NCBI RefSeq assembly: GCF_900103455.1
Contig: NZ_FNHI01000001.1
Span: forward strand, 186,001-250,000
DNA from: Streptomyces wuyuanensis
GTDB taxonomy: Bacteria > Actinomycetota > Actinomycetes > Streptomycetales > Streptomycetaceae
Length of the DNA: 64,000 nucleotides
Direction: 5' to 3'
The notes under the pieces were generated by a model, which made no database searches, had not been told where the DNA came from, and saw only the letters and a program-made list of their open reading frames with translations. Of the stretch, positions 1-64,000 are shown piece by piece; position 1 is the first letter of the stretch; each line of letters starts with the position of its first letter. The translations under genes were made by a program, and so were the position numbers.

Positions 1-443
1 GTGCCGGGGACCCGCTCCTCGTCCTCGCCGATGATGCGGCGGGCGACCGTGTCGGTCTTGGCCTTGCGCAGGGTGTCGGCCTGCGCCTTGCCGCGGCCCT
101 CGGCGACGGCCTCGGCCAGGTTGGCGAAGATCGTGGTGAGCCAGAGCCAGGCGGTGATCGCCCAGCCGAACCAGTCGCCCGGGTTCTTGACCGCGAGCAC
201 GGTGGTGACCACCGAGCCGACCAGAACCACGAACATGACCGGCGACTTGACCATCACGCGCGGGTCGAGCTTGCGCAGCGCGTCCGGCAGGGACTTCACC
301 AGCTGCTCGGGGTCGAACAGGCCCCCGCCGACCCGGCCTGCCGGTTCCTTGCGCCCGGACGGGCCGTCGGTGTGGGGGGCCAGTGTCGGAGTGACCGTCG
401 TCTTCTGGGGCACAGCGTCCTGCTTCGCTACGTCGGTGGTCAT
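1..443 (-). CDS. kdpB: KdpB, K+-transporting ATPase catalytic subunit (N-terminal part only)
   Basis: P-type ATPase subunit that powers the high-affinity KdpFABC potassium pump in the cell membrane. Only the first 147 codons are in the window; the rest, including the phosphorylated Asp loop, lies beyond the left edge. The visible part has a polar Pro/Thr-rich tail of about 45 residues, then the family's conserved start: a segment near '[14 protein letters not shown]', two membrane helices (about residues 60-110) and '[20 protein letters not shown]'. The ATG at 443 overlaps the kdpA stop as ATGA, so the two are translationally coupled. kdpC is expected just outside the window. Identity is very secure; the gene is partial only because the window ends. 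Confidence 0.96.
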
Positions 444-2104
444 GCCGCGAGCCCTTCGGCGAGCGGGCCCAGCGCGAGGGCCGGGAAGAACGTCAGACCG
501 GTGATGATCATGATCGTGCCGACCAGGAGGCCGGTGAACAGCGGCTTCTCGGTACGCAGCGTGCCCGCGGTCTCGGGGACGGGCTTCTGCTCGGCGAGCG
601 AGCCTGCGAGCGCGAGGACGAACACCATCGGCAGGAACCGGCCGAGCAGCATGCACAGGCCGAGTGCCGTGTTGTGGAACCCGGTGTTCGCGCCGAAGCC
701 GGCGAAGGCCGAACCGTTGTTGTTCGAGGCGGAGGTGTAGGCGTACAGCACCTCGGAGAAGCCGTGCGCGCCGGTGTTCGTCATCGACGACTCGCCGTTA
801 CCGGTCGCCATCGCGACGGCGGTGCCGATCAGGACGAGGGCCGGGGTGACGAGGATGTAGCAGGCCGCGTACTTCATCTCGCGGGTGCCGATCTTCTTGC
901 CCAGGTACTCCGGGGTACGGCCGACCATCAGGCCGGCGACGAACACGGCGACAACAGCCATGATCAGCATGCCGTAGAGGCCGGAGCCGACACCGCCGGG
1001 CGCGATCTCGCCCAGCATCATGCCGAGCAGCAGCACGCCACCGGACAGACCGCCGAAGGAGTCGTGGAAGGAGTTCACGGAACCGGTCGAGGTCATGGTC
1101 GTGGAGACCGCGAACAGCGACGAGGCGCCCTCGCCGAAGCGCTGTTCCTTGCCCTCCATCGCGCCGCCCGCGAGCTGCGAGGCGGTGCCCGGGTGGGCGA
1201 ACTCCAGCCAGGTCACCAGGACCACGCCGACGAACCAGATCGTGGCCATCGCGCCGACGATCGCGTAACCCTGCCGGACGCTTCCGACCATCCTGCCGAA
1301 GGTGCGCGGCAGCGAGAACGGGATGACGAGCAGCAGGAAGATCGTCAGGAGGTTCGAAAAGCCGTTGGGGTTCTCGAAGGGGTGCGACGAGTTGGCGTTG
1401 AAGTAGCCGCCGCCGTTCGTGCCCAGGTCCTTGATGGCCTCCTGGGAGGCGACAGCGCCGGGGCTGATGGACTGCGTCTGCCCGGTGACAGTGGTCAGCT
1501 CGTGGATGCCGGCGAAGTTCTGGACGGCGCCCGCGGCGACCAGCAGGACAGCGGCGACCACGGAGATCGGGATCAGGATGCGGACGGTACCGCGGACCAG
1601 GTCGGCCCAGAAGTTGCCCAGTTCACCGGTGCGGGACCGGGCGAAGCCACGGACCAGCGCGACCGCGACGGCGATGCCGACGGCGGCCGAGGCGAAGTTC
1701 TGCACGGCGAGACCGGTGGTCTGGGCGACGTGGCCCATGGACGACTCACCCGAGTACGACTGCCAGTTCGTGTTGGACACGAACGAGGCGGCCGTGTTGA
1801 ACGCCTGGTCCGGTGTGATCGCCGCGAAACCGAGCGACCCCGGAAGGCCGTTCTGTATCCGCAGGATCAGGTAGAGGAACAGCACGCTCACGGCGGAGAA
1901 CGCCAGCACGCCGCGCAGGTAGGCCGGCCAGCGCATCTCCGTGTCGGGGTTGGCTCCGACAGCGCGGTAGATCCACTTCTCCACCCGGAGGTGCTTGCCG
2001 GAGGAGAAGACGGCGGCCATGTAGTCGCCGAGGGGGCGGTGTACGAGGGCGAGCGCGACGATCAGCGCGGAGACCTGGAGCACGTCAGCAAGAACGGGGC
2101 TCAT
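440..2104 (-). CDS. kdpA: KdpA, potassium-binding channel-like subunit of Kdp ATPase
   Basis: Integral membrane subunit that binds and conducts K+ in KdpFABC. The 554-residue length matches the family. Glycine-rich, filter-like loops are visible: '[11 protein letters not shown]', '[17 protein letters not shown]', '[15 protein letters not shown]' and '[13 protein letters not shown]', separated by hydrophobic helices along the whole chain. The ATG at 2104 begins [10 protein letters not shown]; in-frame sequence upstream is Arg-rich shadow of the kdpF region and is not coding. It lies 8 bases after kdpF and overlaps kdpB by 4 bases. Nothing is missing. Confidence 0.97.
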
Positions 2105-2112
2105 ATCCGTAC

Positions 2113-2202
2113 TCAGAACCTCTCCGGCTTGACGAGGGCGAGCACGAGGTAGCCCAGCAGGGCGACGGCCACGACGAGGCCGATGATGTTCTCGGCGGTC
2201 AC
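2113..2202 (-). CDS. kdpF: KdpF, small stabilising subunit of Kdp ATPase
   Basis: A 29-residue single-helix membrane peptide that sits in the KdpFABC complex. The sequence is typical of KdpF: a short start (VTAENIIGL), one hydrophobic helix and the end 'LALVKPERF'. The GTG at 2202 overlaps the stop of the preceding 27-codon ORF as GTGA. It is immediately upstream of kdpA. Too short for most gene callers but well supported by position and sequence. Confidence 0.9.
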
Positions 2203-2282
2203 AGCTTCGCCACCCCCTTGGCGATGAGGACCACCAGCGCGAACACCGCGATCGTGGTGACGACGAAGGCCACGTCGGCCAT
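2199..2282 (-). CDS. 27-residue membrane peptide heading the kdp operon
   Basis: Small ORF directly upstream of kdpF, start ATG at 2282, stop overlapping the kdpF GTG by four bases (GTGA). It encodes [20 protein letters not shown] followed by AKGVAKL: one predicted transmembrane helix with a basic tail, a shape much like KdpF. SD signal before it is weak ('AGGAGCATGCG', AGGAG about 7 bases upstream). The coupling and the clean hydrophobic composition argue that it is translated. I do not know a named family for it; it could be a second KdpF-like peptide of the complex or an upstream peptide aiding kdpF translation. Confidence 0.6.
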
Positions 2283-3377
2283 CGCATGCTCCTAGAAGAG
2301 GTTCGAGAGGAACGGACACCACGAGAAAAGCGCACCCTGGCGCGAAACCGACCCCCGTTGACGACGCCCTTACGCCTCCGAAGGCCCCCTTAACGGCATC
2401 CATATGCCGCAGTGCTCTGGATCATGCGCACGGCGGGCGCCGGCGACCGCGCCGCAGCGGCAGCCGGACAAGAACGACGGTCGCGAGAACAAGTACGGGC
2501 AGAAGAGAGACGGCCATTCCGACGGCATCCATGCCCACAGCAACACACCCTGAGATCGGTGGGCCCACCCGACTCCTCGGCCGAAGCCGCACGCGCGCCC
2601 GTTCACCCCAGAGTGGTCCCCGTCGGTGTGGGGGCGAGCAGGGTTGACGCAGCTCTGATGCCTGCGGCGCCGGGCCTGATGAGCTTCTGACGGCAGGAGG
2701 CCACCCCATCGAGCTGTGAGACCACCGCCCTGGTGGCCGGAGCGGGGTGTGACGACCGACTGCGGTGTTCGACTACCAGGCCGCCCAGGGCGTGGGCACC
2801 TCAGCTCGGCCGGCCGGTCATCACCTTCCACGGCGGGCACAAAGGCAACACCACCCACCTGCGGGCCTGGGCGGCACAGCTCCGCTCCACCCCGCTCGTC
2901 CACTGACCGTTGGCGATTCACACGGCAGTTGGCCCGACTTCAGGCGGCCGAGTGGCCGCGAGTCCTCGCATACGGCGATGACGTCGGCGACCCGGCGTTG
3001 CCCGTGCCGCGTACGCAGCCATGGCCGCGGGAGTTTCCCCCGGCTGTGAGTCACGGGACCCAGCTCCTGGCACCTGACCGGGCCCCCGTCGACCACCTCC
3101 GGTGGGGGCCCCGATGCCGCCGCTGCTCACCGTCGACAAAGGGGAGTGCGACGGCGGCTCCGAGGAGCTGGCTGCCCGTCGAGGAGGGCGCCGACGACGC
3201 CCCGGGAGTCGTCGATCCCGTCGGGGCGATCGCACATGACGCCCGTCCGACGCTCCGGATCGACGCCATCACCCCGGCCCCCGGCGAGTCCGCCGGGGCG
3301 CTGGCGTTCATGGAGATCGTCCGCGACTGCGCGGTCGATGTCGTGGCTCGCGAACGCCGACCGGCCCGCGTACGGGG
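2283..3377. other. Long untranslated gap between kdp and the biosynthetic cluster
   Basis: About 1.1 kb with no gene I can support. The part next to 2283 must hold the kdp promoter, but I see no convincing -35/-10 pair. Open frames here are Arg/Pro/Ala-rich and lack SD signals. A patch around 2815-2907 (plus strand) reads VITFHGGHKGNTTHLRAWAA for about 30 codons before a stop and is out of frame with what surrounds it; it could be the remnant of an old gene, but I cannot name it. The right part contains a strong hairpin (3080-3111). The gap probably marks the left border of the cluster. Confidence 0.6.
3080..3111. terminator. Hairpin, possible terminator of the leftward biosynthetic operon
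   Basis: GGGCCCCC (3080-3087) pairs perfectly with GGGGGCCC (3104-3111) across a 16-base loop. It lies about 270 bases past the last gene of the leftward operon (stop at 3378). There is no T-run, as is usual for Streptomyces terminators. Function is inferred from position. Confidence 0.5.
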
Positions 3378-4232
3378 TCAGCGCGAGGTGATCCAGGTGT
3401 GGATGCGCGCCGCGAGGTCGGCGCCGGAGCGGGCCCAGCGGATGTGGCCCGGGGCGGGGCCTTCCGCGGGGGCGTAGTGCCAGCGGTCGACCGAGGCTCC
3501 CGGCAGTTTGGCGCAGAGGCGGTCCACCGCCGTGACCGGTGCCAGGTCGTCTCCCTCGACGGAGATCGCCAGGACCGGGAGGCGGACCTGGGGGAGCAGG
3601 GCCTCGTAGTCGACGTCCGCGCCGGACGGCCTGAACCGGCCGGTGCGGCAGATACGGGCCCAGTCCCTCATCCGGCGGGCCGGCTGGCGCCCGCCGAAGC
3701 CGAGGCGGTGGCCCGGGAAGTAGCCCCACACCGTGCCGATCAGCGCCACGAGTTGCGTGCTGAGCAGAATGCGCACCCCGTGAATCCCCGGAAAGCCGCG
3801 GTGGTCGACGGAACCGGCCGCCACGAACAGCAGGCCGTCCACGCCCTTCGGCTCCCGCGCCGCGTAGAGCACCGACGCCTGGCCCCCGATGCTGTGCCCG
3901 AGCAGATGGAGCGGGACGGAGGGGAAGCGCTCCCGGACCGCCGCGACCATCGCCGGCCAGTCCACCGCGGCCAGATCCTGGTATCCGTCCCGGGACGACC
4001 GGCCCGCTCGGGGACGGCTCGCACCCTGGCCGCGCAGATCCGCGGCGACGACGGCGATGCCGCGTTCCGCGAGTTCCGAGCAGAACGGGTCGTAGTACGA
4101 GGCCGTCACACCGAGCGCCGGCCACAACAGGACCACGGCCAGCGGCTCCCCGGCCGGCTCCGTCACCCGGCCGACGAGCCGTGCCGTCGTGTCCTCGAGC
4201 GGTACCTCGATGAGGTCGGGGGCCTCGCTCAC
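3378..4232 (-). CDS. Alpha/beta hydrolase, last gene of the azoxy operon
   Basis: 284-residue serine hydrolase fold protein. Visible: strand-turn start 'VVLLWPALGVTASYYDPF', 'DLRGQGASRP', nucleophile elbow GHSIGG (Ser about residue 115), an acid candidate in 'SVEGDDLAPV' and a late His in 'APGHIRWA'. This is the full catalytic layout. The GTG start at 4232 overlaps the stop of the diiron gene (GTGA), so it is cotranslated with it. Substrate cannot be read from sequence; in this place it may hydrolyse a pathway thioester or ester, or act as an editing or releasing enzyme. It is the terminal gene of the 16-kb operon. Confidence 0.88.
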   Translation of the reverse strand: MSEAPDLIEVPLEDTTARLVGRVTEPAGEPLAVVLLWPALGVTASYYDPFCSELAERGIAVVAADLRGQGASRPRAGRSSRDGYQDLAAVDWPAMVAAVRERFPSVPLHLLGHSIGGQASVLYAAREPKGVDGLLFVAAGSVDHRGFPGIHGVRILLSTQLVALIGTVWGYFPGHRLGFGGRQPARRMRDWARICRTGRFRPSGADVDYEALLPQVRLPVLAISVEGDDLAPVTAVDRLCAKLPGASVDRWHYAPAEGPAPGHIRWARSGADLAARIHTWITSR

Positions 4233-5191
4233 CGCTGCCCCCCGCCCAGGAGCATGTACGCGAGCCGCTGCTCCTGGGTCTCCCGTGACCATCGTTCCGC
4301 CGCCTCCATACGCTCCTCGATCCCCGTGTCGACCAGGCGCCGGCCGGGCCAGATCTCGTAGTCGCCGACCAGATGACCGTGCTCCGACAGGCCCTGCTGG
4401 AAGAGCGACTCCCGCCGGAACAGCAATTCCACCATGGGAAGCTCCTCCCACAGCCGGCGTCCCTCCTCGATGATCTCCTGCAACCGGGCCCGCTCGTGCG
4501 GATGTTCCGACAGATACCGGCGTACGACGGCGCTGCCGACCGCAAGGTGCCGGATCTCGTCCATGTTGGCGCCGCGCTCGACCAGCGCGGCGGCGGGGTC
4601 GAGCGGCCGCCACTTGCGTTCGCTGAGCTCGGCGGCCGGTGCGAGGACACCCTCCACCAGCACGGTCAGCACCAGGACGCCTCCGTAGAAGTCACCGCTG
4701 TCCCGGAGGACGCGCAGGCCGAACTCCTCCAGCGGGTCCAGGACGGCGGCCGACGCCGCACCCGCCGTCTTCTCGACCGTGGCCGCGAGTTCCGACGCCG
4801 GTACGCCGACCCGCAGCAAGTGGTCCCGGAAGGCCCGGGCATGGCGCGCCTCGTCGATGAGCTGGGTGGAGAAGAACTCCAGGCAGTCGCCGTCCGGGGC
4901 GTGGAACACGAGGAAGGACAGGGCGCGGGTGGCCTTCTCCTCGGCGATGTGCCGGAAGCAGAACTCGTCCAGCAGGGCGTCCCGCAAGGGGCCGGGAGCC
5001 GTGACCGCCGGTGTCGGGGCGGGGTCCGGGACGCTGCCGTCGGACAGGCGGCGCAGCATCCCGCCCGCCACGTGCTCCAGCCAGTAGGGCAGATTGCACT
5101 GCTGCGGCGTCAATTCCAGTGAGCGGGCGCCTTCGAGGACACCGGGGGCGTTGTCCCAGTCGGCTTCCGCGGGGATCGGGGCGGTCGTCAT
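4229..5191 (-). CDS. Ferritin-like non-heme diiron oxidase (VlmB-like candidate)
   Basis: 320-residue, mostly helical protein with two helix pairs carrying iron ligands: 'FRHIAEEKATRA' (Glu) then 'LIDEARHARAF' (ExxH), and 'LTVLVEGVLAP' (Glu) then 'GANMDEIRHLAVG' (ExxH). This is the ligand set of the ferritin/R2-like diiron oxidases. In valanimycin biosynthesis a diiron enzyme (VlmB) oxidises an N-N hydrazine intermediate to the azoxy group by four electrons; the neighbours here (DUF2156 transferase and small membrane protein) match the VlmA and VlmO partners, so I infer the same job. ATG at 5191 has GGAGACGACC in front. An alternative would be an AurF-like N-oxygenase. Confidence 0.85.
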   Translation of the reverse strand: MTTAPIPAEADWDNAPGVLEGARSLELTPQQCNLPYWLEHVAGGMLRRLSDGSVPDPAPTPAVTAPGPLRDALLDEFCFRHIAEEKATRALSFLVFHAPDGDCLEFFSTQLIDEARHARAFRDHLLRVGVPASELAATVEKTAGAASAAVLDPLEEFGLRVLRDSGDFYGGVLVLTVLVEGVLAPAAELSERKWRPLDPAAALVERGANMDEIRHLAVGSAVVRRYLSEHPHERARLQEIIEEGRRLWEELPMVELLFRRESLFQQGLSEHGHLVGDYEIWPGRRLVDTGIEERMEAAERWSRETQEQRLAYMLLGGGQR

Positions 5192-5244
5192 GGTCGTCTC
5201 CGTTCGTGGGTGGGGAATGGCGGGGAGCGGCCGGCGCGGTCCGG

Positions 5245-6246
5245 TCAGACGGCGCCGGTGACGCGCAGCAGGTTCCAGACGGCCGGAAGCCGCGCGCCGC
5301 CCTGGAAGGCGGCGTACTCGGGCTCGACCACGTGCGGCGCCCACTTCCGCTTGAACGCCTCCTGGCTGCGCGCCGGGTAGACGACGCGGCCGTGCTCGCC
5401 GAGCTGACCGACGATGCGGCTCAGCGTCCTCGACGAGCAGTCCGGCTCGTGGGCCGGGTCCAGACCGGCGAAGGGCGTGAAACCGAGGTGGAGCCAGCCC
5501 GCGCCCTCCTCCTGGAAGCGCTGGAGGGCGGTGAGGTTGACCAGTTCGATGGTGCCGACCGGAGCGGCCGTCGACCTGCGGGTGAGGTCGTACAGCATTC
5601 CCGGTCTGCTGCCCCAGACCGGCGAGTAGGTGATGTACGCGACGGTGCGGTCCTCGTGCCGGGCGAGGAACGTGCGCCTCAGCGGTGCACCGGGCCCTCC
5701 GCGCTCGCCGACGAGGAAGGTCAGCTCCTTCACATGACGGCCCTTGGACCGCAGCCATTCGGCGTCGATGGCGTCGAGTTCCGCGCGGCCGCGTACGTCG
5801 TCCCCGGTCACCTCGGTGACCCGAACGCCCTCGCGCCGGGCGCGGGAGACGTTCTGCCGGATCTTGGCGAGGGCCTTGCCGCCGAGGGTGAACCGCCGCA
5901 GGTCGACGCTGTACGAGCTGCCGATCTGGTTGACGGCGAAGCCGCGCGCCGCGTAAGGGCCGATGTCGTCGCGGCGGAGCTGCACTGCGGTGAGCCGCCG
6001 GCGCCCCGGGCCCGCGGCCAGCCCGCCGAGGAACTCGTCGAGCAGCGCGTCCCGTTCGGCCGGCGGGGCGAACGGGCCGCCGAACTGGACCGCGTGCCGG
6101 CGGCCGGTCCGGTGGGCGATCAGCCCCGACGCAACGCGCCCGAGATGGTGGGACGTGCCGTCGTTCAACGCCAGGAAGGCGCTGGGGTGGTCGGCGTGGC
6201 TGCGCAGCAGTCCGAGAGCGGCCTCCGTCCGCGATGCGGTGTTCAT
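5245..6246 (-). CDS. DUF2156 / MprF-C-terminal-like aminoacyl transferase (VlmA-like candidate)
   Basis: 333-residue soluble protein with the double-GNAT layout of the DUF2156/FemAB-like group (the catalytic half of MprF, which moves an amino acid from aminoacyl-tRNA). Visible: 'KIRQNVSRARREGVRV' basic stretch typical of these enzymes, 'LDAIDAEWLRSKG', 'YITYSPVWG', 'PGMLYDLTRRS', 'GAGWLHLGFTPFAG' and the C-terminal 'AFKRKWAPHV'. In valanimycin, VlmA transfers serine from seryl-tRNA to an alkyl-hydroxylamine. The context (amine N-hydroxylase-like gene, membrane protein, diiron enzyme) suggests the same chemistry here. No tRNA synthetase gene accompanies it in the window. ATG at 6246 overlaps the upstream stop as ATGA. 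Confidence 0.85.
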   Translation of the reverse strand: MNTASRTEAALGLLRSHADHPSAFLALNDGTSHHLGRVASGLIAHRTGRRHAVQFGGPFAPPAERDALLDEFLGGLAAGPGRRRLTAVQLRRDDIGPYAARGFAVNQIGSSYSVDLRRFTLGGKALAKIRQNVSRARREGVRVTEVTGDDVRGRAELDAIDAEWLRSKGRHVKELTFLVGERGGPGAPLRRTFLARHEDRTVAYITYSPVWGSRPGMLYDLTRRSTAAPVGTIELVNLTALQRFQEEGAGWLHLGFTPFAGLDPAHEPDCSSRTLSRIVGQLGEHGRVVYPARSQEAFKRKWAPHVVEPEYAAFQGGARLPAVWNLLRVTGAV

Positions 6247-6701
6247 CGGCGGCTTCCCGCGCCGGCGGCCACCTCGGCCGTGAAGGCGGTGAACGCCGGG
6301 TGCGGGGCGGGCTCGAAGGGGACCGAGAACGGCTTGAGGAAGTTGCCGAGGAGCCCGCGGTCGCCGCACAGATGGATGGGGACGGCCAGGAGGGCCCACT
6401 CCGGGCGCACCAGCCACGACCACAGCGCCACCACTGCGCCGGCGGTCAGCCAGCTGTGCATGGTGTTGTAGAGGACGTAGTAGACGCGGGGTGTCGCGCC
6501 GCCGCGCGCCCTGCGGTGCGCGATCGCTCCCGGGAGGTAGCCGATGAGGTCGATGTAGGCGAACATCGCGATCGCGACCGGCCAGCGCACCTCGTCGAGG
6601 TGGGCGAGGAACAGGCCGGCGCTGATGGCGAGGCCGACGCAGTACTCGGCGCGCAGCAGCCGGTACGTCACGGTGGATTCGAAGCGGTTGGCCGCGTCCA
6701 T
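6243..6701 (-). CDS. Small integral membrane protein (VlmO-like candidate for N-N bond formation)
   Basis: 152 residues with three to four predicted membrane helices ('EYCVGLAISAGLFLA', 'WPVAIAMFAYIDLIGYLP', 'WLTAGAVVALWSWLV', 'ALLAVPIHLCGDRGLL') and polar residues inside them, including Asp (YIDLIG), His and 'HLCGDRG'. It is wedged, with overlapping start and stop codons on both sides (TGATG, ATGA), between an SRPBCC gene and the DUF2156 gene. In valanimycin the membrane protein VlmO rearranges O-seryl-hydroxylamine to a hydrazine; I infer this role from size, topology and neighbours, not from a residue motif I can prove. It could instead be an accessory membrane anchor. Confidence 0.75.
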   Translation of the reverse strand: MDAANRFESTVTYRLLRAEYCVGLAISAGLFLAHLDEVRWPVAIAMFAYIDLIGYLPGAIAHRRARGGATPRVYYVLYNTMHSWLTAGAVVALWSWLVRPEWALLAVPIHLCGDRGLLGNFLKPFSVPFEPAPHPAFTAFTAEVAAGAGSRR

Positions 6702-7216
6702 CAGGCGATCCGTTCCGCCTGGACGTGCCGGACCGGCGCCACGGCTGCGCCGGCGGCCGTTGCGGGTTCCGGCGGAACGGCCGCGGCGCCGAGGAGCGAG
6801 GTGAGCACCAGGCGTATGTTCTCGCGGAGCACGCGCTCGGCCACCGGGTCGATGATGCCCGCGAGGCTGGGCAGCCCGAAGTCGAACCGCGCCGTGAACC
6901 GTACGGCGCAACCCGTGGGCCCGTCCGCCGTGACCTCCCAGCGGCCGCTGAACTCCTCGAAGTCGCCGTCGGTCTGGGTGAACGAGATCGTCAGGCCCTC
7001 GTCGTCGAAGACGTCCTCCTCGGTCCAGCCGAGGACGCCGTTGCGGAAGTTCACCTCCCAGTCGCTGCGCACCGGGCCGCCCGGTTCGCCCGGATGGACG
7101 GTGACCTCGCGCACCGTGTCCACCAGGTCCGGGTAGCGCGCGAAGTCGCGGATCCTCTCGTACGCCTCGTGCGGGCCGGTCGTCGACGACCGGTGCTCAA
7201 GTTCCACGGACCGCAT
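6701..7216 (-). CDS. SRPBCC / polyketide cyclase-like START-fold protein
   Basis: 171 residues of the START-like helix-grip fold that encloses hydrophobic ligands ('AYERIRDFARYPDLVDTVREV', 'FSGRWEVTADGPTGCAVRFTARFDF', long C-terminal helix 'PVAERVLRENIRLVLTSL'). Members bind lipids or act as cyclases and aromatases. I chose ATG 7216 (MRSVELEH) because AAGGAG lies 9 bases upstream and the fold starts there. It is one of two such proteins in the cluster (the other at 36296). A role in holding or presenting the fatty chain between enzymes fits, but no catalytic residues are evident. Confidence 0.82.
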   Translation of the reverse strand: MRSVELEHRSSTTGPHEAYERIRDFARYPDLVDTVREVTVHPGEPGGPVRSDWEVNFRNGVLGWTEEDVFDDEGLTISFTQTDGDFEEFSGRWEVTADGPTGCAVRFTARFDFGLPSLAGIIDPVAERVLRENIRLVLTSLLGAAAVPPEPATAAGAAVAPVRHVQAERIA

Positions 7217-7217
7217 C

Positions 7218-8540
7218 TCAGCTGCTCCTTGCCTCGTTCGGGCCGTCCTCGGCCGGGAAGCGCCCGGCGAGGGCACGTGCCGCTCCGTCGATGGCCGCCG
7301 CGAGCTCCTCCGTCTCGGCGTCCGTGAGGACGGCGGGCGGTGTGAGGCGTACGACGGCGTGCGCGTTCAGCGAGTGGTTGACGATCACTCCGCGGTCCAG
7401 GAGTTCCAGCAGGAACTCGCCGGCGAGACCGTCGTCCCGGAACTCCACGCCGAGCAGCAGGCCGACCCCGCGGACGTCCGCGACGAGATGCGGGCAGTGG
7501 GTCTCGAGCGGGGCACGCAGTGCGGTGAGCACCGTGTCCCCCAGCGCGCGGGCGCGCTCCACCAGGCCCTCTTCCTCGATCACGGCGATCGAGGCCTCCG
7601 CCGCAGCCATCGCGATGGGGGCCGCGGAGAAGGTGGACGTGTGGAGGAACGGGTCGCGGTCGAACGCCCGGAAGGCCCGGGCGGTGGCGATCGCGGCCGC
7701 CACCGGGACGACCCCGCCGCTCAGGCTCTTGCCGACGAGCAGGACGTCCGGAACGACGTCCTCACGCTCCGCGCCCCACCAGTGGCCGAGGCGGCCCAGA
7801 CCGGTCATCACCTCGTCGAGGACGAAGAAGGCGCCCGTGCGCGCGCACAGCGCGGCGACCTCCCGCAGATATCCCTCGGGCGGGACGACCACGCCCGCCT
7901 CGCCCTGGACCGGCTCCAGCAGCACGACCGCGTCGGAGCCGTCCGGACCGACCGCCTCCGCGAGGGAGTCCGTGTCGCCGTACGGCACATGAACGCTGTC
8001 CGGCAGAAGCGGTCGGAACGGGTCCTGGTACAGGGCCTTGCCGGTCGCCGAGAGGGCGCCGAGCGTCTTGCCGTGGTAGCCGCCGACGGCCGAGACGATC
8101 CGGCGGTGCCCCTGGCTCCGCGCGAGCTTCAGCGCCGTCTCCACGGCTTCCGCCCCGGAGCCGGTGAAGTGGACCCGTTCGAGGCCCGCCGGGGCGACCC
8201 GGCTCAGGGCCGAGGCCGCGTCGGCGGCCCTCGGCTCCAGCAGCAGCCGCGTCGACAGCGGATGTGTTCGGATCTGCCGCTCCACCGCGGCCACGACCCG
8301 GGGGTGGCAGGCGCCCGTGAGGAAGACGCCGTAGCCGCCGCAGTTCAGATAGTCGCGCCCCTGTGCGGTGCGCACCCGGGAGCCTTGGGACGAGACCTCG
8401 ACGTCGCCGCCGAACATCTCCCCCAGCTTGGCGCGGCCGCGGCTCAGATGCGCCCGGTAGCGGGCGGCGACATCGCCGAGGTGCCCGGGGGACACCGGGG
8501 CGCCGGTGGCGGGGGAGGCTGTGGTCGTTCCGGCAGTCAT
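7218..8540 (-). CDS. Class III PLP aminotransferase, probably aldehyde to alkylamine
   Basis: 440-residue fold-type I, ornithine/omega-aminotransferase-like enzyme. Visible: 'NCGGYGVFLTGACHPRVV', phosphate site 'HFTGSGAEAVETALKLAR', 'YHGKTLGALSATG', 'LEPVQGEAGVVVPP', 'FVLDEVMTGLGRLG' (Asp for the pyridine N) and PLP lysine in 'LLVGKSLSGG' (about residue 260). Class III enzymes often aminate omega-carbons or aldehydes. Directly upstream genes encode an aldehyde dehydrogenase/reductase-like protein and an N-hydroxylase-like flavoprotein, so conversion of a fatty aldehyde to a primary amine is the natural reading. It starts 6 bases after the flavoprotein gene. The actual substrate is unproved. 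Confidence 0.9.
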   Translation of the reverse strand: MTAGTTTASPATGAPVSPGHLGDVAARYRAHLSRGRAKLGEMFGGDVEVSSQGSRVRTAQGRDYLNCGGYGVFLTGACHPRVVAAVERQIRTHPLSTRLLLEPRAADAASALSRVAPAGLERVHFTGSGAEAVETALKLARSQGHRRIVSAVGGYHGKTLGALSATGKALYQDPFRPLLPDSVHVPYGDTDSLAEAVGPDGSDAVVLLEPVQGEAGVVVPPEGYLREVAALCARTGAFFVLDEVMTGLGRLGHWWGAEREDVVPDVLLVGKSLSGGVVPVAAAIATARAFRAFDRDPFLHTSTFSAAPIAMAAAEASIAVIEEEGLVERARALGDTVLTALRAPLETHCPHLVADVRGVGLLLGVEFRDDGLAGEFLLELLDRGVIVNHSLNAHAVVRLTPPAVLTDAETEELAAAIDGAARALAGRFPAEDGPNEARSS

Positions 8541-8546
8541 CCCGTG

Positions 8547-9683
8547 TCACCGCACCCGCAGCGGAGCGCCGTCGTGGTGGTCCAGCAGCGCCTGGGCGGC
8601 GCTCAGCCGCGACGGCGGGTGGAAGGCCAGCGCGCGGCTGACGGCCAGGAGCTGCCCGACCTCCGGGGAGGTGACGAATGCCAGGCCGCCGAGGAGCTCG
8701 GCGGACCGGTCCGCAAGATCGACCAGCAGGTCCTGGACGGCGTAGCGGGCGGTGAGCGCCGCCCCCAGCTCGTCGTTCCCGACCGTGCCGGAGTCGATCG
8801 CACCGGCTACGTTCTCGGTGAGCGCCGCGGCCGCCTCCATACCGATGACGAGGGCGGCCCGGTCGCCCGCGCTGCCCCGCCCGGCGCGGATGGCCCGCTC
8901 CGCAAGACCGCCGACCGCACCCGTGTAGGCCGAGGTGACCAGCAGCTCGAACCAGACGAACCCGACGGTCTGCAACGTGTCGAGTCCGGAGCCCAGTTCG
9001 ACCTGGGGGCGCAGCATCAGCTCTTCGGCCACGAGGACGTCCCGGAGGACCAGTTCGTCGCTCTCGGCGCCCGCGAGGACGGGCGTTCCCCAGAACGGAT
9101 TGCGGCTGATTCCGGGGGAGCCGGCGGGTATCAGGGCGACGCCCAGCTGGGTGGAACCGTCGTCCCCGGTGAGTGCGACGCTCGCGGTGAGCAGGTCCAT
9201 CGAACGGGAGAGGCTGCACGGCTTCTTGCTTCCGTTGACGACGTAACCGTTCTCGGCGCGCCGGGCGGTGACCGCCGACTCGAGGATGCCGGAGCCCGTC
9301 CGGCCCTCGGCGAAGCCCGAGGCGACGAGCAGCCGGTCCCGGGCGATGCCCTCGATCAGCATCCATTCGAGACCGGAGGCCCCGGCCGAGCCGACGAGCG
9401 CGACGAGACCCGCAACCGAGAAGTTGTGCATGGCGCTCGCCACGCCGAGCGAGGGGGAGAGGGCGCCGAGCGCACGGGTGATCCGCGCCGCGTCGACGGC
9501 GCTCACCCCGGAGCCGCCGTACGTCGTCGGGATGAGCAGCCCGGGTCCTCCGGCGCGACGGAACGCGTCGAGTGCCGGCCCGCCCGGGGACTCCAGGGTG
9601 GTGGGCGGTACGTCCGCCAGTTCGTCGTACAGATGGGGCAGGTGCTTCTCGCACGCCTCGCGCGCGCGGTCCATGGAGCGCAT
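8547..9683 (-). CDS. Acyl-CoA dehydrogenase-like flavoprotein, probable amine N-hydroxylase
   Basis: 378 residues with the acyl-CoA dehydrogenase fold: N-terminal helical domain ('LLIPTTYGGSGVSAVDAARI'), middle beta domain ('GFAEGRTGSGILESAVTARRAENGYVVNGSKKPCSL') and C-terminal helical bundle. It lacks the usual catalytic Glu motif of beta-oxidation enzymes as far as I can see. The same fold is used by group D flavin monooxygenases, including the isobutylamine N-hydroxylase VlmH of valanimycin, which fits the gene order here (aminotransferase next to it). Such enzymes need a flavin reductase; none is in the window. ATG at 9683 overlaps the upstream stop as TGATG. Confidence 0.86.
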   Translation of the reverse strand: MRSMDRAREACEKHLPHLYDELADVPPTTLESPGGPALDAFRRAGGPGLLIPTTYGGSGVSAVDAARITRALGALSPSLGVASAMHNFSVAGLVALVGSAGASGLEWMLIEGIARDRLLVASGFAEGRTGSGILESAVTARRAENGYVVNGSKKPCSLSRSMDLLTASVALTGDDGSTQLGVALIPAGSPGISRNPFWGTPVLAGAESDELVLRDVLVAEELMLRPQVELGSGLDTLQTVGFVWFELLVTSAYTGAVGGLAERAIRAGRGSAGDRAALVIGMEAAAALTENVAGAIDSGTVGNDELGAALTARYAVQDLLVDLADRSAELLGGLAFVTSPEVGQLLAVSRALAFHPPSRLSAAQALLDHHDGAPLRVR

Positions 9684-11338
9684 CAGTGACGCTTCCTCTC
9701 GTTCTGGTCGCCGGGAAGGGCCGCCTCGGTCCGGGCGTCGCCGAACACCGCCTGCCGGGGGAGGACGCCCCGGGCGACGCTGACTCCCTGGAGGTGCGTG
9801 GTGCGCAGCAGCGGGAAGTTGGCCTCACCGCCCGGGCCGCCGGTCAGGCCGGTGCCGCCGTGCGTCGGCAGCAGGGGCAGGAAGCCGATGTGGGAGTCGT
9901 TGACCTTCAGCAGCCCCCCGCCGCGGATCGCGGCGAGGTAGCCGGCGATGACGTCCTCGTCCTCGGCCCACAGCGAGTTGCGCAGCCCGTACTCGTTGGC
10001 GCTGGTGAACGCGGTGACGGCGTCGAGGAGTTCGGCGTCCGGGCGGTCCTCGGGCACCACGACGGGCAGCAGGGGGAAGAACGTCTCGTGCCGCACGACG
10101 TCCAGGTCGCGGGCGCCCTTCAGCCCGTCCACCCGCACCACGGTCGGTTCCAGGAACACACCGTTCATGTCGTCGGCCTCGCCGTGCACGTCCAGGCGCC
10201 GGCCTCCGCACACCAGCCTGCCGCCGCCGTCCGTGGCCTGGCGCAGTACCTCGAAGAAGCGGTCGGTGCGCAGCACCGGCGAGAGGAGGGCTTCCGGCTC
10301 GTCGGGGAGGCCGGGACGGATCGCCCTCGCCCGGTCGGCGAGCAGGCCGAGCAGCTCGTCGGCCACGGCGGGGTGCACGACGGCGCAGTTGGGGACCATG
10401 CAGATCTGCCCGGAGCCGTAGAACGCCTCCGCCAGCGCGTCCGCCGCGCGCTCCAGGTCCGCGTCGCGCCACACGACCACGATGTCGTTGCCGGCGAGCT
10501 CCAGGACCGGCTTCTTGCCCCGCGCCACGCACTCGGCGCCGAAGGCGATGCCCTTCTCGCTGTCCCCGAAGTACATGATGTCGTCGACCAGCGGGCTGTC
10601 CAGCCACTGGGCCAGTGCGGGCCCGGCCGGTGAGCAGATCGCGGAGAGGACCCCGGGGGGTGCCCCGGTCCGTTCGAGCGCCGGCACGATCAGTTCGTGC
10701 AGTGCGTGCATCACGCCGAGCGGTGCGCTGCGGGGTGCCCGGACGACGAGGGAGTTGCCGCCCGCGAGGACCCAGATGCCGAGGAGCGCGTTGGCGACCG
10801 TGGCGTTCTGCGGGGGGTTGAGGCACACGACCCCGTCGGCGACCCGGCGGAGCGTCAGCTCACGGGGCCCCAGCCGCCGGCGGTGCTCCATCTGTCCCGC
10901 GATCCACTCCCTGGTCTCGGGCCCGGTGTTCGCCAGCATCCCGGCGACCTCCCAGCGGGCGAGCATCCGGGGGTGGCCCTCGGCGACCATCACGTCGATG
11001 ATCTCGGCGCTCTTCTCACGGACGAGGTGGTGGAACTCCTCCACCACCCGCAGCCGGGTGGCCGGTGGAACCGCCGACCAGGCCCGGGCTGCCCCCGCGG
11101 CGACGTGGAGAGCCGCGTCCATGTCGTGGCCGTCGCCGACCGCCACCCGGCCGATGACGTCGTCCGTGGCGGCCTCCGGTGCGATCCGGCCCCGCTCCAG
11201 GCCCCGTTTGAGCCGGACCGAGCCCATCGTGTCCCGCAGCATCGCCGACGAGTGCACGGTGTAGACCCACTTGTCCGAGGGCCGCTCGTGGCCGTCCACG
11301 TAGGTGCCGTAGCTGCGCATTGCCGACTCCGTCCTCAT
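9683..11338 (-). CDS. Aldehyde dehydrogenase-superfamily protein, candidate acyl-thioester reductase
   Basis: 551 residues (ATG 11338, overlapping the PKS stop as ATGA; ATG 11320 with GGAG upstream is an alternative). Superfamily signs: cofactor region 'VVCLNPPQNATVANALLGIWVLAGGNSLVVRAP' and 'FGDSEKGIAFG', the Glu region 'KPVLELAGND', the nucleophile in 'YGSGQICMVPNC' (Cys about residue 312) and the C-terminal 'ETFFPLLPVVV'. It is longer than most ALDHs, with a unique N-terminus. Since the operon also holds an aminotransferase and the PKS/ACP upstream, I propose reduction of an acyl-thioester to the aldehyde that is aminated. Oxidation of an aldehyde is the alternative direction. Confidence 0.85.
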   Translation of the reverse strand: MRTESAMRSYGTYVDGHERPSDKWVYTVHSSAMLRDTMGSVRLKRGLERGRIAPEAATDDVIGRVAVGDGHDMDAALHVAAGAARAWSAVPPATRLRVVEEFHHLVREKSAEIIDVMVAEGHPRMLARWEVAGMLANTGPETREWIAGQMEHRRRLGPRELTLRRVADGVVCLNPPQNATVANALLGIWVLAGGNSLVVRAPRSAPLGVMHALHELIVPALERTGAPPGVLSAICSPAGPALAQWLDSPLVDDIMYFGDSEKGIAFGAECVARGKKPVLELAGNDIVVVWRDADLERAADALAEAFYGSGQICMVPNCAVVHPAVADELLGLLADRARAIRPGLPDEPEALLSPVLRTDRFFEVLRQATDGGGRLVCGGRRLDVHGEADDMNGVFLEPTVVRVDGLKGARDLDVVRHETFFPLLPVVVPEDRPDAELLDAVTAFTSANEYGLRNSLWAEDEDVIAGYLAAIRGGGLLKVNDSHIGFLPLLPTHGGTGLTGGPGGEANFPLLRTTHLQGVSVARGVLPRQAVFGDARTEAALPGDQNERKRH

Positions 11339-14178
11339 CCCAGGTCCCCGTCTTTGCCGGCCGGTTCGGCGATCCGCGCCAGTGCCCGGTCGAAGGTCGC
11401 GGCGAGAGCTTCGAGCCGCCCGCCGTCCTCGAACATGCTGAAGTGGTCGCCGGGCGTCTTCAGGACCTCGACCCGGCCCTCGACGTGACCGCCCCAGAGG
11501 GACGCCTTGTCGAGGCGCCGGATGCGCATGGTGTCCAGAAGCGCGCCGTCCTCGTCCTCCTCGGCGACCACCAGCACGATGTCGCCGTCGAACCGGCGGT
11601 CCGGGTAGTGGCCCTTGAGCAGATCGTGGTTGTGCCGCCAGGCCGCGACGAAGCCCTCGCGGCGCAGCAGCTCCATCTGCTCCTCGTCGGCAGCGGCGGA
11701 CGTGAGCAGCAGCGGAACGGCGCGCTCGAACTCGTCGTCGCCGATGTGGCCGCCGACGTACGCCTCCGGCGGGTGGCTGTCCAGCATCAGCAGCGTGTCG
11801 ACCTCCTCGCCCGCAGCCCGCAGCTGGAGCGCCATCTCGAACAGCACATTGCCGCCGAAGGAGTAGCCGCCCAGCCGGTACGGGCCGTGGGGCTGCTCGC
11901 GCCGGATCTGTTCGACGTAGAGCGCCGCCAGTTCACGCAGCGTGCCCGGTCGCCCGTCCTCCTCGCCGGGGTAGGACACCGCGGCGAGGGGCTCGGCGGA
12001 GCGGGAGTGGACGGCCATCCGGAAGTAGACGAAGTTGGTGCCACCGGCGGGGTGGACGAGGAACAGCGTCCGGCCCTCGCCCTGGCGGATCGGCACGACG
12101 CGCCCGATGCGGTCCCGGGCACCGCCCGGGGCCGCGCCGACGGACACGACGTAGTCGGCCAGTTCGCCCACCGTGCTCAACTGCGCGAAGACATCGAGGT
12201 CGATCGGCACGCCGAACGCGTCGCGCAGGGAGGTCGCGATCTCGACCGCGAGCATCGAGTCCCCGCCGAGGTCGTAGTAGTCGTCGTCCTCGGCGATTCC
12301 GGTCACCCCGAGGTGCTTCCCCAGCAGGGCGGTGAACTGTTCCCTGGTCACTCCCGTGCCCGTGCCCGTGCCCGTGTCCACGGACTCGTCGGCCGTGACC
12401 GCCCCACCGGTCGGCGGGGCCGCCTCGATCCAGTGGCGGTTGCGCTGGAAGGGGTAGGCCGGCAGGGCGATCTTCCGTGCCGAGCGGAAGTCCCAGGCCT
12501 CGGCCCACTCGCCGGCGGGCAGGTCGCGCCCGGCCAGCCAGCTCCGCACGGCCTGTCCGGTGACACCGGAGTCCGCGGCCGCCCGGCCGTCCGCGCGTTC
12601 GTCCAGGAACGCGTCGAGCTCCTCCAGTACCTCGTCGATGTCCGCGGCGGCGAACGCGTGCCGTACGGGCATCGGCTGCCGGCCTGCGAGCAGCGTGTAC
12701 GCGAGGTCGCGCACGGTCGGGCGGTGCCGCTCGGCCGCGAGGTGGTCCCGCAGCCGGCGCGCGACGGCCCGCAGACCGCGGTCGTCCTTCCCCGAGAGCA
12801 CGACCGGGTAGCGCACGCCGGTCGGCCCGGACTCCGCGACCTGTGGCCGGGGCGCGGCCTCCAGTACGCAGTGCGCGTTCGTACCGCCCAGGCCGAAGGA
12901 GCTCACGGCCGCGGCCCGCAGACGCAGTTGGTGAGGGCCCTCGGCGGTGGTGCGCACCTGGTAGGGGAGTGCGTCCAGACCGATGTGAGGATTGGGCGCG
13001 GTGAAGTTGATCTGCGGCGGGACGGTCTGGTGGTGCAGCACCAGCGCCGTCTTGATCAGTCCGGCCACGCCCGCGGCGGCGTCGAGATGGCCGATGTTGG
13101 CCTTGAGGCTGCCGACGGCGCAATCGGGGGCCGGTCCGCCGGCGGCGCGGTGCGCCGCGGCGAGCGCCCGCAGCTCCAGCGGGTCGCCGAGCGCGGTTCC
13201 CGTGCCGTGCGCCTCGACGTACCCGATGGAGTCCGCCGGCACGCCGGAGTCCCGCAGGGCCGCTTCGATGACGGCCTGCTGCCCTGCGGGGCCCGGGGCG
13301 GTGAAACCGATCTTGTCGGAGCCGTCGTTGTTGACGGCGCTGCCGCGGAGCACCGCGTAGACGCGGTCTCCCTCGGCGAGTGCCCTGTCCAGCGGCTTGA
13401 GCACCACGACTCCGCAGCCGTTCCCCTTCACCGTGCCGCCGGACGCGGCGTCGAAGACCCGGCAGTGCCCGTCCTGGGAGAGGATTCCGCCTTCCTGGTA
13501 CAGGTAGCCGCTGGTCTGGGGCACGGTGATGCTGACGCCGCCGACGAGGGCAGCGTCGCAGTCGCCGCGTTCCAGTGCCGTGCAGGCGAGGTGCACCGCG
13601 GTGAGCGAGCTGGAGCAGGCGGTCGCCACGCTGATGCCCGGGCCGGTCAGACCGAGCTTGTAGGCGACCCGGGTGGCGAGGAAGTCCTTGTCGTTCCCGA
13701 TCAGCACCGGGTAGTTCATCGCCTCGTCGGCGTGGTCGGCCGACCGCAGGACCTGGGAGAGCAGATACGTGCTCAGGCTCGTGGCGGCGAAGACGCCGAT
13801 CCGGCCGTCGCTCCAGTCCGGGCGGGTGCCCGCGTCCTCGAGCGCCTCCCAGGCGCAGGTCAGCAGGATTCGGTGCTGCGGGTCCATCAGGGCGGCGTCA
13901 CGTCCGGTGATGCCGAAGAACTGCTCGTCGAAGAGGTCCGCGCCGGCCATGTCGGCACCCGCGGGGACGCGGTTGGGATCGGAGATCCCCGCCTCCGGTA
14001 CGCCGGCGGCGCGCATCTCGTCGGCGGTGAACTCCCGCACGGACTCCTGGCCGTTCAGCAGGTTCTGCCAGAACTGGCCGATGTCGTCCGCGCCGGGGAA
14101 GCGGCCGGCCATGCCGACGACGGCGACGGGCGTGCCCCGGCCGGATCGCCGGGACTGCTCGGGTGCGAACTCGGTCAC
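11335..14178 (-). CDS. KS-ACP-TE polyketide synthase module without acyltransferase
   Basis: 947-residue megasynthase protein. Ketosynthase (about 15-440): TACSSS (Cys about 186), HGTGT (about 324) and NIGH (about 361), all intact. Then about 130 residues that look like KS-AT linker and the post-AT 'LPAYPFQRNRHWIE', but no AT GHSxG domain. ACP with 'YYDLGGDSMLAVEI' (Ser about 638). Thioesterase with GYSFGG (Ser about 772), Asp in 'LMLDSHPP' and late His in 'TPGDHFSMF'. It follows the NRPS gene with a GTGA overlap and AAGGAG upstream. So it would extend an NRPS-bound intermediate by one unit supplied in trans, and release it. No AT gene lies in the window; housekeeping FabD may serve. Confidence 0.92.
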   Translation of the reverse strand: MTEFAPEQSRRSGRGTPVAVVGMAGRFPGADDIGQFWQNLLNGQESVREFTADEMRAAGVPEAGISDPNRVPAGADMAGADLFDEQFFGITGRDAALMDPQHRILLTCAWEALEDAGTRPDWSDGRIGVFAATSLSTYLLSQVLRSADHADEAMNYPVLIGNDKDFLATRVAYKLGLTGPGISVATACSSSLTAVHLACTALERGDCDAALVGGVSITVPQTSGYLYQEGGILSQDGHCRVFDAASGGTVKGNGCGVVVLKPLDRALAEGDRVYAVLRGSAVNNDGSDKIGFTAPGPAGQQAVIEAALRDSGVPADSIGYVEAHGTGTALGDPLELRALAAAHRAAGGPAPDCAVGSLKANIGHLDAAAGVAGLIKTALVLHHQTVPPQINFTAPNPHIGLDALPYQVRTTAEGPHQLRLRAAAVSSFGLGGTNAHCVLEAAPRPQVAESGPTGVRYPVVLSGKDDRGLRAVARRLRDHLAAERHRPTVRDLAYTLLAGRQPMPVRHAFAAADIDEVLEELDAFLDERADGRAAADSGVTGQAVRSWLAGRDLPAGEWAEAWDFRSARKIALPAYPFQRNRHWIEAAPPTGGAVTADESVDTGTGTGTGVTREQFTALLGKHLGVTGIAEDDDYYDLGGDSMLAVEIATSLRDAFGVPIDLDVFAQLSTVGELADYVVSVGAAPGGARDRIGRVVPIRQGEGRTLFLVHPAGGTNFVYFRMAVHSRSAEPLAAVSYPGEEDGRPGTLRELAALYVEQIRREQPHGPYRLGGYSFGGNVLFEMALQLRAAGEEVDTLLMLDSHPPEAYVGGHIGDDEFERAVPLLLTSAAADEEQMELLRREGFVAAWRHNHDLLKGHYPDRRFDGDIVLVVAEEDEDGALLDTMRIRRLDKASLWGGHVEGRVEVLKTPGDHFSMFEDGGRLEALAATFDRALARIAEPAGKDGDLG

Positions 14179-17100
14179 TGGGTCGCTCCTTCCTGGGCAG
14201 CGTGGGAGCCGGCGGCACCGGGGGCCTTCCCGTCCGCTCCGAGGGTGTCGATGTGTGCGGCCAGTCTGCGCACCGTGGTGTGCGTGAACAGGGCGATCAT
14301 GTCGAGGGAAACTCCCGGGAGTTGTTCCTGGAGCCTCGTGTGCACGTCGGCCACGTGCATCGAGGAGCCTCCGATGTCGAAGAAGTTGTCGTCCTCGCCC
14401 ACGCTCACGCCGGGCAGGACGTCACTCCACACGGAGAGCACCAGGTCGGTGGTGGTGCGACCGGTCGGCGTGCGCCCGAGCGGCGCCGGTGCGGCGTCGC
14501 CGAGGGCGGGCCAGGGCAGCGCGGCGTCGTCCACCTTGCCGTTCACGGTCAGCGGCAGGGCCGTCAGCCGCACCGTCCTGGCGGGAACCATGTAGGCGGG
14601 GAGCCGTTCGCGCAGCAGCCGCAGCAGGGGCCTGTCGTCCGGCACCGCCGCCGAGTCCACGACGAAGGCGACGAGGGACGGATGCTCCGGGTCGCGGCCG
14701 TCGAGCCGGACCGCGGCTTCGCGCACGCCGTCGACGGACAGCAGCGCCGACTCGACCTCACCGAGCTCGATGCGGAAGCCGCGCAACTGGACCTGGGTGT
14801 CGATGCGGCCCAGATGCACGAGAGATCCGTCCGGCCGGGCCAGGGCGAGATCGCCGCTGCGGTACGCCGTGACTCCGTCCGCGACGACGAAGCGCTCGGA
14901 CGTCAGGTCGGGCCTGCCGAGGTAGCCGAGCGTCACACCCGGACCGGACACGACGAGTTCTCCGGGTACGCCGGGCGGGCAGTGGTGGCCCTCGCCGTCG
15001 ACGACGCTGACGGTGAGATCGGCCAGGGGCCTGCCGATCAGCGAGGACCTCTCCATGAGGGCGTCCGCGGGAGTGACCGCGTGGTGGGTGACGTGCACGG
15101 TGGTCTCGGTGATCCCGTACATGTTGACCAGCCGTGCCTGCTCGCCCATCAGCTCGTACCAGGGGCGCAGGGCGGCGTAGCGGAGGGGCTCGCCGCCGAA
15201 GACGACGTACCGCACGTCGAGTGCGGTCCGGTCGCCCGGCCGCAGCACTTTCAGCAACTGGCCGAAGGCGGAGGGGGTCTGGTTGAGCACGGTCACGCCG
15301 TACTCGGCGAGGAAGTCGCGGAACTGCTGCGGTGAACGGGCCGTGTCCGCCGGCACCACGGCCACCTGGCCGCCGTACAGCAGGGCGCCGAAGATCTCCC
15401 AGACCGAGAAGTCGAACGCGTAGGAGTGGAACAGACTCCAGACGTCGTCGGGACCGAAGTCGAAGTGCTCCTCGCAGGCCCGGAAGAGGCGGACGACGTT
15501 CCTGTGCGTGACCTGGACACCCTTGGGGCGGCCGGTCGAGCCGGAGGTGAAGATGGTGTACGCGCAGGCGTCCGGGTCCTTCACCGGCTCCGGTGCGGGA
15601 ACCGGTTCCCCGGGCACCAGCAGGGCCGAGGCGTCGAGGTGGCGCACCGCCCGGTCAGGCCAGCGCTCCTCGTCGGCGACGACGGGGAGACCGTCGGGGA
15701 AGCTCTCCAGGATCCGGCCGACACGGCTCGCGGGCGATCCCGGGTCGAGCGGCACGTACGCCTTGCCCGCCTTGAGCACACCGAGGATCACCGCGAGCAG
15801 GTCGGACCCGCGCCGCATGGCCACACCCACGTGTTCGCCCGGCACCTCGCGGCCGAGGGCGTGGGCCACCCGGTCGGCACGGGCGTCCAGTTCGGCGTAG
15901 GTGACGGACTCGTCACCGTCGCGCACGGCGACGCGCTCGGCATGGGTCCGTGCCACGTCCGAGAACCACGTCGTCAGGGACGGGAACGGGCCGTCGTCCA
16001 CGACGCGCGCGCCGGGGTTGATGCGCCGGGACAGCTCCCTCTCCGCCTCGGGGGGCATCGCGGGGATGTCGCGCAGGGGCACGTCCGCACCGGCGGCGGA
16101 CACCGTTTCCAGGACCTGCCGCATGCAGGCGAGCGGGTCGGTGCCCCACTGCTCCTCGGAGCACTCGACGTTGACGTTGAAGCTGGTACCGAAGTCCTCG
16201 ACGTTCATGACGAGGGGGTACTTGGCGTACCGGCGCGGCAGTTCGATCGACTCGATGGTGCAGCCCGGGATCCGGATCTGCAGGGGTTGCTTGTAGTAGG
16301 TGAAGGCGCTGTTGAACGCGAGCGAGCCGCCCTCGGCACCGGGGCACACCTCCCGCACCTGGGCGGCCACGTCGAAGCCCTGGTAGCGGAGCATTCCGAG
16401 CGTGGTCTCCTGCACGTCCCGGCACAGGTCGCCGAAGCTGCCGAAGTCGGACAGGTCCACCGCGAGGGGAAGGATGTTGACGAAGTATCCGGACGCCTTG
16501 CGCTGGCGGATGCCCCGGCGGTTCGCCAGGGGGAGGCCGGTGACGACCTCGCGCCGGCCGGTGACGCGGGCGTGGACGAGGAGGTACGCCCCGAGGAAGA
16601 AGGCGAAGGGGCTGACACCGATGTCCTCGGCCCTGGCGCGGATCAGGCCGCTCTCCTCCTCGGTGAGGATGAGGTGACGCTGGTGCCCCCGCAGGGCGCC
16701 GCCGGCCGAACGGCTGCCCTGGAGACGGTCGTCGGAGAACGTCGTCACTCCACCGAGCCGCTTGCGGAAGAAGTCGACGGCGGCGGACGACGCGGGTGCG
16801 GCACCGGTGACGAGCGAGCCGGGCTCGTCCAGGGCGGCCGGGGTCAGTTCGGCGTCCGGGTCGGCGTACAGGCGCTCCAGCTCGGTGACGAACATGTAGA
16901 AGGTGTAGGCGTCGCAGATCAGGTGTGAGAACAGGAGCGTGACGAACACTCCGTCCGGAGCCCGGAAGATCTCGAAGTCGTACTGGCGGGGTGCCTCGGG
17001 AGGGATGGGGCGGTCGGCCTTGGCGGCGAACCGCCGGGGTGCCTCGCGTAAGCCCTCGCCGTGGAGTTCGGTCACCGTCACCAGGTCGGCCGGATCGGCG

Positions 17101-17342
17101 ATGTCGGGGACGCGGTGGACCGCGTACACGATTCCGCCGCGCTCCTCGAATGAGGTGTTGAGCGCGCGGATTCCCGCCCCCAGCCGCCCGATGACCGTCC
17201 TCAGCCGGTCGACGTCGACCGGGCCCGTGATGTGGAACGTGCCACCCAGGTTGAACGACGGGTCTCTGGGGAACACCCGTGCGTGTGTGTAGAGCTTGAG
17301 CTGCGCCGGGGTCGCCGGCGTCACGCTCTCTTGGCTTCCCAT
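14175..17342 (-). CDS. NRPS module C-A-PCP with threonine-like specificity code
   Basis: 1055 residues. Condensation domain (about 5-440): the active motif reads 'SHLICDA' near residue 142, keeping the catalytic His and Asp but replacing the first His (Ser) and the final Gly (Ala). Adenylation domain (about 450-940): 'IFTSGSTGRPKG', 'NMYGITETT', 'YRSGDLA', 'GRIDTQVQLRGFRIELGEVE', and 'NGKVDDAALP'. Reading the pocket by hand gives D-F-W-N-V-G-M-V-H-K, one change from the threonine code DFWNIGMVHK. PCP: 'NFFDIGGSSMHVAD' (Ser about 990). I chose ATG 17342 because GGGGGAAGC precedes it; ATG 17375, overlapping the SDR stop, is possible. It should hand a threonyl-type residue to the KS-ACP-TE protein. 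Confidence 0.92.
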   Translation of the reverse strand: MGSQESVTPATPAQLKLYTHARVFPRDPSFNLGGTFHITGPVDVDRLRTVIGRLGAGIRALNTSFEERGGIVYAVHRVPDIADPADLVTVTELHGEGLREAPRRFAAKADRPIPPEAPRQYDFEIFRAPDGVFVTLLFSHLICDAYTFYMFVTELERLYADPDAELTPAALDEPGSLVTGAAPASSAAVDFFRKRLGGVTTFSDDRLQGSRSAGGALRGHQRHLILTEEESGLIRARAEDIGVSPFAFFLGAYLLVHARVTGRREVVTGLPLANRRGIRQRKASGYFVNILPLAVDLSDFGSFGDLCRDVQETTLGMLRYQGFDVAAQVREVCPGAEGGSLAFNSAFTYYKQPLQIRIPGCTIESIELPRRYAKYPLVMNVEDFGTSFNVNVECSEEQWGTDPLACMRQVLETVSAAGADVPLRDIPAMPPEAERELSRRINPGARVVDDGPFPSLTTWFSDVARTHAERVAVRDGDESVTYAELDARADRVAHALGREVPGEHVGVAMRRGSDLLAVILGVLKAGKAYVPLDPGSPASRVGRILESFPDGLPVVADEERWPDRAVRHLDASALLVPGEPVPAPEPVKDPDACAYTIFTSGSTGRPKGVQVTHRNVVRLFRACEEHFDFGPDDVWSLFHSYAFDFSVWEIFGALLYGGQVAVVPADTARSPQQFRDFLAEYGVTVLNQTPSAFGQLLKVLRPGDRTALDVRYVVFGGEPLRYAALRPWYELMGEQARLVNMYGITETTVHVTHHAVTPADALMERSSLIGRPLADLTVSVVDGEGHHCPPGVPGELVVSGPGVTLGYLGRPDLTSERFVVADGVTAYRSGDLALARPDGSLVHLGRIDTQVQLRGFRIELGEVESALLSVDGVREAAVRLDGRDPEHPSLVAFVVDSAAVPDDRPLLRLLRERLPAYMVPARTVRLTALPLTVNGKVDDAALPWPALGDAAPAPLGRTPTGRTTTDLVLSVWSDVLPGVSVGEDDNFFDIGGSSMHVADVHTRLQEQLPGVSLDMIALFTHTTVRRLAAHIDTLGADGKAPGAAGSHAAQEGATQ

Positions 17343-17371
17343 GCTTCCCCCAAAAGTGCTTTCGTGTGCCC

Positions 17372-18154
17372 TCATCGGTGCGGATGGGCGCTGATGTCCC
17401 AGGCGCCCTGGCGTGTCAGCGATCGCGGCAGGTGCCGCAGCATCCAGGCGGCGGCCTTGTAGCGAAGGCTGGGCACGCTGATGACCTTTCCCCTGTGCAG
17501 GTCACGGAGCGCGGTGCGCACCACGTCGTCGGCGTCCAGCCACAGCCAGGCCGGCGGGAACGTCGTCGGGATGCCGGCGCGCTGGTGGAACTCGGTGCGG
17601 GTGTATCCGGGGAGGACCGCGGTCATGCGGACGCCGGCCTCGCGCACCTGGCGGGACCACGCCAGGGACTCGGTGAAGGCGATCACCCACGCCTTGCTCG
17701 CCGGATAGGTGGAGCTCAGCCACGACGGCCCGACGCCGGCGACGCTGGCGACGTTGAGGATCGCGCCCCCGCGGCGGTCGGTCATGGCGGTCAGTGCCGC
17801 GTCGGTGAGGCGCAGCACGGCCCTTACGTTGAGGTCGAGGAGTCGTTCTTCCGAGGCGGTGCCGTTCGTGAGGAAGGGGCGTTCGTGTCCGATGCCCGCG
17901 TTGTTGACGAGCAGATCCACTCGCGGCCCGGAGACGAGGCGGGCGCGGACCGCGTCGCAGCCCTCGTCGGTGGAGAGGTCGGCCGCGAGCACCTCGGCCG
18001 CCGTGCCGTGGGCGTCCCGCAGCTCTTCGGCCGTCTTCGTGAGCGCGGGTTCGGAACGGGCGACCAGGACCAGGCCGTATCCGTCCCGGGCGAGAGCCCG
18101 GGCGAAGGCGCGGCCGAGCCCGGCGGTCGCTCCGGTGATGAGTGCGGTGGGCAT
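17372..18154 (-). CDS. Short-chain dehydrogenase/reductase
   Basis: 260-residue classical SDR: nucleotide motif 'LITGATAGLGRAFA', 'NNAGIGHERP', catalytic Ser in 'ILNVASVAGVG' and Tyr/Lys in 'STYPASKAWV'. C-terminal 'RYKAAAWMLRHLPRSL' is as in SDRs of the DltE/YqjQ group. Start ATG 18154 is preferred (AAGGAACCC directly upstream, and the Rossmann fold begins at once); a GTG at 18187 overlapping the upstream stop lacks an SD. It sits just after the oxoamine synthase gene, so reduction of the aminoketone made by that enzyme to an amino alcohol is the obvious proposal. Confidence 0.9.
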   Translation of the reverse strand: MPTALITGATAGLGRAFARALARDGYGLVLVARSEPALTKTAEELRDAHGTAAEVLAADLSTDEGCDAVRARLVSGPRVDLLVNNAGIGHERPFLTNGTASEERLLDLNVRAVLRLTDAALTAMTDRRGGAILNVASVAGVGPSWLSSTYPASKAWVIAFTESLAWSRQVREAGVRMTAVLPGYTRTEFHQRAGIPTTFPPAWLWLDADDVVRTALRDLHRGKVISVPSLRYKAAAWMLRHLPRSLTRQGAWDISAHPHR

Positions 18155-18183
18155 GGGTTCCTTGCCTGTCGAACGGCCGGTGG

Positions 18184-19371
18184 TCACGCGGCGTCTGTCA
18201 GCACGGGGCCGAGGTCACTCCGCACGGTCGCGAAGGCGGCGAGCGTCCGCTCGAGGTGCTCGTCGGTCTGGACGGCGGTGTAGCTGGTCCGCAGCCGGGG
18301 CGACGCGGCGGGTGGCAGGACGGCGTTGACGTACACGCCCTCCTCCATCAGACGCTTCCACCCGATGACGGTGTGCAGTTCGTCGTGGGTGTCGACGGGT
18401 ACGACGGGGGACTCGGAGTTGCCCGTGCGGTAGCCGAGCGCGGCCAGTTCCCGCCGCATGTAGTCCGCCTTCTTCACCACGGTTTCGCAGCGCCAGGGCT
18501 CGTCACGGACGATGTCGAGCGCCGCCAGCGCCGCAGCGGTGTTGGCCGGGCTGCTGCTGGCGGAGAAGAGCAGGCTGCGGGCGTGGTGACGGAGGTACTC
18601 GATGACGGCCTCGTCACCGAGGACCGCTCCGCCGATGGATCCGAAGGCCTTCGAGAACGTCAGGGTGATGAGGGGCACCCTGTCGGTCAGGCCGAAGTGG
18701 TCACAGGTGCCGCGGCCGGCGCTGAGGACTCCCGCGCCGTGCGCGTCGTCGACGAGCAGCGTGGCGTCGAACTCCTCGCAGACCCGAACCAGTTCGGGGA
18801 GCGGGCAGAGGTCGCCCTCCATGCTGTAGACGCCGTCGACGGCGACGAGTCGGCCGCCGCGGCCCGGATGCCGGGCCAGCTTCGCCGCCAGATCGGCCGT
18901 GTCGTTGTGGTCGAACCACTGCAGCCTGGCGCGGCTGAGCCGGACCGCGTCGATGAGCGAGGCGTGGGCGTCCTTGTCGACGAACACGGTGTCCCCGGGA
19001 CCGCACAGCCCCGCGACGGCCCCCAGGTTGGCCTGATACCCGGTGGTGAGGACCAGTGCCGCCTCCTTGCCGAAGAAGGCTGCGAGCTCGCGCTCCAGTC
19101 GTTCGTGCAGTTCGAGGTTGCCGTTGAGCAGGCGGGACCCGGTGCATCCGGCGCCGAGGTCGCGTGCGGCCTCGGCCGCGGCACCCGTCACGCGGGGATC
19201 GGTGCTCAGTCCCAGATAGTCGTTGGAGCCGCACATCACGAGTTCGCGGCCGTCGGAGAGCCGCGCCACCCCGTCGGTGCGGCCGTCGAAACTGACAAAG
19301 AAGGGGTAGTAGCCGCTTGCTTTCCCTTCCCGGGAACGGGTGTAGGAATAGCACTTTTCAATGACGCCCAC
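18184..19371 (-). CDS. Alpha-oxoamine synthase (PLP), first structural gene of the leftward operon
   Basis: 395 residues of the KBL/BioF/serine palmitoyltransferase family, which condenses an amino acid with an acyl-thioester, losing CO2, to give an alpha-aminoketone. Visible: 'MCGSNDYLGLSTDP', 'GCTGSRLLNGNLELHERLE', 'VDKDAHASLIDA', 'DDAHGAGVLS' (Asp for PLP nitrogen) and PLP lysine in 'TLTFSKAFGSIGG' (about residue 239). I chose GTG 19371 because AAAGG lies 8 bases upstream; ATG 19395 is an alternative. A long leader of about 300 bases precedes it. The amino acid cannot be read from sequence; serine or alanine is plausible if the product is elaiomycin- or maniwamycin-like. Confidence 0.9.
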   Translation of the reverse strand: MGVIEKCYSYTRSREGKASGYYPFFVSFDGRTDGVARLSDGRELVMCGSNDYLGLSTDPRVTGAAAEAARDLGAGCTGSRLLNGNLELHERLERELAAFFGKEAALVLTTGYQANLGAVAGLCGPGDTVFVDKDAHASLIDAVRLSRARLQWFDHNDTADLAAKLARHPGRGGRLVAVDGVYSMEGDLCPLPELVRVCEEFDATLLVDDAHGAGVLSAGRGTCDHFGLTDRVPLITLTFSKAFGSIGGAVLGDEAVIEYLRHHARSLLFSASSSPANTAAALAALDIVRDEPWRCETVVKKADYMRRELAALGYRTGNSESPVVPVDTHDELHTVIGWKRLMEEGVYVNAVLPPAASPRLRTSYTAVQTDEHLERTLAAFATVRSDLGPVLTDAA

Positions 19372-19538
19372 GGTTCGCCTTTCGACAGGTCTCATCAAGG
19401 CATGGCGGTACGGAAATCTTCACCGGCGATTTCTATTTCCGAGCAGCCTTGAGCCGGCAATCGGCCCGCAGGGCACACACGGCACCGCATACCTGAAGAC
19501 GGTGGCGTCCGGTGAGAAAGAGAAGAAAGTAAGAGTGC

Positions 19539-19577
19539 TCAGGCGCGTGAGCGCGCCAAGGCGATGGCCTCGTGCAT
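19539..19577 (-). CDS. 12-codon leader ORF in the 5' UTR of the leftward operon
   Basis: ATG at 19577 preceded by GGGGGAG with ideal spacing; encodes MHEAIALARSRA then TGA. The last codons form a perfect hairpin (GGCGCG-CTCA-CGCGCC) ending at the stop. It lies between the P1 promoter (19675-19722) and the oxoamine synthase start (19371). The strong SD with such a short frame suggests a regulatory leader peptide or translational switch. No amino acid is enriched enough to name a sensed metabolite. Could also be chance. Confidence 0.45.
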   Translation of the reverse strand: MHEAIALARSRA

Positions 19578-19674
19578 GTGTACTCCCCCGTACGTTTGCA
19601 GACCGGCACTGGCTGGGCACGGACCGAGCACCAGGCCTGTCAGCAGCAGAGTCCCCCTGATGAGCCGACGGCCA

Positions 19675-19722
19675 GAACGATCCGGCTCGTTCAATCTAGG
19701 CCGCTGCCACCAACTCCGTCAA
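19675..19722 (-). promoter_or_regulatory. P1: promoter and TetR-type operator of the leftward biosynthetic operon
   Basis: Read leftward: -35 TTGACG (19722-19717), 18-base spacer, -10 TAGATT (19698-19693), directly followed by the palindrome at 19692-19675; on the plus strand it reads GAACGATCCGGCTCGTTC. The six-base arms are perfect. The same promoter-operator arrangement occurs at three other cluster promoters. A repressor bound here would cover the transcription start. Confidence 0.8.
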
Positions 19723-20033
19723 GTAAACCTTTGGCCGCCGCTTTGACCTGGACTTTTCCTTCGGTCGTGCCGAGGTGTCCGTAAGCGGGGGAAGGCGCTC
19801 CGGGAAAGTGGAGCCTTTCCGTCCGTCCTATGCAGGTTGACACTCTCCGGCCGGGTCGGCTTTGCTGGCTTTCAATTCTGCGAGGCCGCGATATTCCGGG
19901 AATGGGTGTCGCGCCCGCCGCCGGTGACAGCAGGCCGGCCATCAGTCGCCTTCCTTTGGAACACCGGTCAATCGTCGACGGCCGGCCGCGTACGCCGCGG
20001 GTCGTCCGCTCATCTTCGGAGGTTTATCCGCCC
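19723..20033 (+). promoter_or_regulatory. Divergent intergenic region upstream of the fabG-like operon
   Basis: No supported gene. A possible rightward -35 TTGACA lies at 19837-19842, with a weak -10 (TTTGCT, 19861-19866, 18-base spacer). The fabG-like SD (GGAGG) is near 20019. No copy of the 18-base operator was found on this side, so the rightward operon may depend on the SARP regulator or on the operator at 19675 only indirectly. Confidence 0.35.
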
Positions 20034-20741
20034 ATGTCCGGACGCACCGCCCTCGTCAGCGGGGGGAACCGGGGGATCGGTCTCGCCGTGGCCCGGGCAC
20101 TGCACGCCGGCGGCGACTCGGTCGCCGTCACCTGCCGGAGCTCCCCGCCACCCGACGACTTCCTGGCGGTCAAGTGCGACGTCACCTCGAAGCAGGAGGT
20201 GGACGACGCGGTCGGCCAGGTCGAGGAGGCCCTCGGTCCCGTCGAGGTGCTGGTGGCCAACGCCGGCATCACCCGCGACGCGTTGCTGGTCGGCATGGGC
20301 GAGGACGACTTCCTCGACGTGGTCGACACCAACCTGATGGGTGCCGTGCGCCTGGTCCGCCGCACGCTGCGCGGTATGGTCCGCCGCCGGCACGGCCGCA
20401 TCGTGCTGATCTCCTCCACCTCCGCCCTCTCCGGCTCGTCCGGCCAGACCAACTACGCCGCGGCGAAGGCGGGGATGGTCGGGTTCGCCCGATCCCTGGC
20501 CCGCGAGCTCGGCCGCCGGGACATCACGGTCAACGTGGTCGCACCCGGCTGGATCGACACCGACATGACGGCCGCGCTGCCGGAGGAACTGCGCAAGGAA
20601 GCCGCCGGGGCGGTGCCGCTCGGGCGCTTCGGCACCCCGGAGGACGTCGCCGCCACCGTGCGGTTCCTGACCAGCCGGGAAGCGGGCTACATCACCGGAG
20701 CCGTCGTGCCCGTCGACGGCGGAATCGGAATGGGGAACTGA
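20034..20741 (+). CDS. FabG-like 3-oxoacyl-[ACP] reductase
   Basis: 235-residue SDR of the FabG type: 'ALVSGGNRGIGLAVA', 'VANAGITRDALLVGM', Ser in 'VLISSTSALSG', 'TNYAAAKAGMVGF' (Tyr, Lys), 'NVVAPGWIDTDMT' and the ending 'YITGAVVPVDGGIGMGN'. It reduces 3-oxoacyl-ACP to 3-hydroxyacyl-ACP. First gene of fabG-enoyl reductase-maoC-ACP, a private fatty-acid elongation set. GGAGG about 12 bases before the ATG. Start and stop overlap with the next gene is TGATG. Distinct from housekeeping fabG by location. Confidence 0.92.
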   Translation: MSGRTALVSGGNRGIGLAVARALHAGGDSVAVTCRSSPPPDDFLAVKCDVTSKQEVDDAVGQVEEALGPVEVLVANAGITRDALLVGMGEDDFLDVVDTNLMGAVRLVRRTLRGMVRRRHGRIVLISSTSALSGSSGQTNYAAAKAGMVGFARSLARELGRRDITVNVVAPGWIDTDMTAALPEELRKEAAGAVPLGRFGTPEDVAATVRFLTSREAGYITGAVVPVDGGIGMGN

Positions 20742-21556
20742 TGGGACTGCTCAGCGGAAAGACCCTGCTGGTCACGGGGGTCATCACCGACTCCTCGATC
20801 GCCTTCCACGCCGCCCGGGCGGCTCAGGAGCAGGGCGCACGCGTCGTCCTCACCGGCTACGGACGGCTCAGCCTCGTCCAGCGCATCGCCAAGCGGCTGC
20901 CCGAGCCCGCCCCGGTCATCGAGCTGGACGTGACCGACGCGGAACAACTGGCCTCGCTGGCCGACCGCGTGCGCCCGCACGCCGACCGGATCGACGGCGT
21001 GCTGCACTCGGTCGCCTTCGCCCCGCCCGGGGCGCTCGACGGCAACTTCCTCACCACGTCGTGGGACGAGGCCGCCACCACGTTCCGTATCTCCACCTAC
21101 TCCCTCCAGGCGCTCACCAGCGCCGTGCTGCCCCTCATGGACCGCGGCGGATCGGTCGTCGGGCTCGATTTCGACGCGTCCTCCGCGTGGTCCGGCTACG
21201 ACTGGATGGGTGTGGCGAAAGCCGGCCTCGAGTCGTGCACCCGCTATCTGGCGTCGCATCTCGGCGCGCGCGGCATCAGGGTCAACCTCGTGGCGGCCGG
21301 GCCCCTGTTGACGATGGCCGCACGGAACATCTCGCCCACCGCCGAGTCCGAGGGCGCCGCGCCGTTCGGCTCGGAGTGGTCGGAGCGCTCGCCCCTCGGC
21401 TGGGACCCGTCCGACTTCGAACCGGTCGCCCGCGCGTGCGTCGCGCTGCTCTCCGATCTCTTCCCGGCGACCACCGGCGAGATCGTGCACGTCGACGGCG
21501 GGGCGCACGCCATCGGGGATCGCCCTGCACGCCTCGCGGCGGAGGTGGCGGGATGA
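20741..21556 (+). CDS. FabI/InhA-like enoyl-[ACP] reductase
   Basis: 271 residues. Typical FabI/InhA start 'LSGKTLLVTGVITDSSIAFHAARAAQEQGARVV', 'GVLHSVAFAPPGAL', catalytic Tyr-x6-Lys in 'YDWMGVAKAG', 'IRVNLVAAGPLLTMAARNI' and C-terminal 'GEIVHVDGGAHAIG'. It saturates the enoyl-ACP made by the MaoC-like dehydratase in the same operon. Overlaps fabG by one base and maoC by four, so expression is coupled. Having its own enoyl reductase means the pathway makes a saturated chain, later desaturated by the enzyme at 36813 if the double bond is wanted. Confidence 0.93.
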   Translation: MGLLSGKTLLVTGVITDSSIAFHAARAAQEQGARVVLTGYGRLSLVQRIAKRLPEPAPVIELDVTDAEQLASLADRVRPHADRIDGVLHSVAFAPPGALDGNFLTTSWDEAATTFRISTYSLQALTSAVLPLMDRGGSVVGLDFDASSAWSGYDWMGVAKAGLESCTRYLASHLGARGIRVNLVAAGPLLTMAARNISPTAESEGAAPFGSEWSERSPLGWDPSDFEPVARACVALLSDLFPATTGEIVHVDGGAHAIGDRPARLAAEVAG

Positions 21557-22020
21557 CGACGGCGGCAACACGGTCCTTCACCACCGAGGAGCTCGCGTCG
21601 CTGCCGACGGGGGAGCACCTCGGACACAGCACCTGGCACGGCGTCCCCCAGAGCCGGATAGATCTGTTCGCCGAGGCCACCGGCGACCACCAGTGGATCC
21701 ACACCGACCAGGCCGCCGCGGCCGAAGGCCCCTTCGGCGGCACGATCGCCCACGGCTTCCTCACGCTCTCCCTGCTGCCCCTGCTGACATCCGAGGTGTA
21801 CGACGTCACCGGTGTGTCGGCGGCCGTCAACCACCGTGTCGACAAGGTGCGTTTCCGCTCCCCGGTCCCCGCGGGCGCCAGGGTGCGGGCCGGAGTCGAC
21901 CTCGTCTCGGTGCGCCCCCGCCCCCGCGGCTACACGGAGGTGACGGTGAAGGTCGCCATCGAGCTGGAGGACGGCGGAACCGCCTGCACCTGCGAGCAGA
22001 CCACGCTCTACCGGGCCTGA
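21553..22020 (+). CDS. MaoC-like (R)-3-hydroxyacyl dehydratase
   Basis: 155-residue hot-dog fold. The catalytic signature is clear: 'RIDLFAEATGDHQWIHTD' (Asp and His) followed by 'GPFGGTIAHGFLTLSLLP'. It dehydrates 3-hydroxyacyl-thioesters. It replaces FabZ in this small elongation operon. ATG 21553 overlaps the enoyl reductase stop (ATGA). Ends 102 bases before the ACP gene. Confidence 0.92.
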   Translation: MTTAATRSFTTEELASLPTGEHLGHSTWHGVPQSRIDLFAEATGDHQWIHTDQAAAAEGPFGGTIAHGFLTLSLLPLLTSEVYDVTGVSAAVNHRVDKVRFRSPVPAGARVRAGVDLVSVRPRPRGYTEVTVKVAIELEDGGTACTCEQTTLYRA

Positions 22021-22122
22021 GCGCCGGCCCACGCGCCCCGTTCCACGGGAGCCGCAAGACCTTCGCACCTTTTCCGGACGGCCCTGCGGGCCGTCCACCA
22101 CCCAACAGAGAAAGGCAGTCTC

Positions 22123-22371
22123 ATGGCACTCGACCTGAACGAGATCCTCACCGGCCTCAGCGAGATCGTGAACGAGGTAACCGGCACCCCGATCGAGGAC
22201 GTCCAGCCCGACAAGTCGTTCGTCGACGAGCTGGACGTGGACTCGCTGTCCATGGTGGAGGTCATCGTCTCCGCCGAGGAGCGCTTCGACATCCGTATCC
22301 CGGAGGAGGAGGCCAAGACCTTCAAGACCGTCCGGGACGCGGCCGACTTCATCCTGCTGCACGCAGGCTGA
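22123..22371 (+). CDS. Discrete acyl carrier protein
   Basis: 82-residue acidic ACP with the phosphopantetheine site in 'DELDVDSLSMVEVIV' (Ser about residue 43) and helix 3 'IPEEEAKTFKTVRDAADFI'. It carries the growing acyl chain for the FabG, enoyl reductase, MaoC and KAS II proteins of the cluster, and may be loaded by the AMP-ligase at 23630. SD AAAGG before ATG. Last gene of its operon, followed by a hairpin. Confidence 0.95.
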   Translation: MALDLNEILTGLSEIVNEVTGTPIEDVQPDKSFVDELDVDSLSMVEVIVSAEERFDIRIPEEEAKTFKTVRDAADFILLHAG

Positions 22372-22384
22372 GCGGCACTCCGTG

Positions 22385-22413
22385 GCGGAGCCCCCGGTCC
22401 TTCGGGGGTCCGC
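22385..22413. terminator. Hairpin between convergent ACP and hydrolase genes
   Basis: GCGGA-G-CCCCCG (22385-22396) pairs with CGGGGGTCCGC (22403-22413), eleven pairs with one bulged base. It sits 14 bases after the ACP stop and 34 bases past the end of the leftward hydrolase gene, so it can stop both transcripts. Confidence 0.75.
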
Positions 22414-22446
22414 CGCGGAGGGGCTGGGGCAGCGCCCCGGATCGGC

Positions 22447-23256
22447 TCAGGCCTTCGCCGCCCCTCCGGTCAGCCGGTCGTAACCGGACCGCAGGATGCG
22501 GGTAAAGCCCTCGGGGTCGGTCAACGCCAGAATGTGCGTGCCCTTGACGTGCGTCAGCTCGGCGGTCGAGCCCGCGCTGTGGGCGGCCTCCAGGAACGCG
22601 CGCTCGTCGGCCGTGAGCAGGCGGTCGCCCCGGCAGTTCACGATCTGGAGAGGAACCGTGCACCGGCGGGCCATGGCGATGAAGTCGTGGCGCGGCAGTT
22701 CGTCCACCGCTTCGGAGAAGCCCCGCATGGAGAGCCCGCCGGCCAGCACCGCCTCGGCGCTCTCCTTGGGCAGCAACTTCCTGAAGAGCGCGGCGTTCAG
22801 CCGTGCCGACCGCTCCTCGCCGGCCCAGCGCATGAGCCGGCCTGCGTTGCGGTAGAGCCGGGCGGCCACTCCGCGCGGCTGGGCGGTCGAGTTGTTCACG
22901 AGCAGTCCGGCAACCAGCTCCGGATGGGCGGCGGTCGTGGCGAGCGCCGCGAAGCCGCCGAGCGACATGCCGGCCAGGACCACCGGACGGCCGGTGGCGG
23001 TCGCGGCCTCCTGAAGGGCGGCCCGGACCTGGGCCACCGCTCCGTCGAGGGTGAACCGTGAGCCGGCGAGGGCGCCGTGCCCCGGAAGATCACATGCGGT
23101 GACCCTGAAATCAGGGGCCAGCAGGCGGGCGTGCGGCTTCCACATGTGCGCGGAGACGCGGATTCCGTGAACCAGTACCAGTGGCTTTCCCGTTGAGCTG
23201 CCGGCGGTCCAAATTCCGGGCTCACCGGCCTTCCGCCATGGGCTTTCAGAATGCAC
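22447..23256 (-). CDS. Alpha/beta hydrolase (second in cluster)
   Basis: 269-residue hydrolase: 'LVLVHGIRVSAHMWKPHA' (oxyanion region), 'ACDLPGHGAL', nucleophile GMSLGG (Ser about residue 97), Asp in 'NCRGDRLLT', His in 'VKGTHILAL'. GTG at 23256 with AAGGGGA upstream. Single gene facing away from the AMP-ligase operon. Possible jobs are thioester editing or hydrolysis of a protected or off-path ester; nothing in the sequence decides. Its leader overlaps the P2 control region, so the operator there could act on both directions. Confidence 0.88.
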   Translation of the reverse strand: MHSESPWRKAGEPGIWTAGSSTGKPLVLVHGIRVSAHMWKPHARLLAPDFRVTACDLPGHGALAGSRFTLDGAVAQVRAALQEAATATGRPVVLAGMSLGGFAALATTAAHPELVAGLLVNNSTAQPRGVAARLYRNAGRLMRWAGEERSARLNAALFRKLLPKESAEAVLAGGLSMRGFSEAVDELPRHDFIAMARRCTVPLQIVNCRGDRLLTADERAFLEAAHSAGSTAELTHVKGTHILALTDPEGFTRILRSGYDRLTGGAAKA

Positions 23257-23311
23257 CCAAGTCCCCTTCCCGAAAGCTGTCGTGAGGGCTCGTCAAATAG
23301 TCTCGAATTCC

Positions 23312-23359
23312 TTGACGAGGCCAGCCCCCACACTCTAGCCTGAACGAGTCGGATCGTTC
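23312..23359 (+). promoter_or_regulatory. P2: promoter and TetR-type operator of the ligase operon
   Basis: Rightward -35 TTGACG (23312-23317), 18-base spacer, -10 TAGCCT (23336-23341), directly followed by GAACGAGTCGGATCGTTC (23342-23359). Arms GAACGA/TCGTTC are perfect; read on the other strand it differs from the 19675 site by one base. It drives the 29-codon ORF and the ligase operon. Confidence 0.8.
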
Positions 23360-23400
23360 CAGAGCGGTCCGCGTGCGAGCTCACTCACGGGGGAAGTTCT

Positions 23401-23490
23401 ATGAAGAGGATCGCAAACGCGCTGTTCGGCGTCGCGCGCGACATCGTTTGGCTGGGGCAGACGCTCTGGTACTCCTGGCAGCGCCGGTAG
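23401..23490 (+). CDS. 29-residue basic amphipathic peptide, first ORF after P2
   Basis: ATG at 23401 with GGGGGAAG four bases upstream, about 45 bases after the predicted start of transcription. The peptide begins MKRIANALFGVARDIVWLG and ends WYSWQRR then TAG: net positive, with Trp, Leu, Val and Ile spaced like an amphipathic or membrane-surface helix. It is followed by 139 bases before the ligase ATG. No family known to me. It may be a real small protein (membrane-associated factor or signal) or a leader peptide governing the ligase operon. Confidence 0.6.
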   Translation: MKRIANALFGVARDIVWLGQTLWYSWQRR

Positions 23491-23629
23491 CGTCGGCGCG
23501 GGCGGCTGCGCATCGCGCGGCGCCCCGTGGCAGCCATGCCGTTCACTCTTGAGCCGCGCTCTGCGCATTGGCTCGGGAGCTCTTGCACGCTCGAAACCCC
23601 TGGCAGTGATTTCGCCATGCCGCATTTCC

Positions 23630-25099
23630 ATGACGGCCGCAAGAGAAATCGGAATTGCCGTGACGTCAAAGCTATTCACTCCGCATTCGGAAACGACCTA
23701 CGACGAAGTCGAACGCCAGGCACTCGGCCTGGCGGAGGCGCTGCGCGCGCGTGGCATCGAAGCCGGTGACCGCGTCACTCTCAAGGCGGGCAATTCGGGC
23801 GGTTTCGTCGTCGTCCTCCTCGCCCTGATGCACACCGGGGTCTCGATCGTGCTCCTCGACGACCTCCAGCAGGACGCCGTCACCGAGCGGGTCGTGACCC
23901 TGGCCCGCTCCCGGCTGACCATCACCGACGGCGCGAACCGGGCACCGGCCGGTGCGACGGTCTCCGTGGACGAGCTGCTCGCCGAGGCGGCCGGCGGCCC
24001 GTCCACGACGGGCCATGAGGCGGGCGAGCTCTCCTTCACCGCCTGGCGCGCCCTCCCGGACGGCCTCATCACCTGGTCCTCGGGGTCGACCGGGGAGCCC
24101 AAGGGCATCGTCAAGTCCGGCGAGGCGATGCTCCGGAACCTCGACCGCTCCATCGAGCGGATGGGGCACCGCCCGGACGACGTGCTCCTGCCGCTGCTCC
24201 CCTTCTCCCACCAGTACGGCCTGTCCATGCTGCTCACCGCGTGGCTGGCCCGCTCGTCCCTGGTCATCGCCCCGTACCGGCGGCTCGACCACGCGGTGCG
24301 CATGGCAGGCATGTTCGGTGCCACCGTGGTCGACGCCACGCCGGCGGTGCACCTCAGCATCCTCAACCTCGCGGAACGCCGGCCCGAGATGGCGGCGGAC
24401 CTGCGCAAGGTGCGGATGTACTGCACGGGCGGCGCCCCGCTCGACCGATCCGCGGCCGAACGGTTCGTCGCCGCCCTGGGCCTGCCGCTGCTCGACGGCT
24501 ACGGCAGCACCGAACTGGGGAACATCGCCTTCGCCACTCCGGACAACCCGGTGGGCTGCGGTCCCGTACTCCCCGGCATTGACGTGCGGCTGGAGTCCGG
24601 CCCCGGCGCGGAGGCCCCCGGCATCGGAGAGGTGATGGTCCGCACTCCGGACCTCTTCTCCGGCTATCTGGGCGCGGACGGGCAGGTGGAGCCGGTGTCC
24701 GGCGACTGGTACCGCACGGGCGACCTCGGGCGCTTCGACGACGAAGGCAACCTGTTCGTCCTCGGCCGCAAGCTCGCCGTCCACCGCATGGGCTACACGC
24801 TCTACCCGGAGGTCATCGAGCGCACGGCCGGCGGTTGTGGAGCACCGGTCAAGATCGTCCCGCTGCCCGACGAACGGCTCGGCAGCCGACTGGTGTTCTT
24901 CGTCCAGGACCCCGAGGGCCGGGACGTCCTGTACTGGCGCGAGCGCATCTGCGCCCAGCTCTCGCCCTTCGAATACCCCAACCGCGTCGTGGTCTGCGGC
25001 GCCTTCCCGCTCAACCGCAACGGAAAGCCGGACAACAAGCAGCTCAGGGCCATGGCACTGGCCGGATCAGAAACACCCGAGGATCGGAGTTCACTCTAG
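23630..25099 (+). CDS. AMP-dependent acyl ligase (acyl-ACP/CoA ligase)
   Basis: 489-residue ANL-superfamily enzyme that activates a carboxylate as acyl-AMP and passes it to a thiol. Motifs: P-loop-like 'ITWSSGSTGEPKGIVKSGE', 'LLPFSHQYGLSM', 'LLDGYGSTELGN', 'GDWYRTGDLGRFDDEG' and the catalytic lysine in 'PLNRNGKPDNKQL'. The start is uncertain: ATG 23630 and GTG 23660 both lack a good SD; a further in-frame start upstream is unlikely. Its stop overlaps the KAS II start (TAGTG). Neighbouring ACP and KAS genes suggest it loads a fatty acid or small acid starter onto the cluster's ACP. Confidence 0.9.
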   Translation: MTAAREIGIAVTSKLFTPHSETTYDEVERQALGLAEALRARGIEAGDRVTLKAGNSGGFVVVLLALMHTGVSIVLLDDLQQDAVTERVVTLARSRLTITDGANRAPAGATVSVDELLAEAAGGPSTTGHEAGELSFTAWRALPDGLITWSSGSTGEPKGIVKSGEAMLRNLDRSIERMGHRPDDVLLPLLPFSHQYGLSMLLTAWLARSSLVIAPYRRLDHAVRMAGMFGATVVDATPAVHLSILNLAERRPEMAADLRKVRMYCTGGAPLDRSAAERFVAALGLPLLDGYGSTELGNIAFATPDNPVGCGPVLPGIDVRLESGPGAEAPGIGEVMVRTPDLFSGYLGADGQVEPVSGDWYRTGDLGRFDDEGNLFVLGRKLAVHRMGYTLYPEVIERTAGGCGAPVKIVPLPDERLGSRLVFFVQDPEGRDVLYWRERICAQLSPFEYPNRVVVCGAFPLNRNGKPDNKQLRAMALAGSETPEDRSSL

Positions 25100-26376
25100 T
25101 GCGCGCACACGAAACCCGACCGCTCAGGCGGGTGGTCGTCACAGGAACCGGTGTCATCACACCGATCGGCAACACCGTCGAATCGTTCTGGCAGTCCCTG
25201 ATCGACGGCCGGAGCGGCATCTCCGCCATCGAGTCCTGGGACGCCTCGGACCTGCCGGTCCGTATCGGCGCCGAGGTCAAGGACTTCGACCCCGCGGCCT
25301 ACATGCCGCACAAGGTGAGCCGCCGCATGGACCCCAGCGCCCAGTACGGGCTTGCGGCCGCCATGGAAGCGGTCCGCGAGGCCAAGCTCGAGATGAGCGA
25401 CGACCTCGCCGCCCGTACCGGCGTCTATCTTGGCTCGTCCGTGGGCGCCGCACAGATGACCTACGACACCACGGTCAAGCTCCACGAGCGGGGAGCCCGG
25501 GCAGTCAGCCCGTTCTTCTTCGCCACCAGCGGATCGGAGAGCGCCGCCGGTGAGGTCGCCATGTGGCTGGGCGCGCGCGGTCCTTCGTCGAGTCTGAGCA
25601 CGGCATGCGCCTCCGGTGCGACCTGCATAGGCGAAGCGGCCCGGCTCATCCAGTTCGGGGTGACGGACGTCATGATCGCGGGCGGTGCGGAGGCGCCCGT
25701 GACCAGGCTGAACATCGCGGGGGCCGCCGCCTGCCAGGCGCTGTCCCGCCGCAACGACGACCCGTCGCTCGCCTGCCGCCCGTTCGACCGCGAGCGCGAC
25801 GGCTTCGTCATGGGCGCCGGCGCCGGTGTCGTCGTCCTGGAGGAGTACGAGCACGCGCTGCGTCGCGGTGCGCACATCCTCGGTGAGCTGGCCGGCTACG
25901 GCGCCACCACCGACGCGTACCACCTGACCGCACCACATCCCGACGCGCTGGGCACCAAGACGGCGATGCGCATCGCGCTCGAGTCGGCGGGCCTGCAGCC
26001 GCAGGACGTCGACTACATCAACGCCCACGGCACCAGCACGCAACTCAACGACTCCACCGAGGTGTCCGCCATCCGCGGGGTGTTCGGCGAGCACGCCACG
26101 CGCATCCCCGTCAGCTCCACCAAGTCCATGACGGGACACCTCATTTCCGCCACCGGCGCCGTGGAACTCATCGCCGCGCTGCTGGCCGTCCGCCGCGACG
26201 TCGTCCCTCCCACCCTCAACTGCAACGACCCGCTGGACCCCGACATCAACTTCGTCCCGGGCGTGGCCCAGGAGTGGGAGGTCGATGTCGCCATGAGCAA
26301 CTCGTTCGGCTTCGGCGGCCACAACGCCGTCCTCGTAGTGCGCAGCCTCAAGGAGGAAGAGAGTTATGCCGCGTAA
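25099..26376 (+). CDS. KAS II (FabF)-like 3-oxoacyl-[ACP] synthase
   Basis: 425-residue condensing enzyme: 'RRVVVTGTGVITPIGNT', Cys in 'STACASGATCIGEA', His in 'YINAHGTSTQLND', Lys and second His in 'SSTKSMTGHLISATG', 'SNSFGFGGHNAVLVV'. Full Cys-His-His set, so it should elongate acyl-ACP with malonyl-ACP, together with FabG-, MaoC- and FabI-like proteins at 20-22 kb. GTG at 25099 overlaps the ligase stop and has CGGAG upstream. Overlaps the SET gene by 11 bases. Confidence 0.93.
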   Translation: MRAHETRPLRRVVVTGTGVITPIGNTVESFWQSLIDGRSGISAIESWDASDLPVRIGAEVKDFDPAAYMPHKVSRRMDPSAQYGLAAAMEAVREAKLEMSDDLAARTGVYLGSSVGAAQMTYDTTVKLHERGARAVSPFFFATSGSESAAGEVAMWLGARGPSSSLSTACASGATCIGEAARLIQFGVTDVMIAGGAEAPVTRLNIAGAAACQALSRRNDDPSLACRPFDRERDGFVMGAGAGVVVLEEYEHALRRGAHILGELAGYGATTDAYHLTAPHPDALGTKTAMRIALESAGLQPQDVDYINAHGTSTQLNDSTEVSAIRGVFGEHATRIPVSSTKSMTGHLISATGAVELIAALLAVRRDVVPPTLNCNDPLDPDINFVPGVAQEWEVDVAMSNSFGFGGHNAVLVVRSLKEEESYAA

Positions 26377-26830
26377 CGATCTGATGGACACCGCAACGCT
26401 TCCGTCCGGGGAGAAGGGCTACGTCGCCCGGCAGGACGTTCCCGCAGGCGCGGTCGTCGGCTCCTGGGAGGAGTCGGCGGTCGACTCCGAGCCCACCAAG
26501 TTCACCATCCAGGTCGGCCGCGACCGTCACGTCGACGCCGACGCGGTGCGCTACCTCAACCACTCCTGCGTGCCCAGCACGTTCGTCGACGCCTCGACCG
26601 GCAGCGTCGTGGCCCTCCGCCCGCTCGCCGCGGGTGACGCGCTGACGTTCTTCTACCCCTCCACGGAGTGGGAGATGACCACGCCGTTCGACTGCGCCTG
26701 CGGTCACGCCGGCTGCCTCGGCAAGATCACCGGCGCCGAGGCGCTCTCCGCCGACGTGCTGCGGCGCTACGCCGTGAACGACCACATCCGCGCCCTGGTC
26801 GCCGACCGGGACGCCGTCGCGGTGGACTGA
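26366..26830 (+). CDS. SET-domain protein (putative lysine methyltransferase)
   Basis: 154 residues: N-terminal SET half ('GEKGYVARQDVPAGAVVG'), the SAM/substrate motif 'VRYLNHSCVPSTFVD' (NHSC about residue 68), 'LRPLAAGDALTFFYP' and a post-SET-like zinc cluster 'CACGHAGCLGKITG'. The SD (AAGGAGG) lies inside the end of the KAS II gene and the genes overlap by 11 bases, so it belongs to the pathway operon. SET proteins methylate lysines of proteins; in a biosynthetic operon the target could be a carrier protein, a ribosomal or tRNA-binding factor, or perhaps the metabolite. It is the only recognisable SAM-dependent methyltransferase among the cluster genes. Confidence 0.88.
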   Translation: MPRNDLMDTATLPSGEKGYVARQDVPAGAVVGSWEESAVDSEPTKFTIQVGRDRHVDADAVRYLNHSCVPSTFVDASTGSVVALRPLAAGDALTFFYPSTEWEMTTPFDCACGHAGCLGKITGAEALSADVLRRYAVNDHIRALVADRDAVAVD

Positions 26831-26933
26831 CGTCCCACCCGTACCGACCTGCGCCGAACGGCCGTCCGGGTGCCGACCCGGGCGGCCGCTCCGGCCGGAC
26901 CCGCTCTCCCTCCCCGAAGAGGAGCCCTTCACC

Positions 26934-28544
26934 GTGCCAACCGTCGGAGAACTACTGGTCTCCTCACTGCACGAGCACTCCGTCGACGTGGTGTTCGGCA
27001 TTCCGGGAACGCACAACCTCGGGATCTACGCCCACCTCGAGCGGTACGGGCTGCGCCATGTCACGCCGCGGCACGAGCAGGGAGCGGGCTATGCCGCGGA
27101 CGGCTACGCCCGGGTGTCCGGCCGCCCCGGTGTGGTGATCACGACGAGCGGTCCCGGCGTGCTCAACGCCGCCGCCGCCGCCGGCCAGGCGTACTCCGAC
27201 TCCGTCCCGCTGCTGGTGATCTCACCGGGCATGCCGTCGGAGCACCACAGGGGCGACGGGCTGCTGCACGAGACCAGGGACCAGTCCGCGGCACTCGCCG
27301 CGGTCTGTTCCGCCTCGTACCGCGTGACGCGTCCCCAGGACCTTCCCGTTCTCGTCGCCGCGCTGTTCGCGGAGTTCGCCTCGGGCCGGCCGCGCCCGGT
27401 GCACCTCGAGATCCCCTACGACCTGCTGGACGCCGACGTCGACCCCGTACCCCTGCCGCCGCCCCTGCCCGTCGCGCTCCCGGCCCCCGACGAGGGGGCC
27501 GTGGCCGCCGCGGCCCGCACCCTGACGGCCGCCCGCCGCCCGGTGGTCGTCGCCGGGGGCGGCGCCCGGGCCGCCGCCGCCGAGCTGTGCCGGATCGCGG
27601 AAGCGCTCGACGCGCCCGTGGTGACCACCGCCAACGGCAAGGGCGTGCTCTCCGAGAGCCATCCGCTCTCCCTCGGCGCCGCCCTGCACGTGCCCCGGGT
27701 GCAGGAGCTCCTCGCGGCCGCCGACGTCGTCCTGGCCGTGGGCACCGAACTGTCCGAGACCGACACCTGGAACGGCCCCCTGCGCCTCTCCGGTCGCGTC
27801 GTCCGCGTCGACGTCGAGGCCGGCCAGATGCACCGGAACGCCGTCGCCGCCCATCCCCTGACCGGGGACGCGGCGCAGGTGCTGTCCGGGCTCCTGAAGC
27901 ATCTCCGCTCCGCCCCTTCCATCCCCCGTGCCCCCGGGCGGAGCGGAGATACCCCCGTCGCCCCCGCGGTCCGTTCCGCGGTGCGCGCCTACGGGCGACG
28001 CTGGCGGGACGTCGTCGACGCACTGCGTAATGCCCTGCCCGCCGATGCCGTCCTGACCAACGACAGCGCGATGGCCTGCTATTTCGGAGCCATCGCGGGC
28101 TTCCCCGTGGAACGGCCGGGACGATTCCTGTACCCGACCGGCTTCGGCACGCTCGGCTACGCGCTCCCCGCCGCCATCGGCGCCGCCGTGGCACGCCCCG
28201 GCCGGCCGGTCGCCGCGCTGAGCGGGGACGGCGGGCTCCAGTTCACGGTGAACGAGCTCGCCACCGCCGTGGAGCTGGGCGCCCCCCTTCCGATCGTCGT
28301 GGTGTCCAACGGCGGTTACGGCATGATCCGCCAGGAGATGGCGGAACGGGGCCAGCCGGCCGTCGGAGTGGACCTCACCACCCCCGACTTCGCGGCCATC
28401 TGCCGTGCCTACGGAGGCCACGGCAGCCATGTCACATCACCCGACGAACTGCACGACGCCGTGGCGCGTGCGCTCACCGTTCCGGGCCCCACGGTCGTGG
28501 TCGTCCCGGAGCCACCCGCATTGTCCGAACCGCCATCCGCCTGA
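26934..28544 (+). CDS. Thiamine diphosphate enzyme, acetolactate synthase/2-oxoacid decarboxylase-like
   Basis: 536 residues with the three-domain layout: PYR domain with catalytic Glu in 'TPRHEQGAGYAADGYARVSGRPG' (about residue 48), central domain 'RPVVVAGGGARAAAAEL', and PP domain with the Mg-ThDP motif 'ALSGDGGLQFTVNELATAVELGAPLPIVVVSNGGYG'. It resembles acetolactate synthase large subunits and single-gene 2-oxoacid decarboxylases. GTG 26934 with AGAGGAG upstream. The next gene is an amino acid dehydrogenase-like gene, so the pair may form or break down a 2-oxo acid that becomes an unusual amino acid or aldehyde. No small regulatory subunit is nearby, arguing against ordinary branched-chain synthesis. 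Confidence 0.88.
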   Translation: MPTVGELLVSSLHEHSVDVVFGIPGTHNLGIYAHLERYGLRHVTPRHEQGAGYAADGYARVSGRPGVVITTSGPGVLNAAAAAGQAYSDSVPLLVISPGMPSEHHRGDGLLHETRDQSAALAAVCSASYRVTRPQDLPVLVAALFAEFASGRPRPVHLEIPYDLLDADVDPVPLPPPLPVALPAPDEGAVAAAARTLTAARRPVVVAGGGARAAAAELCRIAEALDAPVVTTANGKGVLSESHPLSLGAALHVPRVQELLAAADVVLAVGTELSETDTWNGPLRLSGRVVRVDVEAGQMHRNAVAAHPLTGDAAQVLSGLLKHLRSAPSIPRAPGRSGDTPVAPAVRSAVRAYGRRWRDVVDALRNALPADAVLTNDSAMACYFGAIAGFPVERPGRFLYPTGFGTLGYALPAAIGAAVARPGRPVAALSGDGGLQFTVNELATAVELGAPLPIVVVSNGGYGMIRQEMAERGQPAVGVDLTTPDFAAICRAYGGHGSHVTSPDELHDAVARALTVPGPTVVVVPEPPALSEPPSA

Positions 28545-28563
28545 CACGCATTCGGGAGCCCCC

Positions 28564-29751
28564 GTGGGACAGCAGCCCTATCTGCACGTGACCTGGACCG
28601 ACGACACGACCGGCGCGACCGGCCACCTGGTGATCGACCGCCTGCTGCGCGGAGCGTCGAGCGGCGGGTTGCGCATGCGGTCCGGTTGCACCCTCGAAGA
28701 GGTCGCGGACCTCGCCAGGGCCATGACCCTGAAAGAGGCCCTGGTCTACCGGCCCGAGGACCACTACGCACCCTTCGGCGGTGCCAAGGGCGGTATCGAC
28801 TTCGACCCGTCGCACCCGGACGCCCCCGCCGTGCTCGAACGGTTCCTGCGGGCCGTCCGCCCCCTCGCCGAGACCTACTGGTCGGTGGGCGAAGACCTCG
28901 GCACCCGGCAGGAGGACATCGACCGGGCCTTCGAGCGGATCGGCCTCCGTTCCTGTGTCCATGCCGCGCTGCCGTTCGTCGAGGACGGTGCCGACGCCGG
29001 TCTCACCCGGATCTCCGACGCGTTCGCCGTGGAGGTGGACGGTCTCGGACTCGGGGACACCGTGGGCGGCTACGGAGTGGCCCAGTCGGTCCTGGCCGTG
29101 CTGTCGGAGCACCATGAACTGCCGGGCGAGCAGACCGCGGTGGTCCAGGGCTTCGGCTCCATGGGGGGCGCCACCGCGCGCTATCTCGCCCGCGCGGGGA
29201 TCCGGGTCGTCGCGGTCGTCGACCGGGACGGCGTCGTCGTCGACGAGCGGGGTGTCGACGTGGAGCGGCTGCTGGCCGACCGCAGCCCGGCCGGCCTGGT
29301 GAACCGGGAGACCCTGCCGCAGGGGGTCACCCTGCTCCCGGTCGAGGACTGGCTCACGGTCGAGGCCGACATTCTCGTCACCGCCGCCGCCTCGTACGCC
29401 GTCGACGACACCAACCACGCCGATGTGCGCTGCCGTTATCTGGTCGAGGGTGCGAACGTCTCGGTACTGCCGGGCGCCGAGGCGGCACTCGCGGCGCGCG
29501 GCGTCGTCGTCGTGCCCGACTTCGCCGCGAACTTCGCCGCCAACAGCTGGTGGTGGTGGACCCTCTTCGGGGACATCGGCCCGGACGCCGACCAGGCCCT
29601 TACCAAGATCGAGAAGACGATGAGGGAGATCACGACCGCGATCTTCCAGCGGGTCAGGGAGACCGGGGCGACCCCGCGGCAGGCCGCGACGGCGATCTCC
29701 GAGGAGAATCTGCATCAGGCCCGGGTCCGCTACGGCGACCTCCCGGCCTGA
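28564..29751 (+). CDS. Glu/Leu/Phe/Val dehydrogenase-like amino acid dehydrogenase
   Basis: 395 residues. Dimerisation/substrate domain with the glycine-rich lysine motif 'YAPFGGAKGGIDFD', catalytic Asp region 'SVGEDLGTRQEDI', then NAD(P) domain 'AVVQGFGSMGGATARYLARAG' and 'YLVEGANVSVLPGAEAAL', 'DFAANFAAN'. It would interconvert a 2-oxo acid and an amino acid. GTG 28564 with GGGAG upstream, 19 bases after the ThDP gene; last gene of this operon before a strong hairpin. Substrate unknown; it may supply the amino acid used by the NRPS or by the oxoamine synthase. Confidence 0.88.
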   Translation: MGQQPYLHVTWTDDTTGATGHLVIDRLLRGASSGGLRMRSGCTLEEVADLARAMTLKEALVYRPEDHYAPFGGAKGGIDFDPSHPDAPAVLERFLRAVRPLAETYWSVGEDLGTRQEDIDRAFERIGLRSCVHAALPFVEDGADAGLTRISDAFAVEVDGLGLGDTVGGYGVAQSVLAVLSEHHELPGEQTAVVQGFGSMGGATARYLARAGIRVVAVVDRDGVVVDERGVDVERLLADRSPAGLVNRETLPQGVTLLPVEDWLTVEADILVTAAASYAVDDTNHADVRCRYLVEGANVSVLPGAEAALAARGVVVVPDFAANFAANSWWWWTLFGDIGPDADQALTKIEKTMREITTAIFQRVRETGATPRQAATAISEENLHQARVRYGDLPA

Positions 29752-29870
29752 CGCCGCTCCACACGGGTTCACACGGGAGGCGGCTCCTGTCCGTCCCCGT
29801 CCCCGTCGGGTCCGCGCGGTCCCGGGTGATCCGGCCCGTCCGGCCACCCCGGGACCGCAGGGCGTTCCGC

Positions 29871-29909
29871 GCCCGTGGGGCGCCGTTCACCGAACGGCGC
29901 CCCACGGGC
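29871..29909. terminator. Perfect 17-bp hairpin between convergent operons
   Basis: GCCCGTGGGGCGCCGTT (29871-29887) and AACGGCGCCCCACGGGC (29893-29909) pair fully around a five-base loop. It separates the rightward dehydrogenase from the leftward TetR gene and can serve both. Confidence 0.88.
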
Positions 29910-29996
29910 GCGGTCGCATTGGGGCGGTCGCATCGGCGCCGGCAGCTCCCGCGCCCCACCGCGGCGGCCACGGGAGCGGGAACGGTGCTTCGCAGG

Positions 29997-30629
29997 TCAG
30001 CCGACGGGCTGGGAACCGCCCGTGCGGGGCGGGGACGCGATGGTGGCGTCGACGAACCGCTCGATGGTCTCGTCGTCCATGGCATCCGCCGAGAAGAGCG
30101 CGCGGAACAGCATCGTGCCCGCCCACATGTCGAGAACGAGCGAGACGTCGGTGTCGGCGGGCAGGTCGCCCCGGCCCAACGCCCGCTCCATGACGGTCAT
30201 CGACTGCTTCTTGCGGGCCTCGACGATCTCCTCCCACAGCCGCTGGCGCAGCGCGGAATCCTCCGACAGGTCACCGACCAGGGCCGGCAGCACGGTCCTG
30301 ATCCGCTCCGAGCCGTAGAACTGGCCGAGCGCCTGCGACGCCAGCGCTAGCATCTCGGCACGGCTGTCGCCCAGGTCCTCCGTGGGCACGTCCCGGAGTT
30401 CGCCACGGATCACGTCCAGCACCAGTGCCGCCTTGTTGGGCCACGACCGGTACAGCGTCGCCTTCCCGACGCCCGCCTCGGCCGCCACGCCACCGATGGT
30501 AAGTTTCGAGTAGCCGTGTTCGCCGAGCATCTTCATCGCGGTGGCAAGGACGCGGTCACGGGCGTCCAGGTCCCTTCGGTGGGCTCCACTGGAATCCACC
30601 ACCACACCAAGGGTGCGCTTCTGTCCCAT
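29997..30629 (-). CDS. TetR-family repressor, probable master regulator of the cluster
   Basis: 210 residues: N-terminal helix-turn-helix ('RVLATAMKMLGEHGYSKLTIGGVAAEAGVGKATLYRSWPNK', about residues 20-65), then a helical ligand and dimer domain with C-terminal 'DMWAGTMLFRALFS'. GAGGAGGAACC precedes ATG 30629. Its own promoter carries the palindrome (30688-30705) that also sits at three other cluster promoters, so autoregulation and control of the biosynthetic operons follow. The ligand is unknown, possibly the product or an intermediate. The transporter upstream is part of a different transcript. Confidence 0.92.
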   Translation of the reverse strand: MGQKRTLGVVVDSSGAHRRDLDARDRVLATAMKMLGEHGYSKLTIGGVAAEAGVGKATLYRSWPNKAALVLDVIRGELRDVPTEDLGDSRAEMLALASQALGQFYGSERIRTVLPALVGDLSEDSALRQRLWEEIVEARKKQSMTVMERALGRGDLPADTDVSLVLDMWAGTMLFRALFSADAMDDETIERFVDATIASPPRTGGSQPVG

Positions 30630-30687
30630 GGTTCCTCCTCTCCGGAAGCAAGCTCCTGCTTCGAGTCCCCTGCACGGGGAATTGTGA

Positions 30688-30733
30688 GAACGGTACGTTC
30701 CGTTCAAGATTCGATCAACTCGGCAGGCGTCAC
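30688..30733 (-). promoter_or_regulatory. P4: autoregulated promoter of the TetR gene
   Basis: Read leftward: -35 GTGACG (30733-30728), 16-base spacer, -10 AATCTT (30711-30706), then the operator GAACGGTACGTTCCGTTC (30705-30688; palindromic, so it reads almost the same on both strands). Arms GAACGG/CCGTTC are perfect. Outer five bases match the other three sites; the centre differs. Confidence 0.75.
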
Positions 30734-30790
30734 GGTAGGCCGGACGGCCGCCGGATGGGAATGCGCTGCGGTCGGGTCACACGACCGGTT

Positions 30791-32449
30791 TCACGGACCG
30801 GTGGCTGCCCGCTGCGCGGAGTCCGCCACCAGCACGAGCGTGTCCGGGTCACCGGACGACCGTGCGGGAGGCGTCGCGGGAGCGGCCTCCTCGCCGGCGC
30901 TCTCCGCGGGGCCCGGCGCAGGGGCCCCGCGCAGGGCGATCCATGTGGCCACCATCACGATCGCGGCCAGTGCCGAGCAGGCCGCCACCGTCGCGTGGAA
31001 CCCGTCGATGAACGCCTCACGCGCCGTCGTCGCCAGCGCCGCGCCCAGATCGGCGGTCAGCCGGCCCGCGACGTCCATGGCGCCGGCGAGCGACTCCCTG
31101 ACGACGGCCCCGTGTTCCCCGGGGATCCCCGGCGGCATGTCCAGGCCGTCGCGGTAGACACGGCTCAGCACACTGCCCAGCACCGCGATACCCAGGGCGC
31201 CACCCATCTCGTACGCCGTCTCGGAGATCGCCGAGGCGGCTCCGGCGCGTTCCCTGGGGACGGACTCCAACACGCTGTCGGCGGTCACGGTGAACGTCAT
31301 CGCCACCCCGGAGCTGGTCACGATCAGCGCCGCGAGGACCGCCGGGTAGTAGACCTCCGTCGACAGCCACAGGTACTGCAGCAGTCCGACGGACACCAGC
31401 GTCAGTCCCAGCCCGACCGTGCGGGCCCGGCCCGCGGCGGCCGCCAGCTTCGGCGCCAGAACCGCCCCGGCCACGGCCCCGGCCACGCCCGGCAGTTGGG
31501 CGACCGCGGAACGGAGCGGCGACCAGCCCAGGACCACCTGGAAGTACTGCGAGCCCACGAACCCCACTCCGGCCAGGGCGAACATGGCCATCACCGTGGC
31601 GCCCACCGAGGCGCTGAAGCCCCGGTTCCGGAACAGTGCGACATCGATCAGGGGCGTCTCCAGGCGCCCTTGCCGCCAGGCGAAGAGCGTCAGGGCCCCG
31701 ACGCCGACGACACAGGCCACCGCCACATCGGTCTGTGCGAACCCGTCGTGCGCGGCGTCCTTGATCGTGTAGATCACGGCGGCGATGCCGGTCACCGAGA
31801 GCAGCACACTGAGGGCGTCCAGCCGCCCGGGCCGCGGGTTCTTCGACTCGGGCAGCACGAAGAAGCCGACGACGAAGATGAGCAGCATCACCGGGATGTT
31901 GATCAGGAAGACCGAGCCCCACCAGAAGTGGTCGAGCAGCAGGCCGCCGATCAGCGGCCCGACGGCGAAACCCGCGGAGCTGACGCTCGACCAGATCCCG
32001 ATCGCCCGGGTCCGCTCGACCGGATCCGTGAACGTGTTCCGGATGATCGAGAGCGTCGACGGCATGAGCGTCGAGCCGGCGACCCCCAGCAGGGCACGCG
32101 CCACGATGAGCAGTTCCGCGTTCCACGCGTACGCCGTCAGCCCGGATGCCGCACCGAACCCGAACGTGCCCACCAGGAGCAGTCGTCGGCGGCCGACCCG
32201 GTCGCCCACGTTGCCCATGGTGATGAGCAGCCCGCCGAGCGCGAAGCCGTACACGTCGGCGATCCACAGCAGTTGGGTGGACGTCGGCCGCAGCTCCGCG
32301 GTCAGCCGGGGAACGGCCAGGTGCAGGACGGTCAGGTCCACCGAGAGCAGCAGCATCGTGAGGCAGGCGGTCGCCAGCGTGGCCCATTTCCGGCGTTCGC
32401 TCAGCAGCGCGTGTTTCCCCATGTGCTCAGCGTGGCCGCCGCCGCTCAC
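30791..32449 (-). CDS. MFS drug exporter, DHA2 (14-helix) family
   Basis: 552-residue proton-driven exporter. Visible: first helix 'ATLATACLTMLLLSVDLTVLHLAVPRL', loop motif A 'GNVGDRVGRRRLLLVG', 'LLGVAGSTLMPSTLSII', motif C-like 'SSAGFAVGPLIGGLLLDHFWWGSVFLINIPV', and 14 hydrophobic segments to a Pro/Ala-rich cytosolic tail. GTG 32449 lies three bases after the SARP stop, so it is cotranscribed with the regulator; ATG 32422 is an alternative. Likely exports the product and confers self-resistance. Confidence 0.92.
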   Translation of the reverse strand: MSGGGHAEHMGKHALLSERRKWATLATACLTMLLLSVDLTVLHLAVPRLTAELRPTSTQLLWIADVYGFALGGLLITMGNVGDRVGRRRLLLVGTFGFGAASGLTAYAWNAELLIVARALLGVAGSTLMPSTLSIIRNTFTDPVERTRAIGIWSSVSSAGFAVGPLIGGLLLDHFWWGSVFLINIPVMLLIFVVGFFVLPESKNPRPGRLDALSVLLSVTGIAAVIYTIKDAAHDGFAQTDVAVACVVGVGALTLFAWRQGRLETPLIDVALFRNRGFSASVGATVMAMFALAGVGFVGSQYFQVVLGWSPLRSAVAQLPGVAGAVAGAVLAPKLAAAAGRARTVGLGLTLVSVGLLQYLWLSTEVYYPAVLAALIVTSSGVAMTFTVTADSVLESVPRERAGAASAISETAYEMGGALGIAVLGSVLSRVYRDGLDMPPGIPGEHGAVVRESLAGAMDVAGRLTADLGAALATTAREAFIDGFHATVAACSALAAIVMVATWIALRGAPAPGPAESAGEEAAPATPPARSSGDPDTLVLVADSAQRAATGP

Positions 32450-32452
32450 CGC

Positions 32453-35400
32453 TCACTCACGGATCTCTGACAGCGCCCTCGCGAGCAGTGCGAGACCCTC
32501 CTGCCGGGACAGCGCGGACCCCGCCCCGTAGGCCTGGCGGAACGCCCGCGCTCCCAGGTGCCGGCGGGCGTCCCGGACGGCGAGCACCGTGTCCTGGTCC
32601 GTGGCCCGCACTCCGCGGAGCGCGGTGCTCGCGCCGAGGACGGTGGCCGCCGTGACCGGGCTGTCGGCCACGAGAACGCCGGCCAGGCCGTCGGCCGTGT
32701 CGGCGATGGTCGCCAGGTCCCAGCCGACGAGAACGACGTCCAGCGCACGTCCGTGCCGTTCGCGCGCCCCGCCCTGGTCCCCCTCGGCCTGGCTGACCCG
32801 GCCGAGGGCCGTGAGCGTCCTGACCCGGATCTCCTCGCCGAGCCAGGTCCCCCCGCAGCCGCGGAGCGCCGACTCCAGAGCCCGTCGCGCACTCGCGTGG
32901 TCCCCGCGCAGCCGGGCGGTCTCACCGGCGTGATGCTGCGCCGCAGCGACCAGTTCCGGCGCGTCCGCGGCGCGTGCCAGCCGTCCGGCTGCCGCGCTGT
33001 CGGTCTCGGCACCGGCCAGGTCGCCGACGCTGCGGCGTTCGGCGGCCCGACGGCCGAGGAGATAAGCCTCGTTGGTGGTGGAGCCGAGCTGGACCGCCAG
33101 GGCGAGAGCCTCGTCGACGAACGCCACGGCACGCTCGTGGCGACCGTTCCACCCGGCGATCCGGGCCAGTTCGGGCAGGACCTGGATGGCGCCGAGACGG
33201 TCGCCCGACGCCCGGAAGCCGTCGAGCGCCACGGTGAACCAGCGCTCCGCGCGGTCGGGCCGGCCGCGTCCCTGGTGGAGCATGCCCAGCAGCTGGTGCA
33301 TGGCGGCCCGCAGTGCCGGGTCCCCGTCCGGGGCGTTCGGCTCGGCCCGGCCCGTGTGGGGGAACGGGGGCAGTTCGGCGTCGTGGTCGCCGGTGGCGAG
33401 CGCGACGACCGGCCGGATCAGGGCGACCAGCGGATGGGCGCCGTCCGGGTCCAGGCCGTCTCCCAGGGCGACGGCGGCCCGCAGGTGCGAGTGCAGATCC
33501 GGCGTCGGACGCATGGAGAGCACGGTGCCGGCCACGCAGATGACGTACTGCGCCGCGAGATCGGGGGGCGGAGTGGTACCGGCGGACACCAGGACGTCCC
33601 GCATCCGCTCGGCGCCCTCACCGGCCGGGCCGCGCAGCCACCAGTAGGACCACAGTGCTGCGGCGAGCCGCAGGGCCCGGGCGGGGTCCGCGCGAGTGGA
33701 CCAGTGCAGGGCGGCGACGATGTCGTCGTGGACCGCGGTCAGGCGGGAGAGCCAGTCGAGCTGGGCCGCGTCGCGCAGATGGGGCGCGGCTGCCTCGGCG
33801 AACTCGGTGACGTGCGCGGCGTGCGCGCGGCGGATCCACTCCGTCTCCCCGGCCTCGGCCAGCCGTCGTGCGCAGTAGGCCCGCACGGTCTCCAGCATTC
33901 TGTAGCGCGGCTCGGCCTCGCCCGTCGCGGTGACGAACGACTTGTCGCTCAGGGAGCTGAGCAGGTCGAGGGTGCTGCCGGAGAACGGTCCGCAGACGCG
34001 CTCGGCCGCGGCCTGCGTCGCGCCGGCGGGAAAGACCGAGAGGCGGCGGGCCAGGATGCGCTCCTCCTCGTCGAGAAGGTCCCAGCTCCAGTCGACGACC
34101 GCGCTGAGGGTGCGGTGCCGCGGCGGCGCCGTGCGGCTGCCGCGGGACAGCAGCGCGAAGCGGTCGTCGAGCCGTGCGGCGAGTTCGCCCAGGGGAAGTG
34201 AGCGCAGTCTCGCCGCCGCGAGTTCGATGGCGAGCGGAAGCCCGTCGAGTGCGCGGCAGATCTTCAGCACCGGCCGGACGGTGTCCGCGTCGAGGGCGAA
34301 GCCGGAGCGCACGGCCCGGGCGCGATCGGAGAACAGCCGCACCGCCGCATAGCGCAGCGCGCGCTCCGGGTCGGTGCCGCGGTCGTCCGGCGGCACCTCC
34401 AGGGGCGTCACGGCGAGAAGCGTCTCACCGGTGATGCCGAGTGCCTCGCGACTGGTGACCAGCACGGTGAGGCCGGGACAGCCGTCGAGCAGCTCCTGGG
34501 CGAGGCGGCTGACGTCCTCGACGACGTGTTCGCAGTTGTCGAGCACGAGGAGGGAGCGGCGGTCGGCGAGGGCCGAGACCAGCCGTTCGGTCACGGGCGA
34601 CCCGGCGCGCCTGCGGCCGGCCGGCGCCACCGGCAGCACGGGCGCGTCGTGGATGCCGAGGGCGTCGAGGACCGCCCGCGGGACGTCGGTCGCAGGGGCC
34701 TGGCCGGCCAGTTCGACGAGGTACACGTCCTCGTCGCGGCGGGTGGCCGTCTCGATCGCGAGACGGGTTTTCCCCGATCCGCCCGGGCCCGTGAGCGTGA
34801 CCAGGCGGACCTCGTCGAGGAGGTCGCCGAGGCGCCGTACCGGTTCGTCGCGGCCGACGAAGCTCGTGAGCGGCGCGGGCAGCCGGTGCCGCCGGGCAGG
34901 ACCCGGTGCGGTGGGCGCGGTGGGCGCGGTGGGCGCGGGGGGCCGCCGGGCCCCGGCCGACGGTGCGCCGGGGGCGGCCGGTACCGGGTCCGGCCGGCTG
35001 CGCGGTGGCGGGGTTCCGTGGGCGCGGGGCGCCACCGGGGGCGGGGTGTCCGCGGGCTCGTCGCGCAGGACCGCAAGGTGCACGGCCCGCAGTTCGGCCC
35101 CCGGTTCCGTGCCGAGTTCGGCTGCCAGGACCCGGCGGGTCTCCTCGTAGAGGGCGAGGGCCTCGGCGGTCCGCCCGGAGGCGTGGAGCGCGCGCATGAG
35201 CTGGCCACGCGGACGTTCCCGCAGCGGGCCCGCGCAGATGCGCTCGCGCAGTTCCGCGACCAGGCCGTGGCAGCGGCCCGCCAGCAGTTCGGCGTCCGCC
35301 CTGTCCTCGAGCGCGGTGAAGCGCAGTTCCTCCAGGCGTGCGGCCTGGGCGGCGAGGAACGGCGTGTCGGTGACCCCGGAGAGCGCCGCCCCGTGCCAGA

Positions 35401-35788
35401 GCGAGAGCGCCTCGTCGAGTGCCTCGGTGGCACGGGCGGACTCTCCCGAGTCCAGCGCCCGTCGTCCGGCGGCGGCCAGCTGTTCGAAGCGATGGGCGTC
35501 GACGGACTCGGGTTCCACGGCGAGCCGGTATCCGGACTGGTGGAACTCCAGCTCCGCGTCGCCGTCCAGCGCGTGGCGGAGCCGCCACACCTGCGACTGG
35601 AGGGCCCGGGTCGCGTGGCGCGGTGGGCGGTCGCCGTACAGGCCGTCGATCAGGCGCTCCGTGCGGACGACCTGGCCGGCGCCGAGGAGGAGCAGCGCCA
35701 GCAGGCCGCGCACCCTCGGGCCGCCCACCGGCACCGCCGCTCCGTCGGCCCTCCTCATCTCCACGGGGCCCAGTACGTCGAAACGCAT
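32453..35788 (-). CDS. SARP/AfsR-type transcriptional activator (large, with NB-ARC ATPase and TPR)
   Basis: 1111 residues. N-terminal OmpR-like DNA-binding domain ('MRFDVLGPVEMRRADG', 'QVWRLRHALDGDAELEFHQSGYRL') and BTAD (about 95-245), a Pro/Ala/Thr linker with an in-frame triple Ala-Pro-Thr repeat (about 285-300), an ATPase with Walker A 'LTGPGGSGKTRLA' (about 334) and 'LLVLDNCEHVVEDV', and a TPR-rich C-terminal half. Same layout as AfsR. It would activate biosynthetic operons and is followed by the exporter gene. Its promoter P3 carries the cluster operator, so TetR represses the activator too. A 65-codon ORF lies between P3 and this gene. Confidence 0.94.
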   Translation of the reverse strand: MRFDVLGPVEMRRADGAAVPVGGPRVRGLLALLLLGAGQVVRTERLIDGLYGDRPPRHATRALQSQVWRLRHALDGDAELEFHQSGYRLAVEPESVDAHRFEQLAAAGRRALDSGESARATEALDEALSLWHGAALSGVTDTPFLAAQAARLEELRFTALEDRADAELLAGRCHGLVAELRERICAGPLRERPRGQLMRALHASGRTAEALALYEETRRVLAAELGTEPGAELRAVHLAVLRDEPADTPPPVAPRAHGTPPPRSRPDPVPAAPGAPSAGARRPPAPTAPTAPTAPGPARRHRLPAPLTSFVGRDEPVRRLGDLLDEVRLVTLTGPGGSGKTRLAIETATRRDEDVYLVELAGQAPATDVPRAVLDALGIHDAPVLPVAPAGRRRAGSPVTERLVSALADRRSLLVLDNCEHVVEDVSRLAQELLDGCPGLTVLVTSREALGITGETLLAVTPLEVPPDDRGTDPERALRYAAVRLFSDRARAVRSGFALDADTVRPVLKICRALDGLPLAIELAAARLRSLPLGELAARLDDRFALLSRGSRTAPPRHRTLSAVVDWSWDLLDEEERILARRLSVFPAGATQAAAERVCGPFSGSTLDLLSSLSDKSFVTATGEAEPRYRMLETVRAYCARRLAEAGETEWIRRAHAAHVTEFAEAAAPHLRDAAQLDWLSRLTAVHDDIVAALHWSTRADPARALRLAAALWSYWWLRGPAGEGAERMRDVLVSAGTTPPPDLAAQYVICVAGTVLSMRPTPDLHSHLRAAVALGDGLDPDGAHPLVALIRPVVALATGDHDAELPPFPHTGRAEPNAPDGDPALRAAMHQLLGMLHQGRGRPDRAERWFTVALDGFRASGDRLGAIQVLPELARIAGWNGRHERAVAFVDEALALAVQLGSTTNEAYLLGRRAAERRSVGDLAGAETDSAAAGRLARAADAPELVAAAQHHAGETARLRGDHASARRALESALRGCGGTWLGEEIRVRTLTALGRVSQAEGDQGGARERHGRALDVVLVGWDLATIADTADGLAGVLVADSPVTAATVLGASTALRGVRATDQDTVLAVRDARRHLGARAFRQAYGAGSALSRQEGLALLARALSEIRE

Positions 35789-35808
35789 GAGGCGGTTATC
35801 CGAAGACG

Positions 35809-36006
35809 TCAGCCGACTGCCGGCGTCTGTTTTCCCGAACCATTGCGAATGGCTTCAAGAGGCCCTCCGGAGAAGATGGTCCCGAGAATCTCGGGAAGGG
35901 TGGGAATTTCGAGGAGGAAAGGCTCCTCGGGCATGTCGATGTCGGGCCGGACGGTATCGTCACGGCCCTGTTCAGGTCGCGTCAAAGCAGCGTTCCCCCG
36001 TTTCAT
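35809..36006 (-). CDS. 65-residue ORF between P3 and the SARP gene
   Basis: ATG 36006 (MKRGNAALTRPEQG...) to TGA, ending 20 bases before the SARP start. Basic start, acidic middle ('DIDMPEEPFLLEIPTLPEIL'), then 'GTIFSGGPLEAI'. Third-position GC is only moderate, below that of typical genes here, and the SD (ACGGGG) is too close to be ideal. It could be a small secreted or signalling peptide or a translated leader; no family recognised. A longer in-frame start exists but would run into the promoter. Confidence 0.4.
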   Translation of the reverse strand: MKRGNAALTRPEQGRDDTVRPDIDMPEEPFLLEIPTLPEILGTIFSGGPLEAIRNGSGKQTPAVG

Positions 36007-36069
36007 CCCCGTGTCCCGCGTCCAGTCGCTCGAGACATAAGCACTGGTCACGCGAGAATCAGCCGGACG

Positions 36070-36117
36070 GAACGATCCGGCTCGTTCCAAGTTAGACGCT
36101 TGACAACGCACCGTCAA
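36070..36117 (-). promoter_or_regulatory. P3: promoter and TetR-type operator of the SARP-exporter transcript
   Basis: Read leftward: -35 TTGACG (36117-36112), 17-base spacer, -10 TAACTT (36094-36089), then one base and the palindrome GAACGATCCGGCTCGTTC (36070-36087, plus-strand reading; arms extend to GGAACGA/TCGTTCC). Identical over 18 bases to the site at 19675. Confidence 0.82.
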
Positions 36118-36217
36118 GCGAATGGGCGGAAACGTTCCCCGTGGAGAGCGGCATTCCGCTCCGGCGCGGCCCGAATGAATATCGGATCCGCCACGGAAAA
36201 ACTTTCACGGGAAATCA

Positions 36218-36247
36218 TTGCCGTCGACTTGATGGTCTGATTAGCAT
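36218..36247 (+). promoter_or_regulatory. Candidate rightward promoter of the desaturase/SAM operon
   Basis: -35 TTGCCG (36218-36223), 18-base spacer, -10 TAGCAT (36242-36247), about 45 bases before the SRPBCC ATG at 36296. No operator copy abuts it; the nearest is 36070-36087 on the divergent side. Confidence 0.5.
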
Positions 36248-36295
36248 CTGCCGGGCGTCGCCATCGTCCCGTTCCCGTCGACCGGAGGAGATCCC

Positions 36296-36772
36296 ATGCA
36301 GCGGCTGTGGGAAGTGGAAGAAAGCATTCACATCAAAGCCGCGGCGGACACGCTCTACGACTCCGTTGCGGACGTCAGGGCGATGGGCAGATGGAGCCCG
36401 GAGTGCCGGAGGGTCTGGCTGCCCCGGCCGCCGGCCCGCCGGGGCAGCGGCTTCGTCGGCTTCAACCGCAAGGGGCCGTGGGTGTGGTTCACCTGGTGCC
36501 GTGTCGTGCGTGCCGAGCGGCCCCACGCCTTCACCTTCCGGGTCAGCACCTTCGGACTGCCGGTCGCCGAGTGGGGCTACCGCTTCACCCCCACCGACGA
36601 CGGCACCCGGGTCACCGAGCACTGGACCGACCTGCGCACCGGACGCGGGGCCCGGCTCACCGAACTGCTCGGGCTGGTGTTCACGGGCACCCGTCCGCGC
36701 CTGCGCGCCGCACGCAACCGGGCCGGCATGCGCACCACACTCCACCGACTGAAGCAGGCCGCCGAAGGCTGA
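36296..36772 (+). CDS. SRPBCC/START-fold protein (second in cluster)
   Basis: 158 residues, helix-grip fold: 'SIHIKAAADTLYDSVADVRAMGRWSPECRRVWLP' start typical of polyketide cyclase/dehydrase-like SRPBCC proteins, 'FVGFNRKGPWVWFTWCRV' and C-terminal helix. GGAGGAG before ATG. First gene of an operon with the desaturase and methyl-cycle genes. Ligand unknown; with the related protein at 6701 it may carry a lipid-like intermediate. Confidence 0.85.
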   Translation: MQRLWEVEESIHIKAAADTLYDSVADVRAMGRWSPECRRVWLPRPPARRGSGFVGFNRKGPWVWFTWCRVVRAERPHAFTFRVSTFGLPVAEWGYRFTPTDDGTRVTEHWTDLRTGRGARLTELLGLVFTGTRPRLRAARNRAGMRTTLHRLKQAAEG

Positions 36773-36812
36773 AGCCGCCGGCGGCCCCCATCCGGGAGAC
36801 GACCCGACCACC

Positions 36813-37865
36813 ATGGAACCGACCACCACCACACCGGCGTCCGGTGTCACCGCGTCCTTCGAGCCGCTCCGGCGCGCGGTGCGCGAAGCCGGTCTGCTGG
36901 CACCACGACCCGCCTACTACGTACAGAAGTTCGTCACGAACACCGCACTGCTCGCCGGCGCCTGGACCGTGTTCTTCCTGCTCGGCGACTCGTGGTTCCA
37001 GCTGCTCACCGCCGTGCTGCTGGCCTTCGCCTACGGGCAGACCGGACTGCTCGGCCATGACCTGGGTCATTCCCAGGTGGTGCCCGGCCGCCTGGCGACG
37101 GAAGTGCTCGGACTCGTCCACGGCAACCTGCTCCTCGGCTTCAGCTACGGCTGGTGGATGAACCACCACGGGCGTCACCACAGCCATCCCAACCACCTCG
37201 AACTCGATCCGGACATCCTGCGCCGGGTGGTCGCCTTCTCCCCGGAGCAGGCGCGGAAGAGCCGCGGCACACGGGCGTTCGTCATCCGCCACCAGGCGGG
37301 GCTGTTCTTCCCGCTGCTCACCCTGGAGGCGTTCGGCCTCCGCATCGCCAGCGCCGTTGCCATACGCCGCGGAGCCGTCCGCAGGCCCGGGACGGAAGCC
37401 CTGCTGATGGCAGTCCATCTCGCCGCGTACAACGCCGCCCTGTTCCTCACCCTCCCCTTCGGCCTGGCGCTGGCCTTCTTCGCCGTTCACCAGGGGCTGT
37501 TCGGCGTCTACCTGGGCTGCGTCTTCGCCCCCAACCACAAGGGCATGCCGGTGCGGGACAGCGGCGAGGAGCCCGGCTGGCTCGCCCGCCAGGTGCTCAC
37601 CTCGCGCAACATCCGCAGCTCCCGACCGCACGACTTCTTCTACGGCGGCCTCAACTACCAGATCGAGCACCACCTGTTCCCGACCATGCCGCGCCCGAAC
37701 CTGAGGCGCTGCCGGCCGCTCACCATGGCCTACTGCGCCGAAGTGGGCCTGCCGTACCACGAGGTCTCCGCGACCCGTTCCTACGCAGAGGTCCTGCGCC
37801 ACCTCCGGCTGATCGGTGGCAGCGCCGTCCCGGACCTCGGCCGTCCGTCCCCCGCAGCACCGTGA
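36813..37865 (+). CDS. Membrane fatty acid desaturase
   Basis: 350-residue integral membrane di-iron desaturase with three histidine boxes: 'GHDLGHSQ' (about residue 82), '[11 protein letters not shown]' (about 117) and 'QIEHHLFP' (about 284), between hydrophobic helix pairs. It would insert a double bond in an acyl chain or in the alkyl part of the product. An electron donor (ferredoxin) is not encoded nearby. The alkenyl chain of elaiomycin-type azoxy compounds would be a natural target, which I offer as inference. Confidence 0.92.
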
Positions 37866-37936
37866 CGGGCACGCACGCGTCCGCACCACCACGACCGGCC
37901 CGAACCGCCGACCGCAACCGACCGCCGAGGAGTCTC

Positions 37937-39171
<1,235 letters not shown>

Positions 39172-39175
<4 letters not shown>

Positions 39176-40074
39176 GCGCGCTCGGCGACCTCATCAGCGC
39201 CGACGAACCCACCTTCTCCTTCGAGTTCTTCCCCCCGAGGACCGAGGCCGGGCAGCGGTCGCTGCTCCGCGCGATCCGCCGCATCGAGGCCCTGACGCCG
39301 TCGTTCGTGTCCGTCACCTATGGCGCAGGCGGCTCCTCGCGCGACCGCACCGTCGAGGTGACGAAGCGCATCGCCGCGGAGACCACCCTGCGCCCGGTGG
39401 CGCATCTGACCGCCGTCGGCCACTCGGTGGCGGAACTGCGGCACATCATCGGCCAGTACGCGGACGCCGGCATCCGGGACGTGCTGGTGCTGCGGGGGGA
39501 CCCGCCCGGCAGCCCGCGCGGACCGTGGACGCCGCACCCGCAGGGCTTCGACTACGCCCATCAACTGGTCTCCCTGGTCCGGGGACTGGGGGACTTCAGC
39601 GTCGGTGTCGCGGCCTTTCCCGAGTGCCACCCGCGCTCTCCCGACCGCGACAGCGACATCCGCCACTTCGTCGCCAAGTGCCGGGCCGGGGCCGACTACG
39701 CCATCACCCAGATGTTCTTCCACGTGGAGGACTACCTGCGGTTCCGCGACCGGGTCGAGGCCGCCGGCTGCGAAACCCCGATCATTCCGGAGATCATGCC
39801 GGCCACGGACGTGCGCCAGATCCGACGGTTCTCCGAGCTGAGCGACGCCGCGTTCCCGGAGGACCTCGCGCACCGGCTGGAGGCCGCCCGCCAGGACCCC
39901 GGCACCGCCCACCGCATCGGCGTCGAGTACGCCACCGGCATGGCGCTGCGGCTCCTCGCGGAAGGCGCTCCGGGGCTGCACTACATCACCCTCAACCGCT
40001 CCGACGCCGCAGCCGACATCCACCGCAACGTCATGAGTTCAAGGAGTTCCGATGTCCTCTCAGGACACCGCTGA
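39172..40074 (+). CDS. metF: 5,10-methylenetetrahydrofolate reductase (cluster copy)
   Basis: 300 residues: '[17 protein letters not shown]', '[15 protein letters not shown]', '[13 protein letters not shown]', '[12 protein letters not shown]', '[17 protein letters not shown]', '[12 protein letters not shown]'. Supplies methyl-THF for remethylation of homocysteine, the second step of the methyl cycle. GTG 39172 overlaps the metK stop (GTGA) and it overlaps the next gene by 23 bases. Confidence 0.94.
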
Positions 40075-41125
40075 CACCGTTCTTCCCGAGGAGGGGCCGG
40101 ACGGGGGCGCCGACCTGCGCATCGCCGTCACCGGCTCCATCGCCACGGACCAACTCACCACCTTTCCCGGACTGTTCGCGGACCAGTTGATCGCCGATCA
40201 ACTGGACAAGGTGTCGCTCTCGTTCCTCGTGGACGACTTGGAGGTCCGCCGCGGAGGGGTGGCGGCGAACATCGCCTACGGCATGGGCTGCCTCGGCCTC
40301 CGCCCGATCCTGGTCGGGGCGGTCGGAGCCGACTTCGCCGAGTACCGCGTGTGGCTGAAGGAGCACGGGGTCGACACCGAGTCCGTCCACGTCTCCGCCG
40401 AGCGCCAGACGGCTCGCTTCATGTGCATGACGGACCAGGCGCAGAACCAGATCGCCTCCTTCTACACGGGTGCCATGGAAGAGGCGGCCGGTATCGACCT
40501 GCACCCCGTCGCCGAGCGGTCGGGCGGAATCGATCTCGTGCTGGTCTCGCCGAACGATCCCCGGGCCATGCTCCGGCACACCGCCCAGTGCCGCGAGCTG
40601 GGCCTCCCGTTCGCCGCCGACCCCTCGCAGCAGCTGCCGCGACTGAGCCGCGACGACGTACGCGACCTGGTCGACGGCGCCCGGTGGCTGTTCACCAACG
40701 AGTACGAGGCGTCTCTCCTGCTGGAACTCACGGGATGGCGGCACCAGGACGTCCTCGCCCGCGTGGGCCTCTGGGTCGTCACCCGTGCGGAAGCGGGTGT
40801 CACGCTCCACCGCGACGGCGACGCCCCCGTCACCGTCCCTGCCGTACAGGCCGGCCCGATCGCGGACCCGACCGGCGTGGGCGACGCCTTCCGGGCGGGT
40901 TTCCTCGCTGCCGCCGGCCGCGGTCTGGAGCCGGTCGGGGCCGCCCGGTTCGGGTGCGCGATGGCCGTGCTCGCCCTGGAGAGCGTCGGTCCGCAGGAGT
41001 ACACCGTCGCGCGAAGCGCACTCCTGCCCCGGATCGAGTCCGCGTACGGGCCGGTCACCGCGCAGGCGGTGGATGCGAGTGGGCTGCTCGGCCCCGGGAA
41101 GCGTCGCCCGGCTGAGTCTTCATGA
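40052..41125 (+). CDS. PfkB-family kinase, adenosine kinase-like
   Basis: 357 residues of the ribokinase/PfkB family: 'AVTGSIATDQLTTFPG', 'RRGGVAANIAYGMGCLGLRPILVGAVGADF' substrate site, and catalytic Asp in 'DPTGVGDAFRAGFLAA'. AAGGAG is inside metF. With metK and metF it completes a methyl-cycle cassette: it removes adenosine left after SAH hydrolysis. SahH itself is not in the window. Last gene of the cluster on this side. Confidence 0.9.
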   Translation: MSSQDTADTVLPEEGPDGGADLRIAVTGSIATDQLTTFPGLFADQLIADQLDKVSLSFLVDDLEVRRGGVAANIAYGMGCLGLRPILVGAVGADFAEYRVWLKEHGVDTESVHVSAERQTARFMCMTDQAQNQIASFYTGAMEEAAGIDLHPVAERSGGIDLVLVSPNDPRAMLRHTAQCRELGLPFAADPSQQLPRLSRDDVRDLVDGARWLFTNEYEASLLLELTGWRHQDVLARVGLWVVTRAEAGVTLHRDGDAPVTVPAVQAGPIADPTGVGDAFRAGFLAAAGRGLEPVGAARFGCAMAVLALESVGPQEYTVARSALLPRIESAYGPVTAQAVDASGLLGPGKRRPAESS

Positions 41126-41218
41126 TCTGAAGTCAATGCTCTGGCGAAATCCGACTCCTGCTGGTCTTTGATGGCACACACTGGGTGCTGACATTCAACT
41201 AATGAAGTCGGAGATCCC

Positions 41219-41533
41219 ATGCGACAGTTGGTCGGTTCAATAATCGGCGGCGCAGTGTTCATGACGCTCTCCGCGGCCGGAGCAGGGCACGCGGCGCCGG
41301 CGACCGAAGGAGGCGAGCCCGCGCCCGAGTGCGTCCGGTACGCGGCGAGCTGGCGCTACACCCACGTCACCAACGACTGCGGCACCGCGCACCGGGTGAC
41401 GGTGGAGTACACGGACGGAGCCGAAGTGCCCTGCCGCGAGGCGCAGCCGGGGGCGACGGTCACCTTCCCCGGGTACGGCACCGGCGGCAACGGCGTTCTG
41501 CGCGTGCTGCTCTGCCCGCCGCAGCCCGTCTGA
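41219..41533 (+). CDS. Secreted alpha-amylase inhibitor, tendamistat family
   Basis: 104 residues: signal peptide ending at 'GAGHAA' (about residue 26), then a mature part of about 75 residues. Cysteines at 38, 54, 72 and 99 have spacings 16, 18 and 27, against 16, 18 and 28 in tendamistat, and the inhibitory Trp-Arg-Tyr triad follows the first Cys by seven residues (WRY 45-47), exactly as in tendamistat (18-20). 'EPAPECV' also matches its N-terminus. So it should fold as the small beta barrel and block animal-type alpha-amylases outside the cell. SD GGAG before ATG. It is monocistronic and flanked by a hairpin. Confidence 0.9.
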   Translation: MRQLVGSIIGGAVFMTLSAAGAGHAAPATEGGEPAPECVRYAASWRYTHVTNDCGTAHRVTVEYTDGAEVPCREAQPGATVTFPGYGTGGNGVLRVLLCPPQPV

Positions 41534-41555
41534 GCCCGTCCCCGACTGCCCACCG

Positions 41556-41584
41556 GCCGGCCGGCGCCGTTCACGCCGGCCGGC
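41556..41584. terminator. Hairpin after the amylase inhibitor gene
   Basis: GCCGGCCGGCG (41556... paired arm 41556-41566) with CGCCGGCCGGC (41574-41584), about eleven pairs around the loop CCGTTCA. It lies 23 bases after the stop at 41533. Confidence 0.75.
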
Positions 41585-41614
41585 ACCGGGCCCGCCTGCC
41601 CTTAGGGTCGCCCC

Positions 41615-42223
41615 ATGGACACACGATTCCGCGAGGGCGAGGTCATCGTCCGCCGGGAGATGCTGGACGGCCGCGAATGGCTGGTCTACCCCGTGCGGGT
41701 GGCCGGTGACGACGAGCACGCGCTCGCCGTGTACCTGGCCCAGGGGACGCCGCTGACCTTCGGCCGCGGCGACTTCCGCTGGGGCCCGCACACCTGGCTC
41801 GAGTTCGCGCACGTGTGGCAGTCGAGCGGGGTGCTCCAGCTCCAGCGCCCCGGCGAGGGCTACGCGGTGTGGGGCCGCTGGGAGAGCGGCGAACTGTGCG
41901 AGTGGTACGTCAACTTCCAGGCCCCGTACGCCCGTACGGAGCGCGGGTTCGACACGCTCGACCACGAACTGGACCTCGTCATCCCCGGCGACGGCTCCCC
42001 GTACCGCTGGAAGGACGTCGAGCACTTCGAGGAACGGGTGCGCACGGGCGGCTTCACGAGCCGGGAGGCCGCCGCCGTGCGGACGGCCGCTGCCCGGGTC
42101 GTCGATCTCGTCGAGCGCGGCGAATGCTGGTGGGAGCGGTGGCGGGAGTGGACCCCGCCCGCCGGGTGGGACGTTCCCGGACCCGTCGCCCTGACGGACG
42201 GCGGCACTCCGGCCGCTCGCTGA
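41615..42223 (+). CDS. DUF402-family protein
   Basis: 202 residues with the DUF402 pattern: 'VVWGRWESGEL' region, 'CEWYVNFQAPYARTERGFDTLDHELDLVI' and 'WKDVEHFEERV'. Family members include nucleoside phosphatases and RNA-binding FAU-1 type proteins; the catalytic details cannot be assigned here. The Asp/Glu cluster 'DTLDHELDLVI' is likely the metal site. Common near housekeeping genes in Streptomyces; no evident link to the cluster. Confidence 0.85.
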   Translation: MDTRFREGEVIVRREMLDGREWLVYPVRVAGDDEHALAVYLAQGTPLTFGRGDFRWGPHTWLEFAHVWQSSGVLQLQRPGEGYAVWGRWESGELCEWYVNFQAPYARTERGFDTLDHELDLVIPGDGSPYRWKDVEHFEERVRTGGFTSREAAAVRTAAARVVDLVERGECWWERWREWTPPAGWDVPGPVALTDGGTPAAR

Positions 42224-42229
42224 GGACCC

Positions 42230-43615
42230 CTATGCCTTGGTTCCGCCGGGGCGCGAAGCGCCCCTCCTCGACGTCGCGGCCCGCACCAGCACGTGCAGGG
42301 CCCACTCCAGCGGTCCCCGCCCCGGCGCCCTGCCGCGGAAGACGCGCGCCCACAGTGCGCAGGCCGCCAGGGAGACCAGGCAGAACGCGCCCAGCGCCAC
42401 CCAGCCGTGCTGGGGCCGCAACTCGGCACGGGCCAGGACGTGGACGGCGTACACCGAGAGCCCCATCGTGCCGACGGTGGCCAGGGGCCGCAGCAGCGGC
42501 CGGAGGGGCCCGCTGCGGGCGGCCGCGACGGCGAGGCCCAGGAGCAGCACACCCGCGCCGGTGTTGGCGACGGTCTCGAAAGGCGTCTGGCTGTACGGTC
42601 CGTCGACCAGCAGCCAGGCCCAGGAGGTGCTCGGTATCGCGCCCGCCTGGGCGGCGAGAACCGCCTGCACCGGATCGGGGGCGCTCAGCGCGAACGGATG
42701 GCTGTCGGCGACGGCCCGCAGCAGCGCCTCGCGCCCGCCGCCCGGCCCCAGCGCCAGCGCCGACAGCCCGTGCCCGGCCAGCGCGGCCAGGGCTCCCCAG
42801 CCGATGAGCCGGACCGCCGTCCCCGGCCTGCGCAGATCCACCACGCGGCCCAGCGCCATGCCCATCGCCACATACGGGAAGTAGGTGAGCCACGGGTACG
42901 CGCCGGACAGCAGCAGGGTGTCCAGCGCGTCGCGGAACCCCGGCAAGCTCGTGACCGCCTCGAACCCCGGATAGCGGCCGCGGCCGGACACGCGGTGGCC
43001 GAAGTACGGCCCCAGCACGTACGACAGCACGGGCCCGAGCACCGGCGACACAGCCGCCCCCACGAGCAGATTGCGCGTCCGCAGCCGGGCGAGCGGCTCG
43101 GCGGCCAGGAAGTACACCGCGAAGAAGGCCAGGATGACCGCGATCCCGGACCTGAGTTCCGCGAGAGCCAGGCCCAGCGCCGCGAGGGCGGCGCAGCGGA
43201 CCAGCGTGCCGCGCCGGGCGCCCCTCGCCGCGGGACGCGGGCGGGTTCCGCCCCGGGACAGCGACAGCGACAGCCCCGCGATCAGGGTGAAGACCGCAGG
43301 CGCGCGCCCGTCGAAGGCGACCAGCAGATGGCCCGCCCCCTCGGGTCTCGCCGGCGGGCCGATGTGCGCCGCGAACATCGCGAAGACCGCGACGGCGCGG
43401 GCGGCGTCCACGCTCGTCAGCCGGTCTCCCGTTCGCCCCGGGCCCGCTGCTCCCCCCGGCCCGCCCGTTCTCCGGGCCCGCCCCGTTCCCCCGGGGTCTC
43501 GTGCCGCTCCCGTTTGCCCGGCTCCCGTGCCGTGGGCACCGCTGCACCGGCTGTACGTACCACCTGATCCGCCCCCGCGTCCCCGGTCGTGCCGCCGAAC
43601 CGGTCGTACGGCCAC
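42230..43615 (-). CDS. Multi-span acyltransferase-like membrane protein (DUF1624/DUF418-like)
   Basis: Start is uncertain. The conserved part begins at 'LTSVDAARAVAVFAMFAAHIGP' (from about 43420) and continues through about ten helices with 'FTLIAGLSLSLSRGG', 'FFAVYFLAAEPLA', 'GLSVYAVHVLARAEL'. This is the pattern of the heparan-alpha-glucosaminide N-acetyltransferase-like / DUF418 membrane family. Upstream to GTG 43615 the frame is Gly/Arg-rich low complexity, so the true start may be GTG 43411. It could acetylate a cell-surface sugar; no certain substrate. Confidence 0.75.
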   Translation of the reverse strand: MAVRPVRRHDRGRGGGSGGTYSRCSGAHGTGAGQTGAARDPGGTGRARRTGGPGGAAGPGRTGDRLTSVDAARAVAVFAMFAAHIGPPARPEGAGHLLVAFDGRAPAVFTLIAGLSLSLSRGGTRPRPAARGARRGTLVRCAALAALGLALAELRSGIAVILAFFAVYFLAAEPLARLRTRNLLVGAAVSPVLGPVLSYVLGPYFGHRVSGRGRYPGFEAVTSLPGFRDALDTLLLSGAYPWLTYFPYVAMGMALGRVVDLRRPGTAVRLIGWGALAALAGHGLSALALGPGGGREALLRAVADSHPFALSAPDPVQAVLAAQAGAIPSTSWAWLLVDGPYSQTPFETVANTGAGVLLLGLAVAAARSGPLRPLLRPLATVGTMGLSVYAVHVLARAELRPQHGWVALGAFCLVSLAACALWARVFRGRAPGRGPLEWALHVLVRAATSRRGASRPGGTKA

Positions 43616-44107
43616 GGTTCTGCCGTACGGCCCGGATCGGCCCTGCTGGTCGACCCCATTTGTATCGGTACGCGACGGGAGGCCCGGAACCGGGGGCGTT
43701 CCGGGTTCGCGTTGCGCCCGGCATCCCGGGACGGCAGCATGGTGAGACGGCCCGCGGGACGGGCCCCCGCCGGTGAGCCGGCGGCGACCGCCGGAAACCC
43801 CCCGGCGTGCCGGCGATGCGGCGATTTCCCCCAGATCAGCCGGACATCCCCGGGACCGGCTGAGCGGGCGCCTCGGGCGCCATGGAAGTCCGAGCGACTC
43901 CACCACGAGACCGATCAGCGTTCTTGCACGAGACGGTTCTGCCACTCGGGTACACCGGAGGCGTCGTCGCAGAAGCGGCCGATGCGGGCCGCGGCGCGGT
44001 ACACCGCGCGTGGCGTCGTCCGGTACGGCGGCCATGTCGGCTCGGCAATGCACCGAAGGACGACGTGTCCGTTCACTCATCGCTCCGGACGAAGCTGGGA
44101 GTGAGCC
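43616..44107. other. Intergenic stretch without recognisable gene
   Basis: About 490 bases between two divergent genes. Open frames here are Arg/Pro-rich and have no SD or domain. It should contain promoters in both directions, but no convincing pair was found. Confidence 0.5.
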
Positions 44108-44872
44108 ATGACGACTGGGACCGCGTTGCACTGGATCGACGGCACCTGGGTCGGTCCGGGAAGCCGTGACGGCACTGACGTCCGTCCGGCGCCGGGGGAG
44201 CAGAGGACTGACGGGACCGCGGGCGACGGACGCGAGATGGCGGCACGGGCGGTCGCGGCGGCCCGGCGGGCCTTCGGCGAGACGCGCTGGAAGGACGACC
44301 GGCATCTGCGGGCCAGGACCCTGCACGAGATGGCGGACGTCTTCGCCGCGCACGTCGGGCAGTTGACCGAGGTGCTCGCCCTGACGGACGGAAGGCGCAG
44401 GCAGCACGCGCGCTTCGAGGCGGAGGCGGTGCCGTCGCGACTGCGCTACTTCGCCTCGCTCGTGCGCACCGAGCACGGCCGTGCCCTCGAAGCCGCCCCG
44501 GGGAAGTGCTCCCTGGTCCTGCGGCGCCCCCGAGGCGTGACGGGAATCGTCGTACCGCGCCGGTCGCCCGTCGTCGTGCTCATCTGCTCCCTGGCCCCGG
44601 CCCTGGCGGCCGGTACGACCAGTGTGGTGGGGATGCCGGAGCAGACGGCCCGCGTCAACTCCCTGGTCTTCGGGATCTTCTCCGAGATCGAGTCCCTGCC
44701 GCGTGGCGTCGTGAACGGGTTCACGGAGGAGGACGGCGCGGGCGCCCGGTATCTGGTGGCCGCCGCGGACGTGCCGTGCGCCCTCGACGGCAGCTCCCGG
44801 GAAGCGTCGGCGATGGAGGACTTCGTCGAGTGCGAGCGCGTGACCATCACCCCCGGAACCATTCAGCGATAG
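44108..44872 (+). pseudogene. Aldehyde dehydrogenase, N-terminal half only
   Basis: 254 residues against about 480 for the family. It has the N-terminal ALDH part ('WIDGTWVGPGSRDGT', 'RARTLHEMADVFAAHVGQLTEVLAL', 'PRGVTGIVVPRRSPVVVLICSLAPALAAGTTSVV') and the region 'LPRGVVNGFTEEDG', but the catalytic Glu and Cys and the whole C-terminal domain are missing; the end is an unrelated-looking tail. It keeps an SD (GGGAG) and may still be translated, but cannot be an active dehydrogenase. It is followed by other decayed genes. Confidence 0.7.
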
Positions 44873-44997
44873 CCGCGTCCCGGGCCTGCTCCGCGCACGC
44901 GGGGAGCGGTTGACGGAGCGTCATGCACACCGGTGCGACCCGGCCCCGATCCGGTGCGGACGGGGACCGGCACCACCGCCGCGGCCCCGCCCCGGTG

Positions 44998-45187
44998 CAC
45001 GATCGCCACCGCGGCCCACGGCGCCACCCCCCCCCGGGCGGCGCCCGCGTCGGCGACCGTGACCACCGCGACACCGAGATCCCCAGGAGCAGGCCGCACC
45101 ACTGCCGCCGGGGACGCGCTGCCGCAGCAGCGGCCCGGCGAGCGCGCCTGCGACGAGCGGCTGTGCGGCGTCGACCAGGGCCGTGGT
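44998..45187 (-). pseudogene. Remnant of a DMT/EamA-type transporter, frameshifted
   Basis: Reading leftward, three frames in turn give one transporter-like stretch: '[20 protein letters not shown]', then 'QWCGLLLGI', then 'GVAVVTVADAGAARGGVAPW'. This order matches the middle helices of drug/metabolite transporters, with two frame changes. A run of nine C (45027-45035) lies inside. No complete gene exists in any frame. It is divergent from a TetR remnant, a common pairing in intact form. Confidence 0.55.
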
Positions 45188-45395
45188 CCCCTCGTCCCGG
45201 CCGGCAGCCCCGGCGCATCACCCTGACCTCGGCGCCCGCCGCGTCCTGGAAGCCGCCTCACGGCTGTTCTACGAACACGGCATCCACGCAGTCGGGGTGG
45301 ACCTGATCGCCGCCGAGGCCGGAGCGACCAAGAGGACCCTCTACGGCCCGTACGAGACCCGCCCGTACGAGACCCGCCCCTGCGAGGTGGACGCC
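45183..45395 (+). pseudogene. Truncated TetR regulator, HTH only
   Basis: The frame gives 'RRVLEAASRLFYEHGIHAVGVDLIAAEAGATKRTLY', a good TetR helix-turn-helix, then breaks off into a tandem 15-bp repeat (45347-45376, encoding PYETR twice) and into the antisense of the next gene. The ligand domain is gone. It is not expected to work as a full regulator. Confidence 0.65.
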
Positions 45396-45400
45396 CGTGC

Positions 45401-47476
45401 TCACTCCCGCACACGCGCGATGAGCAGCGCGACGTCGTCCTCCACCGGACCCCGCCGCAGCGAGTCGAGGAGGCGGTCGCACGTCTCCTCCAGCCCGGCG
45501 GCGGGCCCCGCCATCAGCGTGAGCAGCACATGCAGCCGGGCGTCGATGTCCTGGTCGCGCGTCTCCACCAGACCGTCGGTGTAGAGCACGAGGGTGTCCC
45601 CGGGGCTCAGGGCGAAGTCGACGGAGCGGAACTCCACTCCGCCGACGCCCAGCGGCACCCCGGTGGGCAGATCGAGCAGCACGGGCGCCTCACCGGGCCG
45701 CAGCAGCACCGGCGGCAGATGACCGGCCGTGGAGATGCACACACGGCCCTTGTGCGGGTCGTACAGCGCGTACAGGCACGTCGCGATGTACGGCTCCAGC
45801 TCACCGGTGATCGAGTCCAGGTGCCGCAGCACCTCGTCGGGCCCCAGGCCCAGGGAGGCGAGCGTCTGCGTGGCGGTGCGCAGCCGGCCCATCGCCGTCG
45901 CCGCGTTGATCCCGCTGCCCATCACGTCGCCCACCACCAGCGCGGTCTTGCCGTCGCTGAGGGGGAGGATGTCGAACCAGTCGCCGCCGACCTCGCTGAC
46001 CGCTCCCGCGGGCTGGTAGCGGGAGGCGACCTCCAGCCCCACCAGGTTCGGCGGATGCCGGGGCAGCAGACTGCGCTGGAGGGCGAGCGCCGCGTTGCGC
46101 TGCTGCTGGTACCAGCGGGCGTTGTCGATGCACACCGCGGCCCGGCTCGCCAGTTCGCTCGCCAGCAGCACGTCGTCGGAGTCGAACGGGACCGGGTTGC
46201 GGAACCGCTTCAGGTCGAGCGCCCCCAGCACCTCCCCGCGGGCGATCAGCGGCACCGCCATGTACGAGTGCACCCCCGCCGCCGCCAGCAGCACCGACGC
46301 CGAGGCGTCCCGCGCGATCCGCGGCAGGTCCTCGTTCGCCACGTGCGGCACCACGATCGGCTCGCCCGTCTGCACGCACTGGGTGACCAGCCGGTCCGCC
46401 TCGTAACGGGTGATCTCGCCCGGCGGGTCGGCGGCCTGCACGGCGACGGTCGGATACGCGGCCGCCACGGCGAGCGCGCGGAACACCGCCGTGCTGCCCT
46501 CCTGCACCGACTCGCGGCGCCCCTCGACCGCGGAGTCCAGCACGTCCACCGCGGCGATGTCGGCGAGCTCCGGCACCGTGACGTCGGCCAGCTCCCGGGC
46601 GGTCTCCCACAGGTCCAGGGTGGTGCCGATGCGCATCGACGCGTCGGCCACCAGGGAGAGCCGGTGCCGGGCCCGCTCCGCCTCCTTCGCGGCGTGGTGC
46701 CGGTCCGTCACGTCCACCACGGACGCGGCGACCCCGAGGATGCGGCCGCGCGGGTCCTCCAGCCGGTACAGCGACACCGACCAGGCGCGCTCGGTGTCCA
46801 GGTCGGACGGCGTGCGCCCGAGCACCTGGCGGTCCACCATCGGCGTGCCGGTCTCCAGCACCCGGCGCATGGCCGCCTCGAGCCGGGCGGCGTCCAGGAA
46901 CGGCAGGGTCTCGCTCACGCGGCGGCCCACGTGCTGCTCCGCCGGAAGTCCGCTGACGCCTGCCAGGGCGGGGTTGACCGTCACGCACCGCAGGTCGGGG
47001 TCCAGCACGGCCAGACCGATCGGCGACTGGTCGACCAGCCGCACTGACAGGGCCAGGTCCCGTTCCACCTGGCGGAGGGTCTCCTGGCTGGTGGACAGCC
47101 CCAGGGCGTAGAAGCCGCCGTGCTGGTCCTGGAGCCGCATGTTGCGGAACTCCAGCTGACGGACCGCGCCGTCCTTGTGCCGCACCGGAAACACCCCGGC
47201 CCAGTTCTCGCCGCTCTCCATCACGCTCGAGAACAGCTCGAGGACGGTGCCGATGTGATCCTCCTCGACCAGCAGCGGCAGCGCGTACTGCCCGAGCGCC
47301 TCCTCGGCGGTGTAGCCCAGCAGTTCCTCGGCCTGCTGGCTCCACAGGGCGATCCGCCCCTCCGCGTCCAGCACCACCGGTGCCAGGCCGAGCACGTCGA
47401 GCAGCCCGCCGGGCGGGGCGGGGCCGACCTCCACGCTCGGTACCAGGTCACCGGGGAACGCTTCGGTGCCACCCAT
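45401..47476 (-). CDS. PAS-PAS-GAF-SpoIIE (PP2C) phosphatase
   Basis: 691 residues. Two PAS-like sensor domains ('VVLDAEGRIALWSQQAEELLGYTAEEALG' about 35-60; 'VDQSPIGLAVLDPDLRCVTVNPALAG' about 150), a GAF domain (about 290-430) and a C-terminal SpoIIE/PP2C serine phosphatase: 'EVGGDWFDILPLSDGKTALVVGDVMGSGINAATAMGRLR', 'ISTAGHLPPVLL', 'LVLYTDGLVETRDQDID', 'EDDVALLIARV'. Metal-binding Asp residues are present. It would dephosphorylate an anti-sigma antagonist in a stress or development pathway. ATG 47476 with GGGAGGAG upstream. Confidence 0.92.
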   Translation of the reverse strand: MGGTEAFPGDLVPSVEVGPAPPGGLLDVLGLAPVVLDAEGRIALWSQQAEELLGYTAEEALGQYALPLLVEEDHIGTVLELFSSVMESGENWAGVFPVRHKDGAVRQLEFRNMRLQDQHGGFYALGLSTSQETLRQVERDLALSVRLVDQSPIGLAVLDPDLRCVTVNPALAGVSGLPAEQHVGRRVSETLPFLDAARLEAAMRRVLETGTPMVDRQVLGRTPSDLDTERAWSVSLYRLEDPRGRILGVAASVVDVTDRHHAAKEAERARHRLSLVADASMRIGTTLDLWETARELADVTVPELADIAAVDVLDSAVEGRRESVQEGSTAVFRALAVAAAYPTVAVQAADPPGEITRYEADRLVTQCVQTGEPIVVPHVANEDLPRIARDASASVLLAAAGVHSYMAVPLIARGEVLGALDLKRFRNPVPFDSDDVLLASELASRAAVCIDNARWYQQQRNAALALQRSLLPRHPPNLVGLEVASRYQPAGAVSEVGGDWFDILPLSDGKTALVVGDVMGSGINAATAMGRLRTATQTLASLGLGPDEVLRHLDSITGELEPYIATCLYALYDPHKGRVCISTAGHLPPVLLRPGEAPVLLDLPTGVPLGVGGVEFRSVDFALSPGDTLVLYTDGLVETRDQDIDARLHVLLTLMAGPAAGLEETCDRLLDSLRRGPVEDDVALLIARVRE

Positions 47477-47598
47477 CCGCAGCTGCTCCTCCCGCCACCG
47501 TCACAGGGTATTTGTGCAGGTCATGCCCACCCCGCCGGAAACCTGGGCGCTCTCATCGTCCCTCCGCGCCCGGATCCGTGCAGCTTCGGCCCCACCGG

Positions 47599-50028
47599 TC
47601 AGCCCGGCAGCTCCTGCTCGGTCCAGACAGTCTTGCCCTCATGTGCGTGCCGTGTACCCCACCGTGACGTCAGTTGTGCCACGAGCAACAGCCCGCGGCC
47701 GCCCTCGTCGGTGCTGCGGGCCCGCCGCAGATGCGGTGAGGTACTGCTGGGGTCGGAGACCTCGCAGATCAGACGGTGCAGACGGATCAGTCTCAGGGTC
47801 ACCGGGCCGCCTGCGTAGCGGTAGGCGTTGGTGACGAGTTCGCTCACGATCAGCTCGGTGGTGAAGATCATCTCCTCCAGGCCCCACTCGGTCAGCTTCT
47901 CCGCGGTCAGCACCCTGGCCCGCGCCGGGGTGGTCGGCTCGGCGGGCAGTACCCAGGTCACGACCTGCTCGGGCGCCAGGGTGCGGGTCCTGGCCAGCAG
48001 CAGGGCCACGTCGTCGGTGGGCCGTGCCGGAAGCAGCGCGTCCACCACGGACTGGGCCATGTCCTCCAGCGGCCGGTCCCGGCCGCTCAGGGCCTCCGCC
48101 AGCCGGTCGAGACCCGCGTCGATGTCGTACGCGTCGCCCTCGATGAGCCCGTTGGTGTACAGGGCGAGCACGCTGTTCTCCGGCAGTTCCAGATCCTCGG
48201 ACTCGAACGGCAGCCCACCGAGACCCAGCGGAGGCCCGGCGGGCAGATCGGGCAGGCTCACCTCGCCGTCCGGCGAGACGAGCGCGGGCGGCGGATGGCC
48301 GGCGCGGGCCACGGAGCAGATCCGGGACACCGGGTCGTACACGGCGTACAGACAGGTGGCGCCCACCACCTGCTCGCCGGGCGAGCCCTCGTCGCCGTGC
48401 TCCTGCTCCCCGGCCAGCCGGGTGACCAGGTCGTCGAGGTGGGACAGCACCTCGTCCGGCTCCAGGTCCAGATCGGCCAGGGTGTGCACGGCGGTGCGCA
48501 GCCGGCCCATCGTCGCGGCGGCGTTGATGCCGTGGCCCACGACATCGCCGACGACCAGCGCGACCCGGGCCCCGGACAGCGGGATCACGTCGAACCAGTC
48601 CCCGCCCACCCCCGCGGAGCCGCCGGCCGGCAGATACCGGTGCGCGACGCGCACCGCCGGCTGCGAGGGGACCTCGCGCGGCAGCAGCCGGCGCTGCAGG
48701 GCCAGCGCCGTCCGGTGCTCCTGGGTGTAGCGGCGGGCGTTGTCGATGGCGACCCCGGCCCGCGCGGCGAACTCGTTCGCCAGCGTCAGGTCGTCCTCCT
48801 CGAACGGCTCCGGGACGACGTACCGCCACAGGCAGACGAGGCCCAGCACCAGGCCCCGGGCGGTCAGCGGCACGACCATCAGCGAGTGGACGCCCAGCGC
48901 CCGCGCGTGCTCGCCCCGTTCGGCGTGCAGGCCGAGCTCCGCGTCGTCGGGATCCATGTGCGGCACGAGCACGGGGCGCCGGCTCACCAGGCACCGGGCC
49001 TGCGGCGAATCCTTCGGGAAGGATCTGAGCGTGCCCACCGGGTACATCACCCGCTCGGGGTACGGTGCGACCGACTTGAAAGCGGCCCTGCGCAGCGGAC
49101 CGCCGCGCTCCGGGAACAGCGCCTCCCCGAGTCCGACGGCCGGCAGGAGGTCGACCGTCACACAGTCGGCGATACCGGGCACGGCGACGTCCACCAGCTC
49201 CTGCGCCGTGGTCTCCACGTCCAGCGTGGTGCCGATCAGCTCGCTCGCCTCGTTCAGCATCGCCAGCCGGCGGCGCGCCCGGTGCCGGTCGGTGACGTCC
49301 TCGACCAGCTGGGTCACCCCGAGCGTCCGCCCGCCCGAGTCCTCCATGCGGAAGGCCGACACCGCGACGTAGCGCTCGATGCCCGGCTCGATGAGCAGCC
49401 GGCACGGCTGCTCAGTGAAGATCATCGGCGTCCCGGTCTCCAGGACCTCCTTGAGCCGCGACTCGATCGTCTCGGCGTCCGCGGCCACCAGGAAGTCACC
49501 GATGCGATGGCCCCGGGCCTGGTCGCTGGTGATCCCGCCGATGTGCGCTATCGGCCGGTTGATCCGCAGGATCGCCAGATTCGGGTCGTGCACCGACAGA
49601 CCGATGGGGGAGCGGCGGAACAGCCCCTCCATCACCGACCGGTCGATCTCCCACTGGGCGACCTCCTCGGCCGGCGCGCCCACCAGCAGCCACTCGTCCG
49701 CCCGGCCCTCCCGTATCACCCGTCGGGCCCGGACCCCGAATCGGGACCTGCGGCCCTCCTTGTCGACGACCGGCACCACCCCGAACCAGCCGCCGTCCCG
49801 CACGCAGTCGACCGCGGCCTCCCGCACGAGGCCGCGGTCACGCGCGTCGACGAGGAACTGCTCCGCGGGGCGGCCGAGTGCCTCCTGGTCCGTGAACCCC
49901 AGGACTTCGCGCGCGCGCTCGCTCCAGCCGACCACCGACCCCCGCTCGTCCAGCACGACGGAGACGGCCCGCCCCAGCGAGAACGGGTCCTCCGGGCTCT
50001 CACTGATCAGGGTCACGGATCCGGTCAT
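47599..50028 (-). CDS. PAS-GAF-SpoIIE phosphatase fused to an HATPase anti-sigma kinase domain
   Basis: 809 residues from ATG 50028 (ATG 50037 is nine bases upstream but too close to its SD). Two PAS regions ('VVLDERGSVVGWSERAREVLG', 'FRRSPIGLSVHDPNLAILRIN'), GAF (about 320-480), PP2C ('GVGGDWFDVIPLSGARVALVVGDVVGHGINAAATMG', 'LALYTNGLIEGDAYDID', 'TDDVALLLART'), then a serine-kinase-like ATPase of the RsbW/SpoIIAB type ('FTTELIVSELVTNAYRYA', 'STDEGGRGLLLVAQLTSRWG'). So switch phosphatase and anti-sigma kinase are in one chain. Paralogue of the gene downstream, which lacks the ATPase. Confidence 0.92.
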   Translation of the reverse strand: MTGSVTLISESPEDPFSLGRAVSVVLDERGSVVGWSERAREVLGFTDQEALGRPAEQFLVDARDRGLVREAAVDCVRDGGWFGVVPVVDKEGRRSRFGVRARRVIREGRADEWLLVGAPAEEVAQWEIDRSVMEGLFRRSPIGLSVHDPNLAILRINRPIAHIGGITSDQARGHRIGDFLVAADAETIESRLKEVLETGTPMIFTEQPCRLLIEPGIERYVAVSAFRMEDSGGRTLGVTQLVEDVTDRHRARRRLAMLNEASELIGTTLDVETTAQELVDVAVPGIADCVTVDLLPAVGLGEALFPERGGPLRRAAFKSVAPYPERVMYPVGTLRSFPKDSPQARCLVSRRPVLVPHMDPDDAELGLHAERGEHARALGVHSLMVVPLTARGLVLGLVCLWRYVVPEPFEEDDLTLANEFAARAGVAIDNARRYTQEHRTALALQRRLLPREVPSQPAVRVAHRYLPAGGSAGVGGDWFDVIPLSGARVALVVGDVVGHGINAAATMGRLRTAVHTLADLDLEPDEVLSHLDDLVTRLAGEQEHGDEGSPGEQVVGATCLYAVYDPVSRICSVARAGHPPPALVSPDGEVSLPDLPAGPPLGLGGLPFESEDLELPENSVLALYTNGLIEGDAYDIDAGLDRLAEALSGRDRPLEDMAQSVVDALLPARPTDDVALLLARTRTLAPEQVVTWVLPAEPTTPARARVLTAEKLTEWGLEEMIFTTELIVSELVTNAYRYAGGPVTLRLIRLHRLICEVSDPSSTSPHLRRARSTDEGGRGLLLVAQLTSRWGTRHAHEGKTVWTEQELPG

Positions 50029-50497
50029 CACTCTCATGCTCCACCGGCTCCGACGGTTGCGCACGCCCCGTGGCCCGTTTGACGCCGATTCACGGGGGCG
50101 AGGCCCCGGTGCGGCACCGGCGGGCACGCCGGCATGCGATCTTGATCGCCGCGGCGCACCCTGGAGCCATGGCGGCCGTCCGCCCGTGAAGTGTGCTCCC
50201 GGGCATGCCCGTGTGCCAACAGGCGTGCGCGCACTCTCCGTTGGCGCGGCCCCGGCGCTGCCCTCGCTGCGGGGCAGCGGCGGGGAGCCGCACACGCCTC
50301 GACTCGGCGCGGCCCCGCGCACGCTGACCTCGTGGATCTCGCCGGGGCTGTGCCCCGCCGCACCGCCGGAGCCGTGGCCCCGTCATATCGCCGGGTCCGC
50401 GGTCCCGTTCCGCACCCGGTGCCGCTCCCATGGGCCGGCTGCGGACTCGTTCGTGTCGCTGTTGGGCCGAATGGGTGAGGAGCGCGAAGATGGTCGC
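50029..50497. other. Intergenic stretch without recognisable gene
   Basis: About 470 bases between divergent genes. Frames are low-complexity Pro/Ala/Arg and lack SDs. Promoters for the phosphatase and the SepF-like gene must lie here, but I cannot point to them. Confidence 0.45.
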
Positions 50498-50917
50498 ATG
50501 AGCAGGTACGAGAGGTACGACGTCACCGACGAGCAGTGGGAGGGCCTGGCCCAGGTCGTGCCGCTGCGCGGCCGCAACGAGTGGCCGTCACGCGTGGACC
50601 ACCGCACGATCCCCCGGGACGGCCTCGCCGCCGCCGGGGCCGGCGCGGAGGCGGAGCAGCGCCGGATGGTCGTCCTGCGCGTCCAGGTCTTCGCCGACGC
50701 CCGCGAGGTCGCCGAGTACCTCATCGCCCGCATTCCCGTGCTGCTCGACCTCACCGGCGCCGACGCCGAAGTCGCCAAACGCATCCTCGACTTCAGCAGC
50801 GGAGTCGTCTTCGGGCTCGGCTGCGGCATGCACCGCGTCGACCGCAACGTGTTCCTGCTCGCACCCGTCGGCACGGAGGTCGACGGTCTCGCGGCCGCCG
50901 CCGTCCCCCATTCGTAG
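50498..50917 (+). CDS. SepF-like (DUF552) protein
   Basis: 139 residues. The C-terminal SepF core is clear: 'RMVVLRVQVFADAREVAEYLIARIPVLLDLTGADAEVAKRILDFSSGVVFGLGCGMHRVDRNVFLLAPVGTEV'. SepF binds FtsZ and anchors the division ring; Streptomyces carry extra SepF paralogues with shorter N-termini, and this is probably one ('MSRYERYDVTDEQWEGLAQVVPLRG'). ATG 50498 chosen; ATG 50471 in frame is possible. No membrane-binding helix of classical SepF is evident at the N-terminus. Confidence 0.88.
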   Translation: MSRYERYDVTDEQWEGLAQVVPLRGRNEWPSRVDHRTIPRDGLAAAGAGAEAEQRRMVVLRVQVFADAREVAEYLIARIPVLLDLTGADAEVAKRILDFSSGVVFGLGCGMHRVDRNVFLLAPVGTEVDGLAAAAVPHS

Positions 50918-50973
50918 GAAGCGTTTCCAGAGGTAACGGTTCGGCGTGCCGGGCGCTGCGTAGCGTCCGCCGC

Positions 50974-52110
50974 ATGGACGCATCCGCCATCCGCCCCACC
51001 GTCACCGAACTGCGACTCTCCTCCTTCGCCGCGCACCGGGGGAGAGTCCTTCCGCTCGGCCCCGTGACCCTCTTCGCCGGGCCGAGCGGCAGCGGCAAGT
51101 CGACCGCACTGCGCGCGTACGAGGCACTGGCCCGGCTCGGGTCCGGCGCCGCGCTGGGCGAGGTGTTCCCCGATCCGGCGGGCTGTGTGCCCGAGGTCGC
51201 GGCACCCGACGAGCAGGGCAGGCGGGGCTTCAGGATCGGCTGCACGGTCGACGGCCCGGAGGGGCCCGTCCGGCTCGACGTCGCCGTGCAGGCCGATCCC
51301 GCGCTGCGCATCGTCGGCGAACGGCTGACCGCGGGCGGGCGCACGCTGCTGAGCACCGCCCTGCGCGACCCGGGACGTGCCTGCGTCCAGGCCGAGTGGC
51401 ACACCGCGGGCGACGCGCTGGTCACTCGTGCGCCGCTCCCCGACGACCTGCTCGGCACGGCGCTCCTGCCGCTGCGGGTCGCCGGGACGACGGACGGGCA
51501 GCGGCAGGTGCTCGCGGCCGCCGAGCAGGTCGTGGTGGCGCTGCGCTCGGTGTTCCCCTGCGATCCCCGGCCCGAGCGGATGCGCGAGCCGGTCCCGCCG
51601 GGGGAGGGGCGGCTTCGGCGCGGCTGCGACAACCTGGCCGCCGTGCTCCACCGCACCCGCCACGAGTGCACGCGCCGCCACGCCCGGCTGACGTCCGTCG
51701 CCCGCGCGGGGTGCGCCGGCCCCGTCAGCGAGGTCGGGGTCGAGGAGCTCACGGACGGGACGGTCCGGGCGGTCCTCGGCCGGGCCGCTGCGGACGGCCC
51801 GGCGCGGGCCACCCCGCTCGGCCGGCTCGGCGACGGCGAACTGCGGTTCCTGGCCCTCGCCCTGGTCCTGCTGACCGGTCCCGGTGTGCTGGCGGTCGAC
51901 CAGGCCGCGGAGGTCCCGCGGGCCCTGCAGTCGCTGACCGTCCTCGCCGAGAACCTGGACCGCGCCCTGGACACGGCCCAGTTCCGCGCCCTCCTCGCCC
52001 TGGCCGCGTCCATCTGCGCCGACGGGCACCTGCGGCTGGTGGGGGAGGTGGGAGAGGCGGCGGCCGCGCGGGGAGTCCACGGCGTGACGGTGGTAGACCT
52101 GGTGCGATGA
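50974..52110 (+). CDS. AAA/SMC-like ATP-binding protein
   Basis: 378 residues. Walker A 'PVTLFAGPSGSGKSTAL' near residue 38 following 'ELRLSSFAAHRG' (as in AAA_15/21 and RecF-like ATPases), a diverged middle, and a signature/Walker B-like region 'GDGELRFLALALVLLTGPGVLAVDQA'. Function unknown; it may act as a small nuclease-less ATPase. Overlaps the MazG-like gene (ATGA), which suggests joint function. Confidence 0.82.
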   Translation: MDASAIRPTVTELRLSSFAAHRGRVLPLGPVTLFAGPSGSGKSTALRAYEALARLGSGAALGEVFPDPAGCVPEVAAPDEQGRRGFRIGCTVDGPEGPVRLDVAVQADPALRIVGERLTAGGRTLLSTALRDPGRACVQAEWHTAGDALVTRAPLPDDLLGTALLPLRVAGTTDGQRQVLAAAEQVVVALRSVFPCDPRPERMREPVPPGEGRLRRGCDNLAAVLHRTRHECTRRHARLTSVARAGCAGPVSEVGVEELTDGTVRAVLGRAAADGPARATPLGRLGDGELRFLALALVLLTGPGVLAVDQAAEVPRALQSLTVLAENLDRALDTAQFRALLALAASICADGHLRLVGEVGEAAAARGVHGVTVVDLVR

Positions 52111-52478
52111 CGGAACCGGACGTGCAGGCACTGCAGCGCAGACTGGCCGAGTTCGCCGCGGAGCGGAACTGGCAGCCGTACCACACCCCGAAGAACCTCG
52201 CCGTGGCGCTGACGGTCGAGGCGGCGGAACTCGTCGAGATCTTCCAGTGGTTGACGCCGGAGGAGTCGGCGCGGGTGATGGACGATCCCCGCAAGGCCCA
52301 TCGGGTCGCCGACGAGGTCGCCGATGTGCTCGCGTATCTCCTCCAGTTCTGCGAGGTGGTCGGGGTCGACGCGCTCCGGGCGCTCTCGGAGAAGATCGAC
52401 CGGAACGAGCTCCGCTTCCCTCCGGCCGAACGGGCGTCCGAGGGTCCTTCCGTACGGGATCGTCACTCTGCGGAGTGA
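52107..52478 (+). CDS. MazG-like nucleotide pyrophosphohydrolase
   Basis: 123 residues of the MazG/dUTPase-like all-alpha NTP-PPase type: 'FAAERNWQPYHTPKNLAVALTVEAAELVEIFQWL' with the ExxE motif (EAAELVE), and 'RVADEVADVLAYLLQFCEVVG' with the second acidic pair (DEVAD). These bind Mg and the triphosphate. Likely cleans non-canonical NTPs. Four-base overlap with the ATPase gene. Confidence 0.9.
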   Translation: MTEPDVQALQRRLAEFAAERNWQPYHTPKNLAVALTVEAAELVEIFQWLTPEESARVMDDPRKAHRVADEVADVLAYLLQFCEVVGVDALRALSEKIDRNELRFPPAERASEGPSVRDRHSAE

Positions 52479-52603
52479 CTGATCTTTCCCCAAGCGGCCA
52501 CCTGTCCACAGATTTCCGAATTCCCCTGGCTTTTCGTCTGGAGCGCCTTCACTCTGGGTAGTGACTCAGTGGGCAGAAAGTCGTACGAACGGGGGCGGCG
52601 TAC

Positions 52604-53188
52604 ATGGATGCGGAACGGCTCGTGGCGATCGGCAGGCGCGCACTCGCGGAGTGCCGCGCGGCGCTCGACGTCGTGGCGGAGGCCTGGCAGGCGCAGGCCC
52701 TCGCCCAGGCGATCGGAAGCCGACTGGCGGTGGACGGACCGCAGGAGCTCAGAGGCGAGGCGCGCGGCCTCAGCGAGGCAGGTGGCCGGGCCGGCATGCT
52801 AGCCGACCCGGCCGTCCTGCGCTCGGGCGGTCCAAGAGCCGCCCAGCTCACGGCAGTCGCGGATCCCGGACGGTCGTTGGACGCGCTCGGGACCCTGCTG
52901 GGCGAGGTCGGCATGGCGCTCGTCGGCGTCGCCTGCGCCACGGACGAGGAGGGGCTGTACTGGCAGTGCATCGAGGCGATCGACGCCGCGGACGAATCCA
53001 GCGACCACGTCCGCGCCATGCTCCACCGCCTCTCCCTGTGCGAGCGCGACAGGGAGCGCCGAAGAGACCGCGACCGGGAACGGGAAAGGGAGCGAGGCGG
53101 GTACGGGTACGGGTACGGGGACCGGGACGGCGGCCCGGTCACCGCCCGCCGGCCGGATCCGGCCGAACCGACGGCGAGCCCGCCTTGA
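52604..53188 (+). CDS. Streptomyces conserved hypothetical protein with charged repeat tail (DUF6099-like)
   Basis: 194 residues. Helical N-terminal two thirds ('MDAERLVAIGRRALAECRAALDVV', 'DALGTLLGEVGMALVGVA') without known catalytic motif, then an odd tail: alternating Arg/Asp/Glu ('RERRRDRDRERERERG'), then three Gly-Tyr pairs. The tail is coded by short direct repeats ('GGTACG' etc.). ATG 52604. Role unknown; probably actinomycete-specific. Confidence 0.7.
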   Translation: MDAERLVAIGRRALAECRAALDVVAEAWQAQALAQAIGSRLAVDGPQELRGEARGLSEAGGRAGMLADPAVLRSGGPRAAQLTAVADPGRSLDALGTLLGEVGMALVGVACATDEEGLYWQCIEAIDAADESSDHVRAMLHRLSLCERDRERRRDRDRERERERGGYGYGYGDRDGGPVTARRPDPAEPTASPP

Positions 53189-53327
53189 GCCAGGAGGCCC
53201 CACGCCCGCTTCGCCCCGCAGCCGGGACGTCGCGGAGCCTGGACGGCGCGGCACGGCACGGCACGACGTGACCGGCGCGGCACGGCGCGGTGAGGTTGAA
53301 GCACGGACCGAGGTGCAGGATGGATGT

Positions 53328-54251
53328 ATGGACCTGCGAATCTTCACCGAACCCCAGCAAGGGGCCTCCTACGACACCCTGCTCACCGTGGCCAAGGCCA
53401 CCGAGGACCTGGGCTTCGACGCCTTCTTCCGCTCGGACCACTACCTCAGCATGGGCTCGGCGGACGGTCTGCCCGGACCGACCGACGCCTGGATCACCCT
53501 GGCCGGCCTCGCCCGGGAGACCAAGCGGATCAGGCTCGGCACACTCATGACGGCCGGCACCTTCCGGTTGCCCGGTGTGCTCGCCATCCAGGTGGCCCAG
53601 GTCGACCAGATGTCCGGCGGCCGGGTCGAGCTCGGGCTCGGCGCCGGCTGGTTCGAGGAGGAGCACAAGGCCTACGGCATCCCCTTCCCCAAGGAGAAGT
53701 TCGCCCGCCTCGAGGAGCAACTGGCCATCGTCACCGGCCTGTGGGGCACCGAGACCGGCAAGACCTTCAGCCATGACGGGCGGTACTACCAGCTGCAGGA
53801 CTCACCGGCGCTGCCCAAGCCCGCCCAGCGGAAGCTCCCGGTGCTCATCGGCGGCCACGGCGCCACCCGCACCCCGCGGCTGGCCGCGCAGTACGCCGAC
53901 GAGTTCAACATCCCCTTCGCGTCGCTGGAGGACACGGAGCGGCAGTTCGGCCGCGTCCGCGCGGCCGCCGAGGAAGCCGGACGGTCCCCCGACGACCTCG
54001 TCTACTCCAACGCCCTCGTCGTCTGCGTCGGCAGGGACGACGCGGAGGTCGCCCGCCGCGCCGCCGCCATCGGCCGCGAGGTCGACGAACTGAAGGCCAA
54101 CGGCCTCGCCGGCTCGCCCGCCGAGGTCGTCGACAAGCTCGGCCGCTACGCCGCCGCAGGCTCCTCCCGCGTCTACCTCCAGGTCCTCGACCTGGACGAC
54201 CTGGACCACCTGGAGCTCATCTCCTCCCAGGTCCAGCCCCAGCTGGGCTGA
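53328..54251 (+). CDS. F420-dependent LLM-class oxidoreductase
   Basis: 307 residues of the luciferase-like family: 'MDLRIFTEPQQGASYDTLLTVAKATEDLGFDAFFRSDHYLSMG', 'IRLGTLMTAGTFRLPGVLA', 'GRVELGLGAGWFEEEHKAYGI', 'PVLIGGHGATRTPRLAAQYAD'. Members with this pattern use F420 to reduce or oxidise small molecules. ATG 53328. Substrate unknown. Confidence 0.92.
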   Translation: MDLRIFTEPQQGASYDTLLTVAKATEDLGFDAFFRSDHYLSMGSADGLPGPTDAWITLAGLARETKRIRLGTLMTAGTFRLPGVLAIQVAQVDQMSGGRVELGLGAGWFEEEHKAYGIPFPKEKFARLEEQLAIVTGLWGTETGKTFSHDGRYYQLQDSPALPKPAQRKLPVLIGGHGATRTPRLAAQYADEFNIPFASLEDTERQFGRVRAAAEEAGRSPDDLVYSNALVVCVGRDDAEVARRAAAIGREVDELKANGLAGSPAEVVDKLGRYAAAGSSRVYLQVLDLDDLDHLELISSQVQPQLG

Positions 54252-54290
54252 GGTCCCTCTCCCAGCCGCCCCCGCCACCGGAGCCAACCC

Positions 54291-55205
54291 GTGAAGCCCG
54301 CCCGCAGCCTGGCCGCCGCCCTCGCCGGGGACCGCCCGCTCGTCCTCGACGGCGGACTGTCCAACCAGTTGGAGGCGCAGGGCTGCGACCTGTCCGACGA
54401 CCTCTGGTCGGCACGGCTCCTCGCCGACGGGCCCGAGCAGATCGAAGCCGCTCACACGGCCTATGTGCGGGCGGGCGCCCAGGTGCTCATCACCTCCAGC
54501 TACCAGGCCACTTACGAAGGCTTCGCCAGGCGCGGCACCGACCGGGGCGAAGCGGCCGCGCTCCTCACCCGCAGCGTGGCACTCGCGCGCGCAGCGGCGG
54601 AGGGGTCAGCACGGGAGGTGTGGGTGGCGGCCTCGGCGGGTCCGTACGGTGCGTTCCTCGCGGACGGCAGCGAGTACCGCGGCCGCTACGGGCTGACGGT
54701 GCGGGAGCTGGAGGCATTCCACCGGCCCCGCGTCCGGACCCTGGCCGAGGCCGGCCCGGACGTGCTCGCCCTGGAGACCGTGCCGGACACCGACGAGGCG
54801 GAGGCGATGCTGAGGGCCACGGCGGACCTGGGCGTGCCGGTGTGGCTCTCCTACACCATCGACGGCGGACGCACCCGCGCCGGCCAGGACCTCGTGGCCG
54901 CCTTCGCCCGCACCGCCCCGCACGGACACGTCATCGCCGTCGGCGTCAACTGCTGCGAGCCCGCCGACGCGGACCGCGCAGTGGAGATCGCGTCCCGGGA
55001 AACGGGCAGGCCGGTCGTGGTCTACCCCAACAGCGGGGAGCGGTGGGACCCCGGGGCCCGTGCCTGGGCCGGCGACACCGCCTTCGACCCGGCCCGGCTG
55101 ACCGCCTGGGCCGCCGCGGGCGCCCGCCTGGCCGGCGGCTGCTGCCGCGTCGGCCCGGACCGTATCGCCGAGCTGGCCGCGCTCACCCGTGCCCTGCGGC
55201 CGTGA
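54291..55205 (+). CDS. mmuM: Homocysteine S-methyltransferase
   Basis: 304 residues: 'RPLVLDGGLSNQLEAQGCDLSDDLWSARLL', 'AGAQVLITSSYQATYEGF', Zn-site cysteines in 'VNCCEPAD' and 'AGGCCRVGPD'. Transfers a methyl group from S-methylmethionine (or SAM) to homocysteine, forming methionine. GTG 54291 with GGAG upstream. Could feed the cluster's methyl cycle but is over 13 kb away and probably housekeeping. Confidence 0.92.
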   Translation: MKPARSLAAALAGDRPLVLDGGLSNQLEAQGCDLSDDLWSARLLADGPEQIEAAHTAYVRAGAQVLITSSYQATYEGFARRGTDRGEAAALLTRSVALARAAAEGSAREVWVAASAGPYGAFLADGSEYRGRYGLTVRELEAFHRPRVRTLAEAGPDVLALETVPDTDEAEAMLRATADLGVPVWLSYTIDGGRTRAGQDLVAAFARTAPHGHVIAVGVNCCEPADADRAVEIASRETGRPVVVYPNSGERWDPGARAWAGDTAFDPARLTAWAAAGARLAGGCCRVGPDRIAELAALTRALRP

Positions 55206-55269
55206 GCCGTCCTGTCTTTCCGCTCGGTCCGATGCCCCGGAAAAGTGCTGGTCGGCAGGGGAGGACTCG

Positions 55270-56844
55270 GTGATACTCGGACACGTGTTCCTGACGATCA
55301 GTACGACCGGCACCCCCGAGCGCCCCGCCACCGACCTGGGCTTCCTGCTGCACAAGCACCCCGACAAGGCGCAGGCGTTCTCCACCTCGCACGGCACGGC
55401 CCACGTCCTCTACCCCGAGGCGAGCGCCGAACGCTGCACGGCCGCACTGCTCCTGGACGTGGATCCGGTGGCGCTGGTGCGGCGCGGCAAGGGCAAGGGC
55501 AGCGGCGGGGCACCCGACTCCGCCCTCGCCCAGTACGTCAACGACCGCCCCTACGCCGCGTCCTCGCTGCTCTCCGTCGCCATGAGCACCGTCTTCAAGA
55601 GCGCGCTGCGCGGAGTGTGCGCCGCGATGCCGGAGCGGGCCGCCGGCCGGCTGCCGCTGCGGATCGAGGTGCCCGCACTGCCCGCGCGCGGCGGCGCCGA
55701 ACTCGTCCGCAAGCTGTTCGGACCGCTGGGCTGGGACCGGGTGGAAGCCGAGCCGGTCGCGCTCGACGAGCAGTTCCCGGAGTGGGGCGACTCCCGCTAC
55801 GTACGGCTGGCCCTCGAAGGCGAGCTGCGCCTCGCCGACGCGCTGCGCCAGCTCTACGTCCTGCTGCCGGTCCTGGACGACGCCAAGCACTACTGGGTGG
55901 CACCCGACGAGGTCGACAAACTGCTCCGGGCCGGCGAGGGCTGGCTCGCCGACCACCCCGAGCAGAAGCTGATCACCAGCCGCTACCTGTCCCGCCGCTG
56001 GAGCCTCACCCGGCAGGCCGCCGAACGGCTCGAGCTCGTACGGCTCGCCGAGAGCGACGACCTCGAAGTGGAGGACGTCGACAACGCCGTGGACGAGACC
56101 AAGGACACCGAGGAGCGCCCCGTCCCGCTCGCCGAGCAGCGGCGTGCCGCGATCCTGGACGCCCTCCGCACGGCGGGCGCGTCGAGCGTGCTCGACCTCG
56201 GCTGCGGACAGGGCCAGCTCGTCCAGGCACTCCTGAAGGACATCCGGTTCACCGACATCGTCGGCGTCGACGTGTCCGTGCGGGCCCTGGCGATCGCCGC
56301 CCGCAGGCTGCGCCTGGAGCGCATGGGCGAGCGGCAGTCCGGTCGCGTCACCCTCATGCAGGGCTCGCTCACCTACACCGACAAACGCCTCACGGGCTAC
56401 GACGCCGCGGTCCTCAGCGAGGTGATCGAGCACCTCGACCTGCCGAGGCTGCCCGCCCTCGAGCACGCCGTGTTCGGCTCCGCACGCCCGCGCACGGTGA
56501 TCGTCACCACGCCCAACGTCGAGTACAACGTGCGCTGGGAGACACTGCCCGCCGGACACGTACGCCACAGCGACCACCGCTTCGAGTGGAACCGCGAGGA
56601 GTTCTCCGCCTGGGCGTCCCGGGTCGCCGAGCGGCACGGCTACGGCGTGGCGTACGTACCGGTCGGCGACGAGGACCCGGAGGTGGGCCCGCCCACGCAG
56701 ATGGCCGTGTTCACCCTGACCTCCGCGGACCCGGCGCCCGGCGGCCCGGACACCGGAGCACGGAGGGCCGGGAACCCGGACGGGCACACGACGTCCGCGA
56801 CCGGCACGACCACCACGACCACCACGAAGGAGGGGGCGGCATGA
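55270..56844 (+). CDS. hen1: Bacterial Hen1, 3'-terminal RNA ribose 2'-O-methyltransferase
   Basis: 524 residues. N-terminal Hen1-specific domain (about 1-240, 'ILGHVFLTISTTGTPERPATDLGFLLHKHPDK', 'AQYVNDRPYAASSLLSVA') and C-terminal methyltransferase: SAM site 'VLDLGCGQGQLVQAL' (about 308) and metal motif 'SEVIEHLDLPRL' (Glu, Glu, His about 384-388), with His in 'GHVRHSDHRFEW'. Marks the repaired RNA end against further cleavage, in partnership with Pnkp. GTG 55270 has AGGGGAGGA upstream. C-terminal tail is Thr-rich ('TTTTTT'). Overlaps pnkp (ATGA). Confidence 0.94.
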   Translation: MILGHVFLTISTTGTPERPATDLGFLLHKHPDKAQAFSTSHGTAHVLYPEASAERCTAALLLDVDPVALVRRGKGKGSGGAPDSALAQYVNDRPYAASSLLSVAMSTVFKSALRGVCAAMPERAAGRLPLRIEVPALPARGGAELVRKLFGPLGWDRVEAEPVALDEQFPEWGDSRYVRLALEGELRLADALRQLYVLLPVLDDAKHYWVAPDEVDKLLRAGEGWLADHPEQKLITSRYLSRRWSLTRQAAERLELVRLAESDDLEVEDVDNAVDETKDTEERPVPLAEQRRAAILDALRTAGASSVLDLGCGQGQLVQALLKDIRFTDIVGVDVSVRALAIAARRLRLERMGERQSGRVTLMQGSLTYTDKRLTGYDAAVLSEVIEHLDLPRLPALEHAVFGSARPRTVIVTTPNVEYNVRWETLPAGHVRHSDHRFEWNREEFSAWASRVAERHGYGVAYVPVGDEDPEVGPPTQMAVFTLTSADPAPGGPDTGARRAGNPDGHTTSATGTTTTTTTKEGAA

Positions 56845-59396
56845 CCACCACCACCCGCGAACTGCCCGTCACCGACCTGTCCCTCGTGGTCCTCGTCGGC
56901 GCCAGCGGCTCCGGCAAGTCCACCTTCGCCCGCAAGCACTTCAAGCCCACCGAGGTCATCTCCTCCGACTTCTGCCGCGGGCTGGTCGCCGACGACGAGA
57001 ACGACCAGAGCGCCAGCGGCGACGCCTTCGACGTCCTCCACTACATCGTCGGCAAGCGGCTCGAAGCCGGCCGGCTGACCGTCGTCGACGCGACCAGCGT
57101 CCAGCGGGAGAGCCGCCGCGAACTCGTCCAGCTCGCCCGCCGGTACGACGTCCTCCCGATCGCCATCGTCCTCGACATGCCCGAAGAGGTGTGCGCCGCA
57201 CGCAACGCCGCCCGCCCGGACCGGGCCGACATGCCCCGCCACGTCATCCAGCGCCACCGGCGAGAGCTGCGCCGCTCACTGCGGGGCCTGGAACGCGAGG
57301 GCTTCCGCAAGGTCCACGTCCTGCGGAGCGTCGAAGAGGCCGAAGCCGCCGAGATCGTCCTGGAGAAGCGCTTCAACGACCTGCGCCACCTCACCGGTCC
57401 GTTCGACATCATCGGGGACGTCCACGGCTGCAGTTCCGAGCTGGACAGCCTGCTCGGCCGCCTCGGCTACGTCGACGGCGCACACCCCGAGGGCCGGACC
57501 GCCGTGTTCGTCGGCGACCTCGTCGACCGTGGACCCGACAGCCCCGGCGTACTGCGCCGGGTGATGGGCATGGTCGCCGCCGGCAACGCCCTGTGCGTGC
57601 CCGGAAACCACGAGAACAAGCTCGGACGCTGGCTCAAGGGCCGCAACGTCCAGCACACCCACGGACTCGCCGAGACCATCGAACAGCTGGAGCGCGAGGA
57701 CGCCACCGACCCCGAGTTCCGGGAGCGGGTCGCGCGGTTCATCGACGGGCTCGTCAGCCACTACGTCCTCGACGAGGGCCGACTCGTCGTCTGCCACGCC
57801 GGCCTGCCCGAGAAGTACCACGGCCGTACCTCCGGCCGCGTCCGCTCCCACGCCCTGTACGGCGACACCACCGGCGAGACCGACGAGTTCGGCCTGCCCG
57901 TGCGCTATCCGTGGGCCGAGGACTACCGCGGCCGCGCCGCGGTGGTGTACGGACACACTCCCGTGCCCACGGCCTCCTGGGTCAACAACACCATCTGCCT
58001 CGACACCGGCGCCGTCTTCGGCGGCAAGCTGACCGCGCTGCGCTGGCCGGAGCGGGAACTGGTCGACGTCCCCGCCGAGCAGGTCTGGTACGAGCCCGTC
58101 AAGCCGCTTGCCACCGAGGCGCCCGGCGGGCACGAAGGCCGCCCGCTGGACCTCGCCGACGTCCACGGCCGGCGCATCGTCGAGACCCGCCACATGGGAC
58201 GGGTCGCCGTCCGCGAGGAGAACGCGGCCGCCGCGCTGGAGGTGATGAGCCGGTTCGCGGTCGATCCGCGGCTGCTCGCGTACCTGCCGCCGACGATGGC
58301 GCCCACCGCCACCTCGCAGAAGGAGGGCTACCTGGAACACCCGGAGGAGGCGTTCGCCCAGTACCGGGCCGACGGGGTCGAACGGGTCGTGTGCGAGGAG
58401 AAGCACATGGGCTCCCGGGCCGTCGCCCTGGTCTGCCGCGACGCGGAAGTCGCACGGGACCGTTTCGGCGCCGACGGCGTCACCGGCGCCCTGCACACGC
58501 GCACCGGACGCCCGTTCTTCGACGACCCCGCCGTCACCGAGCAGATCCTCGGCCGGCTGCGCACGGCGATCACCGGAGCCGGGCTGTGGGACGAACTCGG
58601 TACCGACTGGCTGCTCCTGGACGCCGAACTGATGCCGTGGTCGCTCAAGGCGTCCGGGCTGCTCCGCAAGCAGTACGCGGCCGTCGGCGCCGCGTCCCGC
58701 GCGGTGCTCCCCGGAGCCACCGCCGCCCTCGAGGCGGCCGTCGCCCGGGGGGTCGACGTCGGGGCCCTGCTGACCCGCCAGCGCGAACGCGCCACGGACG
58801 CGGCCGCGTTCACCGACGCCTACCGCCGCTACTGCTGGACCACGGACGGACTGGACGGGGTGCGCCTCGCGCCCTTCCAGATCCTCGCCGCCCGGGGCCG
58901 CTCCCTCGCGGGCGTGCCGCACGACGAACAACTGGCCTGGCTGGACCGGCTGGTGGAGGCCGACGAGACCACCACCGGCACGGGGCTGCTCCAGCGCACC
59001 GGTCGCCTCGTCGTCGACACCGGGGACGAGGCCTCGGTGAAGGCCGGGACGGACTGGTGGCTGGAGATGACGGAGGCGGGCGGCGAGGGGATGGTCGTCA
59101 AGCCCCTCCAGGCGCTGGTGCGGGACGCCAAGGGCCGGCTCGTCCAGCCGGGCATCAAGGTCCGCGGCCGGGAGTACCTGCGGATCATCTACGGCCCCGA
59201 GTACACCCGCCCGGACAACCTGACGCGGCTCCGCGGCCGGTTCCTCGGCCACAAGCGCTCACTTGCCCTGCGCGAGTACGCGCTCGGGCTGGAGGCCCTC
59301 GACCGCCTCGGCGGCGACGAGCCCCTGTGGCGCGTCCACGAGGCCGTGTTCGCGGTGCTCGCCCTGGAGTCCGAGCCCGTCGACCCCCGGCTGTAG
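56841..59396 (+). CDS. pnkp: Pnkp, polynucleotide kinase-phosphatase-adenylyltransferase of RNA repair
   Basis: 851 residues with three catalytic modules: 5'-kinase ('VLVGASGSGKSTFARKHF', about 17), metallophosphatase ('DIIGDVHGCSSELDSLL', 'VFVGDLVDRGPDSPGV', 'VPGNHENKLGRW', 'CHAGLPEKYH') and a ligase-like adenylyltransferase with its nucleotidyl Lys in 'VCEEKHMGSRAVAL' (about 520). Works with Hen1 to heal and seal cleaved tRNA-type RNA. ATG 56841 overlaps the hen1 stop. Full length; no defect seen. Confidence 0.95.
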   Translation: MTTTTRELPVTDLSLVVLVGASGSGKSTFARKHFKPTEVISSDFCRGLVADDENDQSASGDAFDVLHYIVGKRLEAGRLTVVDATSVQRESRRELVQLARRYDVLPIAIVLDMPEEVCAARNAARPDRADMPRHVIQRHRRELRRSLRGLEREGFRKVHVLRSVEEAEAAEIVLEKRFNDLRHLTGPFDIIGDVHGCSSELDSLLGRLGYVDGAHPEGRTAVFVGDLVDRGPDSPGVLRRVMGMVAAGNALCVPGNHENKLGRWLKGRNVQHTHGLAETIEQLEREDATDPEFRERVARFIDGLVSHYVLDEGRLVVCHAGLPEKYHGRTSGRVRSHALYGDTTGETDEFGLPVRYPWAEDYRGRAAVVYGHTPVPTASWVNNTICLDTGAVFGGKLTALRWPERELVDVPAEQVWYEPVKPLATEAPGGHEGRPLDLADVHGRRIVETRHMGRVAVREENAAAALEVMSRFAVDPRLLAYLPPTMAPTATSQKEGYLEHPEEAFAQYRADGVERVVCEEKHMGSRAVALVCRDAEVARDRFGADGVTGALHTRTGRPFFDDPAVTEQILGRLRTAITGAGLWDELGTDWLLLDAELMPWSLKASGLLRKQYAAVGAASRAVLPGATAALEAAVARGVDVGALLTRQRERATDAAAFTDAYRRYCWTTDGLDGVRLAPFQILAARGRSLAGVPHDEQLAWLDRLVEADETTTGTGLLQRTGRLVVDTGDEASVKAGTDWWLEMTEAGGEGMVVKPLQALVRDAKGRLVQPGIKVRGREYLRIIYGPEYTRPDNLTRLRGRFLGHKRSLALREYALGLEALDRLGGDEPLWRVHEAVFAVLALESEPVDPRL

Positions 59397-59410
59397 TTCC
59401 GCCGCAGCCG

Positions 59411-59440
59411 TGCGGGGAGGCATCTCGGTGCCTCCCCGCA
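59411..59440. terminator. Terminator hairpin after pnkp
   Basis: TGCGGGGAGGCA (59411-59422) pairs perfectly with TGCCTCCCCGCA (59429-59440) around a six-base loop, 14 bases after the pnkp stop at 59396. Confidence 0.85.
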
Positions 59441-60204
59441 GAGTGCGGTCACCTGCTCGGGACAGTCCCGTCCGGGCCGCTCCGGGGGCGCTCGCCGGCG
59501 GGTGCGCGGGCCCCGTCGGACTGCCCGGACGCGCGTGCCGGTCCGGAGGCCCGTACGGATCAGGGCGGCGCCCGTTCCGCAGGAGGCCCGCGTACCCGCC
59601 TCCGGACTGCTGCCGCGCCGGGCGACCCGTTCACGAGCGGCAGTCCGCCGCACGGGCCACCGGCTGATGGAACGGACGGCCGACTGCGACCCGTACGCGC
59701 TTGCTCGCCGGCCGGCTCGCCGCCGACTGCGGCATCACCTCGATCCCCCGCCAGGTGGGGGAGCCGACGGCCGCCGTCGGGCCGAACCAACGGCGGGGAT
59801 ACGCGCCCGAACCGCGCCCAGCCGAGCCGAGCCGAACCCAGCCGATGCTCGCCGAGCCCAACCGAGCCGAGCCCAACCGAGCCGAGCCGTGGCTCGCGGG
59901 CCGTGACCGGCAGCCCGTGACGCCTGGCGCGTGGCGCGTGGCCGCGCGACCGCAGCCGAGGCCCGCAGCGGCAGCCGCCGCATGCGGCCGGCAGCCCGTG
60001 GTGCGACCGCAGTGGCGGTGCGCCCGCAGGGACATCGCCCCTGCGGCCCGCGATCCGCTCAGGCGCCGAAACCGTCCGACGGCACGCCCTCGTCCGGGAG
60101 CCCGCCGCCGAGGCTCTCTTCTCGGCCGTGCGGTGCGGGATACGACAGGAGACGGTCCGGGCGTTCGCCGGGTGAACGGCCCTCCGGACGGCCAGGATGG
60201 GGGC
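59441..60204. other. Gene-free region between pnkp and arcA
   Basis: About 760 bases without a supported gene. It contains the GCC-rich repeat tract at 59821-59890 and GC-rich, Arg/Ala-coding shadow frames. A promoter for arcA must be near 60205, but no clear -35/-10 was found. Confidence 0.5.
59821..59890. repeat. Simple direct-repeat tract GCCGAGCC / CCCAACCGAGCCGAG
   Basis: Imperfect direct repeats of GCCGA, GAACC and GAGCC units; CCCAACCGAGCCGAG occurs twice in tandem (59857-59886). Non-coding, probably slippage-prone. Confidence 0.75.
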
Positions 60205-61455
60205 ATGGGATTCCATGTCGACTCCGAGACCGGGCGACTGCGCCGGGTCGTACTGCACCGGCCGGACCTGGAGCTGAAGAGGCTCACGCCCAGCAACAAG
60301 GACGCGCTGCTCTTCGACGACCTGCTCTGGGTCCGGCGTGCCCGCCAGGAGCACGACGGCTTCGCCGACGTGCTGCGCGACAGGGGTGTCGCCGTGCACC
60401 TCTTCGGCGATCTGCTGCGCGAGTCGCTGGAGATCCCGGCGGCCCGCAAACTCGTGCTGGACCGGGTGTTCGACGAGAAGGAGTACGGCCCGCTCGCCAC
60501 GGACCATCTGCGGGCCGCCTTCGACGAGATGGACACCCGCGGGCTCACCGAGGCGCTCATCGGGGGCATGACGAAGCGGGAGTTCCTCGCCGGCCACTCC
60601 GAACCGTCGTCGGTCCGCTTCCACGTCATGGACCTCGACGACTTCCTCCTCGGCCCGCTGCCCAATCACATCTTCGCCCGCGACACCTCCGCCTGGATCT
60701 ACGACGGCGTCTCCATCAACGCCATGCGCTGGCCCGCCCGTCAGCGCGAAACCGTGCACTTCGAGGCGATCTACAAGCACCATCCGCTGTTCACCGGCCC
60801 CGAGGCCGGCGATTTCCACCACTGGTCGGAGGGCCAGGACGACTACCCCTCCACGATCGAGGGGGGCGACGTCCTCGTCATCGGCAACGGAGCCGTGCTC
60901 ATCGGCATGAGCGAGCGCACCACCCCGCAGGCCGTGGAGATGCTCGCCCGGGGTCTGTTCGCGGCCGGCTCCGCCCGGACGATCATCGCGCTCGACATGC
61001 CCAAGCGCCGGGCGTTCATGCACCTGGACACGGTGATGACGATGGTGGACCACGACACGTTCACCCAGTACGCGGGGCTCGGCATGCTGCGCTCGTACAC
61101 GATCGAGCCGGCCGCGGGGGACCACACCATGTCGCTGCGGGTCACCGACCATCCGCCGGAGCACATGCACAGTGCGATCGCGGCGGCTCTCGGCCTGAAG
61201 GACATCCGCGTGCTCACCGCGACGCAGGACGTGCACTCGGCGGAGCGGGAGCAGTGGGACGACGGCTGCAACGTTCTCGCCGTCGAACCCGGCGTCGTCG
61301 TGGCGTACGACCGCAATGTGACGACCAACACGCATCTGCGCAAGCAGGGGATCGAGGTGATCGAGATCCCGGGCAGCGAACTCGGCCGGGGCCGGGGCGG
61401 ACCCCGCTGCATGAGCTGCCCGGTGGAGCGGGACGCCGTCCAGACCGGCACCTGA
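60205..61455 (+). CDS. arcA: Arginine deiminase
   Basis: 416 residues, guanidino-group-modifying fold. Conserved sites: '[17 protein letters not shown]', '[16 protein letters not shown]' (Asp), '[19 protein letters not shown]' (Glu), '[12 protein letters not shown]' (His) and nucleophilic Cys near the end in '[13 protein letters not shown]'. Converts arginine to citrulline and ammonia. The next genes, ornithine carbamoyltransferase and an amino acid permease, complete an arginine-deiminase pathway except carbamate kinase, which is not in the window. ATG 60205. Confidence 0.94.
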
Positions 61456-61474
61456 CATCCGGCCCCGACCCGAT

Positions 61475-61502
61475 CGTATAGCAATACGGGATTACGTATA
61501 GA
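61475..61502 (+). promoter_or_regulatory. Candidate promoter/operator upstream of ornithine carbamoyltransferase
   Basis: An AT-rich patch unusual for this genome: palindrome CGTATAGCAATACG (61475-61488), then a second CGTATA (61495-61500) overlapping a -10-like TATAGA (61497-61502), 39 bases before the ATG. No good -35. It could be the target of an arginine regulator or a plain promoter. Confidence 0.45.
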
Positions 61503-61540
61503 CTTCCATTGTCCCGTCCGCGATCCAGGAGCAGCCGACC

Positions 61541-62548
61541 ATGGCGACACAACTCGAAGGCCGCCACTTCCTCAAGGAGCTCGATTTCACGGCCGAGGAG
61601 TTCCGCGGCCTGATCGACCTGGCCGCCGAGCTCAAGGCGGCCAAGCGGGCCGGCGCCGAGGTGCAGCGCCTGCGCGGGAAGAACATCGCGCTGATCTTCG
61701 AGAAGACCTCCACGCGCACCCGCTGCGCCTTCGAGGTCGCCGCCGCCGACCAGGGCGCGTCCACGACGTACCTCGATCCGGCCGCCTCCCAGCTGGGACA
61801 CAAGGAGTCGGTCAGGGACACCGCGCGCGTCCTCGGCCGGATGTTCGACGGCATCGAGTACCGGGGGGAGAGCCAGGCGGCCGTCGAGGAGCTCGCCGCA
61901 TACGCCGGGGTCCCGGTGTTCAACGGGCTCACCGACGACTGGCACCCCACCCAGATGCTCGCCGACGTGCTCACCATGACCGAGCACAGCGACAAGCCGC
62001 TGACCGCGATCGCACTGGCCTACCTCGGCGACGCCCGGTTCAACATGGGCAACTCCTACCTCGTCACCGGCGCCCTGCTCGGCATGGACGTGCGGATCGT
62101 CGCTCCCAAGGCCTACTGGCCCGCCGACGAGGTCGTCGCTGCGGCCCGCGAGGCCGCCGCGACGAGCGGGGCGACGATCACCCTGACCGAGGACATCGCC
62201 GAGGGCGTCGGGGGCGCGGACTTCGTGGCCACCGACGTGTGGGTCTCCATGGGCGAGCCCAAGGAGGTGTGGGACGAGCGCATCGCGGCCCTCGCCCCGT
62301 ACGCGGTGACGATGGACGTCCTGCGCGCCACCGGCAACGCGGACGTCGGGTTCCTCCACTGCCTGCCGGCCTTCCACGACCTCGGCACCCGCATCGGCCG
62401 CGAGCTCCACGAACGGCACGGGCTGACCGAGCTCGAGGTCACCGACGAGGTGTTCGAATCCGCTCACTCGCTCGTCTTCGACGAGGCGGAGAACCGGATG
62501 CACACGATCAAGGCCGTCCTCGTCGCGACCATGGCCACGGCCGGATAG
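61541..62548 (+). CDS. argF: Ornithine carbamoyltransferase
   Basis: 335 residues: carbamoyl-phosphate motif '[18 protein letters not shown]', '[14 protein letters not shown]', '[15 protein letters not shown]', ornithine loop '[11 protein letters not shown]'. Interconverts ornithine plus carbamoyl phosphate and citrulline plus phosphate. Beside arcA and a permease it is likely the catabolic enzyme (arcB role), though sequence alone does not separate this from biosynthetic ArgF. AGGAG before ATG. Confidence 0.93.
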
Positions 62549-62605
62549 CCATATCGGCGATTCGGGCCGTATGCGGCTCTGCGGTTAGCATCTGTCCCGT
62601 TCAGG

Positions 62606-62636
62606 TGGGGTCCGGGCTCACAAGGCCCGGACCCCA
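62606..62636. terminator. Hairpin between OTC and permease genes
   Basis: TGGGGTCCGGGC (62606-62617) and GCCCGGACCCCA (62625-62636) pair perfectly around a seven-base loop, 58 bases after the OTC stop and 57 before the permease ATG. Confidence 0.85.
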
Positions 62637-62693
62637 TCGCGTTGTCCGCACCCCCCCACGCACCACCCCGCACCACCGAGAAGAGAACCACCC

Positions 62694-64000
62694 ATGCGCA
62701 TCAAGAGCCCTGCCCAACTGATCGCCGAATCCGGCGCGGATCGCGAGGGCCACGGCCTCAAGCGCACCATGGGACTCTTCCAGCTGGTCTGCTTCGGCGT
62801 CGGAGCCATCGTGGGCACCGGCATCTTCGTCGGCCTGTCCGACAGCGTCGCCGAGGCGGGCCCGGCCGTCGTCGTCTCGTTCGTCCTCGCCGCGATCACC
62901 TGCGTGTTCACCGCCTTCTCGTTCGCCGAGCTGGGCAGCGCCATCCCCGTCTCCGGCTCCTCGTACTCCTTCGCCTACGCCACCCTCGGCGAGCGTGTCG
63001 CCTTCCTCACCGGCTGGTGCCTGCTGCTGGAGTACGGCGTGTCCGTCTCCGCCGTCGCCGTCGGCTGGGGCCAGTACCTCAACGAACTCCTCGGCGGCCT
63101 GACCGGCCACCGGCTGCCCGCCGCACTCTCCGCCCCGCCCGGCGAAGGCGGCGTCGTGAACCTCCCCGCCGTCGTCGTCATCCTCCTCGCCGCGACGCTC
63201 CTCGTCCGCGGCATCCGCGAGTCCGCCCGCGCCACCGCCGCGATGGCCGTCGTGAAGCTCGCCGTCCTCGGCCTCTTCTGCGCCGTCGCGTTCACCGCCT
63301 ACGAGTCCGGCAACCTCTCCCCGTTCGCGCCGCACGAGCTCGCCGGCATCACCTCCGGCGCCTCCCTCGCCTTCTTCTCCTACATCGGCTTCGACGCCAT
63401 CACCACCGCCGGCGAGGAAGTGAAGAACCCCCGCCGCAACATCCCCCTCGCGATCATGATCTGCATCGGCCTGGTCACCCTGCTGTACTGCACGGTCGCG
63501 CTCGGTGCCATCGGCGCCATGTCCGCCGGCGACGTCGCCGACAAGCCCGCGGCCCTCTCGCTCATCGTCGACAAGGTCACCGGCTCCGGCATCGGCGGCG
63601 GCGTCATCGCCTTCGGCGCCGTGGTCGCCATCGCGTCCGTCGTCCTCGCCGTGATGTACGGCCAGACCCGCATCCTGATGTCGATGTCCCGCGACGGGCT
63701 CGTGCCCCGCGTCTTCCAGCGCGTCTCCCCGCGCACCGCGACCCCCGTCGCCAACACCTGGATCGTCGCCGCCGTCTTCGCCCTGCCCGCCGCCGTCGTC
63801 CCCCTCGACGTGGTGATGAACCTGACGACCATCGGCACCCTCGCCGTCATGGCCGTGGTGAACGTCGCCGTGATCGCCCTCCGCCGCCGCCACCCCGGCA
63901 CCGAGACCTCGTTCCGGGTGCCGCTGTATCCCCTCAGCCCCGTGCTGGGCGTGCTGTTCTGCCTCTATCTGATGTGGGGCACCGGCTGGACGACCTGGCT
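62694..64000 (+). CDS. Amino acid permease, APC superfamily (3' end cut by window)
   Basis: 435 codons visible. Twelve-helix APC transporter: N-terminal 'GADREGHGLKRTMGLFQLVCFGVGAIVGTGIFVGLSDSVAEAGPAVVVSFVLAAI' with the substrate loop GxGxG/GTGIF, 'AELGSAIPVSGSSYSFAYATLGE', 'SYIGFDAITTAGEEVKNPRRNIPLAI', 'GQTRILMSMSRDGLVPRVF'. These match the CAT/basic amino acid type, consistent with arginine or ornithine exchange next to arcA and OTC. ATG 62694; SD GAGAA weak. The rest of the gene is beyond the window. Confidence 0.9.
   Translation, partial: MRIKSPAQLIAESGADREGHGLKRTMGLFQLVCFGVGAIVGTGIFVGLSDSVAEAGPAVVVSFVLAAITCVFTAFSFAELGSAIPVSGSSYSFAYATLGERVAFLTGWCLLLEYGVSVSAVAVGWGQYLNELLGGLTGHRLPAALSAPPGEGGVVNLPAVVVILLAATLLVRGIRESARATAAMAVVKLAVLGLFCAVAFTAYESGNLSPFAPHELAGITSGASLAFFSYIGFDAITTAGEEVKNPRRNIPLAIMICIGLVTLLYCTVALGAIGAMSAGDVADKPAALSLIVDKVTGSGIGGGVIAFGAVVAIASVVLAVMYGQTRILMSMSRDGLVPRVFQRVSPRTATPVANTWIVAAVFALPAAVVPLDVVMNLTTIGTLAVMAVVNVAVIALRRRHPGTETSFRVPLYPLSPVLGVLFCLYLMWGTGWTTW

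Follow-up and report, generated by a model that had tools for sequence, protein, structure and literature searches.

The azodyrecin pathway is among the closest described relatives of the genes studied here. In it Ady2 is a dehydrogenase, Ady3 an N-hydroxylase and Ady4 a transaminase, Ady6, Ady7 and Ady8 correspond to VlmO, VlmA and VlmB, and the cluster holds no tRNA synthetase (PMC9379638). We analysed a window of 64,000 nucleotides from Streptomyces wuyuanensis (GCF_900103455.1, contig NZ_FNHI01000001.1, positions 186,001-250,000, forward strand). Judged from its sequence, the window very probably holds an aliphatic azoxy biosynthetic gene cluster of the azodyrecin, elaiomycin and valanimycin kind, a statement that covers the azoxy cascade and not its extension.

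The comparison with azodyrecin (ady/azd; Streptomyces sp. RM72, A1C6 and S. mirabilis P8-A2) rests on published gene assignments rather than on sequence alignment. Both systems have an ALDH-type reductase, a VlmH-like protein, a transaminase, VlmO, VlmA, VlmB and a desaturase, and neither has a tRNA synthetase of its own (PMC9379638). The S. wuyuanensis operon differs in its NRPS, AT-less KS and alpha-oxoamine synthase, none of which is described for ady/azd (PMC9379638), whereas the flavin reductase Ady10 and the methyltransferase Ady1 of ady were not found in this operon. The VlmA, VlmB, VlmH and VlmO types are 42-56% identical to those of the valanimycin-type locus L057. Loci of that type carry a PLP decarboxylase, a flavin reductase and a seryl-tRNA synthetase (and, in L057, an amino acid permease); this operon instead has the ALDH, aminotransferase and SRPBCC genes, and Pfam found no amino acid decarboxylase in it.

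The VlmO/VlmB pair and the alkyl chain route are shared with elaiomycin/KA57-A, and the same azoxy gene set occurs in S. atratus, to which elaiomycins are ascribed and where locus L161 also has a desaturase. The type I PKS of other azoxy loci is a chain maker of KS-AT-DH type, with KR and ACP where complete, while the PKS of this operon is a KS-ACP-TE protein that lacks AT and reducing domains.

Layout of the operon

Eight close-packed genes occupy positions 3378-11338, all on the minus strand. The preliminary description had called them eight successive overlapping genes, which holds for their identities, order and strand but not for overlap at every junction: gaps of 1 and 6 bases occur at two, and about 53 bases separate the DUF2156 and diiron genes. 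It had placed them at 4229-11338, a span that encloses seven of the genes and leaves the hydrolase gene almost wholly outside, overlapping the diiron gene by 4 bases. The operon starts further upstream, at 19398, with the synthase, SDR, NRPS, KS-TE and ALDH genes linked by 4-base overlaps (Table 1). The same gene set was found again in dozens of genomes and is therefore far beyond chance. Across the genus, a VlmO homologue is present in 83 of 393 genomes.

Table 1. Genes of the operon and of the desaturase region, in window positions.
Feature	Position	Strand	Basis
Alpha/beta hydrolase (Hydrolase_4), operon's last gene	3378..4232	-	Pfam; 66-81% identical copy, same place in subtype
VlmB-like ferritin-type diiron protein, predicted hydrazine to azo/azoxy	4229..5191	-	PDB 6d9f; conserved candidate ligands
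Predicted VlmA-like aminoacyl-tRNA:hydroxylamine transferase (LPG_synthase_C/DUF2156)	5245..6246	-	PF09924 E=6e-51; L057 VlmA identity
Predicted VlmO-like membrane hydrazine synthase	6243..6701	-	D51, H82, H110, D114
SRPBCC (Bet v1/START-fold) protein	6701..7216	-	Pfam; AlphaFold model
Class III aminotransferase, predicted fatty aldehyde to alkylamine	7218..8540	-	PF00202 E=1e-83; S. atratus identity
Predicted VlmH-like flavin-dependent N-hydroxylase, acyl-CoA-dehydrogenase fold	8547..9683	-	L057 VlmH identity; FHPPSR motif
Aldehyde-dehydrogenase-family acyl reductase, predicted acyl to aldehyde (Ady2-like)	9683..11338	-	PF00171
KS-ACP-TE protein without acyltransferase	11335..14178	-	Pfam; conserved catalytic residues
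NRPS C-A-T, adenylation code DFWNVGMVHK (threonine)	14175..17375	-	Pfam
Short-chain reductase (SDR)	17372..18187	-	Pfam; 73-76% copies in subtype
Alpha-oxoamine synthase, serine-palmitoyltransferase/BioF-like, operon's first gene	18184..19398	-	NCBIfam SPT model
Second SRPBCC gene, adjoins desaturase	36296..36772	+	Pfam; 64-66% copies in relatives
Fatty acid desaturase (Ady9-like)	36813..37865	+	PF00487; 70-73% in subtype, 52% in S. atratus

NRPS, KS-ACP-TE and synthase genes

The azoxy module is of a known kind, and the remaining operon (synthase, reductase, NRPS, KS-ACP-TE) is the apparently new part of the combination. No description of an azoxy module with a threonine-loading NRPS, an AT-less KS-ACP-TE and an alpha-oxoamine synthase was found in the literature searched, whose coverage was partial; this is weak evidence of novelty. 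The NRPS/KS-TE block is syntenic in at least eight other Streptomyces, and the subtype it defines is monophyletic, with a clade support of 1.0 for the members in the tree. The adenylation code is the same in eight of nine members, the ninth reading DFWNIGMVHK, and the KS Cys-His-His, ACP Ser and TE GxSxG are conserved (eight members). The synthase, with copies at 71-77% in six subtype genomes, scored 405 bits against the NCBIfam SPT model, under that model's cut-off of 640.

The operon probably builds or attaches a threonine-plus-malonate unit, by way of C-A-T and then KS-ACP-TE with malonate loaded in trans, and the alpha-oxoamine synthase and the reductase would form a further C-C bond and reduce the ketone. 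The product of the subtype could be a hybrid azoxy-peptide-polyketide, in which an azoxy unit, probably of alkenyl-azoxy type, is linked to the threonine-malonate unit and the synthase and reductase contribute an amino-alcohol part. We propose this structure tentatively and put its chances a little below even.

The cascade could be right while the NRPS, KS-ACP-TE, synthase and reductase work on something else, a second and unrelated product, and have only the promoter in common with the cascade. The 4-base overlaps through the operon's upper part, and the constant order of the NRPS and KS-TE genes, which immediately precede the azoxy genes in all nine genomes of a single clade, make two separate products unlikely, even though the operon has no conserved enzyme that would activate an azoxy acid and the synthase/reductase pair lies away from the azoxy genes, with no adjoining VlmO, on contig 16 of genome G303. 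That pair may be a separable unit.

Two other candidates were dropped. The FAS-like genes at 20.0-29.8 kb might have supplied the chain of the azoxy unit, but relatives were not found to carry them around the subtype operon. Jietacin was set aside as the product: the derivative named in PMC9862604 has an in-chain ketone and a vinyl-azoxy end, features that call for no alpha-oxoamine synthase.

Predicted azoxy cascade

The preliminary description had read the genes as a route from acyl chain through aldehyde, amine, hydroxylamine and hydrazine to azoxy. Homology supports this route; from it we infer the azoxy end product, each reaction, the reaction order and the tRNA used. The ALDH-family enzyme would convert a fatty acyl thioester to the aldehyde, the aminotransferase would turn the aldehyde into an alkylamine, and the VlmH-like flavoprotein, using reduced flavin from a host reductase, would yield the N-alkylhydroxylamine. 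The VlmA-like enzyme would place an amino acid from a host aminoacyl-tRNA onto the hydroxylamine oxygen, the VlmO-like membrane enzyme would rearrange the O-aminoacyl ester to an N-N-bonded hydrazine, and the VlmB-like diiron enzyme would oxidise the hydrazine first to azo and then to azoxy. A 1,2 double bond adjoining the azoxy group may come from the desaturase.

The amine-supply pair of the azodyrecin branch is present, the acyl reductase being 57% and the aminotransferase 61% identical to the S. atratus counterparts. Such a supply of long-chain amine is no novelty: the azodyrecin pathway already has it (PMC9379638). Twelve of the 18 loci that lack the ALDH-type reductase have an unrelated fatty-acyl reductase (NAD_binding_4), and the two types never occur together. 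The SRPBCC gene co-occurs with the aminotransferase and is missing from valanimycin-type loci among those compared. The AlphaFold model of its product (pLDDT 88) has TTHA0849 and aromatase/cyclases as best folds, and the protein is possibly a carrier that holds the greasy long-chain intermediate. Relatives carry the second SRPBCC gene divergent to the synthase gene.

All four Vlm types are present together, as had been proposed, and alignment with Vlm-type proteins gave no closer similarity to families with other functions; for the VlmA- and VlmH-like proteins, the similarities to their valanimycin-type counterparts far exceed those to paralogues in the same genome. D51, H82, H110 and D114 of the VlmO-like protein are the counterparts, at identical residue numbers, of the four residues essential in VlmO (PMC11705231), and are invariant in 126-127 of 127 aligned homologues. 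A Foldseek search with the model of this protein (pLDDT 73) gave no match with E below 2. The diiron protein matches PDB 6d9f, a 'Putative VlmB homolog' (E=1.7e-97). The DUF2156 protein is 42% identical over its full length to VlmA of L057 (42-44% to the reference loci), and the flavoprotein is 49% identical over its full length to the L057 VlmH (48-49% to the reference loci), with which it shares a C-terminal FHPPSR motif. PF09924, the VlmA family, is broad, and the tRNA specificity of the DUF2156 protein is not readable from sequence.

A chain that stops at the hydrazine, hydrazone or azo stage, with another role for the diiron protein, is suggested by 21 of 85 VlmO loci that lack VlmB and carry a DAO flavoprotein or P450 set. 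Such an ending is very improbable here: the operon has a VlmB, which shares 50-54% identity with its valanimycin-type and S. atratus counterparts and has the same candidate E/D/H ligands, residues that hardly vary among 99 homologues. We reject as scarcely credible a fatty acid- or lipid-modifying cluster with an MprF/LPG synthase that aminoacylates membrane lipid and a standard acyl-CoA dehydrogenase: the families matched in Pfam, NCBIfam and PDB are indeed those of lipid and acyl-CoA enzymes, but the DUF2156 protein has no flippase part and its other own-genome matches reach just 27-28%, the best own-genome paralogue of the flavoprotein is at 29% (E=8e-9), and in the loci read both proteins accompany VlmO and, as a rule, VlmB.

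The azoxy cascade would draw on partners from elsewhere in the genome. A seryl-tRNA synthetase and a flavin reductase had been noted as absent from the window, and both observations stand: the genome's single seryl-tRNA synthetase gene is on another contig, and the contig has no flavin reductase, the four in the rest of the genome being distant (29-37% identity). In subtype members, too, the region read around the operon showed no flavin reductase gene. This partner is usual, lying within about 20 kb in 36 of 47 azoxy loci of the genus, but not universal; it is missing from the stretch read at 30 of 85 VlmO loci.

Azoxy natural products and their producers

There are only a few azoxy natural products, and they have biological activity, the azodyrecins being cytotoxic and others antifungal or antibacterial. 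Most predicted azoxy clusters are without a known product. The operon described here marks a coherent subtype in which an additional building block, threonine, can be read from the sequence, and if the hybrid structure is true, it would be a scaffold that the literature consulted does not name among azoxy natural products. Since named strains that can be cultured carry the subtype (S. cacaoi, S. mexicanus, S. morookaense, S. griseoflavus and S. roseolilacinus), its product is directly searchable with the published hydrazine-release assay.

Operon structure and the azoxy assignments

Twelve minus-strand genes form one putative operon, with overlaps of 1-4 bases at most junctions. In order of transcription they encode an alpha-oxoamine synthase, a short-chain reductase, an NRPS (C-A-T), a KS-ACP-TE protein, an aldehyde-dehydrogenase-family (ALDH) protein, an acyl-CoA-dehydrogenase-fold flavoprotein, a class III aminotransferase, an SRPBCC protein, a small membrane protein, a DUF2156/LPG_synthase_C protein, a diiron protein and an alpha/beta hydrolase. 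The gene block of the preliminary description is the second half of this operon and was correctly described. The cluster probably ends at the left side of the operon, because a KdpA-type potassium transporter-like ORF lies there.

Features in the window
Feature	Position	Strand
Putative operon, twelve genes	3378-19398	-
SRPBCC gene (alignment A2)	6701-7216	-
Compact FAS-like set: FabG-like, FabI/InhA-like, MaoC, ACP, AMP-ligase, KAS II; also TPP decarboxylase-like and Glu/Leu dehydrogenase-like genes	20034-29751	+
SET-domain ORF, in the FAS-like set	26366-26830	+
MFS exporter	30791-32449	-
Large SARP-type (BTAD/AAA/TPR) regulator	32453-35788	-
Consecutive SAM synthetase, methylenetetrahydrofolate reductase, PfkB-family kinase	37937-41125	+

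The block had been read as an azoxy module with all four valanimycin enzyme types, and this is supported by VlmO residues, a structural database match and identities to a reference locus. The residues essential in VlmO, D51, H82, H110 and D114 (PMC11705231), are present in the window's VlmO-like protein, numbered from its ATG. An alignment of VlmO homologues shows the first three invariant (127/127) and D114 in 126 of 127. The diiron protein has a sole strong match in the PDB, 6d9f ('Putative VlmB homolog', E=1.7e-97), in an alignment that spans almost the whole protein. For the VlmA and VlmH comparison, locus L057 was chosen by gene context; its PLP decarboxylase, VlmA-, VlmH-, VlmO-, flavin-reductase- and VlmB-like proteins, amino acid permease and seryl-tRNA synthetase are the valanimycin inventory. 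The window proteins match their L057 counterparts over nearly full length, at 42% (VlmA), 50% (VlmB), 49% (VlmH) and 56% (VlmO) identity. Next-best matches within the same genome are at 29% (E=8e-9) for the flavoprotein and 27% for the VlmA-like protein. In MCAD-type acyl-CoA dehydrogenases the C-terminal region holds the catalytic glutamate (YEGT motif); no such residue is apparent in that region of the window flavoprotein, which ends in an FHPPSR-type motif common to most of 113 homologues from such azoxy loci.

Amine supply and the SRPBCC protein

In the published azodyrecin proposal, Ady2 forms the aldehyde, Ady4 the amine and Ady3 the hydroxylamine, and Ady7, Ady6 and Ady8 correspond to VlmA, VlmO and VlmB; that cluster has no tRNA synthetase (PMC9379638). 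The window's combination of ALDH, aminotransferase and VlmO is that of this proposal. The window's set recurs at 44-61% identity in S. atratus, which is the species cited for elaiomycin. A role of the ALDH protein as acyl reductase gains support because an unrelated NAD_binding_4 fatty-acyl reductase exchanges with it across loci, occurring in 12/18 loci with aminotransferase and without ALDH and in 0/56 with ALDH, never both together (example of replacement, L064:12517-13638).

The SRPBCC gene adjoins vlmO in most long-chain loci. It is found in 43/43 loci of the genus sample with an aminotransferase and 0/4 without; in the species sample both genes occur in 64 and neither in 12, with 1 and 3 discordant, the two samples overlapping, related strains not being independent and absences applying to the stretch read. 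Two further genus loci whose vlmO the gene caller missed, L062 and L070, have the SRPBCC gene and no recognised aminotransferase. In its structural model (pLDDT 88) the protein adopts a Bet v1/START fold, with TTHA0849 and polyketide aromatase/cyclases as the closest structures. No function for an azoxy-locus SRPBCC protein was found in the accessible literature. The gene's absence from short-chain, valanimycin-type loci suggests the hypothesis of a carrier for greasy intermediates.

Distribution and VlmB-less loci

VlmO homologues occur in 83/393 genomes of the genus, and a published survey puts the frequency of VlmA/VlmH pairs at about 5.7% of actinobacterial genomes; the azoxy module by itself is thus a frequent, already known kind and not new. 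A scan of species genomes found 284 VlmO-encoding stretches, of which 80 were kept, mainly from Streptomyces and also from Salinispora, Nocardia, Crossiella, Microbispora, Parafrankia and two Paraburkholderia. The latter (P. saeva and P. gardini; L104, L116), with VlmO- (58-64%), VlmA- (44-45%) and VlmH-like (36%) genes, place N-N bond genes outside Actinobacteria; neither genome has a VlmB match.

VlmB is absent from 21 of the 85 loci with VlmO, VlmA and VlmH types, at no fewer than four (at least 4) places in the tree, and 16 of 17 such genomes checked, both Paraburkholderia included, have no VlmB match anywhere. A DAO-family FAD oxidoreductase is present in 14/21 of these loci vs 0/64 with VlmB, and a P450 in 10/21 vs 0/64 (examples of the VlmB-less set include L064:16164-17486 and L042:13661-16288). 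The pattern suggests that the VlmO hydrazine has a second fate, one for which we found no description in the accessible literature.

The NRPS/KS-ACP-TE subtype and its predicted product

NRPS and KS-ACP-TE genes directly ahead of the ALDH gene occur in only a small set of genomes: the window, S. griseoflavus (91% VlmO), S. mexicanus, S. cacaoi, S. roseolilacinus, S. huasconensis, S. roseicoloratus, S. morookaense and genome G290. Eight of these members were included as tips in a phylogeny built from the joined VlmO, VlmH and VlmA proteins, where they group as a single clade (support 1.0). The textbook threonine code is DFWNIGMVHK; extraction of the adenylation code, anchored on core motifs, gave DFWNVGMVHK in 8 members and DFWNIGMVHK in 1. 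Active-site residues of KS, ACP and TE are conserved, with no acyltransferase domain found. The alpha-oxoamine synthase gene (71-77% identity) is in six of the genomes. In genome G303 (L216:11213-13301), away from VlmO genes, a synthase-reductase pair sharing 64-68% identity with that of the window adjoins an ACP-KAS pair; the synthase and reductase may thus form a separable unit.

The lack of seryl-tRNA synthetase and flavin reductase genes noticed in the window holds: the genome's single synthetase gene is on another contig, and flavin reductases are only distant genome-wide, with none on the operon's contig. Around the operon, the stretches read in subtype members likewise contain no flavin reductase gene; the absence is therefore not a local loss.

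On the operon's other side, where the neighbourhood was read, subtype members have a second SRPBCC, a desaturase, a TetR regulator and alpha/beta hydrolases; in two genomes the desaturase is truncated by the gene caller or possibly broken. A region of about 17 kb in the window, holding the FAS-like set and the MFS, TetR and SARP genes, lies between the synthase and the SRPBCC/desaturase pair. In the relatives, no FAS-like genes turned up at the corresponding place or near the azoxy operon. The SARP-type and MFS genes are possibly the cluster's regulator and exporter. The SAM synthetase group is likely a methyl-donor supply set, although the operon has no recognised methyltransferase gene.

The best-supported reading, predicted from homology to characterised enzymes, is a cascade that would convert an acyl thioester through aldehyde, amine, hydroxylamine, O-aminoacyl ester and hydrazine to the azoxy group. 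In the extension, the C domain would N-acylate the loaded threonine, the KS would carry out one elongation using trans-loaded malonate, and the TE would release the chain; the synthase/reductase pair could combine an acyl thioester with an amino acid to give an amino alcohol. The acyl group may be an azoxy acid, for which no adenylating enzyme is conserved in the operon. A true hybrid of azoxy part and extension is close to an even call, leaning slightly towards doubt. Judged against the literature that was accessible, the operon as a whole is a new variant.
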